DNA of 64,000 nucleotides, from NCBI GenBank assembly GCA_021811235.1, contig JAJZPG010000003.1, positions 5,192-69,191 on the forward strand. The letters run 5' to 3'. The notes below the pieces were generated by a model, which saw only the letters and a program-made list of their open reading frames with translations, was not told where the DNA came from and did no database searches. Both the position numbers and the translations under genes were made by a program. The DNA comes from Pseudomonadota bacterium (GTDB lineage Bacteria; Pseudomonadota; Gammaproteobacteria; Burkholderiales; Thiobacillaceae). Positions within the stretch are counted from its first letter, which is position 1; every line of letters begins with the position of its first letter. Shown here one piece after another: positions 1-64,000 of this stretch.

Positions 1-36
1 CAAGACCGGTGCCTTAAACCGCTCGGCCACGCTTCC
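1..36 (-). tRNA. tRNA-Ser(UGA), 5' part only (window edge)
   Basis: Read on the minus strand from position 36, the sequence gives the acceptor 5' strand, D-stem and D-loop and the start of the anticodon stem-loop typical of bacterial serine tRNA. It runs off the window after C32, U33, U34, G35, so the anticodon is UG-something, which fits Ser UGA. The variable arm and the 3' half lie outside the window. Confidence 0.85.
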
Positions 37-45
37 ACGGCGCGC

Positions 46-51
46 ATTGTA
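46..51 (-). promoter_or_regulatory. -10 element of the tRNA-Ser promoter
   Basis: On the minus strand this reads TACAAT, a good sigma-70 -10 box, about 10 bases before the tRNA 5' end. The -35 at 69-74 (CGTACA) is poor. The rest of 52-280 holds no gene that I can see. Confidence 0.45.
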
Positions 52-280
52 GCGGGTTAGCCCTGTTTTGTACGGCACATGGGCGGGCTGTGCGCGGTAT
101 GGTGGATTGACGTGGCTTCAACAGAGGATGTCGGTTTTTCGTTAGCCCGAAAAAACGGGGAGTCGCACAGGCGGGGGCAAACCCGAACAAAACCAATGCA
201 TTGAAATGGACGTCTTCCGTTCCGGAATGTGGCACAGATGGTGCTGGTCTGCAGGCATCTGTAACAAGCTGATGCCAGCC

Positions 281-1789
281 ATGAGCGAATTCTTCGAAAT
301 GTTGGGCACGATCACCCGCCGCAGGAAAGCCGGGAGCGGTTCGCCGTTCGTTTCGGTGAAGGCCACGGAGAAATGGCTGAAAGCCCTGCCTGCGGATTCG
401 GATTACGATGCCCATCACGTGCTGGTCGAAGGCCTGGAACGTTTCAATGCGGAAAACGAGGCGGCTACGCTCAACCGCATGAAGTCGCTGCTGAAGCTGG
501 AAGAGGCGGGGCTGCCGTTGCAGCTGCGCATCGTCGAGCAGTATGTGCGCAACCAGGCTGCATTCCGCCTGGCGCGCCAGGCGCTGTGGCGCGAATCCTG
601 GATGTTCTGGTCGCTGCTGGCGGAAGCCTGGCTCGGCATGCTGAAGCAGGCCTACCGCAATCCGGCCAGCGCCGAACTCAAGTCACATGCCGCCGAGATC
701 GCCACCCGCGCCCTGCGCTACGCGGGGCTCGTCATGCGCTGGGATTACCACCAGGCGCGCAACCCGGCCGACTCGGCGTGGCGGCGGGTGCACAAGATCT
801 ATCGTCTGGTCGAACGCGACGGCTATGCGCTGCAGGAGGTGCAGATCAATGCGCGTCCGACCCACTGTGCACGCGAATACACGCAGGTGGTGCTGATGGG
901 ACTGGTGCATCCGCTGGGCTACCGGGCGCAGGAAATCGAGGCGATCGCGCAGATTCTCGAAGGTTACGAACCGCTGCCGCTGCCGACGGTGGTGCCGGAG
1001 CGCGGGGTGCACACGCATATGGTCGACCTCTCGTTGAGCGAAGGCGCCTGCGTGCTGGAAAACGACTGGGTGCAGGGGCGTCGTCTGCGCTACTTCGCCC
1101 TGCGCCCGCTGGTCGATTTCCTGAAATCGCTCGACCAGACCCCGGGCGCGGAAATCGACAACGGGCTCACCCGCCAGGTGGCCAGCCTGATCGAGCGCGG
1201 CGGCATTCGCCGCAATCGCCAGCGGACCAACCGCTTCGGCCGGGTGTGGGTGGCGGCTGGCATGGCCAGGATCCTTGCGGCGCTGTCGCATCCCGATGCA
1301 GCCCGGGGGCGGCCGTCGCTGGAACCGTGGATGCTGCGCGACGAAAGCACCGAGGGCATGGGATTCGCGCTGACCGAGGCGGCCGATCTGCCGCACGGCC
1401 GGCTGGTCGCGGTGACCTGGGACCCGTCGGAAAACGTCTGGCAACTGCTGGCAATCCGCTGGAACCGCGAGGAGGACGGCCAGCATCTGGTCGGCACGCA
1501 ACGTCTGTCCCGTCACCCCAAACGGGTGGAAATCTACTTCGAGGCCGACGTGCAGGGGGTGCCGCGCGAGCAGACCTGGGCGGTGTTCCTGCCGATGACG
1601 CACACCGACCAGGGGGTGAGCAACCTGCTGATCCCGCAATCGCACTACCAGCTCGGTGCGCCGCTGATGCTGCGCGACGGCGACGTGGTCTACCGCCTGC
1701 GCTTGGGCGAGGTGATGGAAAGCCACGAAGGCTGGCTGCGCGTCGGCATGGACGTGATCGGGCGGGAGCAGTTCGCGGCAGCAGCCTGA
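281..1789 (+). CDS. conserved hypothetical protein, 502 aa
   Basis: I do not recognise this protein with confidence. It has no signal peptide and no convincing membrane segment. The first two thirds look alpha-helical and rich in Trp, Arg and Leu. The last ~120 residues look like a small beta-rich domain containing RLSRHPKRVEIYFEAD. Arg-rich beta-barrel C-termini of this kind occur in some PilZ-type cyclic-di-GMP effectors, but I cannot place the canonical RxxxR...DxSxxG motif, so that is only a guess. I chose the ATG at 281 (MSEFFEML); the frame stays open to an ATG at 206, but those upstream residues look non-coding. Neither start has a clear ribosome binding site. It stands alone, stopping four bases before the stop of the convergent NUDIX gene. 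Confidence 0.7.
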   Translation: MSEFFEMLGTITRRRKAGSGSPFVSVKATEKWLKALPADSDYDAHHVLVEGLERFNAENEAATLNRMKSLLKLEEAGLPLQLRIVEQYVRNQAAFRLARQALWRESWMFWSLLAEAWLGMLKQAYRNPASAELKSHAAEIATRALRYAGLVMRWDYHQARNPADSAWRRVHKIYRLVERDGYALQEVQINARPTHCAREYTQVVLMGLVHPLGYRAQEIEAIAQILEGYEPLPLPTVVPERGVHTHMVDLSLSEGACVLENDWVQGRRLRYFALRPLVDFLKSLDQTPGAEIDNGLTRQVASLIERGGIRRNRQRTNRFGRVWVAAGMARILAALSHPDAARGRPSLEPWMLRDESTEGMGFALTEAADLPHGRLVAVTWDPSENVWQLLAIRWNREEDGQHLVGTQRLSRHPKRVEIYFEADVQGVPREQTWAVFLPMTHTDQGVSNLLIPQSHYQLGAPLMLRDGDVVYRLRLGEVMESHEGWLRVGMDVIGREQFAAAA

Positions 1790-1792
1790 GCG

Positions 1793-2326
1793 TCAGCGCG
1801 TGCGGATGTCGCCGAAATGAAAGTCGAATGAGCCGGTGCGGCGGTCGATGAAGAACTGTTCCAGCGTCGCGCGCACGGTGCGGAAGGCGATCTCGTCCCA
1901 GGGGATATCGGCTTCGGAAAACAGCTTCGCTTCGAGCGACTCGATGCCGGGCTGGAAATCCAGGTCGAGCAAGCGGGCGCGAAACATGAAATACACCTGA
2001 TTGATGTGCGGGAGGTTGTACAAGGTGTACAAGTCCCCCACTTCGATGCGCGCGCCGGCTTCCTCCCAGGTCTCGCGTGCCGCGCCTTCCAGCGTGGTCT
2101 CGCCGTTTTCCATGAAGCCGGCCGGCAAGGTCCACAGGCCGTACTTGGGCTCGATGGCGCGGCGGCACAGCAGGATCTTGTCCTCCCATTCGGGGATGCA
2201 GCCGACCACCATCTTGGGATTCTGGTAATGGACGGTGCCGCAGTCTGGGCACACGTGGCGCGGCAGATGGTCGCCGGTGGGCACCCGCAGCACCACGGCG
2301 CTGCCACATTCACTGCAAAAATTCAT
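1793..2326 (-). CDS. NUDIX hydrolase with N-terminal zinc ribbon
   Basis: A cytoplasmic NUDIX pyrophosphohydrolase of 177 residues, expected to cleave a nucleoside diphosphate linked to another group (ADP-ribose, CoA or dinucleotide type); the substrate cannot be read from sequence. Residues 4-29 form a zinc ribbon (C4, C7, C26, C29) of the kind found before NUDIX domains. Residues 70-92 are a complete NUDIX box, G-x5-E-x7-RETWEEAG, with all metal-binding glutamates. The stretch GCIPEWEDKILLCRRAIEP is very typical of this subgroup. The start at 2326 puts the zinc ribbon at the N-terminus; the 13 possible extra residues upstream are unlikely. It is monocistronic and convergent with the preceding gene. 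Confidence 0.9.
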   Translation of the reverse strand: MNFCSECGSAVVLRVPTGDHLPRHVCPDCGTVHYQNPKMVVGCIPEWEDKILLCRRAIEPKYGLWTLPAGFMENGETTLEGAARETWEEAGARIEVGDLYTLYNLPHINQVYFMFRARLLDLDFQPGIESLEAKLFSEADIPWDEIAFRTVRATLEQFFIDRRTGSFDFHFGDIRTR

Positions 2327-2454
2327 GCTGCACCCGCTCGAGTTCAATTCGGCCCACGTTAGCAAAATCCCCCCACATCGATCAAGGGCGAAGCTGGAAT
2401 GCAGGGGCGCGAGCGATTATCATTTCAAGCCATCCACCGTTGTCCCGACCGACC

Positions 2455-3498
2455 ATGCGTCCCTCCCACATCGAAACCATCCTCGACCGCGAATTCGAAA
2501 GCGCCGCCGACGGCCACCACACCCCGGTGATGCTGTGGGGGCCGCCGGGCGTCGGCAAGTCGCAGATCGTCGCCAAGATCGCGCAGCAGCACGGCGTGCC
2601 GCTGATCGACATCCGCCTGTCGCAGATGGAGCCGACCGACCTGCGCGGCATCCCGTTCCGCAGCGGCCAGCTGGTCGAGTGGTCGATTCCCGCCGTGCTG
2701 CCGGACGCCGAGCGCCACGGACCGTCGGGCATCCTGTTCCTCGACGAGATCACCTCGGCGCCGCCCACGGTGTCGGCCGCGGCCTACCAGCTGATCCTCG
2801 ACCGCCGCCTAGGCGAGTACCGGGTGCCGGACGGCTGGGTGATCTTCGCCGCCGGCAACCGCCAGGGCGACCGCGGCGTCACCTACGCGATGCCGGCGCC
2901 GCTCGCCAACCGCTTCACCCACTACGAAGTCGAGGTCTTCCTCGACGACTGGGTGAACTGGGCGCACAGCGAGGACATCGACCCGCGCGTGATCGCCTTC
3001 CTGCGCTTCCGCCCCGATCTTCTCTTCAGCTTCGATCCGGCGCACACGCCGATCGCCTTCCCCAGCCCGCGCTCGTGGGAGTTCGCCCACCGCGCGCTGC
3101 AGAAATTCGACAAGACCGAGCTCCTCGCCGACTCGCTGGTCGCCTGCGTGGGCCAGTCGGCCGGCCTGGAACTGAAGACCTTCGTCGACAACATGGCGCA
3201 GATGCCCGACATCGACGCCATCATCGCCGGCGAGGCGGCCGAGGTGCCCGAGGGCATCGACCTCCAGTACGGCGTCGCCGCCGCGCTGGTTCGGCGCGCG
3301 CTGCAGGCCGCCGACAGCGGCAACGCGTCGGTGGTGTACGGCAACATCCTCAAGTACGCGCAGCGCTTCCCGCAGCGCGAGATGGGGGTGATGCTGGTGT
3401 CCGACCTGCACCGCGCGGTGGGGCGTCCGCTGTTCGCCGTGCCGGCCTTCGCCGAGTGGGCCAACAGCATCACCGACCTGGTTCTCTACGAACATTGA
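2455..3498 (+). CDS. MoxR-like AAA+ ATPase
   Basis: A 347-residue AAA+ ATPase of the MoxR/CoxD-like type, a chaperone class that works with VWA-domain partners in maturing metalloenzymes or protein complexes. The Walker A is GPPGVGKS at residues 29-36 and the Walker B is LFLDE at 94-98. A sensor-like stretch FAAGNRQGD and an Arg-containing ANRF motif follow. The ATG at 2455 is preferred to an in-frame TTG at 2440. The gene ends six bases before its VWA/metallopeptidase partner, the usual MoxR-VWA pairing. Its client protein is unknown. Confidence 0.9.
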   Translation: MRPSHIETILDREFESAADGHHTPVMLWGPPGVGKSQIVAKIAQQHGVPLIDIRLSQMEPTDLRGIPFRSGQLVEWSIPAVLPDAERHGPSGILFLDEITSAPPTVSAAAYQLILDRRLGEYRVPDGWVIFAAGNRQGDRGVTYAMPAPLANRFTHYEVEVFLDDWVNWAHSEDIDPRVIAFLRFRPDLLFSFDPAHTPIAFPSPRSWEFAHRALQKFDKTELLADSLVACVGQSAGLELKTFVDNMAQMPDIDAIIAGEAAEVPEGIDLQYGVAAALVRRALQAADSGNASVVYGNILKYAQRFPQREMGVMLVSDLHRAVGRPLFAVPAFAEWANSITDLVLYEH

Positions 3499-3504
3499 TG
3501 CGCC

Positions 3505-4761
3505 ATGGCTGAAGCCAACGACGCCGCACTCGAACCCATCCTCACCAAGCTCGCCGCCGCGCGCACGCGCCTCATCATGGAGCGCCCCTTCCTCGGCGCG
3601 CTGGTGATGCACCTGCCGCTCAAGGTCGGCGGCGAGTGGTGCAGCACCACCGGCACCGACGCACAGGCGTTCTATTTCAATCCCAAGTTCATCGACAACC
3701 TGAATCTCGCGCAGACCCAGTTCGTGCTGGCGCACGAGGCGATGCACTGCGCGATGGGCCACACCCACCGCCGCCAGCACCGGGTGAAGCGGCGCTGGGA
3801 CGTGGCCTGCGACCACGCGGTCAACCTCATCCTGATCGAGGAGGGCCTGAAGCCGCCGCTGCACGGCATCCTGGCCGACCAGAACTACATGACGCTGTCG
3901 GCGGAGGAAATCTACCCGATGATTCCGGAAGATACGCCGGAAGAGTCGTTCGACCAGCACATGTTCGACAACGACAACGATTCCGGCGCCAGTCCCGACG
4001 AGAACCAGCGGCAGGACAACCCCGACGCCGGCGAAGCGGGCGGCCAGGGCAAGGAAGGCCAGAGCGAGGCCGAACAGAAGGATGGCAGCGGCAGCCAGGC
4101 CTCGCAGAAGCCGAACGAGCTGTCGCCGTCCGAGCGCGAGGAACTCGCCGAGCAATGGAAGAACCGGCTCGCCGCCGCCGCCCAGGCCGCGCGCCAGGCC
4201 GGAAAATTGTCCCAATCCATGATGCGCTGGGTCGATGGCCTGTTGGCCCCCAGCCTGCCGTGGCGTGCGCTCCTGGCGCGCTTCTTCGCGGTCAACCAGC
4301 GCGACGACTATTCGTGGCGGCGGCCGTCCAGACGGGAAGGCGACGCGCTGCTGCCGCGCCTGTCGAGCGAAGGGTTGGAAGTCGTCGCAGCGATCGACAC
4401 CAGCGGCTCGATCAGCGACGAAGAGCTGCGCGAATTCGTCACCGAACTCGACGCGCTGAAAGGCCAGGTGCGCGCGAAAATCACGCTGCTCGCATGCGAC
4501 AACCACGTGGCCGAGAAAGCACCGTGGGAATTCGAGCCGTGGGACACCATGCAACTGCCCACGGATATAGAAGGCGGTGGCGGCACCGATTTCCGTCCGG
4601 TGTTCGACTGGGTCGAGAAGGAAAATCGCAGCCCCAACATGCTGGTGTATTTCACCGACGCCGAGGGCGATTTCCCCAAGGCGCCGCCGAATTACCCGGT
4701 GATCTGGCTGGTCAAGGGCAAGAGCGCGGTGCCCTGGGGCGAGCGGGTGCAACTCAATTGA
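3505..4761 (+). CDS. DUF2201-type putative metallopeptidase with VWA-like domain
   Basis: A soluble 418-residue protein in two parts. Residues ~1-140 resemble the putative metallopeptidase domain of the DUF2201 family, with an intact HExxH (HEAMH, 77-81) and a further His at 86. Residues ~148-210 are an acidic, Gln/Ser/Gly-rich linker. Residues ~290-418 are a VWA-like domain with a metal-ion adhesion motif DTSGS at 298-302. Family members are regularly paired with a MoxR ATPase, as here. Whether it is proteolytically active is not known. Its stop codon overlaps the TTG start of the Hsp33 homologue, so the two are probably translationally coupled. Confidence 0.9.
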   Translation: MAEANDAALEPILTKLAAARTRLIMERPFLGALVMHLPLKVGGEWCSTTGTDAQAFYFNPKFIDNLNLAQTQFVLAHEAMHCAMGHTHRRQHRVKRRWDVACDHAVNLILIEEGLKPPLHGILADQNYMTLSAEEIYPMIPEDTPEESFDQHMFDNDNDSGASPDENQRQDNPDAGEAGGQGKEGQSEAEQKDGSGSQASQKPNELSPSEREELAEQWKNRLAAAAQAARQAGKLSQSMMRWVDGLLAPSLPWRALLARFFAVNQRDDYSWRRPSRREGDALLPRLSSEGLEVVAAIDTSGSISDEELREFVTELDALKGQVRAKITLLACDNHVAEKAPWEFEPWDTMQLPTDIEGGGGTDFRPVFDWVEKENRSPNMLVYFTDAEGDFPKAPPNYPVIWLVKGKSAVPWGERVQLN

Positions 4762-5627
4762 GCGCGACCGACCCCCAGCCCAACCGGGTGCGCAGCTTCC
4801 TGTTCGAGCAGCTCGATATCCGCGGCGCCTGGGTGCAGCTTGGTTCGGCCTGGCGCGAGATGTCGGCGGGCCGCAACTATCCGCCGCCCGCGCTCGAGCT
4901 CCTGGGCCAGCTCGCCGGCGTGACCACGCTGATCGCCGCCAACCTCAAGCAGGCGGGGCGGCTCACCTTCCAGCTGCGCGGGGAGGGCGGGATTTCGCTG
5001 CTGGTGATGGATTGCGACGAGCAGCTGCGCCTGCGCGGCATGGCGCGTACCCGGCAGGGCATAAACGAGGCGTCCGATCTGGCGGCCGGCAAGCTGCCCG
5101 CACTGCTGGGCGAAGGCGCGCTGACCCTGACCCTCGACACCGCCGACATGCGCCAGCCCTACCAGAGCCACGTGCCGCTGCAGGGCGACACCCTCGCCGC
5201 CGTGTTCGAGCACTACCTCGCCCAATCCGAGCAGCTTCCGACCCGGTTGTGGCTGGCGGCCAACGGCGACACCGCGGCGGGCCTGTTCCTGCAGGCGCTG
5301 CCGGGCGCGTCGCTGCGCGACGCCGACGGCTGGAACCGCGTGCAGATGCTCGCCAGTACCGTGCGGGCCGACGAACTGCTCGGCCTCGGCGCGATCAAGC
5401 TGATCGAGCGCCTGTTCCCGGAAGAGGACGTGCGCGTGTACGACCCGCGCCCGGTCAGCTATTACTGTCCCTACGATCCGGCCAAGATCTATTCCATGCT
5501 GCGCGGCGTGGGGCGCGCCGAGTGCGAATCCATTCTCGCCGAACACGGCGAGATCCGCGTGCACGACGACATCTGCAACCACGAATACGTGCTGGATGCG
5601 GCGGCCGTCGCCGCGCTGTTTGCCTGA
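4758..5627 (+). CDS. hslO: Hsp33-family chaperone with degenerate redox zinc site
   Basis: A 289-residue Hsp33 homologue, normally a cytoplasmic holdase activated by oxidation when a four-cysteine zinc centre (CxC plus CxxC) is lost. The Hsp33 fold is clear along its length, including ESILAEHGEIRVH before the last conserved segment. However, the CxC is C-P-Y (C237) and the CxxC is D-D-I-C (C273). Only two of the four ligands remain, with one further Cys at 256. The usual oxidation switch is therefore probably absent or altered. The start is a TTG at 4758 overlapping the upstream stop; a GTG at 4788 is the alternative. It belongs to the MoxR/VWA operon. Confidence 0.88.
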   Translation: MSATDPQPNRVRSFLFEQLDIRGAWVQLGSAWREMSAGRNYPPPALELLGQLAGVTTLIAANLKQAGRLTFQLRGEGGISLLVMDCDEQLRLRGMARTRQGINEASDLAAGKLPALLGEGALTLTLDTADMRQPYQSHVPLQGDTLAAVFEHYLAQSEQLPTRLWLAANGDTAAGLFLQALPGASLRDADGWNRVQMLASTVRADELLGLGAIKLIERLFPEEDVRVYDPRPVSYYCPYDPAKIYSMLRGVGRAECESILAEHGEIRVHDDICNHEYVLDAAAVAALFA

Positions 5628-5669
5628 CCGGCTTGCGCCGCGGGGCGCGGGCATACGAAGGAGAGCGTG

Positions 5670-5954
5670 ATGGGAAGAGCAGGGATGCTGTTGGGGCTTC
5701 TGGCCCTGTCGGGTGCGGCAGTGGCCGAGGACGGGCGTTATCAGGCGTTTCCGCTGACAGGAGGCGACGCGGGCAGGAGCGGGGCACGTGCCCTCATCCT
5801 CGACAGCCGCGACGGCCACGTCTGGGTGTGGAGCGAAAACGAACTGATCGTTTCCCCGGATGGCCGCCGCCGCTACGGCGCGGGCTTCCTCTATCAGGGC
5901 AGGCTGCGACCGGGCGCGCAGCCTGGCGAACTGATCGAACAGCAGGCCCGCTAG
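5670..5954 (+). CDS. small exported hypothetical protein
   Basis: A 94-residue protein with a clear Sec signal peptide (hydrophobic to about residue 20, likely cut after AVA). The mature part is small and polar, with a segment ILDSRDGHVWVWSENE and no cysteine. I do not recognise a family. The ribosome binding site AAGGAG at 5658-5663 sits six bases before the ATG at 5670 and decides this start over the GTG at 5667. It follows the Hsp33 gene by 42 bases and may be the last gene of that unit. Confidence 0.75.
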   Translation: MGRAGMLLGLLALSGAAVAEDGRYQAFPLTGGDAGRSGARALILDSRDGHVWVWSENELIVSPDGRRRYGAGFLYQGRLRPGAQPGELIEQQAR

Positions 5955-6019
5955 CCCGGTTCCCCCTGCGCCGCACGGGGAATGCAACCCGTGCCGCCAC
6001 CTGCCGGGCGCGCGCCGCT

Positions 6020-6076
6020 TAAAGAGTGGAGCCGATTCGGCCGATACGTGCTCATTCCTTCGTGTTGAGCCGATAA
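6020..6076 (+). promoter_or_regulatory. sigma-28-like motifs upstream of mshE
   Basis: TAAAGAGT (6020-6027) and GCCGATAC (6040-6047) are separated by 12 bases, close to the sigma-28 pattern TAAAGTTT-N11-GCCGATAA. A perfect GCCGATAA lies at 6069-6076 without a matching -35. The spacing is one base too long and the -35 is imperfect, so this is only a candidate promoter for the pilus operon. Confidence 0.3.
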
Positions 6077-6083
6077 AAAGAAC

Positions 6084-7829
6084 ATGCAGAGCGAGTCCGC
6101 CAAGCCTTCAGCCGCCACGCCGGGTGCGCGCCAGAAAATCCGTCTGGGCGACCTGCTGGTCGAGCAGAAGGTCATTTCCGGCGCCGACCTCGAGGTCGCG
6201 CTGGCGGCGCAGAAGAAGAGCGGGCGCCGGCTCGGCCGCATCATCGTCGAGAGCGGGCTGGCCGGCGAGAACGACATCGCGCAGGCGCTGGCGCGCCAGC
6301 TCACGATTCCCTTCGTCGATCTGAGGAAGTTCAATCCCGACCAGACCATCCTGCAGCTGCTGCCGGAAACGCAGGCGCGGCGCTTCCGCGCGATTCCGCT
6401 GGCGCGGCGGGACGGCGACATTTTCGTCGGCATGGCCGATCCCACCGATCTCTTCGCCTACGACGAGGTCGCCCGCCTGATCCAGGAGGGCATCCAGCTC
6501 GCCGTCGTCGCCGAGGGCGACCTCTTGTCGGCGATCGACCGCCTGTACCGGCGCACCGACGACATCCATGGCCTGACCGAGGAACTCGCGCGCGACATGG
6601 GCGACAACGAGGCCAGCATCATCGGCCTCGAGGCGCTCGGCGAGGGCCAGGCCGACGCACCGGTGGTGCGCCTGCTGCAGACGCTGTTCGAAGACGCGCT
6701 GCAGGTGAACGCGTCCGATCTCCACATCGAGCCGCAGGAAAAGCAGCTGGTGATCCGCTTCCGCATCGACGGCGTGCTGCATCCGCAGACCGAGGCCGAT
6801 CTCAAGATCGCGCCTGCGCTGGCCTTGCGCCTGAAGATCGTCTCAGGACTCGACATCTCGGAAAAGCGCCTGCCGCAGGACGGCCGCTTCGCCGTCAAGG
6901 TGCGCGGACGTACCGTCGACGTGCGTCTGTCGACCATGCCGACGCAATACGGCGAATCGGTGGTGATGCGATTGCTGAGCCAGGGAGACAACGCGCCCAC
7001 GCTCGACACGCTGGGCATGCCGCCCGCCATGCTGACGCGCTTCCGCGCCATCCTGCACCGCCCCAACGGCCTCGTGCTGGTCACCGGCCCCACCGGCAGC
7101 GGCAAGACCACCACGCTGTATGCCGCGCTCGGCGAGCTCAACGACCCGGGCACCAAGATCATCACCGTCGAGGACCCGGTCGAATACCGCCTGCCCGGCA
7201 TCAACCAGGTGCAGGCCAACGACAAGATCGATCTCAGCTTCGCCCGCGTGCTGCGCGCGATGCTGCGCCAGGACCCCGACGTGATCCTGGTCGGCGAGAT
7301 GCGCGACCCGGAGACCGCGCAGATCGCGCTGCGGGCGGCGATGACCGGACACCTGGTGCTGTCCACCCTGCATACCAACGACGCGGCCACCACCCCGGTG
7401 CGCCTGCTCGACATGGGCGTGCCGCCGTTCATGGTGGCAACGTCGGTGCAGGGCGTGCTGGCGCAGCGCCTGGTGCGCAAGGTGTGCGCGCATTGCAGGG
7501 CGCCGCACGCGCCCACCCCGCAGGAAACGGTGTGGCTCGGACGCGCGTTCGCCGACAACCTTGCCGAAGCAGGCTTCGTCGAGGGACAGGGCTGCGAGCG
7601 CTGCCATGGCACCGGCTATTCCGGCCGCGCCGCGATCCACGAGCTGCTCGAGATCAACACCGCGCTGGCCGAAAGCCTGGCCCGCAGCGAGCCGGCCGAG
7701 TTCGTCGTGCAGGCGCGTGCGGCCATGGCCGGCCACATGCTGCGCGACCAGGCCATTGCGCTTGCCCGCGCCGGCGTGACTTCGCTGGCGGAAGCGATGC
7801 GGGCCAGTGCCCAGGACGACATGAACTGA
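6084..7829 (+). CDS. mshE: MSHA pilus assembly ATPase MshE
   Basis: A 581-residue hexameric cytoplasmic ATPase of the GspE/PilB family that powers pilus extension. Residues ~18-80 form an MshEN domain, with two RLG/LG-type half-motifs (IRLGDLLVEQKVI and RRLGRIIVESGL) known to bind cyclic-di-GMP. Walker A is GPTGSGKT at 335-342, followed by an Asp box (VEDPVEY) and the Walker B region ILVGEMRDPETA. A zinc-type tetracysteine lies at C468/C471 and C504/C507. The length is normal for MshE. It is the first gene of the pilus operon and overlaps mshG by ATGA. Confidence 0.95.
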   Translation: MQSESAKPSAATPGARQKIRLGDLLVEQKVISGADLEVALAAQKKSGRRLGRIIVESGLAGENDIAQALARQLTIPFVDLRKFNPDQTILQLLPETQARRFRAIPLARRDGDIFVGMADPTDLFAYDEVARLIQEGIQLAVVAEGDLLSAIDRLYRRTDDIHGLTEELARDMGDNEASIIGLEALGEGQADAPVVRLLQTLFEDALQVNASDLHIEPQEKQLVIRFRIDGVLHPQTEADLKIAPALALRLKIVSGLDISEKRLPQDGRFAVKVRGRTVDVRLSTMPTQYGESVVMRLLSQGDNAPTLDTLGMPPAMLTRFRAILHRPNGLVLVTGPTGSGKTTTLYAALGELNDPGTKIITVEDPVEYRLPGINQVQANDKIDLSFARVLRAMLRQDPDVILVGEMRDPETAQIALRAAMTGHLVLSTLHTNDAATTPVRLLDMGVPPFMVATSVQGVLAQRLVRKVCAHCRAPHAPTPQETVWLGRAFADNLAEAGFVEGQGCERCHGTGYSGRAAIHELLEINTALAESLARSEPAEFVVQARAAMAGHMLRDQAIALARAGVTSLAEAMRASAQDDMN

Positions 7830-9055
7830 TGCTGCGCTTCGCCTATACCGGCCGCACCCAGGGCGGCGAGAAGATGCAGGGCATCCTCGAGGCGGACAGC
7901 GCTGCCGACTGCGCGAACCGTCTGCTGAAAAGCGGTATTGCGCCGGTCACCATCCGCGAGACCAGCCAGGCCGAGCGGCGCGCAGCCGCACAGGGCGGGT
8001 CCAATCTCTTCGCGACCGCGATCAAGCCGATCGACGTGCAGCTGTTCTCGCGCCAGCTCTACACCCTGATGCGTTCCGGCGTCCCCATCCTGCGTTCGCT
8101 GTCGGGCCTCATCGAGACGACGACCAATGCCGCGTTCGCCCGGGTGATCGTGTCGCTCAAGGAGTCGCTCGAGGCGGGGCGCGACCTGTCGACCGCCATG
8201 CGCCAGCACTCCGAGGCCTTTTCGCCTTTCTATATCGCGATGGTGCGGGTGGGCGAGGCGACCGGGCGGCTCGACGAGATCTTCCTGCGCATGTTCGAGC
8301 ACCTCGAGTTCGAGCGCGAGACCCGCGCCCGCATCAAGGAGGCGCTGCGTTATCCCACCTTCGTGATGATCGCGATGGCGGTCGCGATCGCGGTCATCAA
8401 CGTCTTCGTCATTCCGGCCTTCGCCAAGGTCTATGCCGGCTTCAACGCCGAGCTGCCGCTGATGACCCGAATCCTCATCGGCACCTCGACATTCACCCTC
8501 GAGTACGGTGGTTTCCTGCTCGCCGGGCTGGTCCTGGCCGTGGCCGGCTTCCGCGTCTGGCGCGCCACCGACGACGGGCGCCTGACCTGGGACCGCTACA
8601 AGCTGAGGCTGCCGCTGACCGGTTCGATCGTGCTGCGGAGCACGCTCGCCCGCTTCGCGCGCACCTTTGCGCTGTCGCTGAAGAGCGGCATACCCGCGGC
8701 GCAGGCGCTGTCGGTCGTCGCCGAGGTCACCGACAACGCCTGGATTGCCTCGCGCGTCGAGCAGATGCGCAACGGCATCGAGCGCGGCGAATCGATCCTG
8801 CGCACCGCGCAGACCGCGGCGGTGTTCAACCCGGTGGTGCTGCAGATGATCGCCGTCGGCGAGGAGACCGGCAGCGTCGACGAACTCATGCAGGAAGTCG
8901 CCGAGATGTACGAGCGCGAGGTCGACTACGAGATCAAGACGCTGTCGGCGCGCATCGAACCGCTCATCATCGCCGCCATGGGCGGCATCGTCCTGGTGCT
9001 GGCGCTCGGCGTGTTCCTGCCGATGTGGGATCTGGCCAGCGTGGCGATCAAGTGA
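7829..9055 (+). CDS. mshG: MSHA pilus inner-membrane platform protein MshG
   Basis: A 408-residue polytopic inner-membrane protein of the GspF/PilC family, the platform on which the ATPase works. Two GspF domains occupy residues ~65-190 and ~270-395, each beginning with an FSRQL- or FARTFA-like motif (VQLFSRQLYTLMRSGVPIL in the first). Hydrophobic spans lie near 168-195, 218-240 and the C-terminus. Its ATG overlaps the mshE stop (ATGA), so translation is probably coupled. Confidence 0.94.
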   Translation: MLRFAYTGRTQGGEKMQGILEADSAADCANRLLKSGIAPVTIRETSQAERRAAAQGGSNLFATAIKPIDVQLFSRQLYTLMRSGVPILRSLSGLIETTTNAAFARVIVSLKESLEAGRDLSTAMRQHSEAFSPFYIAMVRVGEATGRLDEIFLRMFEHLEFERETRARIKEALRYPTFVMIAMAVAIAVINVFVIPAFAKVYAGFNAELPLMTRILIGTSTFTLEYGGFLLAGLVLAVAGFRVWRATDDGRLTWDRYKLRLPLTGSIVLRSTLARFARTFALSLKSGIPAAQALSVVAEVTDNAWIASRVEQMRNGIERGESILRTAQTAAVFNPVVLQMIAVGEETGSVDELMQEVAEMYEREVDYEIKTLSARIEPLIIAAMGGIVLVLALGVFLPMWDLASVAIK

Positions 9056-9173
9056 GTTTTCGGTCCCGAATTCAGGTTTTTGTTCAAGTTCCGGTAACAA
9101 GTGCCGAAATGAAGGCAAGTGGCCGCCATGCGCGGCGCCCTATCACTTCAATATGAATAAGCAGGAGAATGCA

Positions 9174-9758
9174 ATGAAAACCAGGCAGCACGGCTTCACC
9201 ATGATCGAACTCATCGTCGTCATCGTCATCCTCGGCGTGCTCGCCGCAGTGGCGCTGCCGCGGTTTTCCAACATCCAGAGCGATGCCCGCATTGCCAAGC
9301 TGAACGCCGCGCGCGGCGCGGTGCAGGCAGCATCTTCCATGATTCACGGCACGGTGCTGGTGCGCGGTGGCCAGCAAGATGCAAACAACTGTCCTGGCAC
9401 CAGCACTCAGGCTAGCAACGCTACTAGCCTAGCCGGTACCGTCTGTACTGAACAGGGCCTTATCAGTGTTATCAATGGTTACCCCACGGCAAACCTCGCC
9501 GGCATCATCGACGCGGCTGGTTTGACTTCAGTATTCCCGGCGACTGAGGCAGATCTTGCCCGGGAAGGGTACTCCACCACCGCCGACGGTACTGCGACCG
9601 GCACCGCGACGGGCGGCGCCACTATCGGTTCTACCATTACAGTTCGCGTGACTGGCGGCAGCAATTCTGCCAACTGCTCGTTCACCTACAGTCCCGCTAA
9701 TGGCGGTGCTACGGGTTCGGCCGCGGTGGTTAGCGCCGTCACCACGACCGGCTGCTGA
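9174..9758 (+). CDS. mshA: major MSHA-type pilin (MshA)
   Basis: A 194-residue type IV prepilin. The leader MKTRQHG is followed by FTMIELIVVIVILGVLAAVA, with Glu at position 5 of the mature protein as the prepilin peptidase and assembly rule requires. The globular part has four cysteines, enough for disulfide loops, and a low-complexity Thr/Ala/Gly stretch near residue 150. AGGAG at 9163-9167 sits six bases before the ATG at 9174 and excludes the upstream in-frame ATG at 9153. Codons from about 9380 on (CTA, ACT, GTT, GTA) are softer than those of the neighbours, suggesting that the variable half has diversified or recombined. Confidence 0.92.
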   Translation: MKTRQHGFTMIELIVVIVILGVLAAVALPRFSNIQSDARIAKLNAARGAVQAASSMIHGTVLVRGGQQDANNCPGTSTQASNATSLAGTVCTEQGLISVINGYPTANLAGIIDAAGLTSVFPATEADLAREGYSTTADGTATGTATGGATIGSTITVRVTGGSNSANCSFTYSPANGGATGSAAVVSAVTTTGC

Positions 9759-9765
9759 CGCGTGC

Positions 9766-10245
9766 ATGACGGCAGGCTACGCAGTCGGGAGCCGGCCGTC
9801 GTCTGAACGCGGCTTCAGCCTCGTCGAACTCATCCTCGTCATGGTCATCGCCGGCGTTCTCGCGGCGGTGGCCGTGCCGCGTCTGGTGGGCCGCAACAGC
9901 TTCGATACCCGCGGCTTCGCCGACCAGGTCGCCGCCACCACCCGTTTCGCGCAGAAGCTCGCCGTCTCCCAGCGGCGCGACGTGTTCGTCCATTTCTCGG
10001 CCGGCGCGGCCACGCTCTGCTACAGCGCGGTCGCGCCGTGTTCGACGCCGGCCCCGGGCCCGGGCGGCGAGAAGCCCTACACGATCAGCGCCCCCAGCGG
10101 CGTGACGATCGCCAGCCCGGTCGCGGCGCTGGGTTTCGATGCCAGCGGACGGCCCGCCATCGCGGCCACGCTCGATGTCCAGGTGAACGGCACGGCCACC
10201 CATCGTGTGCGCGTCGAGCAGGAAACCGGATATGTTCATGAGTAA
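9766..10245 (+). CDS. mshC: MSHA minor pilin MshC (GspH-like)
   Basis: A 159-residue prepilin. After a leader ending ...SSERG comes FSLVELILVMVIAGVLAAVA with the conserved Glu5. The rest resembles GspH/FimT-type minor pilins (FADQVAATTRFAQKLAVSQRR, then a beta-rich head). It follows mshA by seven bases. I used the ATG at 9766; the leader would be about 16 residues. The mshC assignment rests on family features and its place after mshA. Confidence 0.85.
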   Translation: MTAGYAVGSRPSSERGFSLVELILVMVIAGVLAAVAVPRLVGRNSFDTRGFADQVAATTRFAQKLAVSQRRDVFVHFSAGAATLCYSAVAPCSTPAPGPGGEKPYTISAPSGVTIASPVAALGFDASGRPAIAATLDVQVNGTATHRVRVEQETGYVHE

Positions 10246-10795
10246 GGCGCGCGGCCTCAGCCTGATCGAACTCCTGGTGTTCATCGTCGTGGTCGGCGTG
10301 GCGGTGACCGGCGTGTTGTCGGTCTACAGCCGCAACGCGCGCGCCAGCGCCGACCCGGTGGTGCGCAAGCAGGCGGCCGCGATCGCCGAATCGCTGCTGG
10401 AGGAGGTGCTGGCCAAGCCCTTTACCTATTGCGATCCAGACGACGCCAATGCGGAAACGGCAACCAGTTCCGCCGGTTGTGCGACCATGCCAGAAACAGC
10501 CATGGGGCCGGAAGCAGGCGAGACGCGCACCGCCAATCTCACGCCCTTCGACAACGTCAACGACTACCAGGGCTTCTCCTTGGCCGGCATCAGCGATCTC
10601 ACCGGCGCCGCGGTGGCGGGGCTGGGCGGTTATTCCGCGACGGTCCAGGTGCAGCCAGTTGCGAACTTTAACGGCATTGCCCCGGCTGTGCCCGGAGACA
10701 ACGAAACCTTGCTCGTCACCGTGACCGTCACCGGCCCGGGCAACCACAGCGTCAGCCTCGCGGGCTATCGCACGCGTTATGCGCCGAATCTCTGA
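10232..10795 (+). CDS. mshD: MSHA minor pilin MshD
   Basis: A 187-residue prepilin-like protein. The leader ends KARG and the mature protein begins LSLIELLVFIVVVGVAVTGV; Glu5 is kept, but residue 1 is Leu instead of Phe or Met. The segment AAAIAESLLEEVLAKPF is typical of MshD/PilV minor pilins. It overlaps mshC by 14 bases. AGGAAA about seven bases upstream supports the ATG at 10232, with 10238 as an alternative. Confidence 0.87.
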   Translation: MFMSKARGLSLIELLVFIVVVGVAVTGVLSVYSRNARASADPVVRKQAAAIAESLLEEVLAKPFTYCDPDDANAETATSSAGCATMPETAMGPEAGETRTANLTPFDNVNDYQGFSLAGISDLTGAAVAGLGGYSATVQVQPVANFNGIAPAVPGDNETLLVTVTVTGPGNHSVSLAGYRTRYAPNL

Positions 10796-11573
10796 TCAAG
10801 CCGGCTTCACCCTGATCGAGATGATCATCGTCATCGCGATCACCGCCATCGTCGGTTCGATGGTGGCGGTGTTCCTGCGCGGGCCGATCGAAAGCTACGT
10901 GGCCCAGGACCGTCGCGCGCGTCTCGCCGATGCCGCCGACACTGCGCTGCGCCGCATGCAGCGCGACATCCGGCTGGCGCTGCCCAACAGCGTGCGGGTG
11001 ACGGATGCCGGCGGCGTGTTCTATCTGGAGTTTCTCGCTACCCGCAGCGGCGGGCGCTACCGCGCGCAGGGCGGGGGCGATATCCTCGATTTCACCCTGG
11101 CCGACAGCAGCTTCGACGTGCTCGGGCCCGCCATCGACATGCAGGCGGGCGACCGCATCGCGGTGTACAACCTCGGGATTGCCGGTGCCGACGCCTGGGC
11201 GGGAGACACGCTCGCTGCATACACGGGAACGGCCGGCGGCACGACCAGCATCGCCTTCGCCGCCAAGCAGTTTTCGCTGGCCTCGCCCGGCAGCCGTTTC
11301 CAGGTCGTCGAAGGCCCGGTGAGCTACGTGTGCGACCCGGCGAGCGGCACGCTGACGCGCTACTGGGGCTATGCCATCGCGGCGGCGCAGCCCACCACGT
11401 TCGCCGCCACCACGCCGCGCGCGCTGCTGGCCGATCGCGTCGGTTCCTGCCATTTCACCTACCAGCCCGGCGTCACCGAACGCGGCGGTCTGGTCAGCCT
11501 CACGCTCGAGCTCAGCCGGGACAACGAGCGCGTGCGTCTCTACGCCAGCACGCAGGTGGGCAACCAGCCATGA
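10779..11573 (+). CDS. mshO: MSHA minor pilin MshO (PilW/GspJ-like)
   Basis: A 264-residue prepilin. The leader MRRISDQAG precedes FTLIEMIIVIAITAIVGSMV with Glu5. The segment DTALRRMQRDIRLALPNSVR is the signature of MshO/GspJ-type proteins. Two cysteines near the C-terminus (SYVCDPASG and VGSCHFTY) could pair. It overlaps mshD by 17 bases and ends in an ATGA overlap with mshP. The predicted place is at the pilus tip, from the family and not from anything specific here. Confidence 0.9.
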   Translation: MRRISDQAGFTLIEMIIVIAITAIVGSMVAVFLRGPIESYVAQDRRARLADAADTALRRMQRDIRLALPNSVRVTDAGGVFYLEFLATRSGGRYRAQGGGDILDFTLADSSFDVLGPAIDMQAGDRIAVYNLGIAGADAWAGDTLAAYTGTAGGTTSIAFAAKQFSLASPGSRFQVVEGPVSYVCDPASGTLTRYWGYAIAAAQPTTFAATTPRALLADRVGSCHFTYQPGVTERGGLVSLTLELSRDNERVRLYASTQVGNQP

Positions 11574-12004
11574 AGCGCGCGGCGATTCGTTCCCTGCAAT
11601 CCGGCTTCGTGCTGCCGAGCGCGATCTTCCTGCTGGTCGTGCTGGCGGCGTTGGGCGCCTACATGACGTCGCTCTCGCGCACCAGCCACATCAGCAGCGC
11701 GCTCGACATCCAGGGTGGGCGCGCCTACCAGGCGGCGCGCGCCGGCATCGAATGGGCCGCCTGGCAGGTGGTCGACCCGCAGGGCCTGCAGCCGAGTCCG
11801 ACGCCGTGCCCGGCATCGCCCAGCACACTGACCCTCGGCGGTACGCTCACCGGCTTCACGGTGACGGTCGATTGCACCCGCACCCTCACGACCGACGGGC
11901 CGGACGCGGTCGCGCTCTACCGGATCGTGTCCACTGCGACGTCCGGCAGCCCCGGCGAGGTCGATTATGCCGAGCGGCAGATCCAGGCGAGTTTCGGAAA
12001 ATGA
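11570..12004 (+). CDS. mshP: MSHA minor pilin-like protein MshP
   Basis: A 144-residue protein with a prepilin-like N-terminus, QSGFVLPSAIFLLVVLAALG, followed by RAYQAARAGIEWAAWQV, the usual MshP/PilX-like helix. Position 5 after the Gly is Ser, not Glu; loss of Glu5 is usual for MshP/GspK-type tip pilins. It has a cysteine pair in the head (CPASP and VDCTR). Both ends overlap neighbours by ATGA. Confidence 0.88.
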   Translation: MKRAAIRSLQSGFVLPSAIFLLVVLAALGAYMTSLSRTSHISSALDIQGGRAYQAARAGIEWAAWQVVDPQGLQPSPTPCPASPSTLTLGGTLTGFTVTVDCTRTLTTDGPDAVALYRIVSTATSGSPGEVDYAERQIQASFGK

Positions 12005-15000
12005 ACGCAACAAACCCGGCCTGTTCTTCCGCCATGCGCCGAATTTCCGATCGCCACGAATGGAACTGGCTGGTCGCCCTGCTGCTGGGCGGCTTGCTAG
12101 GGATTGCACTGGCAAGCGGCCAGGCGCTGGCGGCAACCTATTCGAGCATGGCGACGGCCTCGAACTGGATCGACCCGGCGGCGCATACGCGCGTCACGTG
12201 GACGAGCGGGGCGTCATGTAGTTCGAGTTATGCGGGCGCGCCCGTCGACGACGACATCACGGCGCAGCTTCCCTTGGGGTTCACGTTCAATTTCGGCGGG
12301 GTGAACTACACGCAAGTGCAGATCATGAGCAACGGCCGGCTGCAGTTCAATAACGGATTCTGTGGTTACGGGACGCAGACGACCGGGCCGCCGCCGACCT
12401 ATCCTTACGCCTACCCCAGCGCCAATGTCGTCAGGACGATGCGCGTCTACGGCGTGGACCTCGATGCGACGCCGAGCGGTGCAGCCGGCGTCTGCCCGAC
12501 GTCGAGCTGCTACGTAAGCTATGCGACCATCGGAGCCGCGCCCAACCGCCGCTTTGTGGTGACATGGGTGAACGTCCCGGAATGGGGGGCGACGAGCCGT
12601 ACCGGAAGATTCAATCTGCAGGTCATCCTGGAAGAAGACACCCACGAATTCGTCTACCAGTTCGGCACGAGCAGCCATCCAACCGGCGGGTCCGCGCAGA
12701 TCGGCTGGCAGCTCACCACGACGGATTACGAGGTCTGGTCCACGCCCGTCGTTCCCCCTCCGGATTCCGCGGTGCGCTTCTTCCTGCCCGCGCCGGTCGC
12801 GGAGTTCCGCATGGACGAAGCCAGCTGGACCGGTGCAGGCAGTGTCGCCAACAGCACGTCGGGCGGCACCCACGGTTCGCCGGTGGGCGCGGCGCAGACC
12901 GTTCCGGGTGGCAAGATTTGTGCGGGGGGCAATATCCCGTCCAATTCCTCGACTGCCGCAATTGCGGCAGTCGACACGGGATACGACGTCGATAGCCAGA
13001 TCGGCAGCAGCGGCACGCTTTCCTTCTGGTACAAGAGCAACGGCGCCTGGAGCGGGGGAAGCAGCCAGGCCGCCCAACTGTTCGATGCCAGCGTCGCCAA
13101 CAACCGCTGGTTCTACCTGGCGAGACGGAACGGCAACGGCCGCCTGAGCTTCAACCTGACCGACAGCGCCAACAACAATTTCCAGATCGATACGGGCAAC
13201 AATGCATTTGCAGCCAATACCTGGGTACACATCGGCGTGACCTGGAAGCTCACGCCGGTCGAGGCCAGCAACCGGGTGCAGATTTTCGTCAACGGCGCGC
13301 TTTCTCGGTCCTCCGCAATTGGAACGACCCGGCCGTTGTCCAGCGCCATCGGCAGCCTTTATTTCGGAGACAACCGCAGCGGCTTCGTCACCAACCCGGG
13401 GACGGGAAACTCGGCCAATGGCGTGATCGACGAGGTCAGGATATACAACAGCGAAGTGACGAATGCGGTGATACAGCGCGACTACACCGCCACGCGCCCC
13501 TGTATTCCGGCATCCGTTCCGCCTTCGGGCTTCAATGCATTCGAGCCGGGCACAGCGGCCGGCAGCGTGAGCGGCGTGATCCGCACCAAGGTCGCGGCCA
13601 GCTCCTTCAACCTCGACATCGTCGCGCTGAAGGCCGGCGGAGCGGCAGTCGAGACCGCGTTCGCCGGCGACGTGAAGCTGGAGCTCGTCGATGCGTCGAG
13701 CGCCGCCAGCTGCAGCGCCTATCCGCTGATCCGCAGCCTGGGTGTGCTCGGCTTCGCTGCGGCGGACCAGGGGCGCAAGACCTTTGCCGGCATCAACGAA
13801 CCCGATGCCTGGCCCAACGCGCGCATTCGCATGAGCTATCCGGCGACTGGGACGCCGACGCTCGTCGCCTGTTCGACCGACAACTTCGCCATCCGTCCGG
13901 CGGCCTTCGCCAGCGTGGCGGTGAGTGACGCCGACAGCGTCAGCGCCGGGACCGCGCGCACGCTTTACAACACCGCGGCGAGCGGCGGCACCGTCCACAA
14001 GGCCGGCCGGCCGTTCCGCATCGCGGCGACGGCGGTCAATGCCGCCGGCATCGCCACCGCCAACTATGCCGGCAGCCCCGCCGGCAGCCCGACCGCCTGC
14101 GTGCTGCCGGCGGCCTGCACGCTCGGTGCGCTCGCCACCGGCACCTGGTCGGCAGCGGCCGGCACGGTGACGACGTCAGGCGCCAGCTATTCCGAAGTGG
14201 GCGCCTTTTCCATGCAGCTGACGGATGCCGGCTTTGCTGCAGTGGATGCCGCCGATGGTTCCACTGCAGCCGAGATGACGATCGAATCGGCTGCCTTCAA
14301 CGTCGGCCGCTTCGTCCCCGACCACTTCGAGCTGACGCCCGCCAGCGTGCCGCAGTTCAGGACCTTCAACGACACGGCCTGCGCCGCGCGCTCGTTCACC
14401 TATGCCGGCCAGCCTTTCGGCTATACGGTGCTGCCGCAGGCGACGATCACGGCGAAGAATGCCGCCGGCGCCACCACCCTCAACTACGCGGGCGCGCTGT
14501 GGAAGCTCGCGGTCGCCGACGCGACGCAGACCTATGCCGCCGCCACCGGCACACTCGACACCGGTTTGATAGGCGCGCCGACCGTGATCGAAACCGGCGG
14601 CGGCGCGGGGACGCTGACGGCGAACGTTGCCGATGTCGTCGCCTTTCTGCGCAGCACGCCGGTGGCGCCGTTCACCGCGGCCATCGACTTGTCGATGAGC
14701 GTGCGCGACGACGCCGAGAATGCGGTGGCCGGCAACGGCTTCATCGATACCGCGACGCCCGCCCTGTTCGCAGGCATTGCCTTCGATTCCGGCAATCAAA
14801 TCCGCTTCGGCCGGCTGGTGCTGGCCAATGCCCACGGCTCGGAGCTGTTGGCCCTGCCGGTGACGATCGAGACCCAGTACTGGAACGGCAGCCATTTCGT
14901 GCGCAATGTGGCGGACGCCTGCACCCAGCTGGCGGCGGGCCAGGTGGCGCTGGCCGGCTGGCGGCGCAACCTCGATGCCTGCGAGACTTCGGTGACGCTG

Positions 15001-15273
15001 TCCGGCCGCTTCAACGCGGGGCGGGGCAATCTCCGTTTCTCGCTACCCGGCGTGGGCAACAGCGGCAGCGTCGACCTCACCGTCAACCTGGGCGCCATTG
15101 CCAGCGGCAGCACCTGCGTGGGAGGCGTCGCGGCGGCCGCGGGTGCTGCCGCCCAGAGCTGGCTGCAGGGGCGCTGGACGGGCGTCGCCTACGACCAGAA
15201 CCCGACTGCGCGGGCGAGCTTTGGCCTGTATCGCGGCAGCAAGGCCTTGATTTATCTGCGTGAAATGTATTGA
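12001..15273 (+). CDS. mshQ: MSHA-associated adhesin-like protein MshQ with LamG-type domain
   Basis: A 1090-residue exported protein, the largest in the window. A signal-anchor-like segment at about residues 22-46 ends in ALAA. Residues ~50-250 form a beta-rich region with Cys pairs. Residues ~265-500 resemble a concanavalin A/LamG lectin-like fold (AEFRMDEASW, LSFWYKSNGAW, IDEVRIYNSEV). The remainder is the long C-terminal region typical of MshQ (DUF6701), with CSTDNFAIRP near residue 625. It probably sits at the pilus tip or cell surface and mediates attachment; its ligand is unknown. It starts in an ATGA overlap with mshP. Confidence 0.88.
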   Translation: MNATNPACSSAMRRISDRHEWNWLVALLLGGLLGIALASGQALAATYSSMATASNWIDPAAHTRVTWTSGASCSSSYAGAPVDDDITAQLPLGFTFNFGGVNYTQVQIMSNGRLQFNNGFCGYGTQTTGPPPTYPYAYPSANVVRTMRVYGVDLDATPSGAAGVCPTSSCYVSYATIGAAPNRRFVVTWVNVPEWGATSRTGRFNLQVILEEDTHEFVYQFGTSSHPTGGSAQIGWQLTTTDYEVWSTPVVPPPDSAVRFFLPAPVAEFRMDEASWTGAGSVANSTSGGTHGSPVGAAQTVPGGKICAGGNIPSNSSTAAIAAVDTGYDVDSQIGSSGTLSFWYKSNGAWSGGSSQAAQLFDASVANNRWFYLARRNGNGRLSFNLTDSANNNFQIDTGNNAFAANTWVHIGVTWKLTPVEASNRVQIFVNGALSRSSAIGTTRPLSSAIGSLYFGDNRSGFVTNPGTGNSANGVIDEVRIYNSEVTNAVIQRDYTATRPCIPASVPPSGFNAFEPGTAAGSVSGVIRTKVAASSFNLDIVALKAGGAAVETAFAGDVKLELVDASSAASCSAYPLIRSLGVLGFAAADQGRKTFAGINEPDAWPNARIRMSYPATGTPTLVACSTDNFAIRPAAFASVAVSDADSVSAGTARTLYNTAASGGTVHKAGRPFRIAATAVNAAGIATANYAGSPAGSPTACVLPAACTLGALATGTWSAAAGTVTTSGASYSEVGAFSMQLTDAGFAAVDAADGSTAAEMTIESAAFNVGRFVPDHFELTPASVPQFRTFNDTACAARSFTYAGQPFGYTVLPQATITAKNAAGATTLNYAGALWKLAVADATQTYAAATGTLDTGLIGAPTVIETGGGAGTLTANVADVVAFLRSTPVAPFTAAIDLSMSVRDDAENAVAGNGFIDTATPALFAGIAFDSGNQIRFGRLVLANAHGSELLALPVTIETQYWNGSHFVRNVADACTQLAAGQVALAGWRRNLDACETSVTLSGRFNAGRGNLRFSLPGVGNSGSVDLTVNLGAIASGSTCVGGVAAAAGAAAQSWLQGRWTGVAYDQNPTARASFGLYRGSKALIYLREMY

Positions 15274-15279
15274 AAGCCT

Positions 15280-15308
15280 TTGACAACAAAGGGTTGTTTG
15301 TTTAAGTT
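15280..15308 (+). promoter_or_regulatory. candidate sigma-70 promoter for the mshI-N half
   Basis: TTGACA at 15280-15285 is a perfect -35. TAAGTT at 15303-15308, 17 bases on, is a fair -10 (three of six). It lies in the only sizeable gap (59 bases) in the second part of the pilus locus. An imperfect ACAAC/GTTGT inverted repeat overlaps the -35. Confidence 0.5.
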
Positions 15309-15332
15309 CAGGAAAATTTTCAGGTCCGAACC

Positions 15333-16241
15333 ATGCGGTTTTTCCGTCGAGCAAGCGAGCAGGGGCTGACAGCGTATGTGCGACTGCCGGGGCGCATCGC
15401 GTACGCGCGCGTCGACCGCCGGGCGGCCGTGCCCAGGTTGCTTGCCGCAGGCGTGGTGCCGGTCAAGGACGACAACTGGGGCGACGCGTTCGCCAAACTG
15501 CACGGCAAGGGGCCGGTCAGCCTGGTGCTGCGCCCGGCCGATTACAAGCTGCGCCTCCTCGACGCGCCGAACGTGCCGGCCGATGAAGTCAAATCTGCCG
15601 TGCGCTGGCAGATCCAGGACATGCTCGATTTCCACGCCAACGACGGCACGGTGGACGTGCTGGCAGTCCCGCACCCGGAACACCTGACCCACGTCCGCCA
15701 GGTATTCGCGGTGGCGGCCAAGAACAGCCTGCTCGCCGAGGAGATGGCGCTCGCCGCCAACGCCGGCCTCAATCTCACCATCATCGACATCGTCGAAACC
15801 GCCCAGCGCAACCTGGTCGCCCGCCTGGAGACCCCGAAGCGCGCGCTGGCCGTGTTCTCGTTCATCGAAAGCGGCGGGCTACTGACGCTGACCCTCGACG
15901 GCGAACTGTGCATGGTGCGCACGCTGGGCGTGAACCAGGCGCTGCTGGAAAGCGGCGACCTCGACAGCGGGCTGGAGCGCCTGACGCTGGAAATCCAGCG
16001 CACCCTCGACCATTTCGACCGCCAGTTCGGCGGGATTCCGGTCGACCGCCTGCTGCTGGTGCCGATGGAACACGTCGGGCGCCTGCGCGAAGGGCTGGCC
16101 GGCAATCTGGCGCTGCCGGTCGACGTGCTCGACATCGCGGCCGCGCTGGACATTTCGGCCTGCCCCGACGCGGGCGCACTGCCCGCCGCCTGCTACCACG
16201 CCATCGGCGCGGCCCTGCGCATGGAAGACACCACGCCATGA
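15333..16241 (+). CDS. mshI: MSHA biogenesis protein MshI (PilM-like)
   Basis: A 302-residue cytoplasmic protein with the actin-like fold expected of PilM/GspL-N proteins. VKSAVRWQIQDMLDFHANDG, the conserved AVRWQI.. motif, lies near residues 88-107. Later stretches RTLGVNQALLESGD and TLDHFDRQFGG belong to the same fold. It normally forms the cytoplasmic ring of the alignment complex by binding the PilN-like tail. It is the first gene after the internal gap and overlaps the next gene by ATGA. Some MshI proteins include the PilN-like part; here that part is a separate gene. Confidence 0.85.
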   Translation: MRFFRRASEQGLTAYVRLPGRIAYARVDRRAAVPRLLAAGVVPVKDDNWGDAFAKLHGKGPVSLVLRPADYKLRLLDAPNVPADEVKSAVRWQIQDMLDFHANDGTVDVLAVPHPEHLTHVRQVFAVAAKNSLLAEEMALAANAGLNLTIIDIVETAQRNLVARLETPKRALAVFSFIESGGLLTLTLDGELCMVRTLGVNQALLESGDLDSGLERLTLEIQRTLDHFDRQFGGIPVDRLLLVPMEHVGRLREGLAGNLALPVDVLDIAAALDISACPDAGALPAACYHAIGAALRMEDTTP

Positions 16242-16891
16242 GCCAGCAGATCAACCTCGTCAATCCGCTGCTGCTGAAGAAGCGCTACGCCTTCGGGCTG
16301 CGCGAGATGGGCCTGGGGCTGGGCCTGATTGTCGCGGGTGCGCTGGCCTGGGGCGGGTATCTGAACTATCAGGCCGGCATGCTCGAAACCTTGGCGACCC
16401 GGCAGGAGGCCCGTCAGGCCAAGGCGCAGCAGGAACTCGACCGCCTCAACGCCGCGGCCAGCCGGCCGGCGAGCGCGCTGCTGAGCGAGCGTGCCAAGGC
16501 GATGCAGGCCCAGGTGGCGCAGCGCGAAGCGCTGCTGGCTTCGCTCGAACGCACCCTCGACACGACCTCGGCGGGGTTTGCCGCCCCCATGCGCGCGCTG
16601 GCGCACGGCAGCGTCGAGGGCGTCTGGCTGAATGGGTTCACCCTCGCGCCTGACTACGTCAAGCTGGAAGGATCGGCTCTGCAGGCCGGCTTGCTGACGG
16701 CCTACATCGACCGCCTCGGCAAGCAGGCGCCGTTTGCCGGCATGAGGTTTTCCGGCATGGAGGCAGAACTGGCGCAGCCCGCGGGCGAAAGCAAGGACGC
16801 GGCCGGCGGGCAGGCCGGACATATCGACTTCGCCCTCTATTCGGGCAGCCAGGACGCCGCGGCGGAAGGGGGTAAGCCCGATGGGCAGTGA
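16238..16891 (+). CDS. PilN-like MSHA biogenesis protein
   Basis: A 217-residue bitopic inner-membrane protein. The N-terminal tail MSQQINLVNPLLLKK matches the INLLP-type motif by which PilN binds PilM. A transmembrane helix follows at about 26-45, then a coiled coil to ~115 and a small periplasmic alpha/beta domain (GVWLNGFTLAPDYVKLEGSA). It overlaps mshI by ATGA and mshJ by 11 bases. It does the job carried by the C-terminal half of fused MshI proteins elsewhere. Confidence 0.82.
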   Translation: MSQQINLVNPLLLKKRYAFGLREMGLGLGLIVAGALAWGGYLNYQAGMLETLATRQEARQAKAQQELDRLNAAASRPASALLSERAKAMQAQVAQREALLASLERTLDTTSAGFAAPMRALAHGSVEGVWLNGFTLAPDYVKLEGSALQAGLLTAYIDRLGKQAPFAGMRFSGMEAELAQPAGESKDAAGGQAGHIDFALYSGSQDAAAEGGKPDGQ

Positions 16892-17537
16892 GAAATTGCG
16901 CCAGCTCGGCGAGCGCATCGGCATGATGAGCCTGCGCGAGCGCGTGTTCGTTTTCGTCGCCGTCGCCGTCGTCGCCCTGGCACTGGTCCAGGTCCTGCTG
17001 ATCGACGGCGGCCAGCAGCGCAGGCAGCGCGCCAACGAGCGCCTGCAGGCTGCCGACGCGGCGCTGGCGCAGATCGGGCAGCAACATCAGCTGCTTGCGG
17101 AACGGACGGGGCTGGACCCGGACCGGACGGCGCGCGAGGCGCTCGCCGCACAGGAGGCGAGACTGGCCGAGCTGGGCGCCGCGCTCGAAGCGCGCGAGCG
17201 TTCGCTGGTGCCGCCCGAGCGCATGCAGCAGGTGCTGAAGGAAGTGGTGCGGGGGCAGGACGGGGTGCGCGTCGTCGGCTTCAAGACCCTGAGCCCCCAG
17301 CCGGTTGCCCTCTCCGAAGGGGCGGACGCCATGCCGCCGGGGTTCTACCGGCATGGCTTCGAAATCACCGTGAGCGGTCCGTATGCCGGCCTTGTCGCCT
17401 ATCTCGAACGGCTGGAGTCGCTGCCGTGGCGTTTCACCTGGACCGAGGCGACGCTCGACGCCGCCACCCGCCCGGACCTGAAGCTGACCTTGACCGTGCA
17501 CACCCTGAGCCTGGAGGAAGCATGGCTGCGCGTATGA
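16881..17537 (+). CDS. mshJ: MSHA biogenesis protein MshJ (PilO/GspM-like)
   Basis: A 218-residue bitopic membrane protein. After LGERIGMMSLRERVFVF comes one transmembrane helix (about 21-42), then a coiled coil (about 45-115) and a periplasmic ferredoxin-like domain ending in SGPYAGLVAYLERLESLPWR, the usual PilO/GspM-type strand-helix. It should pair with the PilN-like protein in the alignment complex. It overlaps both neighbours. Confidence 0.85.
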   Translation: MGSEKLRQLGERIGMMSLRERVFVFVAVAVVALALVQVLLIDGGQQRRQRANERLQAADAALAQIGQQHQLLAERTGLDPDRTAREALAAQEARLAELGAALEARERSLVPPERMQQVLKEVVRGQDGVRVVGFKTLSPQPVALSEGADAMPPGFYRHGFEITVSGPYAGLVAYLERLESLPWRFTWTEATLDAATRPDLKLTLTVHTLSLEEAWLRV

Positions 17538-17851
17538 TGCAACGGGTTCTGCTGGTCGCGCTGCTTGCGGCACCGCTTGCGGCACGGGCCCTGACCGATC
17601 CGACTGCGCCGCCCGCAGCGCCGGGCGCCGCCGACGGGGCGTCCACCCCGGGCATCCCGCTCACGGGGATCAAGCGGGTTGCCGGGCGACGGATTGCGGT
17701 GATCGGGGGCAGGGAGATCGCCGAAGGCGGCCGCTACCAGGATGCGCGCGTGGTGCGCATCAGCGAAAGCGAAGTCGTGCTGCGCCGCGGCGGCGAGACG
17801 ACGGTGCTCAGGCTCTATCCGCAGGTCGAGAAGCGGCCGCGCGGCAAATAA
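17522..17851 (+). CDS. mshK: MSHA biogenesis protein MshK
   Basis: A 109-residue exported protein. The signal peptide ends about ARA, and the mature part begins LTDPTAPP, a motif shared by MshK and PilP-like lipoprotein/periplasmic partners of the secretin. The rest (GIKRVAGRRIAVIGGREIAEGG...) is the short beta domain of the family. It starts 16 bases inside mshJ; the ATG at 17534 is an alternative. It likely connects the inner-membrane complex to MshL. Confidence 0.8.
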   Translation: MAARMMQRVLLVALLAAPLAARALTDPTAPPAAPGAADGASTPGIPLTGIKRVAGRRIAVIGGREIAEGGRYQDARVVRISESEVVLRRGGETTVLRLYPQVEKRPRGK

Positions 17852-17870
17852 GAAACAGGAGACATTGCGG

Positions 17871-19535
17871 ATGATGAAGCGTTTCACCTTATTGCTTGCC
17901 GGGCCGCTCGTGCTGTCGGGCTGCGCGGCGACGCTGACGCCGCGCGAGACCCAGCAGGCGATCCGGCAGGAAGTCGCGCAGGCGGCCCAGCCGCAGCCGG
18001 CTGCGCAGCCGATGACCGAGGAGCAGGTACGTGCCGCACTGATGCCGCCGCTCAAGCTGGAGCTGCCCAAGACCGCCGCCGCCCCGGTGGAGCCGCGCTT
18101 CGACCTGGTGGTCAACGGCGCGCCGGCACAGGACGTGTTCATGGCGATCGTGTCGGGTACGCGCTACAGCATGCTGGTGCATCCCGAGGTGGGCGGAACG
18201 ATTTCCGCCAACCTCAAGAACGTCACCGTGCCCGAGGCGATGTCGTCGATCCGCGAGCTGTACGGCTACGACTACACGATCGAGGGGCGCCGCGTCATGG
18301 TGCAGCCGCTGACGCCGCAGACCCGCATCTTCAAGGTCAACTATCTCGCCGGCACGCGGTCCGGCGCGTCGGACACGCGGGTGATCTCCGGCTCCGTCAG
18401 CGCCGCCTCGGGCAGCGGCGGCACCGCCGGGAGCAGCGGCGGCAGCACACAGAAATCGCTGGAAACCAGCAAGATCAGCACTTCGCTCAACTCGGATTTC
18501 TGGGGCGAACTGAAGATGGCGCTCGACGCCATCGTCGGCGAATCGGGCAAGGTGATCCTGAGCCCGCAGTCCGGCGTCGTCGTAGTGAAGGCGCCGCCGC
18601 GCACCATGCGCGAAGTCGAGCGCTTCCTCAAGGCCACCGCGCTGGCGGTCGAACGCCAGGTCATGCTGGAGGCGAAGATCATCGAGGTGCAGCTGAAGGA
18701 CGGTTTCCAGACCGGGATCAACTGGTCGGTCCTGCACGACGGCCAGCACCAATACTCGTCCGGCGCGAACACCGGCAATTTCGACCTGGTGACGGCCGCC
18801 GCCACCGGCTCGCTGGCCGACGTGCTCGGCAGCGGCCTGCCCGCGGCCGCCGGCAGGTCGGACGGCATCTTCGGCCTCGCGTTCCAGACCAAGAGCTTCG
18901 CCGCGCTGATCAACTTCCTGGAAACCCAGGGCTCGGTGCATGTGTTGTCGAGTCCGCGCATCGCCGCGCTCAACAACCAGAAGGCGGTGCTCAGGGTCGG
19001 CACCGACGATTTCTTCGTGACCAACGTGTCGACCACCAGCAACACCGGCGGCGCCGGCACCACCACCACGCCGAGTGTGACCTTGCAGCCGTTCTTCTCC
19101 GGCATCGCGCTCGACGTCACGCCGCAGATCGACGAGAAGGGCCGCATCACCCTGCACGTGCGACCCTCGGTCAGCGTGGTGACGGAAAAGGTCAAGAACA
19201 TCGACGCCGGCGAAGCCGGCAAGCTGACATTGCCGCTCGCATCCAGCGCCGTGTCGGAAACCGACAGCATCGTGCAGGTGGAAGACGGCCGCATCGTCGC
19301 CATCGGCGGCATGATGAAGCAGTCCTTCGACGGCAGCGCCAACCGCGTGCCCGGGATCGGCAGCGTGCCGCTGCTGGGCTACTTCTTCGGCAACACCAAC
19401 CGCAGCGCGGTGAAGAGCGAACTGGTGATCCTGATCAAACCCACCGTCATCGACAGCCAGGAGGATTGGCAGGCCGATGCCGAGGCCACCCGTGCACGCC
19501 TCGAACAATTCGAAGGTCGCCCACCGACGCCATGA
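17871..19535 (+). CDS. mshL: MSHA outer-membrane secretin MshL
   Basis: A 554-residue secretin lipoprotein. The signal peptide ends in a lipobox LSGC with Cys at residue 18. An STN/N0-type domain covers about residues 80-150 (YSMLVHPEVGGTISANLKNV), followed by a Ser/Gly-rich linker near 180-200. The secretin domain runs from ~260 to ~530, with VEDGRIVAIGGMMKQ and VPLLGYFFGN, the signature end motifs. AGGAG at 17858-17862 supports the start at 17871. It forms the channel through which the pilus leaves. It ends in an ATGA overlap with mshM. Confidence 0.94.
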   Translation: MMKRFTLLLAGPLVLSGCAATLTPRETQQAIRQEVAQAAQPQPAAQPMTEEQVRAALMPPLKLELPKTAAAPVEPRFDLVVNGAPAQDVFMAIVSGTRYSMLVHPEVGGTISANLKNVTVPEAMSSIRELYGYDYTIEGRRVMVQPLTPQTRIFKVNYLAGTRSGASDTRVISGSVSAASGSGGTAGSSGGSTQKSLETSKISTSLNSDFWGELKMALDAIVGESGKVILSPQSGVVVVKAPPRTMREVERFLKATALAVERQVMLEAKIIEVQLKDGFQTGINWSVLHDGQHQYSSGANTGNFDLVTAAATGSLADVLGSGLPAAAGRSDGIFGLAFQTKSFAALINFLETQGSVHVLSSPRIAALNNQKAVLRVGTDDFFVTNVSTTSNTGGAGTTTTPSVTLQPFFSGIALDVTPQIDEKGRITLHVRPSVSVVTEKVKNIDAGEAGKLTLPLASSAVSETDSIVQVEDGRIVAIGGMMKQSFDGSANRVPGIGSVPLLGYFFGNTNRSAVKSELVILIKPTVIDSQEDWQADAEATRARLEQFEGRPPTP

Positions 19536-20548
19536 CCGTCCTGGCGTTCCCCCGTCCCCGCGCTGCCAAGCCCCCGCGCCGCGTTGATCCGGAGGACGGG
19601 GGGCGGACACGATGGGCCGGTGCCGGCGGCGCGCTGTCCTATCTGGCGCATTTCGGATTGGCCGAGGCGCCTTTCGGCCTGACTCCGGATACCGATTTCT
19701 TCTTCGCCTCGCCGCCGCATCAGGAGGCGCTCAACACACTCCTCTACGCGCTGGAAAACGGCGAGGGCTTCATCAGGATCGTCGGCGCGGTCGGCACCGG
19801 CAAGACCCTGCTGTGCCGCACCCTGCTGGCTTCGCTTCCCCCGGCTTGCCGGGCGGCCTATCTCCCCAATCCCGCGCTCGATCCTGCCGGCATCCTGCTC
19901 GCGGTTGCGGAGGAGCTGGGCATCAGGCCGAAGGGCAACGAAAGCGACTACCGTCTGCACAAGGCCATCCAGTCGCGGCTGATCGCGCTGGCCCGGCGCG
20001 ATACCCAGGTGGTGCTGATCATCGACGAGGCGCAGGCGATGCCGGTGGAAAGCCTGGAAACGGTGCGCCTGCTGTCCAATCTGGAAACCGAGAAGCGCAA
20101 GCTGCTGACGATCGTCCTGTTCGGCCAGCCGGAACTCGATGCGCGGCTGGAGGCCGTTCCGCAACTGAAGACGCGGATCAGTTTTCATGACCGTTTGCGT
20201 CCGCTGACGCGCGACGAACTCGCCGCCTACCTGGTGCACCGTGTGGGCCGGGCGGGGCATGGCGGCAGCGAACCCTTGTTCAGTCCGCGCGCCGTCAGGC
20301 GTTTGCACGCCGCCAGTGCGGGCGTCCCGCGCGTCGCCAATGTCATCGCCCACAAGGCGCTCATGCTCGCTTACGGCAAAGGCCGGCGTCGTGTGGGCGG
20401 ACGCGAGATGCGCCTCGCCGCGCGCGATACCCTGGCGGCGAAGCCGGGTCAGTACGCGGCGCGATGGGGATGGATCGCGCTGGCCCTCCTCGCAGGCGTG
20501 CTGGCCGGCGGCAGCTTCCAGCTGCTCGGGGCAGGCCGGCTGTTTTGA
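19532..20548 (+). CDS. mshM: MSHA biogenesis ATPase MshM (ExeA-like)
   Basis: A 338-residue AAA ATPase of the ExeA/MshM type. The family start motif YLAHFGLAEAPFGLTPDTDFFF lies at about residues 38-59, Walker A GAVGTGKT at 85-92 and Walker B LIIDEAQ at 162-168. A single hydrophobic helix ends the protein (about 313-334). ExeA-like proteins help place secretins by working on peptidoglycan, but no peptidoglycan-binding domain is visible here. It overlaps mshL by ATGA. Confidence 0.9.
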   Translation: MTVLAFPRPRAAKPPRRVDPEDGGRTRWAGAGGALSYLAHFGLAEAPFGLTPDTDFFFASPPHQEALNTLLYALENGEGFIRIVGAVGTGKTLLCRTLLASLPPACRAAYLPNPALDPAGILLAVAEELGIRPKGNESDYRLHKAIQSRLIALARRDTQVVLIIDEAQAMPVESLETVRLLSNLETEKRKLLTIVLFGQPELDARLEAVPQLKTRISFHDRLRPLTRDELAAYLVHRVGRAGHGGSEPLFSPRAVRRLHAASAGVPRVANVIAHKALMLAYGKGRRRVGGREMRLAARDTLAAKPGQYAARWGWIALALLAGVLAGGSFQLLGAGRLF

Positions 20549-20564
20549 TCGCCTTCGCTGGAAT

Positions 20565-21584
20565 ATGAGCATCATCAATCAAACCTTGCGCGAACTCGAC
20601 GCGCGCAAAGGCAGTTCGCTGCGGCATGCCGTGCCGGCGCCCCCCGTCGCGCTGCCGCGCCGGCGCCGCTGGGCGGTGGTCGGCGGCATGCTGTTGCTCG
20701 TCGTCGGCGGAACGGCATGGCTCATGTCCCGCTCCGCTGAGGATGCCGCGCCTGCTCCGACCGCCCCCCCGGCAAGGGTGCCGCTGCCGCCATCCCCGGC
20801 GCGTTCAGCTGTGCCTGTTCAGCCGGTGGCTGCATTGCCGGTGGCGGCTGCACCGCTGGCCGGCGCGCCGGACCAGGGTTCTCCCGGCAAGCCTGCCGGC
20901 CTGGAACCTGTTCCCGCGGAAGGGCGTGGCGTGGCGGACCGTCCTGAAGCGCTCCCGAGTCTCACGATGTCGGCCGCCTTGGCCACGCCAGCCATCCGCA
21001 AGGAAATCAAGGGCCGGACGCCGGAAGACCAAGCCGATGAGCTTTATCGCAAGGCCGTGATGCTGGTGCAGAAAGGCCGGGAAGACCAGGTCCGGCCTGT
21101 GCTGGAAGAGGCCGTCAGGCTCATGCCGGGGCACGTCGCCGCGCGCCAGATGCTGGCCACCCTGCTGAGCGAGTCCGGACAGGCGCAGGAAGCCGAGGCA
21201 GTATTGCGCGCCGGGCGCCTCGCCTCGCCGGATAACGCATGGTTTCCCCTCGGTCTTGCCCGGCTGCAGGCGGCGCGCGGCGACGTCGAGGGCGCTGCCG
21301 CCACCCTGTCGGGCGGGCTCGAGGCGCGCGGCGTCACTGCAGAGTACCGCGCCACGCTGGCGGCCCTGTATCTGCGTCTCGGTCAGCATCCCGAAGCCGC
21401 TCAGCAGTACGAGCAGGCACTCCGGCTGCAGTCCGGGAACGGTAACTGGTGGATCGGACTGGGGCTTGCCCTCGAGGGGCAGGGCAGGGGCAGCGAAGCG
21501 CGTCAGGCCTATAGCCGTGCGCTCGCGGCCGGCGATCTGCCAGACAAACTCGTCGAGTTTGTCCGAACGAAGTTGGCCCGCTGA
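20565..21584 (+). CDS. mshN: MSHA biogenesis protein MshN (TPR)
   Basis: A 339-residue bitopic protein. MSIINQTLRELDARK is the usual MshN start, then one transmembrane helix (about 37-56), a Pro/Ala-rich periplasmic stretch (57-150) and tetratricopeptide repeats (about 165-330; ADELYRKAVMLVQKG, HPEAAQQYEQALRLQSG). It probably acts as a periplasmic scaffold. It is the last gene of the pilus locus; I see no clear terminator after it. Confidence 0.88.
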   Translation: MSIINQTLRELDARKGSSLRHAVPAPPVALPRRRRWAVVGGMLLLVVGGTAWLMSRSAEDAAPAPTAPPARVPLPPSPARSAVPVQPVAALPVAAAPLAGAPDQGSPGKPAGLEPVPAEGRGVADRPEALPSLTMSAALATPAIRKEIKGRTPEDQADELYRKAVMLVQKGREDQVRPVLEEAVRLMPGHVAARQMLATLLSESGQAQEAEAVLRAGRLASPDNAWFPLGLARLQAARGDVEGAAATLSGGLEARGVTAEYRATLAALYLRLGQHPEAAQQYEQALRLQSGNGNWWIGLGLALEGQGRGSEARQAYSRALAAGDLPDKLVEFVRTKLAR

Positions 21585-21677
21585 GCGGTTCGGCGTGGGC
21601 GATCGGAGCATGGCGCATGCAGACTGCGGAATCAGCGAGGCGCGTATCCGTTCGGTGTCGCCTTGTTGTAATTTGAC

Positions 21678-21744
21678 AACGCAAAATTGCGTTAATTGAA
21701 GAAAGTTAACAGATTGTGGTTTTCTTTTGCCGATTTGTTAGAAT
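21678..21744 (+). promoter_or_regulatory. AT-rich control region of the Ala/Pro-rich lipoprotein gene
   Basis: The 239-base gap after mshN turns AT-rich from about 21665. It holds a 6-bp inverted repeat AACGCA-AAAT-TGCGTT (21678-21693) overlapping a TTGACA (21673-21678), and a TAGAAT -10-like hexamer at 21739-21744. Spacings are not ideal (TTGTGG at 21714-21719 is 19 bases from TAGAAT), so the exact promoter is unsure. Confidence 0.35.
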
Positions 21745-21823
21745 TCCGCGCGTCGGCTGGATCACAAGTCCCGGACCGATCTCTGGTGTGGGTTTTAATA
21801 TTTGTAAGTAAAGGGAAAATCAA

Positions 21824-22066
21824 ATGAAATATTCCGTTCTCCTGGCTGCTCTGCTGGCTGCTTCCATGACCGCTTGCGGCCAAAAAGAAGAAGCTGCTGC
21901 TCCCGCTGAAGCTCCTGCTGCTGAGGCTCCCGCTGCCGAAGCTCCCGCTGCTGAAGCGCCTGCTGCCGAAGCGCCCGCTGCTGACGCTGCTGCTCCCGCT
22001 GAAGCGCCTGCTGCCGACGCTGCTCCCGCCGACGCTGCTGCTCCGGCTCCCGCTCCCGCTCAGTAA
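21824..22066 (+). CDS. small Ala/Pro/Glu-repeat lipoprotein
   Basis: An 80-residue protein with a lipoprotein signal: a hydrophobic run of Leu/Ala and then SMTAC, Cys at about 18. The rest is almost only Ala, Pro, Glu and Asp, in five-residue repeats of the type APAAE changing to APAAD. It should be an extended acidic lipid-anchored tail in the periplasm or outer membrane. Alanine codons are mostly GCT, unlike the GCC/GCG of its neighbours, as often seen in very highly expressed or repeat-expanded genes. It has its own AT-rich upstream region and a strong terminator. The function is unknown. Confidence 0.8.
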   Translation: MKYSVLLAALLAASMTACGQKEEAAAPAEAPAAEAPAAEAPAAEAPAAEAPAADAAAPAEAPAADAAPADAAAPAPAPAQ

Positions 22067-22083
22067 TACCGGGATCAGGAACG

Positions 22084-22112
22084 AAAAACCGGCCTTCGGG
22101 CCGGTTTTTTTT
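22084..22112 (+). terminator. rho-independent terminator
   Basis: Stem CCGGCC-TTCG-GGCCGG flanked by five A on the left and eight T on the right, 18 bases after the lipoprotein stop. The A tract also makes it work for the convergent aminotransferase gene on the minus strand. Confidence 0.93.
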
Positions 22113-22143
22113 CGCCTGCGTTTCCTCCGTATAGGTTGGGCGC

Positions 22144-23313
22144 TTATCGCCCCAGGAATGCATCCAGCCGGTAGACGGCTTCCTCCAGGCGTGGCAGTGG
22201 CTGCGTGTAGGCCATGCGCAGGAAGCGCTGCGGCTGATGCCTGCCGAAATCGAGGCCGGGCGTGACCGCCACCCCCGCCTCTTCCAGCAGGCTCTGGGCA
22301 AACCGGAAGCTGTCGTCGGTATGCGCACTGCTGTCGGCATACAGATAGAACGCGCCATGCGGGTTGACCGGAACGGCAAACCCGCGCGCGCGCAAAGCCG
22401 GCAGCAGGAAATCTCGTCGCGCCTGCAGTTCGGCCTTGCGTGCTTCGAGCTCGGCGAGCGAGTCGGGGCGGAATGCCGCCAGGGCCGCATGCTGAGCCGG
22501 CGTAGGCGCAGCGAGAAACAGGTTCTGCGCCAGCCGTTCGAGTGCCGGCATGGCCCAGGCTGGGGCCACCAGCCAGCCAAGCCGCCAGCCGGTCATCAGG
22601 AAGTACTTCGAGAAGCTGTTGACGACGAAGACGTCGTCCCAGCGCGCCGCACTGTGTTCGCCGCCGTCGTAGGTCAGTGCGAGATAGATTTCATCGACGA
22701 TCAGGGCGATGCCCCGATCCGCACACCAGCCATGGATGCGTTCCAGTTCGGCGGGCCGGATGGCGGTGCCGGTGGGGTTCGACGGGCTGGCGATCAGCAC
22801 CGCGCGGGTGGCGAGGGTGGCATGGCGCTCGATCAGGTCGAGGCTGAGCTGGAAGCCGCTGCTGGCGTCGACCGGCACGCTGACCGCGCGTGCCTCGCAG
22901 AAGCGGGCGAAGTGGCGGTTGCAGGGATAGCCGGGATCGGCCATCAGCACTTCGTCGCCAGGGCCGGCCAGGAGCCCCAGCGCCAGCAGCAGCGCGCCGG
23001 ATGCGCCCGGGGTGACGACGACGCGCGCAGCATCCACCTGCGCCTGCCAGCGCGACGCGTAAAACCCGGCGATGGCTTCGCGCAGCGCGGTCAGGCCCAG
23101 CGCGCTGGTGTAGTGCGTGTGGCCGGCACGCAGCGCGGCGACGCCAGCCTCGACGATGGACGCCGGGGTCGCGAAGTCGGGTTCGCCGATCTCGAGATGG
23201 ATGATGTCGCGTCCGCTGGCCTGCAGTGCCTGCGCTCGCGCCAGGATATCCATCACGTGGAACGGGGCGATGTCGCCGATGCGCCCTGCCGTGTGGGGTT
23301 GCCTGGTGTTCAT
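22144..23313 (-). CDS. class I/II PLP-dependent aminotransferase
   Basis: A 389-residue cytoplasmic fold-type I aminotransferase. It has IIHLEIGEPDFATP near the N-terminus, SPSNPTGTAI around 180, VDEIYLAL around 210, and the PLP-lysine motif NSFSKYFLMTGWRLGW near 240. The conserved Arg lies in the C-terminal FLRMAYTQPL. The closest group is the aspartate/alanine-type transaminases; the substrate cannot be told from sequence. The ATG at 23313 overlaps the stop of mtfA by four bases, so the two are probably coupled. Confidence 0.9.
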   Translation of the reverse strand: MNTRQPHTAGRIGDIAPFHVMDILARAQALQASGRDIIHLEIGEPDFATPASIVEAGVAALRAGHTHYTSALGLTALREAIAGFYASRWQAQVDAARVVVTPGASGALLLALGLLAGPGDEVLMADPGYPCNRHFARFCEARAVSVPVDASSGFQLSLDLIERHATLATRAVLIASPSNPTGTAIRPAELERIHGWCADRGIALIVDEIYLALTYDGGEHSAARWDDVFVVNSFSKYFLMTGWRLGWLVAPAWAMPALERLAQNLFLAAPTPAQHAALAAFRPDSLAELEARKAELQARRDFLLPALRARGFAVPVNPHGAFYLYADSSAHTDDSFRFAQSLLEEAGVAVTPGLDFGRHQPQRFLRMAYTQPLPRLEEAVYRLDAFLGR

Positions 23314-24083
23314 GCCCCGCCTCCCAGACGTGCCAGCGGATGCTGGCGGTAAAACAGCTTCAATTGCGCATACACCGCCGGATACTCGGCGTGCAGCAGT
23401 TGCGGCGTTTCGAAGAACGCTTCGGTCAGCACGGCGAAAAATTCCGCCGGCGCGCTGCTGGCGTAGGGGTCGAGCGCGGTGTCCTCGCCGGCATCGACGC
23501 GCGCGCAGAAGTCTTCGTACGCGCTGCCGAAATCGTGCGCCCACGCCGTGGCGCTCATTCCCCGATGGAGCGGAGGAAAGCCGTTGGCGTCGCCGTTCAG
23601 CATGTCGAGCTTGTGGGCGAATTCGTGCAGCACGACGTTGAATCCGTCGGCCTGTCCGCTGGCTTCGACATCGGCGAGCGAGAGCACCAGCGGCCCACCG
23701 TGCCAGGACTCGCCGGCGAGGATGTCGCGCGTATGGTGCACGACGCCGGCTTCGTCCATCTCCTCGCGCGGCCTCAGGAATTCATCGGGGTAGAGAATGA
23801 TCTCGTTCCAGCCGCGATAGCTGTCTTCGGCGAGATTGAGCGTCAACAGGCAGGCCTGCACGGCGATGGCGAGCTGCACGACATCGTCGACCTCGGCGCC
23901 GCCCGCCGCGGAGAAGGTCTTGTCGTGCAGCAGCAGGCTGGCGGATTCGCGCAGGCGCCGGAGTTCGTCGGGTGTGAGCCCGTGCAGGATCGGCAGACGC
24001 CCGACCGTGCTGCGGAACGCGTCGGGCGGAACGAGGTGGCGGCGCAGAATACGGTCGCGGCGCCAGCGGGCGAACCAGCTCAT
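23310..24083 (-). CDS. mtfA: MtfA-family zinc metallopeptidase
   Basis: A 257-residue soluble protein of the MtfA family. It has HEFAHKLDM at 153-161 giving the HExxH zinc motif, and a downstream Glu-rich segment APAEFFAVLTEAFFE that should hold the third ligand. In enterobacteria MtfA binds the repressor Mlc and has aminopeptidase activity; whether that applies here is unknown. It lies between rmuC and the aminotransferase gene on the same strand, four bases from rmuC. Confidence 0.9.
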   Translation of the reverse strand: MSWFARWRRDRILRRHLVPPDAFRSTVGRLPILHGLTPDELRRLRESASLLLHDKTFSAAGGAEVDDVVQLAIAVQACLLTLNLAEDSYRGWNEIILYPDEFLRPREEMDEAGVVHHTRDILAGESWHGGPLVLSLADVEASGQADGFNVVLHEFAHKLDMLNGDANGFPPLHRGMSATAWAHDFGSAYEDFCARVDAGEDTALDPYASSAPAEFFAVLTEAFFETPQLLHAEYPAVYAQLKLFYRQHPLARLGGGA

Positions 24084-24087
24084 GCCG

Positions 24088-25380
24088 TCAGTCGTCGGCG
24101 TCGAGCAGACGGGTGGCCGCCGTATCCGGGTGCTCGAGCTCGACCCGCTCGATCTGGGCGAAGCGCTTGCTGATCTTGTCGCTGGAAATGCGCACCTCGC
24201 TGACGTCCTTGTTGGCCTGCTCGATGTGGACGGCGAGCTTCTTCATGCGCTCGTCGAAGCGTGCGAAGTCCTTCGCCAGTTTGGAAAGTTCGTCCTTGAT
24301 CACGTGCGCCATGCGCCGCGTTTCCGAATCGCGTATCACCGCGCGTGCGGTGTTCAGCACCGCCATCAGCGTGGTCGGCGAGGTGAGCCACACGCGTTTT
24401 TTCTGCGCGTGCTCGACCAGGTCGGGATGGTAGGCGTGGATCTCGGCGAACACGGCTTCCGCCGGCAGGAACATCACCGCGCCGTCGGAAGTCTCGCCCT
24501 CGACGATGTACTTGGCGGCGATGTCGTCGACGTGCTTCCTGACGTCGGCCTTGAACTGCCGCCGGGCGGCGTCGCGCTCGGCCGGCGGCAGGCTGTCGTC
24601 GAACATGCGGCTATAGTTTTCCAGCGGAAACTTGGAATCGACGCACACGGTGCCGGTCGGCTCCGGCAGGATCAGCACGCAGTCGGCGCGGGCGCCGCTT
24701 TTCAGGGTGTGCTGGAAGGCGTAGGCGTCGGGCGGCAGGCTGTTCCGCACCAGCGCTTCCAGCTGCACCTCGCCGAAGGCGCCGCGCGAGCGCTTGTCGC
24801 CGAGGATTTCCTGCAGGCTGACCACGTTGCTTGCGAGGCCCTCGATCTTCTTCTGCGCCTCGTCGATCACTGCCAGCCGCGCCATCACCGAGGTGAAGGT
24901 GTCGTTGGTCTTCTTGAAACCTTCGTCGAGGCGCTCGGCGACCTTGCCGGAGATCTCGCCCAGCCGCCCATCTACGGCCTGCGATAGCTGCTGCACGCGC
25001 TCACTGAATTGCGCGGTCATGCTTTTGAGCGTGTCCTGCAACAGGCTTTGCTCGGCGCGCCCCTGTTCGATCAGTTTTTCCAGCATCGCGGTCTGGAACT
25101 GGCCGAACTGGCCGGTGACGGTTTCGCGTGTTTCCGCCAGCCGCTCGGTTTGCGCCACCTGCAATGCGGCCAGCTGGGCCTGCATGCGGTCGGACTGCTG
25201 CGTGAGGCCCGTGTGCAGGTCGGTCAGCACCGCACGGTGGCGCGCCTCCATGTCCTGCGTCAGCAGGTCGGGCAGACCGGCCTGCTCGCGGTGCAGCGCC
25301 TGGATGCGCACCAGCAGCATGACGGCCAGGAGGACGAGCAGGGCAAGGGTGAGCAGCAGGGCGAGTTCGAAAGGTCGCAT
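24088..25380 (-). CDS. rmuC: RmuC-family protein
   Basis: A 430-residue protein. An N-terminal transmembrane helix (about 6-24) is followed by a long coiled coil (about 30-170) and the RmuC domain (about 175-400), with VDSKFPLENYSRM and GETSDGAVMFLPAEAVFAEI, both characteristic. RmuC limits DNA inversions at short inverted repeats in E. coli, and the domain is nuclease-like. It is probably membrane-tethered with the domain in the cytoplasm. The 139 bases upstream hold no gene. Confidence 0.93.
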   Translation of the reverse strand: MRPFELALLLTLALLVLLAVMLLVRIQALHREQAGLPDLLTQDMEARHRAVLTDLHTGLTQQSDRMQAQLAALQVAQTERLAETRETVTGQFGQFQTAMLEKLIEQGRAEQSLLQDTLKSMTAQFSERVQQLSQAVDGRLGEISGKVAERLDEGFKKTNDTFTSVMARLAVIDEAQKKIEGLASNVVSLQEILGDKRSRGAFGEVQLEALVRNSLPPDAYAFQHTLKSGARADCVLILPEPTGTVCVDSKFPLENYSRMFDDSLPPAERDAARRQFKADVRKHVDDIAAKYIVEGETSDGAVMFLPAEAVFAEIHAYHPDLVEHAQKKRVWLTSPTTLMAVLNTARAVIRDSETRRMAHVIKDELSKLAKDFARFDERMKKLAVHIEQANKDVSEVRISSDKISKRFAQIERVELEHPDTAATRLLDADD

Positions 25381-25519
25381 GGCCGTGATTTTACCCGCAG
25401 CAGGCGGTTGCCCGGCGACTTCTCGAACAACCCGGCGTTATGCTGCCGGCCGGGAGACGCGTGATGGCGGATCGATTGTTGGGGCGATTCCGATGAGAGT
25501 CAGGCCGGCCGGCGTCGCG

Positions 25520-26617
25520 TCAGAACAGCTCTTCTTCCAGTGTCCGGTAAACGAAATTGGCGTTGATCCAGTGGTTGAGTTCGTACAGCGGCCAGGACTC
25601 GAATTCCTGGATGCCGGACTGGCGCACGGCGTCCTGCAATGACTGTCCCTGCTGAATGGCAGCACGCATTTTATCGGTCAGCGTGTCCACGTAGCGGCGC
25701 GTGCTGGCGACCATCGCGAACGGCGGCGTTTGCGGCGCGCCATGGCCGGGCACCATCAGCGCGACATCCGGAAAATGCTGTTTCATCCAGTCCTGCATGG
25801 TATCCATGTCGTGCAGGTGGCCGTCGCCGATGTAGGTGACCCGGCCGTTGAAGGCCAGGTCGGAAATCCACAGGATGCGGTCTTCCTTCTGCCACATCAC
25901 CAGGTCGCCATGCGAGTGATGGAAACCCGTGTCATAGATTTCGAAGGTTTTTCCACCCAGCTTGATCGTGAGCTGCGCCGGGTTGCCGCCGCCGATCAGG
26001 AGGTCGGGCACCACGGCCTGGAAATGCTTCATTTCCCGGGGCAGGAAAACCTTGCGGTAGGCGACCGAGCGTTCGATGGTGGGCGAATAGGCATACGCCT
26101 CCGTGCCGACATGGCTGACCACCTGGATGCCGGGAATACTGGCGAAGGCGGACGCGCCGTAGTAATGATCGGGGTGGGCGTGGGAGATGACCAGATAGCG
26201 GATGGGCTTCTTCGTGACGGTGCGGATGGAGGCGATCATGCGTCTGGCGAGGGCGGGCGTGCCCAGCGCATCCAGTACCACGACGCCGTCGCGGGTGACG
26301 ATGAATCCTGCATTGCCGTTGAAGCCGCGGTTGACGCCGTCCACCTCGGCAATGTTGCCAAAGAAGAAATACGTGTCCGGCGCGATTTTGTAATAAGGCA
26401 ACGGCTTGGTGTCGGGGTCCTTTGCATCGACGCGGAAAACGGGCGGTCGCGGGCTGTTGACGGCTTGCTTCGGCATGTAAGCCTGCGCGGGATCGGTGCC
26501 GAATTGCTGGTTGATGTCGGCCCCTTCCAGCGGTGGCACGTCCAGGGGGACCAGCTTGGCGGCAGAAACGGCAACGGGCAACAGCAGGCCAAGCAGCAAG
26601 GCGATGACGCGCATCAT
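25520..26617 (-). CDS. exported MBL-fold metallohydrolase
   Basis: A 365-residue periplasmic metallo-beta-lactamase-fold enzyme. The signal peptide ends about VSAA. The zinc motif HAHPDH lies in LVISHAHPDHYYGA near residue 150, with further ligands in FHHSHGDLVMW and the Asp of ISDLAFNG and a late VPGHGAP. It resembles the SoxH/quinoprotein-relay group of periplasmic MBL proteins; the substrate is not known. AGGAG lies two bases before the ATG at 26617 and five before the ATG at 26614, so the second may be the real start. It follows typA on the same strand but beyond a large palindrome. Confidence 0.88.
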   Translation of the reverse strand: MMRVIALLLGLLLPVAVSAAKLVPLDVPPLEGADINQQFGTDPAQAYMPKQAVNSPRPPVFRVDAKDPDTKPLPYYKIAPDTYFFFGNIAEVDGVNRGFNGNAGFIVTRDGVVVLDALGTPALARRMIASIRTVTKKPIRYLVISHAHPDHYYGASAFASIPGIQVVSHVGTEAYAYSPTIERSVAYRKVFLPREMKHFQAVVPDLLIGGGNPAQLTIKLGGKTFEIYDTGFHHSHGDLVMWQKEDRILWISDLAFNGRVTYIGDGHLHDMDTMQDWMKQHFPDVALMVPGHGAPQTPPFAMVASTRRYVDTLTDKMRAAIQQGQSLQDAVRQSGIQEFESWPLYELNHWINANFVYRTLEEELF

Positions 26618-26796
26618 GTCTCCTCTCAATTTATGGGTTTTCGGTCAGGCTGGCGGGTATTTTGAGAGGAATCCCGACATTCACAAATGGAACAAACAGC
26701 CCTCTTCCGGAGGCCGAAACCCGGATCGGGGTACGGGCATGTTGGGTGCGGCTGGGACGGGTAGCGTGGACGGGCCTGCGGATGCCCCCGACAAGC

Positions 26797-26822
26797 AACG
26801 GGGCCGCAATTGCGGCCCCGTT
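26797..26822 (-). terminator. perfect 26-bp GC-rich palindrome, likely typA terminator
   Basis: AACGGGGCCGCAA is followed exactly by its reverse complement, centred on AATT, 26 bases beyond the typA stop. There is only a weak T tract on either side, so it may be a bidirectional or RNA-stabilising hairpin and not a strong terminator. Confidence 0.5.
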
Positions 26823-26847
26823 GGGTGCGGCACGATCGTAGTGGGGC

Positions 26848-28680
<1,833 letters not shown>

Positions 28681-28710
28681 GATGGGGGTCCGGATTGCGG
28701 GAAACCCGGC

Positions 28711-28716
28711 ATTGTA
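28711..28716 (-). promoter_or_regulatory. -10 element for typA
   Basis: TACAAT on the minus strand, 31 bases before the typA ATG. No good -35 at the right distance. Confidence 0.4.
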
Positions 28717-28734
28717 GCATGGTTGCTTGACTAA

Positions 28735-29988
28735 TTATTGTGCAAGCGGGTGGGCCGCCAGCCGGGCGTCGATACGGTCGATGAGCTTTTGGTAGCGTGG
28801 CCCGCCGACCGGACCGAAGCGGCGGTCGAATTCGGCTTCCGGCATGAATTCCGGCAGGTCGCGGAAGTCCGGCAGCAGGTCCGCATCGTTGCGGGCGTCG
28901 GCCAGGCGTTGCCGGACCTGTGCCGCCGATTCGCCGATGGCGCGTTCGCCCAGCCGTACCCCGGCGCGGTTGGCGGCAAGATCGGTGAAGCTGAATCCGG
29001 AGCCCTTGTCGGCATCCTCTTCTTCCTTGATCAGGCCGATGGCATTGGCCAGCCGGCTGCCGCCGTTGACGGCAAGCGCGGCGGAAATCACGAAATGCTC
29101 GGCGAAATCGCGCCGCCCGTGCAGCGAGAGCAGCACGCGCGGGGCGCGGCGGATCGAACGGCCATCGCCTTCCAGCAGTTTGGGCAGGCTGATGCTGGAC
29201 AGATAGGCGGCGAGCGCAGTGAGCGCGGCGCGGTTTTCTCCGGCCGCATCTCCGCTGCCCTGCGCGTGGGCGAACAGGGGCGCCATGACGTGCACCAGCG
29301 GTACCGTGCTGCCGCGCGCATGGGGCTTCAGCAGGGCGTCCAGCCGTTCGGCATAGGCCAGCATGCGTGCCTGGTCCTCCGGCGCGATCAGCAGTTCAGC
29401 GCTTTTGCGCTCAAGCTGGGTCAGCAGGGCAGGGCGCCAGCGGTAGTCCAGGGTGGCCTGGTTTTCGTCGAAACTCACCTGGGAAAAGGCATCGGCCAGC
29501 GCGGCGTAGGCCTCGTCGCGGCGCAGCCAGCGGTGTGCCAGACGGGCCGTCCAGTCGGCCAGCGCCCCCGGCAGCGGCAGGCTCCCCAGCTGCAGGCCCT
29601 GGATCCGCACGCCGCCGGGCACCTCGGCGACTTCGGCGGTGAGGTTGAGATAGCGTCCGAACGGGTTGCGCGGAACGGCCAGGGTCGCGGTGAGGGTGGC
29701 GGTGCCGGGCGTGAGTTCGGCAGCGATGCCGGTGACACGATGCAATTCAACCGCGTAATTGAGCAGGCGATTGAGCTCGGCCTCGTCGAGCTGGATGCTG
29801 TGGACCACGTCGGGCGTCTGCCGGCGCGGGTCGTGCTTCTGGAACAGCGACTTGATCCAGGCCAGATCGGTGCGGCGGAATTCGGCCGGCGGCTCGATCG
29901 CCGGCGCGTCGTCGAGCAGCAGCCAGGGCAGCACGGTGATCCCCGCCAGCATCGCAAACAGCGCGCCCCAGGCAAACAATCGTCTCAT
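28735..29988 (-). CDS. exported or membrane-anchored hypothetical protein, 417 aa
   Basis: I do not recognise this family by name. Residues 1-26 are a signal peptide or signal anchor (MRRLFAWGALFAMLAGITVLPWLLL). The rest has no membrane span and looks like alternating beta and helical segments. An N-terminal part resembles a lipid- or hydrophobic-ligand beta domain (TPGTATLTATLAVPRNPFGRYL). A C-terminal half with FTDLAANRAGVRLGE is reminiscent of secreted proteins with an Asp/Asn-rich helix. There are no cysteines. It is one base from the haemoglobin gene on the same strand, so they are likely co-transcribed. Confidence 0.75.
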   Translation of the reverse strand: MRRLFAWGALFAMLAGITVLPWLLLDDAPAIEPPAEFRRTDLAWIKSLFQKHDPRRQTPDVVHSIQLDEAELNRLLNYAVELHRVTGIAAELTPGTATLTATLAVPRNPFGRYLNLTAEVAEVPGGVRIQGLQLGSLPLPGALADWTARLAHRWLRRDEAYAALADAFSQVSFDENQATLDYRWRPALLTQLERKSAELLIAPEDQARMLAYAERLDALLKPHARGSTVPLVHVMAPLFAHAQGSGDAAGENRAALTALAAYLSSISLPKLLEGDGRSIRRAPRVLLSLHGRRDFAEHFVISAALAVNGGSRLANAIGLIKEEEDADKGSGFSFTDLAANRAGVRLGERAIGESAAQVRQRLADARNDADLLPDFRDLPEFMPEAEFDRRFGPVGGPRYQKLIDRIDARLAAHPLAQ

Positions 29989-29989
29989 G

Positions 29990-30370
29990 TCACTGCGGCT
30001 GGTTGCGCATGAAATCGGCGGTCTTGAAGAACGCCGCGGTCAGTTCCTGCTGCATCGCGGGATCCACGCCCACGTCCTGCATCGCACGGATCATGCAGCC
30101 CATCCACTGGTCGCGCTCGCCCTCGCCGATGGCGAACGGCAGGTGGCGGCGGCGCAGGAAGGGATGGCCGAAGCGGTCGGTGTATTCCGGCGGCCCGCCG
30201 GTCCAGCCGGAGAGAAACCAGAAAAGCTTGTTGCGCGATTCTTCGAGATCGGCCGGATGCAGCTTGCGGATGCCGTAGTAATCGGGATCCTCGTCCATCA
30301 GGTCGTAGAAGCGATCGACCAGTTTGCGGATCACCTCGGCGCCGCCGAGGCGTTCGTAGTGCGTCTGCAT
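29990..30370 (-). CDS. group II truncated haemoglobin
   Basis: A 126-residue 2/2 globin. YERLGGAEVIRKLVDRFYDLM is the A-B helix region of group II truncated globins. FLSGWTGGPPEYTDRFGHPFLRRRH holds the group-typical Trp and Gly and the proximal His before LPFAIG. Such proteins bind oxygen or nitric oxide in the cytoplasm. The ATG at 30370 was chosen because the open frame upstream is only antisense to purT. It lies two bases from purT on the same strand. Confidence 0.92.
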   Translation of the reverse strand: MQTHYERLGGAEVIRKLVDRFYDLMDEDPDYYGIRKLHPADLEESRNKLFWFLSGWTGGPPEYTDRFGHPFLRRRHLPFAIGEGERDQWMGCMIRAMQDVGVDPAMQQELTAAFFKTADFMRNQPQ

Positions 30371-30372
30371 GC

Positions 30373-31569
30373 TTATTCCTTCACGGGGTGGACGGTTGCG
30401 GCTGCGGATTTGGCGAGGCTGCGTGCGGCGTCGGTCGAGTCGGCCGTGGCGAGCGCCACGCCCATGCGGCGGCGCGTGAAAGCCTCGGGCTTGCCGAACA
30501 GACGCAGGTCGACACCGGGCGTGCGCAGGGCGGCATCGACGCCGTCGAAGGCGATGCCGGCCGCATCCATGCCGCCGTAGATCACCGCCGAGGCGCCGGG
30601 TTCGCGCAGGCGGACGTCGACCGGCAGGCCGAGGATGGCGCGCGCGTGCAATTCGAATTCGTTCAGCCGCTGCGTCGCCATCGTCACCATGCCGGTGTCG
30701 TGCGGGCGCGGGCTGACTTCGGAGAACCATACCTGATCGCCCTTGACGAAGAGTTCGACGCCGAAGAGGCCGCGTCCGCCGAGGTTGCCGGTGACGGCGG
30801 CGGCGATTTCCTGCGCGCGTGCGAGCGCGGCGGCGGACATGGCCTGCGGCTGCCACGATTCGACGTAATCGCCCTTCACCTGCACGTGCCCGATGGGCTC
30901 GCAGAAGTGCGTCTCGACCTGGCCCGAGGCGCCGAGCGCGCGCACGGTCAGCAAGGTGACCTCGTAGTCGAAGTCGATCACCCCTTCGACGATGACGCGA
31001 CCCTTGTGCACGCGGCCGCCCGCCGCGGCATAGTCCCAGGCGGCGGCCAGTTCGCTCGCGTCGTCGATCCGCGACTGCCCCTTGCCGGACGACGACATCA
31101 CCGGTTTGACGATCACCGGATAGCCCAGTTTTCCAGCGGCGGCACTCATGTCGGGGAGGCTGTCGGCGAACACGTAGGGCGAGGTCGGCAAACCCAGCGT
31201 TTCGGCGGCCAGCCGGCGGATGCCTTCGCGGTTCATGGTGAGGTTGGCGGCGCGCGCAGTGGGGATGACCTCGGCCAGCCCGGCGGCCTCGATCTCGAGC
31301 AGGGTTTCGGTCGCGATGGCCTCGATCTCCGGCACCACCAGATGCGGCTTCTCTTTCTCGATCAGCGCGCGCAGCGCCCGGCCGTCGCTCATGTCGATGA
31401 CGTGGGCGCGATGCGCCACCTGATGGCCGGGGGCGTCTGCATAGCGATCGACCGCGATGACCTCGACCCCCAGGCGCTGCAGCGCGATGATGACTTCCTT
31501 GCCGAGTTCGCCTGCGCCCAGCAGCATGACGCGGGTGGCGGAAGGGGAGAGCGGGGTGCCGAGACGCAT
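30373..31569 (-). CDS. purT: formate-dependent GAR transformylase PurT
   Basis: A 398-residue ATP-grasp enzyme that makes formylglycinamide ribonucleotide from formate, ATP and GAR, the folate-independent third step of purine synthesis. An N-terminal nucleotide-binding start [13 protein letters not shown] is followed by [13 protein letters not shown], the ATP-grasp segment [13 protein letters not shown] near 157-169, and [14 protein letters not shown]. The length is normal. It heads the purT-globin-hypothetical run. Confidence 0.96.
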
Positions 31570-31609
31570 GGGAGGATCCTGACAGGCAAAAATCCGATTT
31601 TACCGTGGC

Positions 31610-33196
31610 CTACAGCTGTTCCTCGATCGGCAGCGCCTGCAGCACGCGCAGGAGGCCGCGCTGGATCGGCGTGGTCTCGGGCTCGACGTCGAAGACGCGT
31701 TCGCGTCCTTCGTGGACATCGTGCCACTGCAGGCGTTTTGTCACCTGCTTGCCGTCGGTTTCGACGATGAGGCGCGGTCGGTAGCTGCGCTCGGGGCGCG
31801 CTGCGTCCTCGGCGATGGCGGTGACCTGGCGCGCCAGATCGGGCGAATGGATGACCAGACCCATTTCGGTGTTGAGCAAGGCCGAGCGCGGATCGAAATT
31901 GAAGCTGCCGATGAACACGTGCTCGTCGTCGAACACGAAGGTCTTGGCGTGCAGGCTGGCGCGCGACGAGCCGCTGCCGAGGTCGCGCAGGCGGCCGCCG
32001 GTGGGTTCGGCCACCGGTTTCAGCTCGTACAGGCCGACGCCGGCTTCCAGCAGCGGGATGCGGTAGTTGGCGTAGCCGGCGTGCACCACCGGCACGTCGC
32101 TGGCGGCATAGGCGTTGGTCAGCACGTCGACCCGCACCCCTTGGCTGCGCCAGTACTCGAAATAGGCCATGCCGGTGGCGCCGGGCACGAAATAGGGCGA
32201 GACGATCAGCGCACGGCGGGTGGGGTCGACCCATAATCCGGCGAGCTGGCCGATCAGCAGCCTGGACGGCGATTTGCTGGGCTTCAGCACTTTTTCCGGC
32301 GGGTCGACGATGAGATCGGCGTGAGCGAGGAGCCAGGGGGTCTTCCCGGCCAGCAGCGCAGGGATGGGGTCGGCGGCGGTCAGCGCACGGCCGTAGTCGC
32401 TGCCGAGCTGTTCGCTGCGAAACCGCTGCAGGAAGCGGCGGGTGCGCTGCAGGCGGATGTCGCCGGGGTCGACCGGCAGAGCCGAGGCGGGCACTGCCGC
32501 CGCGCTGTTCCAGTACTGGTCGAAGGATTTCGACAATGCGTCGACGATGGCACCGGCGGCGGCGACGTCGAGATCGACGAAGGCGAGATCGTGGTGGGCG
32601 TCGAAATATTCGTCGCCGATGTTGCGCCCGCCGGTGATGCCGAGCTGGTTGTCGGCGATGAAGGCCTTGTTGTGCATGCGGCGGTTGAGGCGGACGCTTT
32701 CGCGCAGTGCCTGCCACGCCTTCACGAAAAGATTGGTGCTGCGGGTATGGAAGGGGTTGAACAGGCGCACCTGGATGTTGGGATGCGCATTCAGCGTCGC
32801 GAGCCGGAGTTCCTTGTCGGCGGTGTCGATGTCGTCGATCAGCACGCGCACGCGCACGCCGCGTTCGGCCGCGGCCAGCAGGGCGGCTGCAACCAGCTTG
32901 CCGGTGGTGTCGTTGTGGAACAGGTAGGACTGCACGTCGAGCGTGCGGGTGGCGCGTTGCGCCAGCGATAGCCGGGCGGCGAGCGCGGCATGCCCGCCGT
33001 GGAGCAGGTGAAAGCCCGATTCGCCCGGTGGAATGTGCGCCGTCAGCTGGGTTTTCAGGGGCGTCTCGTCATGATTCGAGGCGGCGTGCGAAGGTGGGCG
33101 TGCGGTGTCGAGCTTGAGCGTGGGCGCGCAGCCTGCGAGCGTCAGCAGCCCGGCGAGGACAGCGAGGCGGACGAGCGGCTCAGGCGATATTCTCAT
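31610..33196 (-). CDS. phospholipase D-family cardiolipin synthase (ClsC-like)
   Basis: A 528-residue lipoprotein of the phospholipase D superfamily. After MRISPEPLVRLAV and a hydrophobic run comes the lipobox LAGC. Two HKD motifs are complete: HNKAFIAD with GGRNIGDEYFDA, and HAKTFVFD with GSFNFDPRS. Its layout matches ClsC/YmdC-type enzymes, which join phospholipids to make cardiolipin. The start at 33196 places the signal at the N-terminus and overlaps the end of ampD by 17 bases. Confidence 0.9.
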   Translation of the reverse strand: MRISPEPLVRLAVLAGLLTLAGCAPTLKLDTARPPSHAASNHDETPLKTQLTAHIPPGESGFHLLHGGHAALAARLSLAQRATRTLDVQSYLFHNDTTGKLVAAALLAAAERGVRVRVLIDDIDTADKELRLATLNAHPNIQVRLFNPFHTRSTNLFVKAWQALRESVRLNRRMHNKAFIADNQLGITGGRNIGDEYFDAHHDLAFVDLDVAAAGAIVDALSKSFDQYWNSAAAVPASALPVDPGDIRLQRTRRFLQRFRSEQLGSDYGRALTAADPIPALLAGKTPWLLAHADLIVDPPEKVLKPSKSPSRLLIGQLAGLWVDPTRRALIVSPYFVPGATGMAYFEYWRSQGVRVDVLTNAYAASDVPVVHAGYANYRIPLLEAGVGLYELKPVAEPTGGRLRDLGSGSSRASLHAKTFVFDDEHVFIGSFNFDPRSALLNTEMGLVIHSPDLARQVTAIAEDAARPERSYRPRLIVETDGKQVTKRLQWHDVHEGRERVFDVEPETTPIQRGLLRVLQALPIEEQL

Positions 33197-33734
33197 CGAG
33201 CCGCTGCCAGGCGAAATGGGGGCCGGGATCGGTCTTGCGTCCCGGCGCAATGTCGCTGTGGCCGACCACGGCGCGGATCGGGTAGGCCTGCTTCAGGGTT
33301 TCCACCAGCGGGACCAGGGCCGCGTACTGGGCATCGGCAAACGGCAGGTCGTCGCTGCCCTCGAGCTCGATGCCGATGGAAAAGTCGTTGCAGCGTTCGC
33401 GCCCGTGCCAGCTCGATGCGCCGGCGTGCCAGGCGCGCAGCGTGCAGGGCACGAACTGGATCAGCGTGCCGTCGCGGCGGATGAAGAAATGCGCCGAGAC
33501 CTTGAGGCCGCGAATGCCCTGGTAATAGGGATGGGCGTCCCAGTCGAGCCGGTTGGTGAAGAGCTTGATCACCGCATCGCCGTCGAACACGCCGGGCGGC
33601 AGCGAGATGTTGTGGATGACGATGAGTTCGATCGCCGTGCCTTCCGGGCGCGCGTCGCAATTCGGCGAGGGCAGCTGTATCGCAGCGGGCAGCCAGCCAA
33701 GTGCATCGGGGGCGGGGAGGGTGGAAGGCGACAT
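33180..33734 (-). CDS. ampD: 1,6-anhydro-N-acetylmuramyl-L-alanine amidase AmpD
   Basis: A 184-residue cytoplasmic zinc amidase in peptidoglycan recycling. It has VIHNISLPPG with the first zinc His, VSAHFFIRRDGTLIQFV, AWHAGASSWHGRERCNDFSIGIELEG, and the final VGHSDIAPGRKTDPGPHF with the second His and the Asp ligand. No signal peptide, as expected for AmpD, unlike periplasmic AmiD. It diverges from hpt across 89 bases. Confidence 0.95.
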   Translation of the reverse strand: MSPSTLPAPDALGWLPAAIQLPSPNCDARPEGTAIELIVIHNISLPPGVFDGDAVIKLFTNRLDWDAHPYYQGIRGLKVSAHFFIRRDGTLIQFVPCTLRAWHAGASSWHGRERCNDFSIGIELEGSDDLPFADAQYAALVPLVETLKQAYPIRAVVGHSDIAPGRKTDPGPHFAWQRLDENIA

Positions 33735-33823
33735 GGGAGAAGCTTACTCGACCGGTGCGCAGTCTGGAAACATCGGCGTCGAGGGCTTAGACTGCCGGCT
33801 TTTGCCGATTCCATTTCCCTCCC

Positions 33824-34369
33824 ATGACCCCGCACGAAGCACAACATTTGCTGGATGACGCCGAGTGCGTCGCGAGCGCGGAGACGGTGCAGACCGCGCT
33901 CGACCGGCTGGCGGGCGAGATCGCCACGGTACTGGCCGGCGAGTTTCCGCTGGTGCTGCCGGTGATGGGCGGGGCGGTGGTGTTTGCCGGCCAGCTCCTG
34001 CCGCGGCTGAATTTTCCGCTCGAATTCGACTACCTGCATGTGACGCGCTACCGCGACAAGACCCGGGGCGGAGACATGGAATGGCGGGTGCTGCCGGGCA
34101 AGAACGTGGCGGGTCGCACCGTGCTGGTGCTCGACGACATCCTGGACGAGGGCGAGACGCTGGCGGCGATCCGCGACAAGCTCGTGGAGATGGGGGCGGC
34201 GCGCGTGTGGTCGGCCGTGCTGACCGACAAGGCCAACGGCCTCGCCAAGCCGATCCGCGCCGATTTCGTCGGGCTGGACGTGCCGGATCGCTACGTGTTC
34301 GGCTGCGGCATGGACGCCTACGGTCTGTGGCGCAACCTGCCCGCAATCTATGCCTTGAAGGAAACATGA
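33824..34369 (+). CDS. hpt: hypoxanthine phosphoribosyltransferase
   Basis: A 181-residue type I phosphoribosyltransferase that turns hypoxanthine (and perhaps guanine) and PRPP into the nucleotide. LPVMGGAVVFAGQL is the pyrophosphate loop and VLVLDDILDEGETL the PRPP-binding motif near 108-121. FVGLDVPDRYVFGCGMD is typical of the family. It lies one base before the thioinosine phosphorylase gene, whose product would be its substrate, so the two form a salvage unit. Confidence 0.93.
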   Translation: MTPHEAQHLLDDAECVASAETVQTALDRLAGEIATVLAGEFPLVLPVMGGAVVFAGQLLPRLNFPLEFDYLHVTRYRDKTRGGDMEWRVLPGKNVAGRTVLVLDDILDEGETLAAIRDKLVEMGAARVWSAVLTDKANGLAKPIRADFVGLDVPDRYVFGCGMDAYGLWRNLPAIYALKET

Positions 34370-34370
34370 C

Positions 34371-35132
34371 ATGTTGGGAATCATCGGCGGCACCGGGCTG
34401 ACCCAGCTCGCCAATCTGGAAATCACGCATCGCAAGGTGGCGCGCACCCCCTGGGGCGAACCCTCGGGCGCGCTCACCTTCGGCCGCATCTGCGGACAGG
34501 AAGTGATCTTCCTGGCGCGCCACGGCTACGGCCACACCATTCCGCCGCACGAGGTGAACTACCGCGCCAACCTGTGGGCGCTGAAGGACCATGGCGTCGA
34601 CCGCGTGGTCTCGGTGGCGACCGTGGGCGGCATACACCGCGAACTGATCCCCGGCACCCTGGTCATTCCCGACCAGATCATCGACTACACGCACAGCCGG
34701 GGGGCCACGTATTTCGTACAGAGCGACAAACCGGTCACCCATCTCGATTTCACCTATCCCTACTGCGACGCCATGCGCGCCGCGCTGTTGCAGGCGGCGG
34801 CCAGCGCCGGCATCCGCCTGCGCGACGGCGGCGTCTACGGGGCCGTGCAGGGCCCGCGCCTGGAGACGGCCGCCGAGATCAACCGCATGGAGCGCGACGG
34901 TGCCGACATGGTCGGCATGACCGGCATGCCGGAAGCCTATCTGGCGCGCGAACTGGGGCTCTGCTATGCGACGGTGGGCGTCGTGGTGAATCATGCGGCG
35001 GGCCGCGGCCTGTCGGCCGACGGCATCCAGATGGGGGAGATCCAGGCGGTGGTGGGCGAGGTGATGCTGCAGGTGCGACATCTGCTCGAACAGCTGGTGA
35101 CCAACGACGCAGCCGGCCTGTGTACCTTCTGA
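34371..35132 (+). CDS. S-methyl-5'-thioinosine phosphorylase (MTAP/PNP family)
   Basis: A 253-residue trimeric purine nucleoside phosphorylase-family enzyme. It has MLGIIGGTGL at the start, LARHGYGHTIPPHEVNYRANLWAL, QGPRLETAAEI, and MVGMTGMPEAYLARELGLCYATV. Related enzymes in pseudomonads split methylthioinosine to hypoxanthine and methylthioribose-1-phosphate. The neighbour hpt fits that use, since it recycles hypoxanthine. The alternative is 5'-methylthioadenosine phosphorylase; the base specificity residue cannot be fixed without alignment. Confidence 0.88.
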   Translation: MLGIIGGTGLTQLANLEITHRKVARTPWGEPSGALTFGRICGQEVIFLARHGYGHTIPPHEVNYRANLWALKDHGVDRVVSVATVGGIHRELIPGTLVIPDQIIDYTHSRGATYFVQSDKPVTHLDFTYPYCDAMRAALLQAAASAGIRLRDGGVYGAVQGPRLETAAEINRMERDGADMVGMTGMPEAYLARELGLCYATVGVVVNHAAGRGLSADGIQMGEIQAVVGEVMLQVRHLLEQLVTNDAAGLCTF

Positions 35133-35154
35133 GCGTGTGCATGAAACGGACCCG

Positions 35155-35877
35155 ATGAAGCTCTATCGCGCCCTGCAGTCGCAGGGATTCGGCTCGCGCA
35201 AGGGATGCATGGCGCAGGTTCGGGCGGGCGCCGTCGCGGTCAATGGCACGGTCTGCGACGACCCCGAGGCCGAGGTCGATCCGGCGGGGCTGGAGCTGAC
35301 GCTCGACGGCGTCGCCTGGCGCTATCGCGAAAAGGCCTATGTGCTGATGCACAAGCCGGCCGGCTACGAGTGTTCGCATCATCCCAGCCACCATCCCAGC
35401 GTGTTCGGCCTGCTGCCGGGCCCCCTGCTGCAGCGCGGCGTGCAGTGCGTCGGGCGGCTCGACCAGGACACCACCGGCCTGCTGCTGTTCTCCGACGATG
35501 GCCAGTTCATCCATCGCATGATCTCGCCGAAAAAAGGCGTGGCCAAGGTCTATCTTGCACAGTGCGCCGAGCCGGTCACGGACGCCATGCTCGATGCCTT
35601 GCGCACGGGGGTGCAGCTCAACGACGAGCCGGCGCCGATCGCCGCGCTGGCGTGCGAGACCGTCGACCCGCACACGCTGCGGCTGACGCTGGCCGAGGGC
35701 AAGTACCACCAGGTCAAGCGCATGATCGCCGCGGCGGGCAACCGGGTCGATGCGCTGCATCGCGAGTCGGTCGGCGCGTTTGCCCTGCCGGCCGACCTGT
35801 CGCCCGGCAACTGGCGCTGGCTCGAGCCAGCTGAACTGCACCAACTGGAGCAAGCATGGCCATCCGCGAAGTCCTGA
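35155..35877 (+). CDS. rsuA: 16S rRNA pseudouridine-516 synthase RsuA
   Basis: A 240-residue RsuA-type pseudouridine synthase. An N-terminal S4 RNA-binding domain (about 1-50; [19 protein letters not shown]) precedes the catalytic domain with [14 protein letters not shown], whose Asp is the catalytic residue. [16 protein letters not shown] near 182 is the next conserved stretch. The start at 35155 (MKLYRAL) matches the family; an in-frame GTG at 35137 is less likely. It overlaps def by 22 bases. Confidence 0.92.
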
Positions 35878-36389
35878 AGATGGGCGATCCGCGCCTGCTG
35901 GCGCCGGCGCGGCCGGTGGAGGATTTTGCCTCGCTCGACCTGGCACAGCTGATCGTCGACATGCACGACACCATGCGCGCCCTCAACGGCGCCGGCCTGG
36001 CGGCGCCGCAGATCGGCGTCGGCCTGCAGGTGGTGATCTTCGAGGTGAACGCCAATCCGCGCTATCCGGACGTCGATCAGGTGCCGTTCACGGTGCTCGT
36101 CAATCCGGTGCTCACGCCCTTGTCGGACGTCATGGAAGAGGGGTGGGAGGGGTGCCTGTCGGTGCCCGGGATGCGCGGGCTGGTGCCGCGCCATGCCGCC
36201 TTGCGCTACCAGGGCTTCGATGCGGCAGGCCAGCCCATCGACCGCAGCGTGAGCGGCTTCCATGCCCGCGTGGTGCAGCACGAGGTCGATCATCTGCACG
36301 GCATCCTCTACCCGATGCGCATCCGCGACCTGCGCTATTTCGGCTTTACCGATACCCTGTTTCCGGGGCAGAACCTGCAGGACGATTGA
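35856..36389 (+). CDS. def: peptide deformylase
   Basis: A 177-residue iron/zinc peptide deformylase that removes formyl from nascent N-terminal Met. All three signature motifs are present: [10 protein letters not shown] (about 47-56), EGCLSVPG with the Cys ligand, and QHEVDHLHG with both His ligands and the catalytic Glu. The ATG lies inside rsuA. The fmt gene often found beside def is not here, so this may be a second or differently placed copy. Confidence 0.96.
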
Positions 36390-36427
36390 CGGCTTTTCGA
36401 CGCTTTCGGGCACGCATTTAGCTTGTC

Positions 36428-36454
36428 TAAAGTTGTCCTTGTCCGCGCCGCTAA
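36428..36454 (+). promoter_or_regulatory. sigma-28 (FliA)-type promoter
   Basis: TAAAGTTG (36428-36435), exactly 11 bases, then GCCGCTAA (36447-36454). Against the sigma-28 consensus TAAAGTTT-N11-GCCGATAA this is 14 of 16 with the right spacing. It lies 49 bases before the FlaF-like gene, in the 114-base gap after def. Confidence 0.75.
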
Positions 36455-36503
36455 CCTGTAGCGTAAACGTGGGCGAGGTGCCCACGCACCAGCAAGGACA
36501 ACA

Positions 36504-36887
36504 ATGAGCCCGGAACACCCGATCCTGCAGGCCCAACGCAGTATCCGTCATGCCGACGTGATGTTGGGCGAAGCCGCCCAGCTCGACGACATCGCCGCCC
36601 AGTTGATGGCGGTGCAGCGGCACTGGAACGACCCCAGCCGCGCACTTCGTCTGGCGGCCGCGCTGGAGGCCAGCCGCAGCGTCTGGCATGCGATCCAGGG
36701 CGCGCTGGCGCAGGGCGCCCTGCCGCTGCCGTCCGATGTGCAGCACAACCTGCTGATCCTCTCGGTCTACGCCGACAGCAAGATCGGCACGTGCGAGGCC
36801 AACCCCGATGCCGACACCCTCGGCAGCCTGATCGCCCTGACGCGCACGCTGGCGGGCAGTCTCAAGGAATGGAGGGAAGCGGCATGA
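36504..36887 (+). CDS. FlaF-like flagellin regulator/secretion protein
   Basis: A 127-residue soluble, all-helical protein. Its layout and pattern (RALRLAAALEASRSVWHAIQ, then LPLPSDVQHNLLILSVYADS and LGSLIALTRTLAGSLKEW) resemble FlaF of alphaproteobacteria, which helps flagellin secretion and regulation. The likeness is by eye and partial. AAGGA at 36494-36498, five bases before the ATG, supports this start. Its sigma-28-type promoter fits a late flagellar gene, though no other flagellar gene lies nearby. Confidence 0.65.
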   Translation: MSPEHPILQAQRSIRHADVMLGEAAQLDDIAAQLMAVQRHWNDPSRALRLAAALEASRSVWHAIQGALAQGALPLPSDVQHNLLILSVYADSKIGTCEANPDADTLGSLIALTRTLAGSLKEWREAA

Positions 36888-37108
36888 AGGCGCAGCGGAT
36901 TCCTGGGCGGGCTGTCGAAATCAGCCTGGCCGATGCGGCAGGCGTCACCTCCTCGGTGCGCCCCGGGCGCGGGCGCAATCGCGTCAAGACCGGACTGGAC
37001 GAAAAGATCAAGAAACCCGCCGAGGGCGTGCGCAAGAAAGCGCCGCCCGCCCGCAAGGCGCCGTCGCGCGGCCGCTACGTCGACGAGTACGCGCGTCCGG
37101 CCGTCTGA
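36884..37108 (+). CDS. small basic hypothetical protein
   Basis: A 74-residue very basic protein (Lys/Arg/Pro/Ala-rich middle, KKPAEGVRKKAPPARKAPSRG) with a short non-basic start and YVDEYARPAV at the end. No signal or membrane segment and no known family. GGAGGG lies upstream and the ATG overlaps the FlaF-like stop (ATGA), so it is made together with it and is under the same sigma-28-type promoter. It is likely disordered and could bind an acidic partner or nucleic acid; that is only a guess. Confidence 0.7.
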   Translation: MKAQRIPGRAVEISLADAAGVTSSVRPGRGRNRVKTGLDEKIKKPAEGVRKKAPPARKAPSRGRYVDEYARPAV

Positions 37109-37109
37109 A

Positions 37110-39662
37110 TCACTGCAAGGCGTCGCTGATATCCGTTTCCAGCGCCTCGCGTCCTGCGGGCGTCTGCAAGGCTCCGCCACGAATCAGGAACGTGTCTTCG
37201 ACGCGCTCGCCCAGCGTGTCGATCTTAGCGGCGTAGACCCCCACCCCGTGCCGCATCAGCACCTCGGCCACCGCAAACAGCAGCCCCCCCCGATCCGCAC
37301 AGGTGATCGACAGCATATGGCCGTGGCCTTGCGCATCGGCTTGCAGCCTTACCGTGGTCGGATAGGGATGGTGGCGCTGGTGGCGTGACAGGCGGCCGCG
37401 CGGGACCGGCTGCATCGGGCGCGCCGGGTCGAGATCGCGCGCCAGTTCGTGTTCCACGAAGCTCAGGAAATCGCGATAGTGGATGCCCCGGTTCGCCAGA
37501 TCCATCACCTGGAAGCTGTCCAGCGCGTAGCCGTGGCGGGTGGTGTGGATCTTGGCTTCGAGGATGGTGTACTGGATGCGCGCGAAGAAGCCGCAGATGC
37601 GGGCGAAGATGTCGGCGCGGTCGGGCGCGTAGACCAGCACCTGGATGCCTTCGCCCGCCGGCGACAGCCTGGCCCGCACGACGGCGTCGGCGCTCTCGGT
37701 GCGGCGCCACAGCATGCGTGCCTGCCAGGCCATGTCGCGGGCGTCGAAGCGGACGAAATAGCGTTCGTCGAGATGCTGCCACAGCGCATCTGCGGCATCG
37801 GCCGGCAATCCGTACAGGGCGAGGTTGACCCGCGCTTCGTTTTGCCTGGCGGCCATGTCGGCCTGCGCGGCGTCGCCGCCGGCCAGCCGGGCACGGGCGG
37901 CGTGGTACAGGTCTTCGAGCAGCTTGCCTTTCCAGGCATTCCAGACCTTCGGGCTGGTGCCGCGGATGTCGGCCACGGTCAGCAGATACAGCGCCGTCAG
38001 GCGGCGCACGTCGCCGACCCGCGCGGCGAAGGCGGCGATGACCTCGGGATCGCTGATGTCCTCCTTCTGCGAGGTGCGCGACATCACCAGATGCATGTCC
38101 ACCAGCCAGGCGACCAGCTCGCCGTCGGCCTTGTCGAGTCCGTGCTGCTTGCAGAAGCGCCGCGCATCGGCGGCGCCGAGTTCGGAATGGTCGCCGCCGC
38201 GCCCCTTGGCGATGTCGTGGAACAGCGCCGCCAGATACAGCAGCTGGGGCTTGTCGAAGGCGGCGATCAGCCGGCTGGCGAGCGGGAATTCGTGTGCCAG
38301 CTCGGGCACGGTGAAGCGCCGCATGTTGCGCAGCACGGTGAGGATGTGCTCATCCACGGTATAGACGTGGAACAGGTCGTGCTGCATCTGCCCGACGACA
38401 CGTCCGAACGCCGGGATGTAGCGCCCCAGCAGGCCGTAGCGATGCATCGCGCGCAGCGCGTGGGTGATGCCGACCGGCTGGCGCAGCAGCGTCATGAACA
38501 GGCTGCGGTGCAGCGGGTTGGCACGGAACGCGGCGTCGATGCGGGTGCTGCCGCGCCACAGCGCGCGCAGCGTGGTCGGTTCGAAACCGGCGATGCCCGG
38601 ATGCTGTGCGTAGACGATGAAGGCGCGCAGCAATGCGTCCGGCGCGCGCTCGAACAAGTCGGTCGTGCGCGCCTCGAGCAGGTTGGCGCGCAGCTGGAAG
38701 TCGGCGTCGATCGGGTGCGGCGGCGCGGTGACCGGAAACAGCCGCACGCGCAGCGACTGGATGAGGATGTCGTTGGCGCGCTGGATCAGCTTGGCGGCCC
38801 GGTAGTAGCCCTGCATCAGGCGTTCGCCGGCGCGGCGGTGGGGGGTGGCGGCCAGTCCCATGCGGGCGGCGAGTTCGGTCTGGTAGTCGAAGGCGAGGCG
38901 GTCCTCGCGGCGTCCGGCCAGCAGATGCAGGTGGATCCGCAGGGCCGACAGCGTGCGTTCCTCGCGCGCGATGCGGCGCGCTTCGGCGTGGGTGAGCAGG
39001 CCTGCGCGCGCGATGCCGCTCCAGCCGCCCTGGATGTCGCAGGCCTGCGCCAGCCAGTGGATCGTATGCAGATCGCGCAGCCCGCCGGGGCTGTCCTTCA
39101 GGTTGGGCTCGAGCTTGTAGGCGCTGTCGTCGAAGCGCGCGTGGCGCGCCTGCTGCTCGGCGAGCTTGCCGTCGAAGAAATGCTGGGCGTCGAAGCGGGC
39201 CTGGAAGCGGCGGCCGAATTCGTCGTACAGGCTGATGGCGCCCCACACCGGGCGCGCTTCCAGCAGATTGGTCTCCACCGTGATGTCGGCGTCGGCCTCG
39301 GTCAGGCAGGCACCGACCGTGCGCACGCTGTGGCCGATTTCCAGCCCGACGTCCCAGCACGCCTGTACCCACGTTTCCAGCGTGGCCTGCTGGTCGGGGG
39401 CGGGATCGTGCGGCAGCAGCAGCAACACGTCTACATCCGAGCCGGGGAACAATTCGCCCCGTCCGTAGCCCCCGACTGCAGCGAGGCAAAATTCCGCAGC
39501 CAGTCCGACGCGGACGCACAGTTCCGACAAGACGCCGTCGACCAGCGCCGCGTGGCGGGTCAGATAGGGGGAAGCGGACGGGTGTCTGAGATAGGCCGAC
39601 GCCAGCGCGGCGCGGCCCGATTTCAGTCGCTCGCGAAGATCGGCGAACGACGGGGTGCTCAC
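37110..39662 (-). CDS. glnD: bifunctional uridylyltransferase/uridylyl-removing enzyme GlnD
   Basis: An 850-residue nitrogen sensor that modifies the PII protein according to glutamine. An N-terminal nucleotidyltransferase domain (GGYGRGELFPGSDVDVLLLL, about 70-90) is followed by an HD hydrolase domain (YLAALFHDIAKGRGGDHSELG, near 470) and two C-terminal ACT domains that bind glutamine. The start is a GTG at 39662 overlapping the map stop (GTGA), so it is translated after map. It ends one base from the convergent small basic protein gene, with no terminator between. Confidence 0.95.
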   Translation of the reverse strand: MSTPSFADLRERLKSGRAALASAYLRHPSASPYLTRHAALVDGVLSELCVRVGLAAEFCLAAVGGYGRGELFPGSDVDVLLLLPHDPAPDQQATLETWVQACWDVGLEIGHSVRTVGACLTEADADITVETNLLEARPVWGAISLYDEFGRRFQARFDAQHFFDGKLAEQQARHARFDDSAYKLEPNLKDSPGGLRDLHTIHWLAQACDIQGGWSGIARAGLLTHAEARRIAREERTLSALRIHLHLLAGRREDRLAFDYQTELAARMGLAATPHRRAGERLMQGYYRAAKLIQRANDILIQSLRVRLFPVTAPPHPIDADFQLRANLLEARTTDLFERAPDALLRAFIVYAQHPGIAGFEPTTLRALWRGSTRIDAAFRANPLHRSLFMTLLRQPVGITHALRAMHRYGLLGRYIPAFGRVVGQMQHDLFHVYTVDEHILTVLRNMRRFTVPELAHEFPLASRLIAAFDKPQLLYLAALFHDIAKGRGGDHSELGAADARRFCKQHGLDKADGELVAWLVDMHLVMSRTSQKEDISDPEVIAAFAARVGDVRRLTALYLLTVADIRGTSPKVWNAWKGKLLEDLYHAARARLAGGDAAQADMAARQNEARVNLALYGLPADAADALWQHLDERYFVRFDARDMAWQARMLWRRTESADAVVRARLSPAGEGIQVLVYAPDRADIFARICGFFARIQYTILEAKIHTTRHGYALDSFQVMDLANRGIHYRDFLSFVEHELARDLDPARPMQPVPRGRLSRHQRHHPYPTTVRLQADAQGHGHMLSITCADRGGLLFAVAEVLMRHGVGVYAAKIDTLGERVEDTFLIRGGALQTPAGREALETDISDALQ

Positions 39663-40468
39663 GCGGCGTGGTGGATGCGGGCGGGCACGGCCGGGCTGCC
39701 GGCCGACACGGTCAGCACCTCGTAGCCGCTCTCGGTGACCAGCACGGTGTGTTCCCATTGCGCCGACAGGCTGCGGTCCTTGGTGACGATGGTCCAGCCG
39801 TCGGGCATCTGGCGGATGTCGCGCTTGCCGGCATTGATCATCGGCTCGATGGTGAAGGTCATGCCCGGCTCCAGCACGAGGCCGGTGCCGGGTTTGCCGT
39901 AGTGCAGCACCTGCGGGTCCTCGTGGAAGTTGAGCCCGATGCCGTGGCCGCAGAATTCGCGCACCACGCTGTAGCCGTGGTTCTCGGCGAAGCGCTGGAT
40001 GGCATGGCCGATGTCGCCCAGCCGCGCGCCCGGCTTGACGTGGTCGATGCCGACCCACATCGACTCGTAGGTGATCTGGATCAGCCGCTTGGCCTGGATC
40101 GAGGGCTCGCCGACCGCGAACATGCGGCTGGTGTCGCCGTGCCAGCCGTCCTTGATGACGGTGATGTCGAGATTCACGATGTCGCCGTTCTTCAGCACCT
40201 TGTCGCCCGGCACGCCGTGGCACACCTGGTTGTTGACCGAGGTGCAGATCGACTTGGGATAAGGCGTATGGCCGTTCGGCGCGTAGTTCAGCGGTGCCGG
40301 GACGGTGCCCTGCACGTTCACCATGTAGTCGTGGCACAGGCGGTCGAGTTCGCCGGTGGTGACGCCGGGCTTGACGAAGGGGGTGATGTAGTCGAGTACC
40401 TCCGAAGCGAGTCGGCCGGCTACGCGCATGCCTTCGATTTCAGCGCCGGTTTTGATGGTGACGGTCAT
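39659..40468 (-). CDS. map: type I methionine aminopeptidase
   Basis: A 269-residue cytoplasmic metalloenzyme that removes the initiator methionine. GCxG-like features are CGHGIGLNFHEDPQVLHYG near 168, with the metal Asp pair in VNLDITVIKDGWHGDTSRMF and the Glu ligands in TIEPMI and AQWEHTVLV. The length is normal. It heads map-glnD on the minus strand. In many proteobacteria it lies directly back-to-back with rpsB; here about 3.3 kb separate them. Confidence 0.96.
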   Translation of the reverse strand: MTVTIKTGAEIEGMRVAGRLASEVLDYITPFVKPGVTTGELDRLCHDYMVNVQGTVPAPLNYAPNGHTPYPKSICTSVNNQVCHGVPGDKVLKNGDIVNLDITVIKDGWHGDTSRMFAVGEPSIQAKRLIQITYESMWVGIDHVKPGARLGDIGHAIQRFAENHGYSVVREFCGHGIGLNFHEDPQVLHYGKPGTGLVLEPGMTFTIEPMINAGKRDIRQMPDGWTIVTKDRSLSAQWEHTVLVTESGYEVLTVSAGSPAVPARIHHAA

Positions 40469-40550
40469 GGAACGGGGTGGCAGGAATTAAAGCGGCATTC
40501 TAGCGCGCCAGGTGGGCGGCGGAAAAACCATGCCGTCCTCATGGGGGATG

Positions 40551-40576
40551 AAAAAAGGGACGCGCTGAGGCGTCCC
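40551..40576 (-). terminator. rho-independent terminator for the small exported protein gene
   Basis: On the minus strand GGGACGC-CTCAGC-GCGTCCC is followed by six T. It lies 38 bases beyond the stop at 40614, so it ends that unit before map. Confidence 0.9.
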
Positions 40577-40613
40577 CTTCCCCGGCCCGGGAGGCCGGCT
40601 GGCGATCAGGCGC

Positions 40614-40928
40614 TTAGCGACCGGCTGAGTAAGCCCCCTCGCTGCGGGTCTGTTCGCGGATTTCGTAGCGGAACTGGTCGCGGTTCTGGTTACGCTGGGC
40701 ATCACCGGCCTGGGTGCCGTCGCGCTTCTGAATGCGTTGCTCTTCGCGGTTTTGGGTATGCGTTTCATAACGTTGAACCGAATGGGACTGGCTCATGCTG
40801 CCGTTGACCATGCCGCCCATGCCACCCATGCCACCCATGCCACCATGGCCGCCTTTGGCATGAACCGCGCCGCTGGCAAGGCCGGCCGCTAGCAGAACGA
40901 GGGAAAGAACTTTCAGCGATTTCATCAT
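40614..40928 (-). CDS. small exported Gly/Met- and Gln/Arg-rich protein
   Basis: A 104-residue protein. It has a signal peptide (about 1-25, ending VHA), then a short GGHGGMGG repeat made of 9-bp DNA units, then a charged helix rich in Gln, Arg and Glu (residues 45-100) without cysteine. No family recognised. AAGGAG lies close to two adjacent ATGs at 40928 and 40925; the second has better spacing. It lies 21 bases downstream of the next small exported gene on the same strand and is ended by a clear terminator, so the two form an operon. Confidence 0.75.
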   Translation of the reverse strand: MMKSLKVLSLVLLAAGLASGAVHAKGGHGGMGGMGGMGGMVNGSMSQSHSVQRYETHTQNREEQRIQKRDGTQAGDAQRNQNRDQFRYEIREQTRSEGAYSAGR

Positions 40929-40949
40929 TGCACTCCTTGTGGATCGAGA

Positions 40950-41309
40950 TTACCGTCCCCGACGCCCTGCACCCGCTGCGCCGCCTGCGCCTGCGCCCGC
41001 TCCGCCACCGGCGCCCGAGGCTGCGCCGGCGCCGTGCATTTCCTGCAGACGCTGTTCGTATCCTGCGCCGTAGCGCAGCTGGACCGGCGGCGGATTGACC
41101 TCCACCGGCACTGGGGCGTGCAGATTGCGTTGCACCGTCTCGTCAATCTGTTCGGTGCCCGGGGCGTGCAGGACGTCGCGCGGCAGGGACAGATTGAGGG
41201 GACGGGACTGCGTGACTTTCGTGTTTGCCTGGCGTGCCTCGGCCCAGGCCGGCAAAGCCAGAGCCAGGACGGACGGGACGAGGATCAGGTTCAGGCGCGA
41301 CGAGCTCAT
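40950..41309 (-). CDS. small exported protein with Gly/Ala-rich tail
   Basis: A 119-residue protein with a signal peptide ending about AWA, then a polar middle with many Pro and Gln (LHAPVPVEVNPPPVQLRYG) and a low-complexity Gly/Ala tail ending RRGR. No family recognised; no cysteines. It is the first gene of the two-gene unit that diverges from the two-component system, which makes it a likely target of that system, though this is inference from position only. Confidence 0.7.
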   Translation of the reverse strand: MSSSRLNLILVPSVLALALPAWAEARQANTKVTQSRPLNLSLPRDVLHAPGTEQIDETVQRNLHAPVPVEVNPPPVQLRYGAGYEQRLQEMHGAGAASGAGGGAGAGAGGAAGAGRRGR

Positions 41310-41608
41310 GTTTCGGTTCGGATGTCGGTGATGGCCGCGGGATTGCGGCTGAGGTGCATTGTGTGTGGGGCGTGTCGCTGCGCGATGTCAGGCGGATGGC
41401 GCGGGGTGTCAGAGTGTGTCCGTTTGTGACAGGCGGGCGGGCGTGGCCCCGTTCTGGAGTAGGATAACCCCCGCCGGGGGGTTCGTCATCGCTGCCTGCG
41501 GATGACGCGCCGCCGCCCGGCACAGCGCAATCGTGATCACCTGCCCGACCCATGCCCGCATGATGAACCCGTCCCCGTCCCATTTCCCAACCCTGCCCGA
41601 GGTGAGTC
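41310..41608 (+). promoter_or_regulatory. divergent 299-base intergenic region
   Basis: Between the small exported protein unit and the response regulator. A short TGTCA (41407-41411)/TGACA (41427-41431) inverted repeat with a 15-base spacer is the only paired element I can see, and is a possible regulator site. TAGGAT at 41460-41465 could be a -10, but its -35 position is GC-rich. No gene seen. Confidence 0.3.
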
Positions 41609-42325
41609 GTGGAGCCTAGTGCGGCACGCATCCTGGTGGTGGACGACGACCCGGGTCTGCGCACCCTGCTGGACGCCTACCTGAGCGAGAGCGGGTTTGC
41701 GGTGGAGACGGCGATGGATGGCGCGGCGATGTGGCAGGCGCTGGAGCGGGGCATGCCGGACGCCATCGTCCTCGACCTGATGATGCCCGGCGAGGACGGC
41801 CTGTCGCTGGCGCGCCGGTTGCGCAGCCAGTCGGCCGTGCCCATCCTCATGCTGTCGGCGCGCGGCGAGGAGATCGACCGCGTGGTCGGGCTGGAGATGG
41901 GCGCCGACGATTATCTGGCCAAGCCCTTCAGTCCGCGCGAACTGCTGGCGCGGTTGCGCGCGCTGCTGCGGCGCAGCCAGGGGCAGGCCGAATCTGCCGC
42001 TCCGCAGTCCGCGCACGCCGTCTTCGGGCCGTTCCAGCTGGATGTCGCCAGCCACCGGCTCAGCCGCGACGGCGTCGAGGTGAAACTGTCGACCGCCGAA
42101 TTCGCGCTGTTGCGCATCTTCGTCGAGCATCCCTTGCGAGTGCTGTCGCGCGATACGCTGATCGATATGCTGAAAGGCTACGAACGCGACCCATTCGACC
42201 GCAGCGTCGACACCCGCGTCACCCGCCTGCGCCGCAAGATCGAGTCGAATCCGGGCGAACCGGTCTACATCCGCACGGTGCGTGGCGAGGGCTACCTTTT
42301 CAATCCGCGCGGCGCCGAGGCGTGA
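41609..42325 (+). CDS. OmpR-family response regulator
   Basis: A 238-residue two-domain regulator. The receiver (1-120) has the acidic pocket VVDDDP, phospho-accepting Asp56 in VLDLMMPGEDG, and Lys in LAKPFSP. The C-terminal winged helix (about 140-235) has RSVDTRVTRLRRKIE and VRGEGYLF, characteristic of OmpR-type DNA binding. A GTG start with GAGGTGAG just upstream. Its stop overlaps the kinase GTG. It resembles OmpR/EnvZ pairs most, but the signal is unknown. Confidence 0.93.
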   Translation: MEPSAARILVVDDDPGLRTLLDAYLSESGFAVETAMDGAAMWQALERGMPDAIVLDLMMPGEDGLSLARRLRSQSAVPILMLSARGEEIDRVVGLEMGADDYLAKPFSPRELLARLRALLRRSQGQAESAAPQSAHAVFGPFQLDVASHRLSRDGVEVKLSTAEFALLRIFVEHPLRVLSRDTLIDMLKGYERDPFDRSVDTRVTRLRRKIESNPGEPVYIRTVRGEGYLFNPRGAEA

Positions 42326-43650
42326 GGCTGTCGTCGAGCCTGAATCTCACGCAGCAGAACGCCCTGTTGCTGGTGGTGTTCTTCATCGCCTTCGAGGCCC
42401 TGGTCGGAACGGCCGTCACCTATTTCCTCATGCTGCCGATGGCGCGCCGTTCCGCGGCCGATCTCGCGGGACTGATGACCCTGTCGGCGCAGACCTGGAG
42501 CGAGCTGCCGCCGCTCACCCGTCCTGCCTTCGAATACGAGCTGGCGCGTTCGCACAAGCTGGCGCTGCGCGCCGAACCGCCGCAGGACGCTGCCCCGCCA
42601 TCCTGGCGCGAACCCTACCTGCGCTTTCTGGTGGCCTCGCTGCGCGACCGCACCGGCGAGGCCGTCACGGCTTCGCGCGAGGAAATCGGCGGCAAGACCT
42701 GGTTCTGGGTGTCGCTGCCGGCCGGCAGCCGGCACCTATCGGTGGGCTTTCCGCACGACCGCATCGGTCCGCGGCCGCTTCATGCGCTGCTGGCGTCGCT
42801 GGCCGGCGGCGTGGTGCTGACCCTGCTCGCCGCCTGGTGGCTGGCACGCCGGGCCATCCGTCCGCTCGAGCGGCTGCAGCAGGCGGTCACCTCGCTGGGG
42901 CTCGGGCAGACCCCGGAGCGCCTGCCCGAGACCGGCCCGCGCGAGATCGCTGCCCTGAGCCGGCGCTTCAACGAAATGGCGAAGCAGGTGGAAGACCTGC
43001 TGGCCGCCCGCACCGTGCTGCTGGCCGGCGTGTCGCACGATTTGCGCACGCCGCTGGCGCGCTTGCGCCTGGCAGTGGAAATGCTGGTGAAGAAGCCGGG
43101 CCCCGCGCTGGCGGAGCAGGTGGAAGCCGATATCGAGGCGATGGATCGCCTGATCGCCGACGTGCTGACGCTGGCGCGCGGCTTCGGACACGAGGCGTCC
43201 GAGCGGGTGGCGGTGCGCGACCTGCTGGCCGAGCTGGTGCAAGGCACGCCCGGGGCGTCGGAGCGGGTGATCATCGAGGCGGCCGACGCTACGCTGGAGG
43301 CGCCGGTCGGCGCCTTGCGCCGCATTCTTGCCAACCTGCTGGAAAACGCCCTGCGCTATGGGGGCGGCGAGCCGGTGACCCTGCGCGCCGAGGTGCGCGA
43401 TGGAGGATGCCGCATCGGCGTGCTCGACCGCGGCCCCGGCATCCCGGCGGCGGAGCGGGAGGCGGTGTTCCGTCCCTTCTACCGGCTGGAGGCCTCGCGC
43501 AGCGTCAGCACCGGCGGCTCCGGCCTCGGGCTGGCGATCGTGCGCCAGCTGGCCGCAGCCCAGGGCTGGACGGTCAGCCTGCAGGACCGTCCGGGCGGCG
43601 GCCTGGAGGCGTGGCTGGGCCTCCCCGCATCGCCGACCGGCGCGCCTTGA
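42322..43650 (+). CDS. EnvZ-like sensor histidine kinase
   Basis: A 442-residue inner-membrane kinase. The first transmembrane helix (about 14-36) precedes a periplasmic sensor (about 37-155), a second helix (about 156-177), HAMP (about 178-230), a phospho-acceptor helix VSHDLRTPLARLR, and an ATPase domain with LANLLENALRYGG, DRGPGIP and GGSGLGLAI. The GTG start overlaps the regulator stop (GTGA). The rpsB promoter lies over its last codons. Confidence 0.93.
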   Translation: MRLSSSLNLTQQNALLLVVFFIAFEALVGTAVTYFLMLPMARRSAADLAGLMTLSAQTWSELPPLTRPAFEYELARSHKLALRAEPPQDAAPPSWREPYLRFLVASLRDRTGEAVTASREEIGGKTWFWVSLPAGSRHLSVGFPHDRIGPRPLHALLASLAGGVVLTLLAAWWLARRAIRPLERLQQAVTSLGLGQTPERLPETGPREIAALSRRFNEMAKQVEDLLAARTVLLAGVSHDLRTPLARLRLAVEMLVKKPGPALAEQVEADIEAMDRLIADVLTLARGFGHEASERVAVRDLLAELVQGTPGASERVIIEAADATLEAPVGALRRILANLLENALRYGGGEPVTLRAEVRDGGCRIGVLDRGPGIPAAEREAVFRPFYRLEASRSVSTGGSGLGLAIVRQLAAAQGWTVSLQDRPGGGLEAWLGLPASPTGAP

Positions 43651-43675
43651 AATAAGCGTCTGTTCGAATTAGAAT
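43647..43675 (+). promoter_or_regulatory. sigma-70 promoter of rpsB
   Basis: TTGAAA (43647-43652), 17 bases, TAGAAT (43670-43675). Both boxes are one mismatch from consensus with ideal spacing. The -35 overlaps the kinase stop codon. Transcription should start near 43682. Confidence 0.8.
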
Positions 43676-43682
43676 CGCGGGC

Positions 43683-43702
43683 TGTCCGAAATGGTTCGGA
43701 CA
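43683..43702 (+). promoter_or_regulatory. perfect inverted repeat at the start of the rpsB leader
   Basis: TGTCCGAA-ATGG-TTCGGACA, an 8-bp perfect stem with four-base loop, at the predicted 5' end of the transcript. It could be a stabilising 5' hairpin or a DNA operator. The rest of the ~95-base leader up to 43796 may carry the S2 autoregulatory site known in other bacteria. Confidence 0.55.
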
Positions 43703-43796
43703 AATTCGCACACCTGCCGATTAAAGGGTGGCGGCGCGGCGGGACAAGCCGTGCGGCTGCTGGCGGGTGGAGGCTCAACCCTTTAGGAGATATTCC

Positions 43797-44540
43797 ATGT
43801 CCGTCACCATGCGTCAAATGCTGGAAGCCGGTGTCCATTTCGGCCACCAGACCCGCTTCTGGAACCCCAAGATGGCTCCGTTCATTTTCGGCCATCGCAA
43901 CAAGATTCACATCGTCAACCTGGAAAAGTCGCTGCCGATGTTCGTCGAGGCGCAGAAATTCGTGCGCCAGCTCGCCGCCAACAAAGGCAACGTGCTGTTC
44001 GTCGGCACCAAGCGCGCCGCGCGTGACATCGTGCGCGAGGAAGCCGAGCGCGCCGGCATGCCCTACGTCGACCAACGCTGGCTGGGCGGCATGCTGACCA
44101 ACTTCAAGACAGTCAAGCAGTCGATCAAGCGTCTCAACGACCTCGAAGCCTCGCTGGCCGAACCCGGCCGCCTGTCGAAGAAGGAAATCCTCACCGTCCA
44201 GCGCGAAGTCGACAAGCTGAACCGCAGCCTCGGCGGCATCCGCGAAATGGGCGGTCTGCCCGACGCGCTGTTCATCATCGACGTCGGCTACCAGAAGGGC
44301 GCCGTGGTCGAGGCCAAGAAGCTGGGCATCCCGGTGATCGGCGTGGTCGACACCAACAACAGCCCGGAAGGCGTGGACTACGTGATCCCCGGCAACGACG
44401 ACTCGGCCCGTGCGATCCGCCTGTACGCCCGCGGCATGGCCGATGCGGCGCTGGAAGGCCGTGCCCAGGTCATCAGCGAAATCGTCGGCGGCGAAGAGTT
44501 CGTCGAGGTGGAAGAAGAAGGTGCGCCCGCCGCTGAATAA
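43797..44540 (+). CDS. rpsB: 30S ribosomal protein S2
   Basis: A 247-residue S2 protein with the diagnostic start [39 protein letters not shown] and [13 protein letters not shown]. The ribosome binding site AGGAGA at 43785-43790 decides this start. Acidic tail ([15 protein letters not shown]). It is the first gene of the long translation-envelope cluster. Confidence 0.98.
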
Positions 44541-44593
44541 GCGCGCCGCACCGTGACATCGCCGGGGGGAGTTGGCCGGCGGATGGATTCGAG

Positions 44594-44616
44594 GAGGGGC
44601 GTCGGCCCCTCTTTCT
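44594..44616 (+). terminator. rpsB-tsf intergenic attenuator-type hairpin
   Basis: GAGGGGC-GTCG-GCCCCTC followed by TTTCT, in the 120-base gap between rpsB and tsf. A partial terminator here would let more S2 than EF-Ts be made, as known in other bacteria. Confidence 0.65.
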
Positions 44617-44660
44617 GTATTGACTCAATTCAATCGAGAAATTTGGGATAGGAGTTCGAA

Positions 44661-45533
44661 ATGGCTGAAATCACTGCAAGCATGGTCAAGGATCTGCGCG
44701 AAAAAACCGACGCGCCGATGATGGACTGCAAGAAGGCGCTGTCCGAGGCCGGCGGCGACATGCAGAAGGCGGAAGAGATCCTGCGCGTGCGCTTCGGCAA
44801 CAAGGCCGCCAAGAGCGCCGGCCGCGTGGCCGCCGAGGGCGTGGTGACCATCGCGATTGCCGCCGACGGCAAGTCCGCCGCCATGGTCGAAGTCAACTGC
44901 GAAACCGATTTCGTGGCGAAGAACGATGATTTCCTGGCGCTCTCCAACGCGCTTGCCGACATGGTGCTGAACCAGAACCCGGCCGACGTCGCCGCGCTGT
45001 CCGCGCTGCCCTACAAGGGCACCACGGTCGAAGCCTTCCGCACCGAGCTGGTCGGCAAGATCGGCGAGAACATGTCGGTGCGCCGTTTCACGCGCCTGGC
45101 CGGGCAGGGCAAGTTCGCCAGCTACATCCACGGCGGCAAGATCGGCGTGCTGGTCGACGTGACCGGCGACGAGGCGCTGGCGCGCGACATCGCCATGCAC
45201 ATCGCGGCATCCAAGCCGAAGTCGCTGGACGCGTCCGGCGTGTCGCAGGAACTGATCGACACCGAGCGCCGCGTCGCGATCGAGAAGGCCAAGGAAGCCG
45301 GCAAGCCGGAAGCCATGCTGGACAAGATCGCCGAAGGCACGGTGCAGAAGTTCCTCAAGGAAGTGACCCTGCTGTCGCAGCCCTTCGTCAAGGACGACAA
45401 GCAGACCGTCGAGCAGGTGCTGAAGTCGAAGAACTCGCAGTGCCACGGCTTCACCATGTATGTGGTGGGCGAGGGCATCGAGAAGAAAGTGACCGACTTC
45501 GCTGCCGAAGTGGCGGCAGCCTCCAAGGTCTGA
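44661..45533 (+). CDS. tsf: translation elongation factor Ts
   Basis: A 290-residue nucleotide exchange factor for EF-Tu. It has [22 protein letters not shown], the signature, near residues 11-32 and [14 protein letters not shown] near 76. GGAG lies upstream of the ATG at 44661. The length and order after rpsB are as usual. Confidence 0.98.
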
Positions 45534-45539
45534 CCTGAT

Positions 45540-46253
45540 ATGGCGCCAGTCCGTCGCATCCTGCTGAAGCTGTCCGGCGAGGCCTTGATGGGGCCGGACA
45601 GCTTCGGCTATCACGCCGACACCCTGGCCGGCTTCGTCGGCCAGATTCGCGAAGTGGTGGCGGCCGGGGTGCAGGTCGGCATCGTGGTCGGCGGCGGCAA
45701 CCTGTTCCGCGGCGCCACCGGTGCGCTGTCCGGGATGAACCGCGCCACCGCCGACTCGATGGGCATGCTGGCGACGGTGATGAACGCGCTGGCACTGAAG
45801 GATGCGCTGCTGCAGGCCGGTGTCGGTGCGCGGGTGCAGACCGCGGTCCAAATCGCCCACGTCGGCGAGGGTTTCGAGCGCGATGCCGCCGTGCGCGAAC
45901 TGGAGGCAGGAAACGTGGTGATCTTCGGCGGCGGGACGGGCAATCCGTTCTTCACCACCGATACCGCGGCGGCCCTGCGTGCCGCCGAGATCGGTGCCGA
46001 CCTGTTGCTCAAGGCGACCAAGGTCGACGGTGTCTACACCGCCGACCCCAAGAAGGATCCGGACGCCAGGCGCTACGAGGCGCTCTCCTTCGACGAGGCG
46101 ATCGCCAGGAACCTGGGCGTGCTCGATACCGCCGCCTTTGCCCTGTGCCGCGAACAGAAACTGTCGCTCGTCGTGTTCAACGTCTTCAAGCCCGGCGCGC
46201 TCAAGCGCGTGGTGATGGGCGAGGACGAAGGCACGCGGGTAAGCAACCATTGA
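45540..46253 (+). CDS. pyrH: UMP kinase
   Basis: A 237-residue amino-acid-kinase-fold enzyme phosphorylating UMP. It has [10 protein letters not shown] at the start, [12 protein letters not shown] near 44-55, and [17 protein letters not shown] near 160. The start lies six bases after tsf with no separate promoter, so it is part of the same operon. Confidence 0.97.
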
Positions 46254-46263
46254 GGAGTTGAGA

Positions 46264-46829
46264 ATGGCTGAAACCACCATCGCCGAAGTCAAGCAGTCTG
46301 CCGAGCAGAAGATGGGCAAGACGCTGGACGCGTTGAAGAACGACCTGGCCAAGGTGCGCACCGGACGGGCGCATGCCGGCATCCTCGATCACGTGATGGT
46401 CGACTACTACGGCAACCCGACGCCGGTGCCGCAGGTGGCCAACGTCTCGCTGGTCGATTCGCGCACGCTGGGCGTGCAGCCGTACGAAAAGAACATGGTC
46501 GGCAAGATCGAGAAGGCGATCCGCGACGGTGATCTGGGGCTGAATCCGGCGACGCATGGCGACATCATTCGCGTACCCATGCCGTCGCTGACCGAGGAGC
46601 GCCGCAAGGATCTGATCAAGGTCGTGCGCGGCGAGGCGGAAAACGCGCGCGTCGCGGTGCGCAACATCCGTCGCGACGCCAACGGCACGCTGAAGGACAT
46701 GGTCAAGGCCAAGACGGCAACCGAGGACGAGGAACGCCGCACCCAGGACGAGGTGCAGAAGCTGACCGACAAATTCATCGGCGAGATCGACAAGATGCTG
46801 GCCGAAAAAGAAAAGGATCTGCTCGCAGT

Positions 46830-46833
<4 letters not shown>
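46264..46833 (+). CDS. frr: ribosome recycling factor
   Basis: A 189-residue factor that splits ribosomes after termination. [32 protein letters not shown] and a long three-helix bundle with [11 protein letters not shown] are as in other RRFs. GAGGAG upstream supports the ATG at 46264 over 46258. Its stop overlaps the TTG start of uppS. Confidence 0.97.
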
Positions 46834-47591
<758 letters not shown>

Positions 47592-47613
47592 TGATTTGCC
47601 GGGAGTCCCCGCC

Positions 47614-48420
47614 ATGACGCCACTGCTCAGGCGCGTGCTCACCGCCGCGCTGCTGCTGGCGGTATTCGTGCCGGCCGTGCTGTGGGCGCCCGCCTGGCTG
47701 TGGGCGATTCTGATGGCTGGGGTGGTCGTCATGGCCGCCTGGGAGTGGGCGCATCTGAGCCACTTTCCGCCTTTGGCTGCGCGCGCCTACGCCGCGGTTC
47801 TGGGACTGTGCGCCGTGGCCTTGCCCCATGTGCTGAGCGTGGACTGGCCGATTTTCCAGACCGGACTGATCCTGCTGGCCGTCGCGTTCTGGCTGCTCGT
47901 TGCGCCGCTGTGGCTGCTTGGGCGCTGGCATGCGCCGCAGGTTCTCGTGCGCGCCGCGGTCGGCGTCGTGCTGCTGCTGCCGACCTGGGCGGCGCTGCTG
48001 TACCTGCATGCGCGCGGTCCCGCCGTGCTGCTCGGCGTGATGGCGATCGTGTGGATCGCCGACACCGCCGCCTACTTCGCGGGGCGTCATTTCGGCCGCC
48101 ATAAACTCGCGCCGGCGATCAGCCCGGGCAAGACCTGGGAAGGCGTGGCGGGTGCACTTGTTGCGCTCGCGCTGTACGCGGGCGTCATTGGTCTGCTGGC
48201 CGGGATGCCGCTGTTGTCTCTGCTCATCATGGTCGCCGGGCTCCTCTACGTCTCGGTGCTGGGCGATCTGTTCGAATCCTGGATCAAGCGCGTCTCCGGC
48301 ATGAAGGACAGCGGCGACGTGCTGCCCGGCCACGGCGGCGTGCTCGACCGCATCGACGCGCTGACCTCCACCTTGCCGATCGCCACCGGCATCCTGATGT
48401 GGCTGGAGCGGACCGTATGA
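47614..48420 (+). CDS. cdsA: phosphatidate cytidylyltransferase
   Basis: A 268-residue polytopic inner-membrane protein (about seven or eight hydrophobic spans) making CDP-diacylglycerol. The signature [18 protein letters not shown] lies near the C-terminus, and [12 protein letters not shown] earlier. GGGAG eight bases or so before the ATG at 47614 supports the start. Its stop overlaps the dxr start by ATGA. Confidence 0.95.
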
Positions 48421-49601
48421 AACCACGCGTCCTCACCGTCCTCGGCGCCACCGGCACCATCGGCGTCAACACGCTCGACGTGGTGGCGCGGCATCCCGAG
48501 CGCTTCGAGATATTCGCCCTCACCGGCGCCACCCAGGTCGAGCGCATGCTCGAGCAGTGCCGCACCCATCGCCCGCGCTACGCGGTGATGAGCGAGCCGG
48601 CCGCCGCCGCTGCATTGCGCGGGCGCGTCGCCGCCGCGGGCCTGTCGGTCGAGGTGCTCGAGGGCACCGCCGCGCTGACCGAGGTCGCCACCGCGCCCGA
48701 GGTCGACACCCTGATGGCGGCGATCGTCGGCGCCGCCGGCCTGCCGGCCACGCTGGCGGCGGCTCAGGCGGGCAAGCGCATCCTGCTCGCCAACAAGGAA
48801 ACCCTGGTGGTGTCCGGCCAGTTGTTCATGGATGCCGTCGCCGCCAGCGGCGCCGAACTGCTGCCGATCGATTCCGAGCACAACGCGATCTTCCAGGCGC
48901 TGCCGCGCGGCTTCCGCGGCGACTTCCGGCAGGCGGGGGTGAATGCGCTGTGGCTCACCGCCTCCGGCGGGCCGTTCCGCACCCTGTCGGCGGAAGCGAT
49001 CGCCGCCGCGACGCCCGCGCAGGCGGTGGCGCATCCCAACTGGGTGATGGGCAAGAAGATCTCGGTCGACTCGGCGAGCCTGATGAACAAGGGGCTCGAG
49101 GTGATCGAGGCGCGCTGGCTGTTCAACGCACGCCCCGAGCAGATCAAGGTGGTGGTGCATCCGCAGAGCATCGTGCATTCGATGGTCGAGTACGTCGACG
49201 GCTCGGTGATCGCGCAGATGGGCACCCCCGACATGCGCACGCCGATCGCCTATGCCTTGGGTTTCCCCGAGCGCATCGATGCCGGCGTATCGATGCTCGA
49301 ACTGATGGGCAGGCAGCTGACGTTCGAGGCACCCGATACGCAGCGCTTCCCCTGCCTGCAGCTGGCGTTCGACGCGCTTGCCGCGGGGGGCAACGCGGCG
49401 GCGGTGCTGAACGCCGCCAACGAAGTCGCGGTGGCGCGCTTCCTCGACGGTGCCGCCTCGTTCAATGCGATTGCCGCCAGCATTGCCCATGCGCTGGACG
49501 AGCTGGCGGGCGGCGCGGCGGATACGCTGGACGACCTGCTCGAAGCCGACCGCCAGGCGCGCCGTGTCGCCGGCGATTACCTGGAGCGCCTGCGCGCATG
49601 A
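48417..49601 (+). CDS. dxr: 1-deoxy-D-xylulose 5-phosphate reductoisomerase
   Basis: A 394-residue NADPH enzyme of the MEP isoprenoid pathway. The nucleotide motif [13 protein letters not shown] lies at the start, followed by [25 protein letters not shown] (metal and substrate residues) and [20 protein letters not shown]. It overlaps cdsA and rseP by ATGA at each end. It supplies precursors for UppS just upstream. Confidence 0.97.
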
Positions 49602-50950
49602 GCGTACTGCATACCGTAGTCTGGTTCCTGATCGCCATCGGCATCCTGGTGGTGGTGCACGAATTCGGCCATTTCCTCGCGGCACGGCTGGCCGGCGTCA
49701 AGGTGCTGCGCTTCTCGGTCGGCTTCGGCAAGCCGATCTACAGCCGCCGCTTCGGGCGCGACCAGACCGAATGGACCCTGTCGGCGCTGCCGTTCGGCGG
49801 TTACGTCAAGATGCTCGACGAACGCGAGGGCACCGTGCCGGCGGCGGAGGCGCACCGCAGTTTCAACCGCGCCACCGTGTGGCGCCGCATCGGCATCGCC
49901 GCCGCAGGGCCGGCCGCCAATTTCCTGCTCGCCATCGTGCTCTACTGGGTGCTGTTCCTGAACGGCATGCCGGCGATGAAACCGCTGATCGGCGAGCCGC
50001 CGGCCGGCACGCCGGCCGCTCAGGCGGGATTGGTGGCGGGCGACGAGATCCGCCGCGTCAACGGTATCGATACGCCGTCGTTCCAGGAATTGCGGCTGAA
50101 TCTGTTGCGGGCGGGGGTGGCGGGCGAACCGCTGGTGCTGGAATTGACCGATGGCCGCAGCGTGCGGCTCGATGCAGGACCGTTGGATACGGAAAACCTG
50201 GAACGCGACACCCTGCGTCCGCTTGGCATCGTGCGCTACGACCCCAGGATCGCGCCGGTGATCGGTCAGGTCCTGCCTGACGGCGCAGCCGCGCGTGCGG
50301 GCTTCCGGTCTGGCGACATTCTGGTCGCCGCCAACGGGGAAGCGGTGGCGGATTGGCAGGATTGGGTGAAACGGGTTCGCCAGCATCCGGGCAAGCCCTT
50401 GCGCATCGAATACGAGCGGCAGGGGCGGCACGGCGAACTGACCGTGGTGCCGGATGCGGTGGACGAGGGCGGCCAGTGCATCGGCAAGATCGGTGCCGGC
50501 CCGAAAGTCGACGAATCGGTACTGGACGCGCTGATGACCGAGGTGCGCTACGGCCCGGTCGAGGCCTTGTGGCAGGGCGCCGCGAAGACCTGGGACACGA
50601 GCGTGTTCACGCTGGAGATGATGGGACGCATGGTGCTCGGCCAGGTGTCGTGGAAGAATCTGTCGGGCCCGCTCACCATCGCCGACTACGCGGGCCAGAG
50701 CGCCACCCTCGGCTGGATCAGCTTCGTCGGCTTCCTGGCGCTGGTGAGCGTGAGCCTGGGCGTGCTGAACCTGCTGCCGATCCCGCTGTTGGACGGGGGG
50801 CACCTCATGTATTATGTTGCCGAAGTTTTTACCGGCCGCCCGGTGTCGGAACGCACCATGGAGATAGGGGGCCGGATCGGCATGACATTGCTGCTGCTGC
50901 TGATGTCGTTCGCCCTGTTCAACGATTTGCAACGCCTGATAAGCGGATGA
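49598..50950 (+). CDS. rseP: site-2 intramembrane metalloprotease RseP
   Basis: A 450-residue inner-membrane zinc protease. HEFGH lies at residues 21-25 in the first transmembrane helix, two PDZ-like regions at about 115-285, and the second zinc motif [14 protein letters not shown] near 388. It cuts anti-sigma factors such as RseA and clears signal peptides. It overlaps dxr and bamA by ATGA. Confidence 0.96.
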
Positions 50951-53259
50951 AAATAACCATGACCCTGAACCGTTTGACGCTTGCCCTTGCCGCCGTATTC
51001 GCCGCGCACTCAGCGCTGGCCGAAGAGCCCTTCGTGGTCAAGGACATCCGGGTCGAGGGCATCCAGCGCACCGAGGCGGGCACGGTGTTCAGCTATCTGC
51101 CGGTCAAGGTCGGCGACGTCATGACCGACGAGAAGACCGCAGCGGCGATCAAGGCGCTGTATGCCACCGGCTTCTTCAAGGACGTGCGGCTGGAAGCGCG
51201 CGACGGCGTGGTGATCGTGACGGTCGAAGAGCGGCCCTCGATCGCCAAGATCACGCTGTCCGGCATCAAGGAATTCTCCGAGGACGATCTCAAGAACGGC
51301 CTCAAGCAGACCGGCCTCGCCGAAGGGCGCGTGCTCGACCGTGCCCTGCTGGACAAGGCTGAGCAGGAACTGCAGCGGCAATACTTCAACCGCGGCAAGT
51401 ACGCGGTCGAGATCAAGTCCACCCTGACGCCGCTGGAGCGCAATCGCGTCGCGGTGCAGTTCGACGTGGTGGAAGGCGACAGCGCCAAGATCCAGCAGAT
51501 CAACGTCGTCGGCAATCAGGCCTTCAAGGAGAAGGAGCTGCTGAAGCAGTTCACCTCGACCACGCCGGGCTGGCTGACCTGGTACACCAAGAACGACCAG
51601 TATTCCAAGTCGCGGCTGGCCGGCGATCTCGAAGCCTTGCGCTCGTTCTACCTCAACCGCGGCTATCTCGAATTCAACGTCGATTCCACCCAGGTGTCGA
51701 TCTCGCCGGACAAGCAGGGCATCTACATCACCGTCAACGTGACCGAGGGGCCGCAGTACCGCGTGTCCGACGTCAAGCTGGCCGGCCAAATGCTGGTGCC
51801 GGAAGCGGAGCTGCAGAAGCTCATCACGATCCAGCCGGGCGAGGTGTTCGAGCGCGACCGCCTGACCGAGACGACCAAGAAGATCGGCGACCGCCTCGGC
51901 AACGACGGCTACGCCTTCGCCAACGTCAATGCGGTGCCCGAGCTGGACAAGGAAAAAAGCACGGTCGCCTTCACCCTGTTCGTCGATCCGGGCCGCCGCG
52001 TCTACGTGAACCGCATCAACGTGGCGGGCAACACCAAGACGCGCGACGAGGTGGTGCGCCGCGAAATCCGTCAGATGGAAGGCGCGTATTACAACGCAGA
52101 AAAAATCAATCTGTCGCGCGACCGCCTGAACCGCCTCGGCTACTTCAACGAAGTCAACGTCGAGACGCCGGCCGTGACGGGGACCACCGACCAGGTCGAC
52201 GTCAACGTCAGCGTGGCCGAGAAATCGACCGGCAACGTGATGCTGGGTGCCGGCTTCTCGTCGTCCGAGGGCCTGGTGCTGTCGGGTTCGGTGTCGCAGA
52301 GCAACGTGTTCGGCACCGGCAACCGGCTGTCGGCGCAGATCAACTCGGGCAGCGTCAACACGGTGTATGCGCTCTCGTTCACCAATCCCTATTACACCAT
52401 CGACGGCATCAGCCTGGGTTACGACCTCTACCGGCGCGACGTCGATGCCAGCGAACTCGACAGCGTCGGTGATTACAAGACGTCGACCTACGGCGCGGGC
52501 GTGCGCTTCGGCCTGCCGGTCAACGAGCGCGATTTCGTTTCCTTCGGCCTGACCTACGAGCAGACGTCGATCAGCACGGATCCGAGCAGCCCGACCATTT
52601 ACCGGCTGTTCGAGCAGGAGTTCGGCAGCGATAACGACACCCTGCGCCTCGACACCTCGTGGGCGCGCGATACCCGCAACAACTACCTGTTCCCGACCAA
52701 GGGCCTGTTCCAGCGCGTCTCGGCGGAAATCGGCACGCCGCTCGGCAGTCTGCAGTACTACAAGCTGTCGTTCCAGCATCAGCAGTATTTCCCGCTGGGC
52801 AAGCGTTTCACGCTCATGCTGAATGGAGAAGTCGGCATCGGCGAGGGCCTTTCGGGCAAGCCCCTGCCGTTCTTCAAGAACTTTTACGCGGGCGGCACCA
52901 GTTCCGTGCGCGGCTTCTCCAACGGAACGCTGGGGCCCAAGGACGTCAACGGCGATGCGCTGGGCGGAAACAAGCGCGTGGTCGGCAATGCGGAGCTGTT
53001 CTTCCCCTTGCCGGGACTCAAGGATGACCAGTCGTTGCGCATGTCGGCGTTCATCGATGCGGGCGCCTCCTTCGGCCCCAACGATTACAACAACCAGTAC
53101 AAGAACTTTGCATTCGGCGATTTGCGCTATTCGGCAGGGGTTGCAGTATTGTGGGTGTCGCCGCTCGGCCCGCTCAAATTCAGCCTGGCGCAGCCTCTGG
53201 TCAGCCAGACCGGCGACGAGGAAGAGATGTTTCAATTCACCTTGGGCAATGTGTTCTGA
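50947..53259 (+). CDS. bamA: outer-membrane protein assembly factor BamA
   Basis: A 770-residue outer-membrane protein with a signal peptide ending ALA, five POTRA domains (about 25-420) and a 16-strand barrel. The conserved loop 6 motif VRGF (SSVRGFSNG) lies near 655 and the last strand ends in Phe (FTLGNVF). It overlaps the rseP stop. A second ATG at 50959 is an alternative start. Confidence 0.98.
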   Translation: MKITMTLNRLTLALAAVFAAHSALAEEPFVVKDIRVEGIQRTEAGTVFSYLPVKVGDVMTDEKTAAAIKALYATGFFKDVRLEARDGVVIVTVEERPSIAKITLSGIKEFSEDDLKNGLKQTGLAEGRVLDRALLDKAEQELQRQYFNRGKYAVEIKSTLTPLERNRVAVQFDVVEGDSAKIQQINVVGNQAFKEKELLKQFTSTTPGWLTWYTKNDQYSKSRLAGDLEALRSFYLNRGYLEFNVDSTQVSISPDKQGIYITVNVTEGPQYRVSDVKLAGQMLVPEAELQKLITIQPGEVFERDRLTETTKKIGDRLGNDGYAFANVNAVPELDKEKSTVAFTLFVDPGRRVYVNRINVAGNTKTRDEVVRREIRQMEGAYYNAEKINLSRDRLNRLGYFNEVNVETPAVTGTTDQVDVNVSVAEKSTGNVMLGAGFSSSEGLVLSGSVSQSNVFGTGNRLSAQINSGSVNTVYALSFTNPYYTIDGISLGYDLYRRDVDASELDSVGDYKTSTYGAGVRFGLPVNERDFVSFGLTYEQTSISTDPSSPTIYRLFEQEFGSDNDTLRLDTSWARDTRNNYLFPTKGLFQRVSAEIGTPLGSLQYYKLSFQHQQYFPLGKRFTLMLNGEVGIGEGLSGKPLPFFKNFYAGGTSSVRGFSNGTLGPKDVNGDALGGNKRVVGNAELFFPLPGLKDDQSLRMSAFIDAGASFGPNDYNNQYKNFAFGDLRYSAGVAVLWVSPLGPLKFSLAQPLVSQTGDEEEMFQFTLGNVF

Positions 53260-53283
53260 GGGTAGGCCGTTACTGGAGTATTC

Positions 53284-53787
53284 ATGATGAAGTTCAAGCA
53301 GTTTGCAGCATCCCTGATTCTGGCGTCTGCGTTGGCGGCGTCCCCCGTGCTTGCCAATACCAAGATCGGTTTCGTCAACACCGAGCGCCTGCTGCGCGAA
53401 GCGCCGCTCTCCGTCGCGGCCCAGAAGAAACTGGAGCGTGAATTCGCCGGCCGCGAGCAGGACCTGCAGAAACTCGCCAAGCAGGCGCGCGATCTGCAGG
53501 CGCAGCTGGACAAGGACGGCGTGACCATGTCGGACAGCGAGCGCAAGGCCAAGGAGCGCGATCTCGGCAATCTCAATCGCGAACTGCAGCGCCAGGGGCG
53601 CGAGTTCCGCGAGGACCTCAACCTGCGCCGCAACGAGGAACTGGGACAGATCCAGGAGCGCGCTCGCAAGGCGATCCAGGATATCGCCCGCGCCGAGAAG
53701 TTCGACCTCATCGTCGAGCAGGCCGTTTTCGTCGATCCCAAGAGCGACATCACCGATCGCGTGATGAAAGCCCTGGGTGGAAAATAA
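53284..53787 (+). CDS. skp: periplasmic chaperone Skp (OmpH)
   Basis: A 167-residue periplasmic chaperone for outer-membrane proteins. The signal peptide ends VLA, followed by NTKIGFVNTERLLREAP, then a long charged coiled coil (about 45-120) and a beta end AEKFDLIVEQAVFVDPKSDIT. It follows bamA by 24 bases, with GGAGTATTC just upstream. Confidence 0.95.
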   Translation: MMKFKQFAASLILASALAASPVLANTKIGFVNTERLLREAPLSVAAQKKLEREFAGREQDLQKLAKQARDLQAQLDKDGVTMSDSERKAKERDLGNLNRELQRQGREFREDLNLRRNEELGQIQERARKAIQDIARAEKFDLIVEQAVFVDPKSDITDRVMKALGGK

Positions 53788-53815
53788 GGCCAGACGCGGG
53801 AAATAACCCCCACAT

Positions 53816-54847
53816 ATGGCCGTAACCCTGGCAGCGCTGGTCGCCCGCTTCGGCGGTGAACTCGTGGGCGACGGCGCCCGGGCGGTCAGCCAGGTGGCGC
53901 CGCTGGACCGCGCCACCGCCGACGAAATCGGTTTCGTCTCGCAGAGCAAGTATCTCGCCCAACTGGCGAACACGCGCGCGGGCGCCGTCATCCTGCCCGC
54001 GGATGCGCGCGACGCCACCGAGCTGCCGCGCATCCTTACACCCAACCCCTACCTGTATTTCGCGCGCGTCTCGGCGCTGCTGAATCCGCCGCCGCGTCCG
54101 CCTGCCGGCATCCACCCCGCGGCGACCGTGGCACCCGATGCGGACATCGCCGCCGACGCCAGCATCGCCGCCGGGGCCGTGATCGGCAGCGGCGCCGTGA
54201 TCGGCGCACGCAGCGTGATCGGACCGAACTGCACGGTTGGCGACCAGGCCCGCGTCGGCGACGACTGCCTGCTGCATGCCAACGTCACCCTGTACCACCG
54301 CTGCGAAGTGGGCGACCGCGCCATCCTGCATTCGGGCTGCGTCATCGGCGCCGACGGCTTCGGCTTCGCGCCAAACGACGGGTGCTGGGAGAAGATCCCG
54401 CAGATCGGTCGCGTGCGGATCGGCGACGACGTCGAGGTCGGCGCCTGCACCACCATCGATCGCGGCGCGCTGGAGGACACGGTGATCGAGGAGGGCGTCA
54501 AGCTCGACAACCTGATCCAGGTCGCGCACAACGTGACGATCGGCGCGCACACCGCGATCGCGGCCTGCACCGGCATCGCCGGCAGCGCCAAGATCGGCCG
54601 CCACTGCACGATCGGCGGCGCGGCGATGATCTTCGGCCACATCGAGATCGCCGACGGCACCCGCATCTCGACCAACACGCTGATCACCAAGTCCCTGCCC
54701 AAGGCGGGCACCTATACCTCGGCGCTGCCGTTCTCGGAACACGAGGTCTGGCAGAAGAACGCCGTTCACATGCGCAATCTCGACAAGCTGGTGAACCGCA
54801 TCAAGCAGCTCGAGAAGCGACTCAACGAACTGGAAAACAAATCATGA
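53816..54847 (+). CDS. lpxD: UDP-3-O-acyl-glucosamine N-acyltransferase LpxD
   Basis: A 343-residue lipid A enzyme adding the second hydroxyacyl chain. The N-terminal uridine-binding domain covers about 1-100; left-handed beta-helix hexapeptide repeats follow (about 100-310), with the catalytic His in [11 protein letters not shown] near 240, and a C-terminal helix. It overlaps fabZ by ATGA. Confidence 0.96.
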
Positions 54848-55287
54848 TCATGGACATCGAGCAGGTGATGCAGTACCTGCCGCACCGCTATCCCTTCCTG
54901 CTGATCGACAAGGTGACCGAACTCGAGCTCGGCAAGTCGATCACCGCGATCAAGAACGTCACCATCAACGAGCCCTTCTTCCCGGGACATTTCCCCGGTG
55001 CGCCGGTGATGCCCGGGGTGCTGATCCTGGAGGCGATGGCGCAGGCGGCGGCGATCCTGTCGTTCAAGACCAAGGGCTATGCACCGGAGCAGATCGGCAT
55101 CGTCTACTTTGCCGGCATCGACGCCGCGCGCTTCAAGAAGCCGGTCAAGCCGGGCGACCAGCTCGTGCTCAAGGTCGAGATCGTGCGCGAGATGCGCGGC
55201 ATCTGGAAATACACCGGCCGGGCCGAGGTCGACGGCGCGCTGGTCGCCGAGGCGGAACTGATGGCCACCCTGCGCGACAAGCCCTGA
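54844..55287 (+). CDS. fabZ: 3-hydroxyacyl-ACP dehydratase FabZ
   Basis: A 147-residue hot-dog fold dehydratase of fatty acid synthesis. [13 protein letters not shown] lies at the start, the catalytic His in [15 protein letters not shown] near 54, and the Glu in LILEAMAQ. It competes with LpxA for hydroxyacyl-ACP, which explains its constant place between lpxD and lpxA. An internal ATG at 54850 could also start it. Confidence 0.97.
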
Positions 55288-55288
55288 C

Positions 55289-56065
55289 ATGCCGAAGATC
55301 CACCCCACTGCCATCGTCGCCTCCGGCGCGAAGCTCGCCGACGACGTCGAGATCGGTCCCTACACGATCATCGGCGAGCACGTCGAGATCGGCGCCGGCA
55401 CCACGGTCGGCGCGCACGCCGTGATCACCGGGCATACCACCATCGGTGCGCGCAACCGCATCTTCCATTTCGTCTCGCTCGGCGAGGCGCCGCAGGACAA
55501 GAAATACGCCGGCGAGCCGACCCGCCTGGAAATCGGCGACGACAACGTCATCCGCGAGTTCTGCACCTTCAACACCGGCACCGTGCAGGACCGCGGCGTC
55601 ACCACCATCGGGTCGCACAACTGGATCATGGCCTACGTCCACATCGCGCACGATTGCGTGGTCGGCGACCGTACCATCTTCGCCAACAACGCCTCGCTCG
55701 CGGGCCACGCCGAAGTCGGCGACTGGGCGATCCTCGGCGGCTTCACCGGCGTGCACCAGTTCTGCAAGGTCGGCGCCCACGTGATGACCGGCATCTCCAG
55801 CGTCGTGTTCAAGGACATCCCGCCCTTCGTCATGGCGTCCGGCCAGCCCGCCGCGCCGCATGGCCTCAACAACGAAGGCCTCAGGCGGCGCGGGTTCTCC
55901 GCCGAGTCGCTGGCCGCGCTGAAGCGCGCCTACAAGATCCTCTACCGCGAGGGCAACACGCTCGCCGAAGCACAGGCGAAGCTCGCGCCAGAAGCCGCGA
56001 ACCATGCCGAAGTGCAGCAGCTGCTCGACTTCCTCGCGCGCGCCGAGCGCGGCATCATCCGGTGA
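55289..56065 (+). CDS. lpxA: UDP-N-acetylglucosamine acyltransferase LpxA
   Basis: A 258-residue trimeric acyltransferase for the first step of lipid A synthesis. It has hexapeptide repeats from IHPTAIV through GDDNVIRE, the catalytic His in YVHIAHDCVVG near 121, and the C-terminal helical part. It starts one base after fabZ. Its stop overlaps the GTG of lpxB. Confidence 0.97.
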   Translation: MPKIHPTAIVASGAKLADDVEIGPYTIIGEHVEIGAGTTVGAHAVITGHTTIGARNRIFHFVSLGEAPQDKKYAGEPTRLEIGDDNVIREFCTFNTGTVQDRGVTTIGSHNWIMAYVHIAHDCVVGDRTIFANNASLAGHAEVGDWAILGGFTGVHQFCKVGAHVMTGISSVVFKDIPPFVMASGQPAAPHGLNNEGLRRRGFSAESLAALKRAYKILYREGNTLAEAQAKLAPEAANHAEVQQLLDFLARAERGIIR

Positions 56066-57192
56066 TCGATCTCGGAGCCGTCGCCGGCGAAGCGTCCGGC
56101 GATCTCCTCGGCGCGCATTTCATCCGCGCGTTAAAGCAGAGCCATCCCCGCTTGCGCGCCGCCGGCATCGCCGGCCCGCGCATGGCCGAGGCCGGGGTCG
56201 AGGCGGTCTACCCGAGCGACAAGCTGGCGGTCAACGGCTATGTCGAGGTGCTGCGCCACCTGCCGGAGCTGCTGTGGATCCGCTCGCGCATCACCCGTTA
56301 TTTCCTGGGTGAACGTCCCCGTGTCTTCGTCGGCATCGATGCGCCCGATTTCAACTTCACGCTGGAAGCCAGACTCAAGGCGGCCGGCATTCCCACCGTG
56401 CATTTCGTCAGTCCGTCGATCTGGGCCTGGCGCCCCGAGCGCATCCATCGCATCAAGCAGGCGGTGTCGCACATGCTGGTGGTGTTTCCGTTCGAGGAGG
56501 CGATCTATCGGGACGCCGGCATTCCGGTCAGCTACGTCGGCCACCCGCTGGCCGACGTCATCCCGCTGGAGCCAGACAGCGCCGCGGCGCGCTCCGCTCT
56601 GGGCCTGAATAGCGGTCCCTTGGTGGCATTGCTGCCGGGAAGCCGTCTCTCTGAAGTGACGCGCCACGCACGGCTGATGCTCGACGCGGCGGTGCGCATC
56701 CGCCAGCGCCATCCCGACGCGCAGTTCGTGCTGCCTGCAGCGAGCGAGCCTGCCGCCTGGCTGGTCCGGCAGGCACGGCAGGGATTGGACCTTCCTCTGC
56801 ACGTGCTGGCGGGCCAATCGCATGCCGCCCTCGCAGCGTGCGACGTCGCGCTGGTGGCGTCGGGCACGGCCACACTGGAGACCGCGCTGTTCAAGAAGCC
56901 GATGGTGATCACCTACCGCGTGCCCGCGCTCACTGCGCATCTGATGCGCAAGAAGGCGTTGCTGCCCTGGATCGGCCTGCCGAACATCCTGGCGCGCGAT
57001 TTCGTGGTGCCCGAACGGGTGCAGGAAGCGGCCACCCCGGAGAATCTGGCGAACGACGCGCTCGCCTGGCTGGCCGACGCGCCCCGCCGCGATGCCGTCG
57101 TCGACCTCTTCCGCGCCATGCACGTGAGCCTGCGGCAGAATGCCAGCGCGCGCATCGCCGATGCGCTCGAGCCCTACCTGGAGGGAGTTTGA
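56062..57192 (+). CDS. lpxB: lipid A disaccharide synthase LpxB
   Basis: A 376-residue glycosyltransferase joining UDP-diacylglucosamine and lipid [18 protein letters not shown] lies at the start, [11 protein letters not shown] and [14 protein letters not shown] near 91 and 114, LPGSRLSEV near 192, and the C-terminal [12 protein letters not shown]. The start is a GTG overlapping the lpxA stop (GTGA); the usual start is a few residues longer, but the frame fits no earlier start without deep overlap. Confidence 0.95.
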
Positions 57193-57803
57193 TGGCACGC
57201 CAGACCGTGATCCTGGAGATCGGCCCGCTCGGGCTGTGCGGCGTCGACGAAGCCGGCCGCGGGCCGCTGGCCGGCCCGGTGACGGCAGCGGCGGTCATGC
57301 TCGATCCCGCGCGGCCGATCGACGGGCTGCGCGACTCGAAAAAACTTTCCGCCGCCGCGCGCGCACGCCTGGCCGGCGAGATCCGCGAAAAGGCCGCCGC
57401 CTGGTGCGTGGCCGAGGCGAGCGTGGCCGAGATCGACCAGCTCAACATCCTGCGCGCCACCATGCTGGCGATGCAGCGCGCCGTTGCCGGCCTCGGGCGC
57501 GCACCCGACGAGGTGCTGGTCGACGGCAACCGCTGCCCCGAATGGCCGTGGCGCTCGCAGGCCGTGGTCAAGGGCGACGACAAGATCGCCGCGATCGCCG
57601 CCGCGTCGATTCTCGCCAAGACGGCGCGCGACCAGTTCATGTGCAGCCTGCACGACGAATACCCGGTGTACGGATTTGCCCAGCACATGGGCTACGGCAC
57701 GGCCGCGCACCTCGATGCCCTGAAGGCGCACGGCGCCTGCCCGCAGCACCGGCGCAGCTTTGCCCCGGTCAAACTCGTTCTCGATCAAGCAACCCTGTTC
57801 TGA
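57192..57803 (+). CDS. rnhB: ribonuclease HII
   Basis: A 203-residue RNase HII that cuts RNA in RNA-DNA hybrids. [21 protein letters not shown] with catalytic Asp and Glu lies near 13-33, followed by [24 protein letters not shown] and [13 protein letters not shown]. It shares one base with lpxB (TGATG) and ends the lipid A block. Confidence 0.96.
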
Positions 57804-57814
57804 AAGGAAACCCC

Positions 57815-58267
57815 GTGACGCTGTCCCTGTTCCTGCATCTGCTCTCCGTCGTCGTCTGGGTCGGCGGCATGTTCTTCGCCTACATGGCGCTGCGCCCGGT
57901 AGCCGCCAGCGTGCTCGAACCGCCGCAGCGGCTCACCCTGTGGGCCGGCGTGTTCGGCAAGTTCTTTCCCTGGGTGTGGGCATCGGTCGCGCTGATCCTG
58001 GCGAGCGGACTGCATATGTTCATGGCGTTCGGCGCGACCGCCGCGCCGCACTATGTCTTGACCATGTTCGCGCTGGGCGTGGCGATGATGGCGATCTTCG
58101 CGCACGTGTTCTTTGCACCCTATGGCCGCCTCAAGCGGGCAGTGGCGGCACAGGACTGGAAGGCGGGCGGCGCCGCGCTGGGCCAGATCCGCAAGCTGAT
58201 CGGCATCAACCTGAGCCTGGGGCTGCTGACGATCGCCGTGGTGTTCCTCGGCCGCGCGTTCGGCTGA
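57815..58267 (+). CDS. CopD-like four-helix membrane protein
   Basis: A 150-residue inner-membrane protein with four hydrophobic helices (about 3-23, 45-67, 75-97, 126-148). FLHLLSVVVWVGGMFFAYMALRP matches the CopD-family first helix with its conserved His and Trp. CopD domains are linked to copper or haem transport, but small forms of this kind have no known function. The GTG at 57815 follows AAGGAAA; it may be the last gene of the lpx operon. Confidence 0.8.
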   Translation: MTLSLFLHLLSVVVWVGGMFFAYMALRPVAASVLEPPQRLTLWAGVFGKFFPWVWASVALILASGLHMFMAFGATAAPHYVLTMFALGVAMMAIFAHVFFAPYGRLKRAVAAQDWKAGGAALGQIRKLIGINLSLGLLTIAVVFLGRAFG

Positions 58268-58275
58268 TTAGGGCC

Positions 58276-58674
58276 TTAGGGCTCGTCCTGCGACGGCGCG
58301 GCCAGCAGGCTGCGCGCCGTCTGCCGGATGGCATCCTGCCGCGCCTCGCACTGCAGTTCGGCATGAAAATGCCCGTCGCGATAGAGGTAGATCGTCGGCA
58401 GGTGGAAGATGTCGAAATAGCGCGCCACGCCGGTGGCCTCGCCGACGTCGACTTCGAGAAACGAAGCGGCAAGGTCGGCCAGCGCCCGCGGCAATAATTG
58501 CTTCCATGCGCGGCATGCGCTGCACTGCGGCGCGCTGAACAGCACCACGGCCACACCTGGCGAAGCGGCCAGGCGGCGGTGGAAGTCGCCTTCGGCCAGG
58601 CGCGCAAAAGCCGGTAGGGCGCCGGCCCCGGCACTGCTAGAATCCCGCTTTTCCTTTTGCTGGCTGCCTTCCAT
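58276..58674 (-). CDS. thioredoxin-like protein
   Basis: A 132-residue thioredoxin-fold protein. The active site is CSAC (C51-C54) in FSAPQCSACRAWK, and the cis-Pro is in FHLPTIYLYRDG. No signal peptide, so it should be cytoplasmic. A 35-residue N-terminal extension is unlike standard thioredoxin. Its ATG (58672-58674) overlaps the ATG of the divergent exchanger (58673-58675) in one CATG, leaving no intergenic space, so its true start may be further in. Confidence 0.85.
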   Translation of the reverse strand: MEGSQQKEKRDSSSAGAGALPAFARLAEGDFHRRLAASPGVAVVLFSAPQCSACRAWKQLLPRALADLAASFLEVDVGEATGVARYFDIFHLPTIYLYRDGHFHAELQCEARQDAIRQTARSLLAAPSQDEP

Positions 58675-59674
58675 GCTGTTTCTCGAACTCTTCGGCTATC
58701 TGCTGCTCATCCTCGTGGCGGCGGAAATCTTTGTCAACGCACTGGAACATCTGGGTGAGAAGCTGAAAATCTCGGAAGGCGTGACCGGCTCGCTGTTCGC
58801 CGCGGTCGGCACCGCCATGCCGGAAACCCTGGTGCCGCTGCTGGCGATCTTCGCCACCACCGGCAACGCGGCGACCAACGAGGAAATCGGCGTCGGCGCC
58901 ATCCTCGGCGCGCCGCTGATGCTGTCGACGCTGTCGCTGTTCCTGATGAGCGTGGCGGTGCTGAAGCGGCGCGGCCTGCGGGGCCACCTCACCCCCGAGA
59001 AGACCGGCCTCAAGCGCGATCTCGACTTCTTCCTGATGGCCTTCGTGCTGGCTTTCGTCGCCATGTTCGTGCCGCACGGCGAAGGCTGGGTGCGGGGTGC
59101 GCTGGCGTTCGTCATGGTGATGATCTACTTCTTCTACGTCATGCTGACCCTGCGCGCGTCGAGCAAGCTGGTCGAGGAGGGCCACGCCACCGAGGCCGGC
59201 TCGCCCATGCTGCTGGCGCGTCTGGGCCTGCCGCAGAACCTGCTGTTCATCGTGGTGCAACTGGCGCTTGGGCTGGGCCTGCTGGTCACCGGCGCCAAGG
59301 GCTTCATCCACGGCGTGGAAGCCGCAGCCCCCATCATCGGCATCTCCGCGCTGCTGCTGTCGCTGATGATCATCCCCATCGCGACCGAACTGCCGGAGAA
59401 AGTGAACTCGATCCTGTGGATCCGCAAGCACAAGGACACGCTGGCCTTCGGCAACATCACCGGCGCCATGGTGTTCCAGGGCACGCTCCTGCCCGCCATC
59501 GGCATTTCGCTCACGCCGTGGGCGCCGCAGAAGGAAGTGCTGCTGGGCGTGGCGATCACCCTGATTGCCGCGTTCTGGCTGCGCTGGGCGGCGGTGACGG
59601 GCGGACTGCGCGTCTGGCATCTGTTCTTCAATGGCGCCTTGTACGTCACCTATCTGGCCGCAGTACTGGTGTAA
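58673..59674 (+). CDS. CaCA-family sodium/calcium exchanger-like protein
   Basis: A 333-residue inner-membrane protein with about ten hydrophobic helices in two halves. Each half has the alpha-repeat with an acidic residue: LFAAVGTAMPETLVPLLA near 41-58, and LMIIPIATELPEKVNS in the second half. These are the ion-binding motifs of the cation/calcium exchanger family, but the transported ion is unknown. It is ended by a strong terminator. Confidence 0.88.
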   Translation: MLFLELFGYLLLILVAAEIFVNALEHLGEKLKISEGVTGSLFAAVGTAMPETLVPLLAIFATTGNAATNEEIGVGAILGAPLMLSTLSLFLMSVAVLKRRGLRGHLTPEKTGLKRDLDFFLMAFVLAFVAMFVPHGEGWVRGALAFVMVMIYFFYVMLTLRASSKLVEEGHATEAGSPMLLARLGLPQNLLFIVVQLALGLGLLVTGAKGFIHGVEAAAPIIGISALLLSLMIIPIATELPEKVNSILWIRKHKDTLAFGNITGAMVFQGTLLPAIGISLTPWAPQKEVLLGVAITLIAAFWLRWAAVTGGLRVWHLFFNGALYVTYLAAVLV

Positions 59675-59687
59675 GTTGGCAGAATGA

Positions 59688-59713
59688 AATACGGCGGGTT
59701 TCCCCGCCGTTTT
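59688..59713 (+). terminator. bidirectional rho-independent terminator
   Basis: ACGGCGGG-TTTC-CCCGCCGT followed by TTT, with AAAT before it. It serves the exchanger gene and the convergent acyltransferase gene. Confidence 0.92.
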
Positions 59714-59733
59714 GCCGACCGGAGCAGCCGAAT

Positions 59734-60927
59734 TTAGGTGGAACCCGGCGGTTCACGCCGGAAAGGCCCTTCGAGTTCGTCCATGTAGTGTGCGATGGCG
59801 TCGGTCTCGCGCTCCAGGAAGCGGTCGACCGCTTCGCGGAATTCGGCGTTCTCCAGCCAGTGCCAGGAATGTGTGGCCGTCGGTACCAGCCCGCGTGCGA
59901 GCTTGTGCTCGCCCTGGGCGCCGCCTTCGAAGACTTTCAATCCCTTCGCGATCGCGTATTCGATGCCCTGCTGGTAGCAGGTCTCGAAGTGCAGCCCCGG
60001 CACGTATTCCAGCGTACCCCAGTGGCGGCCGTAGAGGCGCTCGCCGTCCTTCATGCAGAACGAGCAGGCGGTGGGTTCGCCGTCCTTGTCCGCCACGATG
60101 AGCAGCAGGTTGTCCGGCATCGTCTCGCGCAGATTTGCGAAGAATGCGCGGTTGAGGTGCGGTTCGCTGCGATGGCGGGCATAGGTGTCTGCGTAGCAGC
60201 GGTAGAAAAAGTCCCAGTCGGCATCCGTGCTGTCGCGGCCTTCGACCCAGCGGAAGCTCACGCCCAGGCTGGCGAGCTTCTTTCTTTCCTGGCGGATTTT
60301 CTTGCGTTTGTCGTGCGTCATCGCGGCGAGGAAATCGTCGAAGCTGGCGTAGCCCGCGTTGGTCCAGTGAAACTGGAAGCCGCTGCGGTGCAAAAGCGGC
60401 GTCGCATTGAGCGCGGCATGATCGGGCTCGCTGGGGAACAGGATGTGGAAGGACGAAAATCCCAGCTCCTGCGTGAGTTTCAGCGCGGCCTCGATCAAGG
60501 CCGCGCGGTCGGCGTCGTTCTTCGCCAGCAGCCGCGGGCCGGGCACGGGAGAAAACGGCACGCAGCACACCAGCTTGGGGTAGTAATCCAGGCCATGCCG
60601 GCGGTAGGCGTCGGCCCACGCCCAGTCGAACACGAATTCGCCCCAGGAATGGTGTTTGACGTACAGCGGCATGGCGGCTTCCAGCCGGTCGCCGCGGAAC
60701 AGGGCCAGGTGCACCGGTTCCCAGCCGATGGAGGCGCCGACGCAGCCGGTGGTTTCGAGGGCGTCGAGGAAAGCGTGTTGCAGGAAGGGTGAATTGCCTG
60801 CCAGCGCGTTCCAGACGTCGGCGGGCAACTCCGCCATGCGCGTCACGACGCGCACGACGGTTTCTGCGGCTTCGGCTTCCGTCCCGCGGGGCTTTGCTTC
60901 AAAATGCACGTTTTGGCGAGCTTCCAT
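59734..60927 (-). CDS. FemAB-like/GNAT acyltransferase (PF04339 type)
   Basis: A 397-residue cytoplasmic protein of the family annotated as peptidoglycan biosynthesis/recognition, related to FemAB. It has WNALAGNSPFLQHAFLDALE at the start, THDKRKKIRQERKKL near 190, YARHRSEPHLNRAFF, and the end motif EGGAQGEHKLARGLVPT. The true activity is unknown. The ATG at 60927 is one choice; an ATG at 60837 would cut into the fold, but intermediate GTGs are possible. The ORF is open far upstream over sucC, which is only an antisense shadow. Confidence 0.88.
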   Translation of the reverse strand: MEARQNVHFEAKPRGTEAEAAETVVRVVTRMAELPADVWNALAGNSPFLQHAFLDALETTGCVGASIGWEPVHLALFRGDRLEAAMPLYVKHHSWGEFVFDWAWADAYRRHGLDYYPKLVCCVPFSPVPGPRLLAKNDADRAALIEAALKLTQELGFSSFHILFPSEPDHAALNATPLLHRSGFQFHWTNAGYASFDDFLAAMTHDKRKKIRQERKKLASLGVSFRWVEGRDSTDADWDFFYRCYADTYARHRSEPHLNRAFFANLRETMPDNLLLIVADKDGEPTACSFCMKDGERLYGRHWGTLEYVPGLHFETCYQQGIEYAIAKGLKVFEGGAQGEHKLARGLVPTATHSWHWLENAEFREAVDRFLERETDAIAHYMDELEGPFRREPPGST

Positions 60928-60936
60928 CAAAAACGA

Positions 60937-62097
60937 ATGAACCTGCACGAATATCAGGCCAAACAAATACTGCGCTCGGGCAACATTAACACGCCGCGCG
61001 GCCTTGCTGCAGCGAGTGCCGAGGCCGCGCTGGAGGCTGCCCGCGAACTGGGCGGCGACGCCTGGGTGGTGAAAGCGCAGATCCACGCCGGCGGACGCGG
61101 CAAGGCGGGCGGGGTGAAAGTGGTCAAAAGCCTCGACGAGGTGCGCGCGATGGCCGCGTCGCTGCTGGGCAAGCCGCTGGTGACCAACCAGAACGCGCCC
61201 GATGGCCAGCCGGTGAACCAGGTGCTGGTCGAGGAAACCCTGCCGATCGCGCGCGAGCTGTATCTCTCGCTGCTGGTCGACCGCGAGACCGAGCGCGTCG
61301 CCATCGTCGCCTCCGCCGCAGGCGGCATGGACATCGAGGAGGTCGCCCACGCCACCCCGGAAAAAGTGCTGACCGAAACCTGCGATCCGTTGCTGGGCGT
61401 GCAGGATTTCCAGTGCCGTGCATTGGCCTTCGCGCTGGAATTGACGGGCGAGGCCTACAAGGATTTCTGCCGCCTGCTGCCGCAGCTCTATCGCGTGTTC
61501 GTCGCCAACGACCTGTCCTTGCTCGAAATCAACCCGCTGGTGGTGACGACCGACAACCGCGTGCTGCCGCTCGACTGCAAGATGAGCGTCGACGACAACG
61601 CGCTGTACCGCCGCAAGAACCTGGCCGAGCTGCGCGACGACAGCCAGATCGACGCCAAGGAAGCTGCGGCCAACGCGGCCAACGTCAACTACGTTGCGCT
61701 CACCGGCAACATCGGCTGCATGGTCAACGGTGCCGGCCTGGCGATGGCGACGATGGACCTGATCCAACTGGAAGGCGGCACCCCCGCCAACTTCCTCGAC
61801 GTCGGCGGCGGCGCCACCCCGGAGACGGTGGCGCAGGGCTTCAAGATCATCCTGCTCGACCCCAATGTGCGCGCGGTGCTGATCAACATCTTCGGCGGCA
61901 TCGTGCGCTGCGACGTCATCGCCGAGGGCATCATCCAGGCGGTGAAGGAAGTCGGCGTGAAGGTGCCGGTGATCGTGCGGCTGGAAGGCACCAACGCCGA
62001 ACTGGGCCGCAAATTGCTGGCCGAATCGGGGCTGGCGATCCTCGCGGCCGAAAGCCTCACCCACGCAGCCAAACTCGCCGTGGAGAAGGCGGCATGA
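60937..62097 (+). CDS. sucC: succinyl-CoA synthetase beta subunit
   Basis: A 386-residue ATP-grasp subunit of succinyl-CoA ligase in the citric acid cycle. It begins [12 protein letters not shown], with [19 protein letters not shown] near 42 and EINPLVV near 199. [21 protein letters not shown] and [16 protein letters not shown] are in the second domain. Its start lies nine bases from that of the divergent acyltransferase gene. It overlaps sucD by ATGA. Confidence 0.97.
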
Positions 62098-62969
62098 GCA
62101 TCCTCGTCAACCAAAACACCAAGGTCATCTGCCAGGGCTTCACCGGCAAGCAGGGCAGCTTCCATTCCGAACAGGCGATCGCCTACGGCACGCGGATGGT
62201 CGGCGGCGTGACGCCAGGCAAGGGCGGACAGACGCATCTCGATCTGCCCGTGTTCAACACCGTGCGCGACGCGGTGCGCCAGACCGGCGCCAGCGCGACC
62301 ATGATCTACGTGCCGGCCGCGTTCGCCGCCGACTCGATCCTCGAAGCGGCCGACGCCGGCATCGAGGTGATCGTCTGCATCACCGAGGGCATCCCGGTGC
62401 TCGACATGCTGAACGTGAAGGCGGCGCTGCGTGCCAACGGCGCGAAGCTGATCGGCCCCAACTGCCCCGGCGTCATCACCTCGGGCGAGTGCAAAATCGG
62501 CATCATGCCCGGCGTCATCCACCAGAAAGGCAGGATCGGCATCGTCTCGCGCTCCGGCACGCTGACCTACGAAGCGGTCCACCAGACCACGCAGTTGGGG
62601 CTGGGCCAGTCGACCTGCGTCGGCATCGGCGGCGACCCGATCAAGGGGCTGGATTTCATCGATTGTCTCGCGATGTTCGAAGCCGATTCGCAGACCGAGG
62701 CGGTGATCCTGGTCGGCGAAATCGGCGGCAGCCGCGAGGAAGAAGCGGCCGAATACATCCGCTCCCACATGAAGAAACCGGTCGCCGCCTACATCGCCGG
62801 ACGCACCGCACCCAAGGGCAAGCGCATGGGCCATGCGGGCGCGATCATCGCCGGCGGTGCCGGCACGGCCGACGCCAAGATCCGCGCGCTTGAAGCCGCC
62901 GGCGTCGTCGTCGCGCAGAGCCCGGCTGGCCTCGGTGAAGCCGTGCAGCTGGCGCTGGGTGCACGATAG
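62094..62969 (+). CDS. sucD: succinyl-CoA synthetase alpha subunit
   Basis: A 291-residue subunit carrying the CoA-binding Rossmann part ([18 protein letters not shown]) and the phosphorylated His in [14 protein letters not shown] near 245. [10 protein letters not shown] and [15 protein letters not shown] are typical. Translationally coupled to sucC. Confidence 0.97.
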
Positions 62970-62972
62970 AAG

Positions 62973-63398
62973 ATGAATGATGCGGGTGCGCTTGCTGGAC
63001 GTATGGGCCGAGGTGTTGCGCTGATTCGACTTTTATTACTGGTTCTTGCTGGTCTTATGGCTTGGTGGTTGGGCCAAAGGCAGACGGAATTCGGTGAACT
63101 GTATGCTGAGGCAGTAATAGGAAAACGCCCAGATTTGAAATTGGGATATGTCGATTTTGAAGAGCAGATTGCGCAGGTCGAATTTCAATTGATCAAGGTG
63201 CCCGAAAGTGTGATGACCGAAGCTCGATTTGTCTCTGGGTTGGGCAACGATTTGAAATCCATATTCTGTGCTTTTGTGAGCAAGGGTGAGTTCGGAGAGG
63301 ATCTAAAGGTGCCTTTGCTTAACGTTGGTGTGCGTTACGATTCGGGCTGGGTTCTGAGTCACGCATATTCCGTTAAAACTTGTTCTATCCAGAGTTGA
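62973..63398 (+). CDS. AT-rich orphan, membrane-anchored hypothetical protein
   Basis: A 141-residue protein with no recognised family. A transmembrane helix or signal anchor covers about residues 15-34 ([20 protein letters not shown]). The mature part is mixed alpha/beta, with Cys at about 99 and 137. Base and codon use (many TTT, GAT, GTT, TTG, AAA) is clearly more AT-rich than all neighbours, which suggests recent gain. It starts three bases after sucD and its stop shares one base with the nadE start (TGATG). Confidence 0.75.
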
Positions 63399-64000
63399 TG
63401 AAACTCGCCATCGCCCAACTCAACCTCACGGTCGGCGACATCGCCGGCAACGCGGCCAAACTGCTGGCCGCGGCGAAGGAGGCACATGCCGCCGGCGCCG
63501 AACTCTTGCTTACCCCCGAAATGTCGATCTGCGGCTACCCGGCCGAGGATCTGGTGCTGCGGCGCGATTTTGCCGTGGCGTGCGCAGCGGCGGTGCAGCA
63601 ACTGGCCGCCGGGGCGCCGGCCGAACTGATGCTCATCGTCGGCTATCCCGAACGCAGCGAAGACGGTTTGTTCAACGCCGCCGCCCTGCTGCGCGGCGGG
63701 AAAATCGAAAAGGTATACCGCAAGCATCACCTTCCGAACCATTCCGTGTTCGACGAGCAGCGCGTGTTCGACAGCGGCGACGCGCCTTGCGTGTTCGCCT
63801 GTGGCGGCGTGAAGTTCGGGATCAACATCTGCGGCGACATCTGGGAACCGGGGCCGGCGACGCGCGCGATGGAAGCCGGCGCCGACTGGCTGCTGGTGCC
63901 GAATGCCTCGCCCTATCACCTCAACAAGGAGCGCGAACGCGTCGCCGTGGCGCGCTCGCGGCAGGTCGAAAGCGGTTTGCCCATCGTCTATGCCAACCTG
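63398..64000 (+). CDS. nadE: glutamine-dependent NAD+ synthetase, N-terminal part (window edge)
   Basis: The first 201 residues of a two-domain NAD+ synthetase; the frame runs off the window. What is seen is the glutaminase (nitrilase-like) domain with catalytic Glu in LLTPEMSICGYPAEDL, Lys in VYRKHHLPNHSVFDE, and Cys in INICGDIWEPGPA. The ATP-pyrophosphatase NAD+ synthase domain should follow. The ATG at 63398 overlaps the stop of the AT-rich orphan. Confidence 0.93.
   Translation, partial: MKLAIAQLNLTVGDIAGNAAKLLAAAKEAHAAGAELLLTPEMSICGYPAEDLVLRRDFAVACAAAVQQLAAGAPAELMLIVGYPERSEDGLFNAAALLRGGKIEKVYRKHHLPNHSVFDEQRVFDSGDAPCVFACGGVKFGINICGDIWEPGPATRAMEAGADWLLVPNASPYHLNKERERVAVARSRQVESGLPIVYANL

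Follow-up and report, generated by a model that had tools for sequence, protein, structure and literature searches.

The flaF–X locus and its promoter

The window, by which we mean the whole 64-kb stretch of DNA analysed here, comes from a Thiobacillus genome of 2.85 Mb (63 contigs, 99.7% complete). On its forward strand it carries a sigma-28 (FliA) type promoter followed by two overlapping genes, flaF and a small gene referred to here as X. The promoter spans 36428–36454, with TAAAGTTG at 36428–36435, an 11-base spacer at 36436–36446 and GCCGCTAA at 36447–36454, and its predicted transcription start lies at about 36461. It agrees with the consensus TAAAGTTT-N11-GCCGATAA at 14 of 16 positions with the 11-base spacing and ends, as read from the sequence, 49 bases before the flaF start codon at 36504; match, spacing, distance and coordinates are all as the first-pass annotation of this DNA had described them. 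flaF (36504–36887, forward) encodes a divergent FlaF-family protein of 127 aa. Gene X (36884–37108, forward) encodes a very basic protein of 74 aa and overlaps flaF, as was also noted at first reading; the overlap is an ATGA. The leader between promoter and flaF start is conserved in an alignment of this region, together with the flaF ribosome-binding site AAGGA, read directly at 36494–36498 (forward). A possible leader hairpin, CGTGGGC-GAGGT-GCCCACG (36468–36486, forward), is weak: its pairs survive via G–U changes only, and the alignment contains no compensatory double changes that would give it covariation support.

In a whole-genome pattern search with 14 fixed bases and up to two mismatches allowed, the flaF promoter was the single exact match in the window’s genome, and in 10 Thiobacillus genomes the exact matches were flaF promoters only. 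Across 29 Thiobacillus genomes the information content per position is 1.97 bits in the first box and 1.95 in the second, compared with 0.76 for the spacer and 1.05 for the sequence upstream, and the promoter is therefore not a chance occurrence, a candidate explanation ruled out by box conservation and genome-wide uniqueness alike. With consensus boxes, 11-base spacing and conservation all present, the site qualifies as a sigma-28 promoter and is presumably read by that factor.

The 5′ flank of flaF is formed by hpt, mtap, an rsuA-type pseudouridine synthase gene and def (33824–36389, forward), and the 3′ flank by glnD and map (37110–40468, reverse), which converge on flaF–X, so that the gene order reads hpt-mtap-rsuA-def-flaF-X-glnD-map. 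Only X and housekeeping genes thus adjoin flaF, with neither flagellin nor flbT beside it. The earlier remark that no other flagellar gene lies nearby holds for the entire window, among whose predicted genes none was recognised. Elsewhere in the window (6084–20548), a cluster encoding a GspE/PilB-like ATPase, an inner-membrane protein, several prepilin-like proteins, a large surface protein and a secretin-like protein resembles, as far as a sequence reading goes, a type IV pilus or a type II secretion related pseudopilin system.

The FlaF-family protein and gene X

The resemblance of the 127-aa product to FlaF, suggested in the first-pass annotation, was borne out by an HMM search against Pfam PF07309 (41.6 bits, cut-off 23.6, positions 19–111 of 113). 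Against the NCBIfam equivalog NF009435 (flagellar biosynthesis regulator FlaF) it scored 36.4 bits, below the cut-off of 91, and we accordingly place the protein in the FlaF family by sequence while taking no functional equivalence to FlaF from that score. It is the only FlaF of the window’s genome, and of the 35 other genus members in the first survey 31 have one as well; relatives bearing the same gene are mostly Thiobacillus by name, and the culturable T. thioparus DSM 505 and T. denitrificans carry the locus. A profile–profile comparison of Thiobacillus FlaF with the FlaF of related genera gave an E-value of 6.8e-17 (31% identity, 101 columns). Most of the 35 residues that are invariant in those relatives, which possess flagellin-flbT-flaF loci, are replaced here, including the NQ, D-R and I-N-x-N positions. 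The N-terminus and the conserved motifs have diverged, and the core is near-invariant within Thiobacillus, where the median pairwise dN/dS of flaF is 0.25.

An AlphaFold2 model of FlaF is a four-helix bundle (mean pLDDT 84.8), whose best PDB matches are FliS structures, including flagellin–FliS complexes. The TM scores against 6gow_E are 0.66/0.75, and FliS matches reach 0.80 by target length, with weak E-values of which the best is only 0.04. In Caulobacter, FlaF is a flagellin secretion chaperone, which binds all flagellins and directs their secretion (PMC7591256). Taken together, the FliS-like model and the Caulobacter role point to a putative late-expressed, repurposed export chaperone that would be co-translated with X; chaperone activity of the Thiobacillus protein is thus suggested by model and by analogy.

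The product of gene X has no match in Pfam or NCBIfam. Of 29 genus members, 28 conserve the gene; in the remaining one, G008, bases are masked and the frame is changed at this point. Its C-terminus, RKAPxRGRYVDEYA, is nearly invariant, with the final RGRYVDEYA invariant, its N-terminus varies freely, and the ATGA coupling to flaF is kept. Near the start of X, several species have a 37-aa (111-bp) unit opening with MSHPARAPRSGIDGQTNAAQGRN that is present, in frame, one to three times, as seen in G027 (L007), G004 (L020), G017 (L025) and G035 (L016); this looks like a repeat spreading within coding sequence.

Origin of the locus

FlaF occurs in 14 of 399 genomes of the order, all of them in the window’s family or in one other family. 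The FlaF proteins of relatives (genera g34, g35, g37 and G055/G197) score 98–116 bits and, wherever the neighbourhood was read, are encoded in flagellin-(orf)-flbT-flaF loci, in which FlbT and flagellin were confirmed by Pfam; FlbT is absent from the window’s genome. In G176 the order is rnr-rlmB-hpt-mtap-def-flagellin-orf-flbT-flaF, with a sigma-28-like site (two mismatches) immediately 3′ of def and ahead of flagellin. In G090 it is hpt-mtap-flagellins-flbT-flaF, followed by sugar-synthesis-like genes and, at the far end, glnD-map, and here too a sigma-28-like site precedes flagellin. A sister genus (G277) has def-flaF-X-glnD as in Thiobacillus, with a weaker promoter, TAAAGACG-N11-GCCGCTAA. 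Flagellin and flbT are the genes missing at the locus in Thiobacillus and one sister genus, where promoter, flaF and X remain.

Because hpt and mtap, along with def in G176 and glnD-map in G090, are common to both kinds of locus, Thiobacillus flaF occupies the site of the old flagellin operon, and its position suggests that the flaF promoter may be the old flagellin promoter itself. Judged by sequence and gene order, flaF is what remains, in divergent form, of the alphaproteobacterial-type flagellin-flbT-flaF locus that is intact in sister genera, and not a new kind of factor. The first-pass annotation had proposed an undescribed pair of flagellin export or assembly factors; FlaF and sigma-28-type control survive from that proposal, but the locus descends from a known one, the ancestral flagellin is gone, and the pair is kept in genomes without flagellin (see below). 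No paper dealing with FlaF alongside FlbT in Betaproteobacteria came up in our literature searches.

As an observation on the related genera themselves, alphaproteobacterial-type flagellin-flbT-flaF modules are present in this betaproteobacterial order (L073, L213, L214, L215), most of them adjoining genes apparently for the synthesis of pseudaminic-acid-type sugars. Neither FliS nor FliD was recognised in the stretches of these modules that were read.

The canonical flagellum and the present-day flagellin

Elsewhere in its genome, the organism encodes flagellin, FliD, FliS, FliF, a complete set of rod genes and fliA, the last in two copies; the fliA and flagellin genes that the first-pass annotation had advised looking for are thus there, and it is well supported that a flagellate host has here a FlaF homologue controlled through a sigma-28-type promoter. 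The flagellin, 238 aa long, contains a Flagellin_N and a Flagellin_C domain, and FliD, FliS and FliT are encoded next to it. Its promoter in Thiobacillus is of a different type, TTAACTTT-N11-GACGATTC. Between this canonical system and G055, a carrier of FlaF-type flagellin, FlhA identity is 70%, which suggests, at the level of sequence comparison, that the export apparatus was retained in the Thiobacillus lineage and the filament module exchanged. Thiobacillus flagellins are, by species, either short (~240 aa) or long (>450 aa), both with a conserved leader and one shared unusual promoter of the type just given (L066 5598–6314; L034, L038, L040, L041, L044, L046, L047, L049 and L059–L063).

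The most conventional account of the pair would have FlaF act on the present FliC in the canonical flagellum, beside FliS, as an additional chaperone or as a translational regulator, with X assisting. The Caulobacter precedent of a protein that binds and directs all flagellins (PMC7591256), the FliS-like predicted fold, the flagellin and complete rod gene set of the genome and the sigma-28-type promoter ahead of flaF all agree with such a role. However, FliS is already present, the flagellin promoter is of the other type, most of the residues fixed among relatives with FlaF-type flagellin have been replaced, and three flagellin-less genomes keep flaF, X and the promoter. In this full form we regard the account as rather unlikely.

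A second flagellar export set

Two FliA genes are present in most Thiobacillus genomes. FliA2 is grouped with flhB2-flhA2-flhF2 between iron–sulphur and TCA-cycle genes, and a divergent cluster, fliF2-G2-H2-I2-J2-(orf)-O2-P2-Q2-R2, is flanked by a SixA-type phosphatase gene and dapA (further second-set loci: L092, L093 and L195). FliF2 turned up in the majority of genus members, including flagellum-less ones. No FliF2 was found in the window’s genome, and a complete lack of the second set there was considered; it was rejected, as flhB2-flhA2-flhF2-fliA2 lies on contig C61 (L064, 9813–15277) and the fliI2–fliR2 part on contig C15 (L190, 1–3580), where it ends at the contig edge. FlhB2 lacks the NPTH motif in all three genomes checked. 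Neither two FliA proteins in Thiobacillus nor a second, apparently rod-less export set was described in any source that our literature searches returned.

The recognition helix of FliA2 reads QLHSQA, as in other FliA proteins, and that of FliA1 QLHGQA, a difference that would fit the two promoter types, although the promoters concerned are few; FliA2 may be able to read the flaF promoter. A FliA tree did not place the origin of FliA2, and no other promoter of the flaF type was found at the second-system clusters. A separate candidate, in which the second system is itself a relic of the FlaF-type flagellum, was rejected because the FlhA of G055 is closer to system 1 (70% identity) than to system 2 (55%).

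Retention of flaF and X in genomes without flagella

Four Thiobacillus genomes (G003, G015, G028 and G035) have no Flagellin_N match and no rod-protein match, and FliA2 is their only FliA, an assignment supported by synteny; the second set therefore exists there without detectable rod, hook or filament. In G003, G028 and G035, flaF, X and the exact promoter are all still present. In G015 the promoter boxes stand 12 bases apart, X is intact, and flaF is reduced to an in-frame remnant of 42 residues. In G009, which is 75% complete, there are no matches to FliA, flagellin, rod proteins or FliF, def is followed directly by glnD, and both flaF and X are lost. The flagellum-less genomes are drafts; G018 and G021 were left out of this set as incomplete assemblies because canonical flhA and fliA1 sequence is present in them. 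Loss of flagella was recent in two of these genomes, G003 and G035, with dS to the nearest relative of 0.14 and 0.08, and the dN/dS of flaF between G035 and G006 is raised to 0.55. No species with system 1 and clearly without system 2 was found.

Since flaF persists where flagellin, rod and canonical FliA are gone, the present-day flagellin may not be the client of FlaF, and a strict tie of FlaF to flagellin is not supported. At the level of gene content, the pattern fits a link to the machinery of flagellar export, and not just to the filament, though it is not decisive.

A stronger version of this link would make FlaF and X exclusive to the second, apparently rod-less export set, with FliA2 transcribing their genes. 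FliA2 is the sole FliA in the four genomes above, three with the pair intact and the fourth with X and the boxes; the helix difference between FliA2 and FliA1 matches the two promoter types; and G009, devoid of both systems, has lost flaF and X. On the other hand, G015 has the second set and yet deleted flaF, which is therefore dispensable there, the second-system clusters show no other promoter of this type, FliA1 may read the flaF promoter as well, and two of the losses of flagella are recent. We consider an exclusive service to the second set doubtful. More improbable still is its furthest extension, that of a former filament chaperone in a non-flagellar secretion machine, where FlaF would be the dedicated chaperone, and X an exported or regulatory partner, of a flagellum-derived apparatus without rod, hook or filament and with its own FliA2.

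The pair might also be a fading remnant, functionless today and in the course of being lost. The locus is a demonstrable leftover, the N-terminus and conserved motifs of FlaF have diverged and the G015 copy is deleted, but boxes, FlaF core and X tail are near-invariant while spacer and X N-terminus vary freely, and the median dN/dS is 0.25. Such decay is very unlikely.

A repurposed chaperone pair as the favoured reading

The reading that we favour, with a probability of roughly 60%, is that flaF and X form a two-gene operon encoding a repurposed FlaF chaperone pair at the site of a lost flagellin-flbT-flaF locus. The common line of Thiobacillus and one sister genus would have lost the ancestral flagellin and flbT, the flagellin promoter, or an equivalent, would have ended up directly before flaF, and the small basic gene X would now follow it. 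The divergent FlaF, a predicted helical bundle, would act as a FliS-like chaperone expressed alongside the late flagellar genes; removed from its original flagellin, it would have been kept, together with X, for work with a flagellar-type export apparatus. This account draws on FlaF membership by profile, promoter conservation and a position common to the intact loci, and on the replacement of canonical FlaF residues and the keeping of flaF in flagellin-less genomes, all of which were seen here. The flaF remnant of G015, the recent losses of flagella, the G035–G006 dN/dS of 0.55, the weak FliS E-values and the service that FliS already gives to the current flagellin count against it. As for the client, the present FliC flagellin can be named only tentatively, and a substrate of the second apparatus with the same reserve; another client, or no remaining function, seems somewhat unlikely.

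The locus documents how a flagellar filament module was replaced: the export apparatus stays, the old flagellin and FlbT vanish, and the chaperone gene survives behind a flagellin-type promoter. It offers a direct test of how FlaF acts in the absence of its flagellin. A further point of note that it brings out is that Thiobacillus species conserve a second export set, apparently without a rod, that has a sigma-28 of its own.

Comparison with known systems

Set beside FliS, Thiobacillus FlaF has a predicted four-helix fold that may be of the FliS type, given structural matches with weak E-values; a sequence relation was not detected and a true FliS gene lies elsewhere in the genome. Compared with alphaproteobacterial FlaF (PF07309; Caulobacter crescentus), it scores above the curated family cut-off, is helical and has a flagellar-type promoter in a flagellate genome; it differs in its score below the NCBIfam equivalog cut-off, in the lack of adjoining flagellin and FlbT and of any FlbT in the genome, and in the replacement of most residues invariant in relatives’ FlaF. 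The nearest parallels are the loci of the related genera (g34, g35, g37 and G055/G197): whereas Thiobacillus has gene X there in place of flagellin and flbT, the two share a homologous FlaF, a chromosomal place (as seen in G090 and G176) and a sigma-28-like site, which in the relatives stands in front of flagellin.
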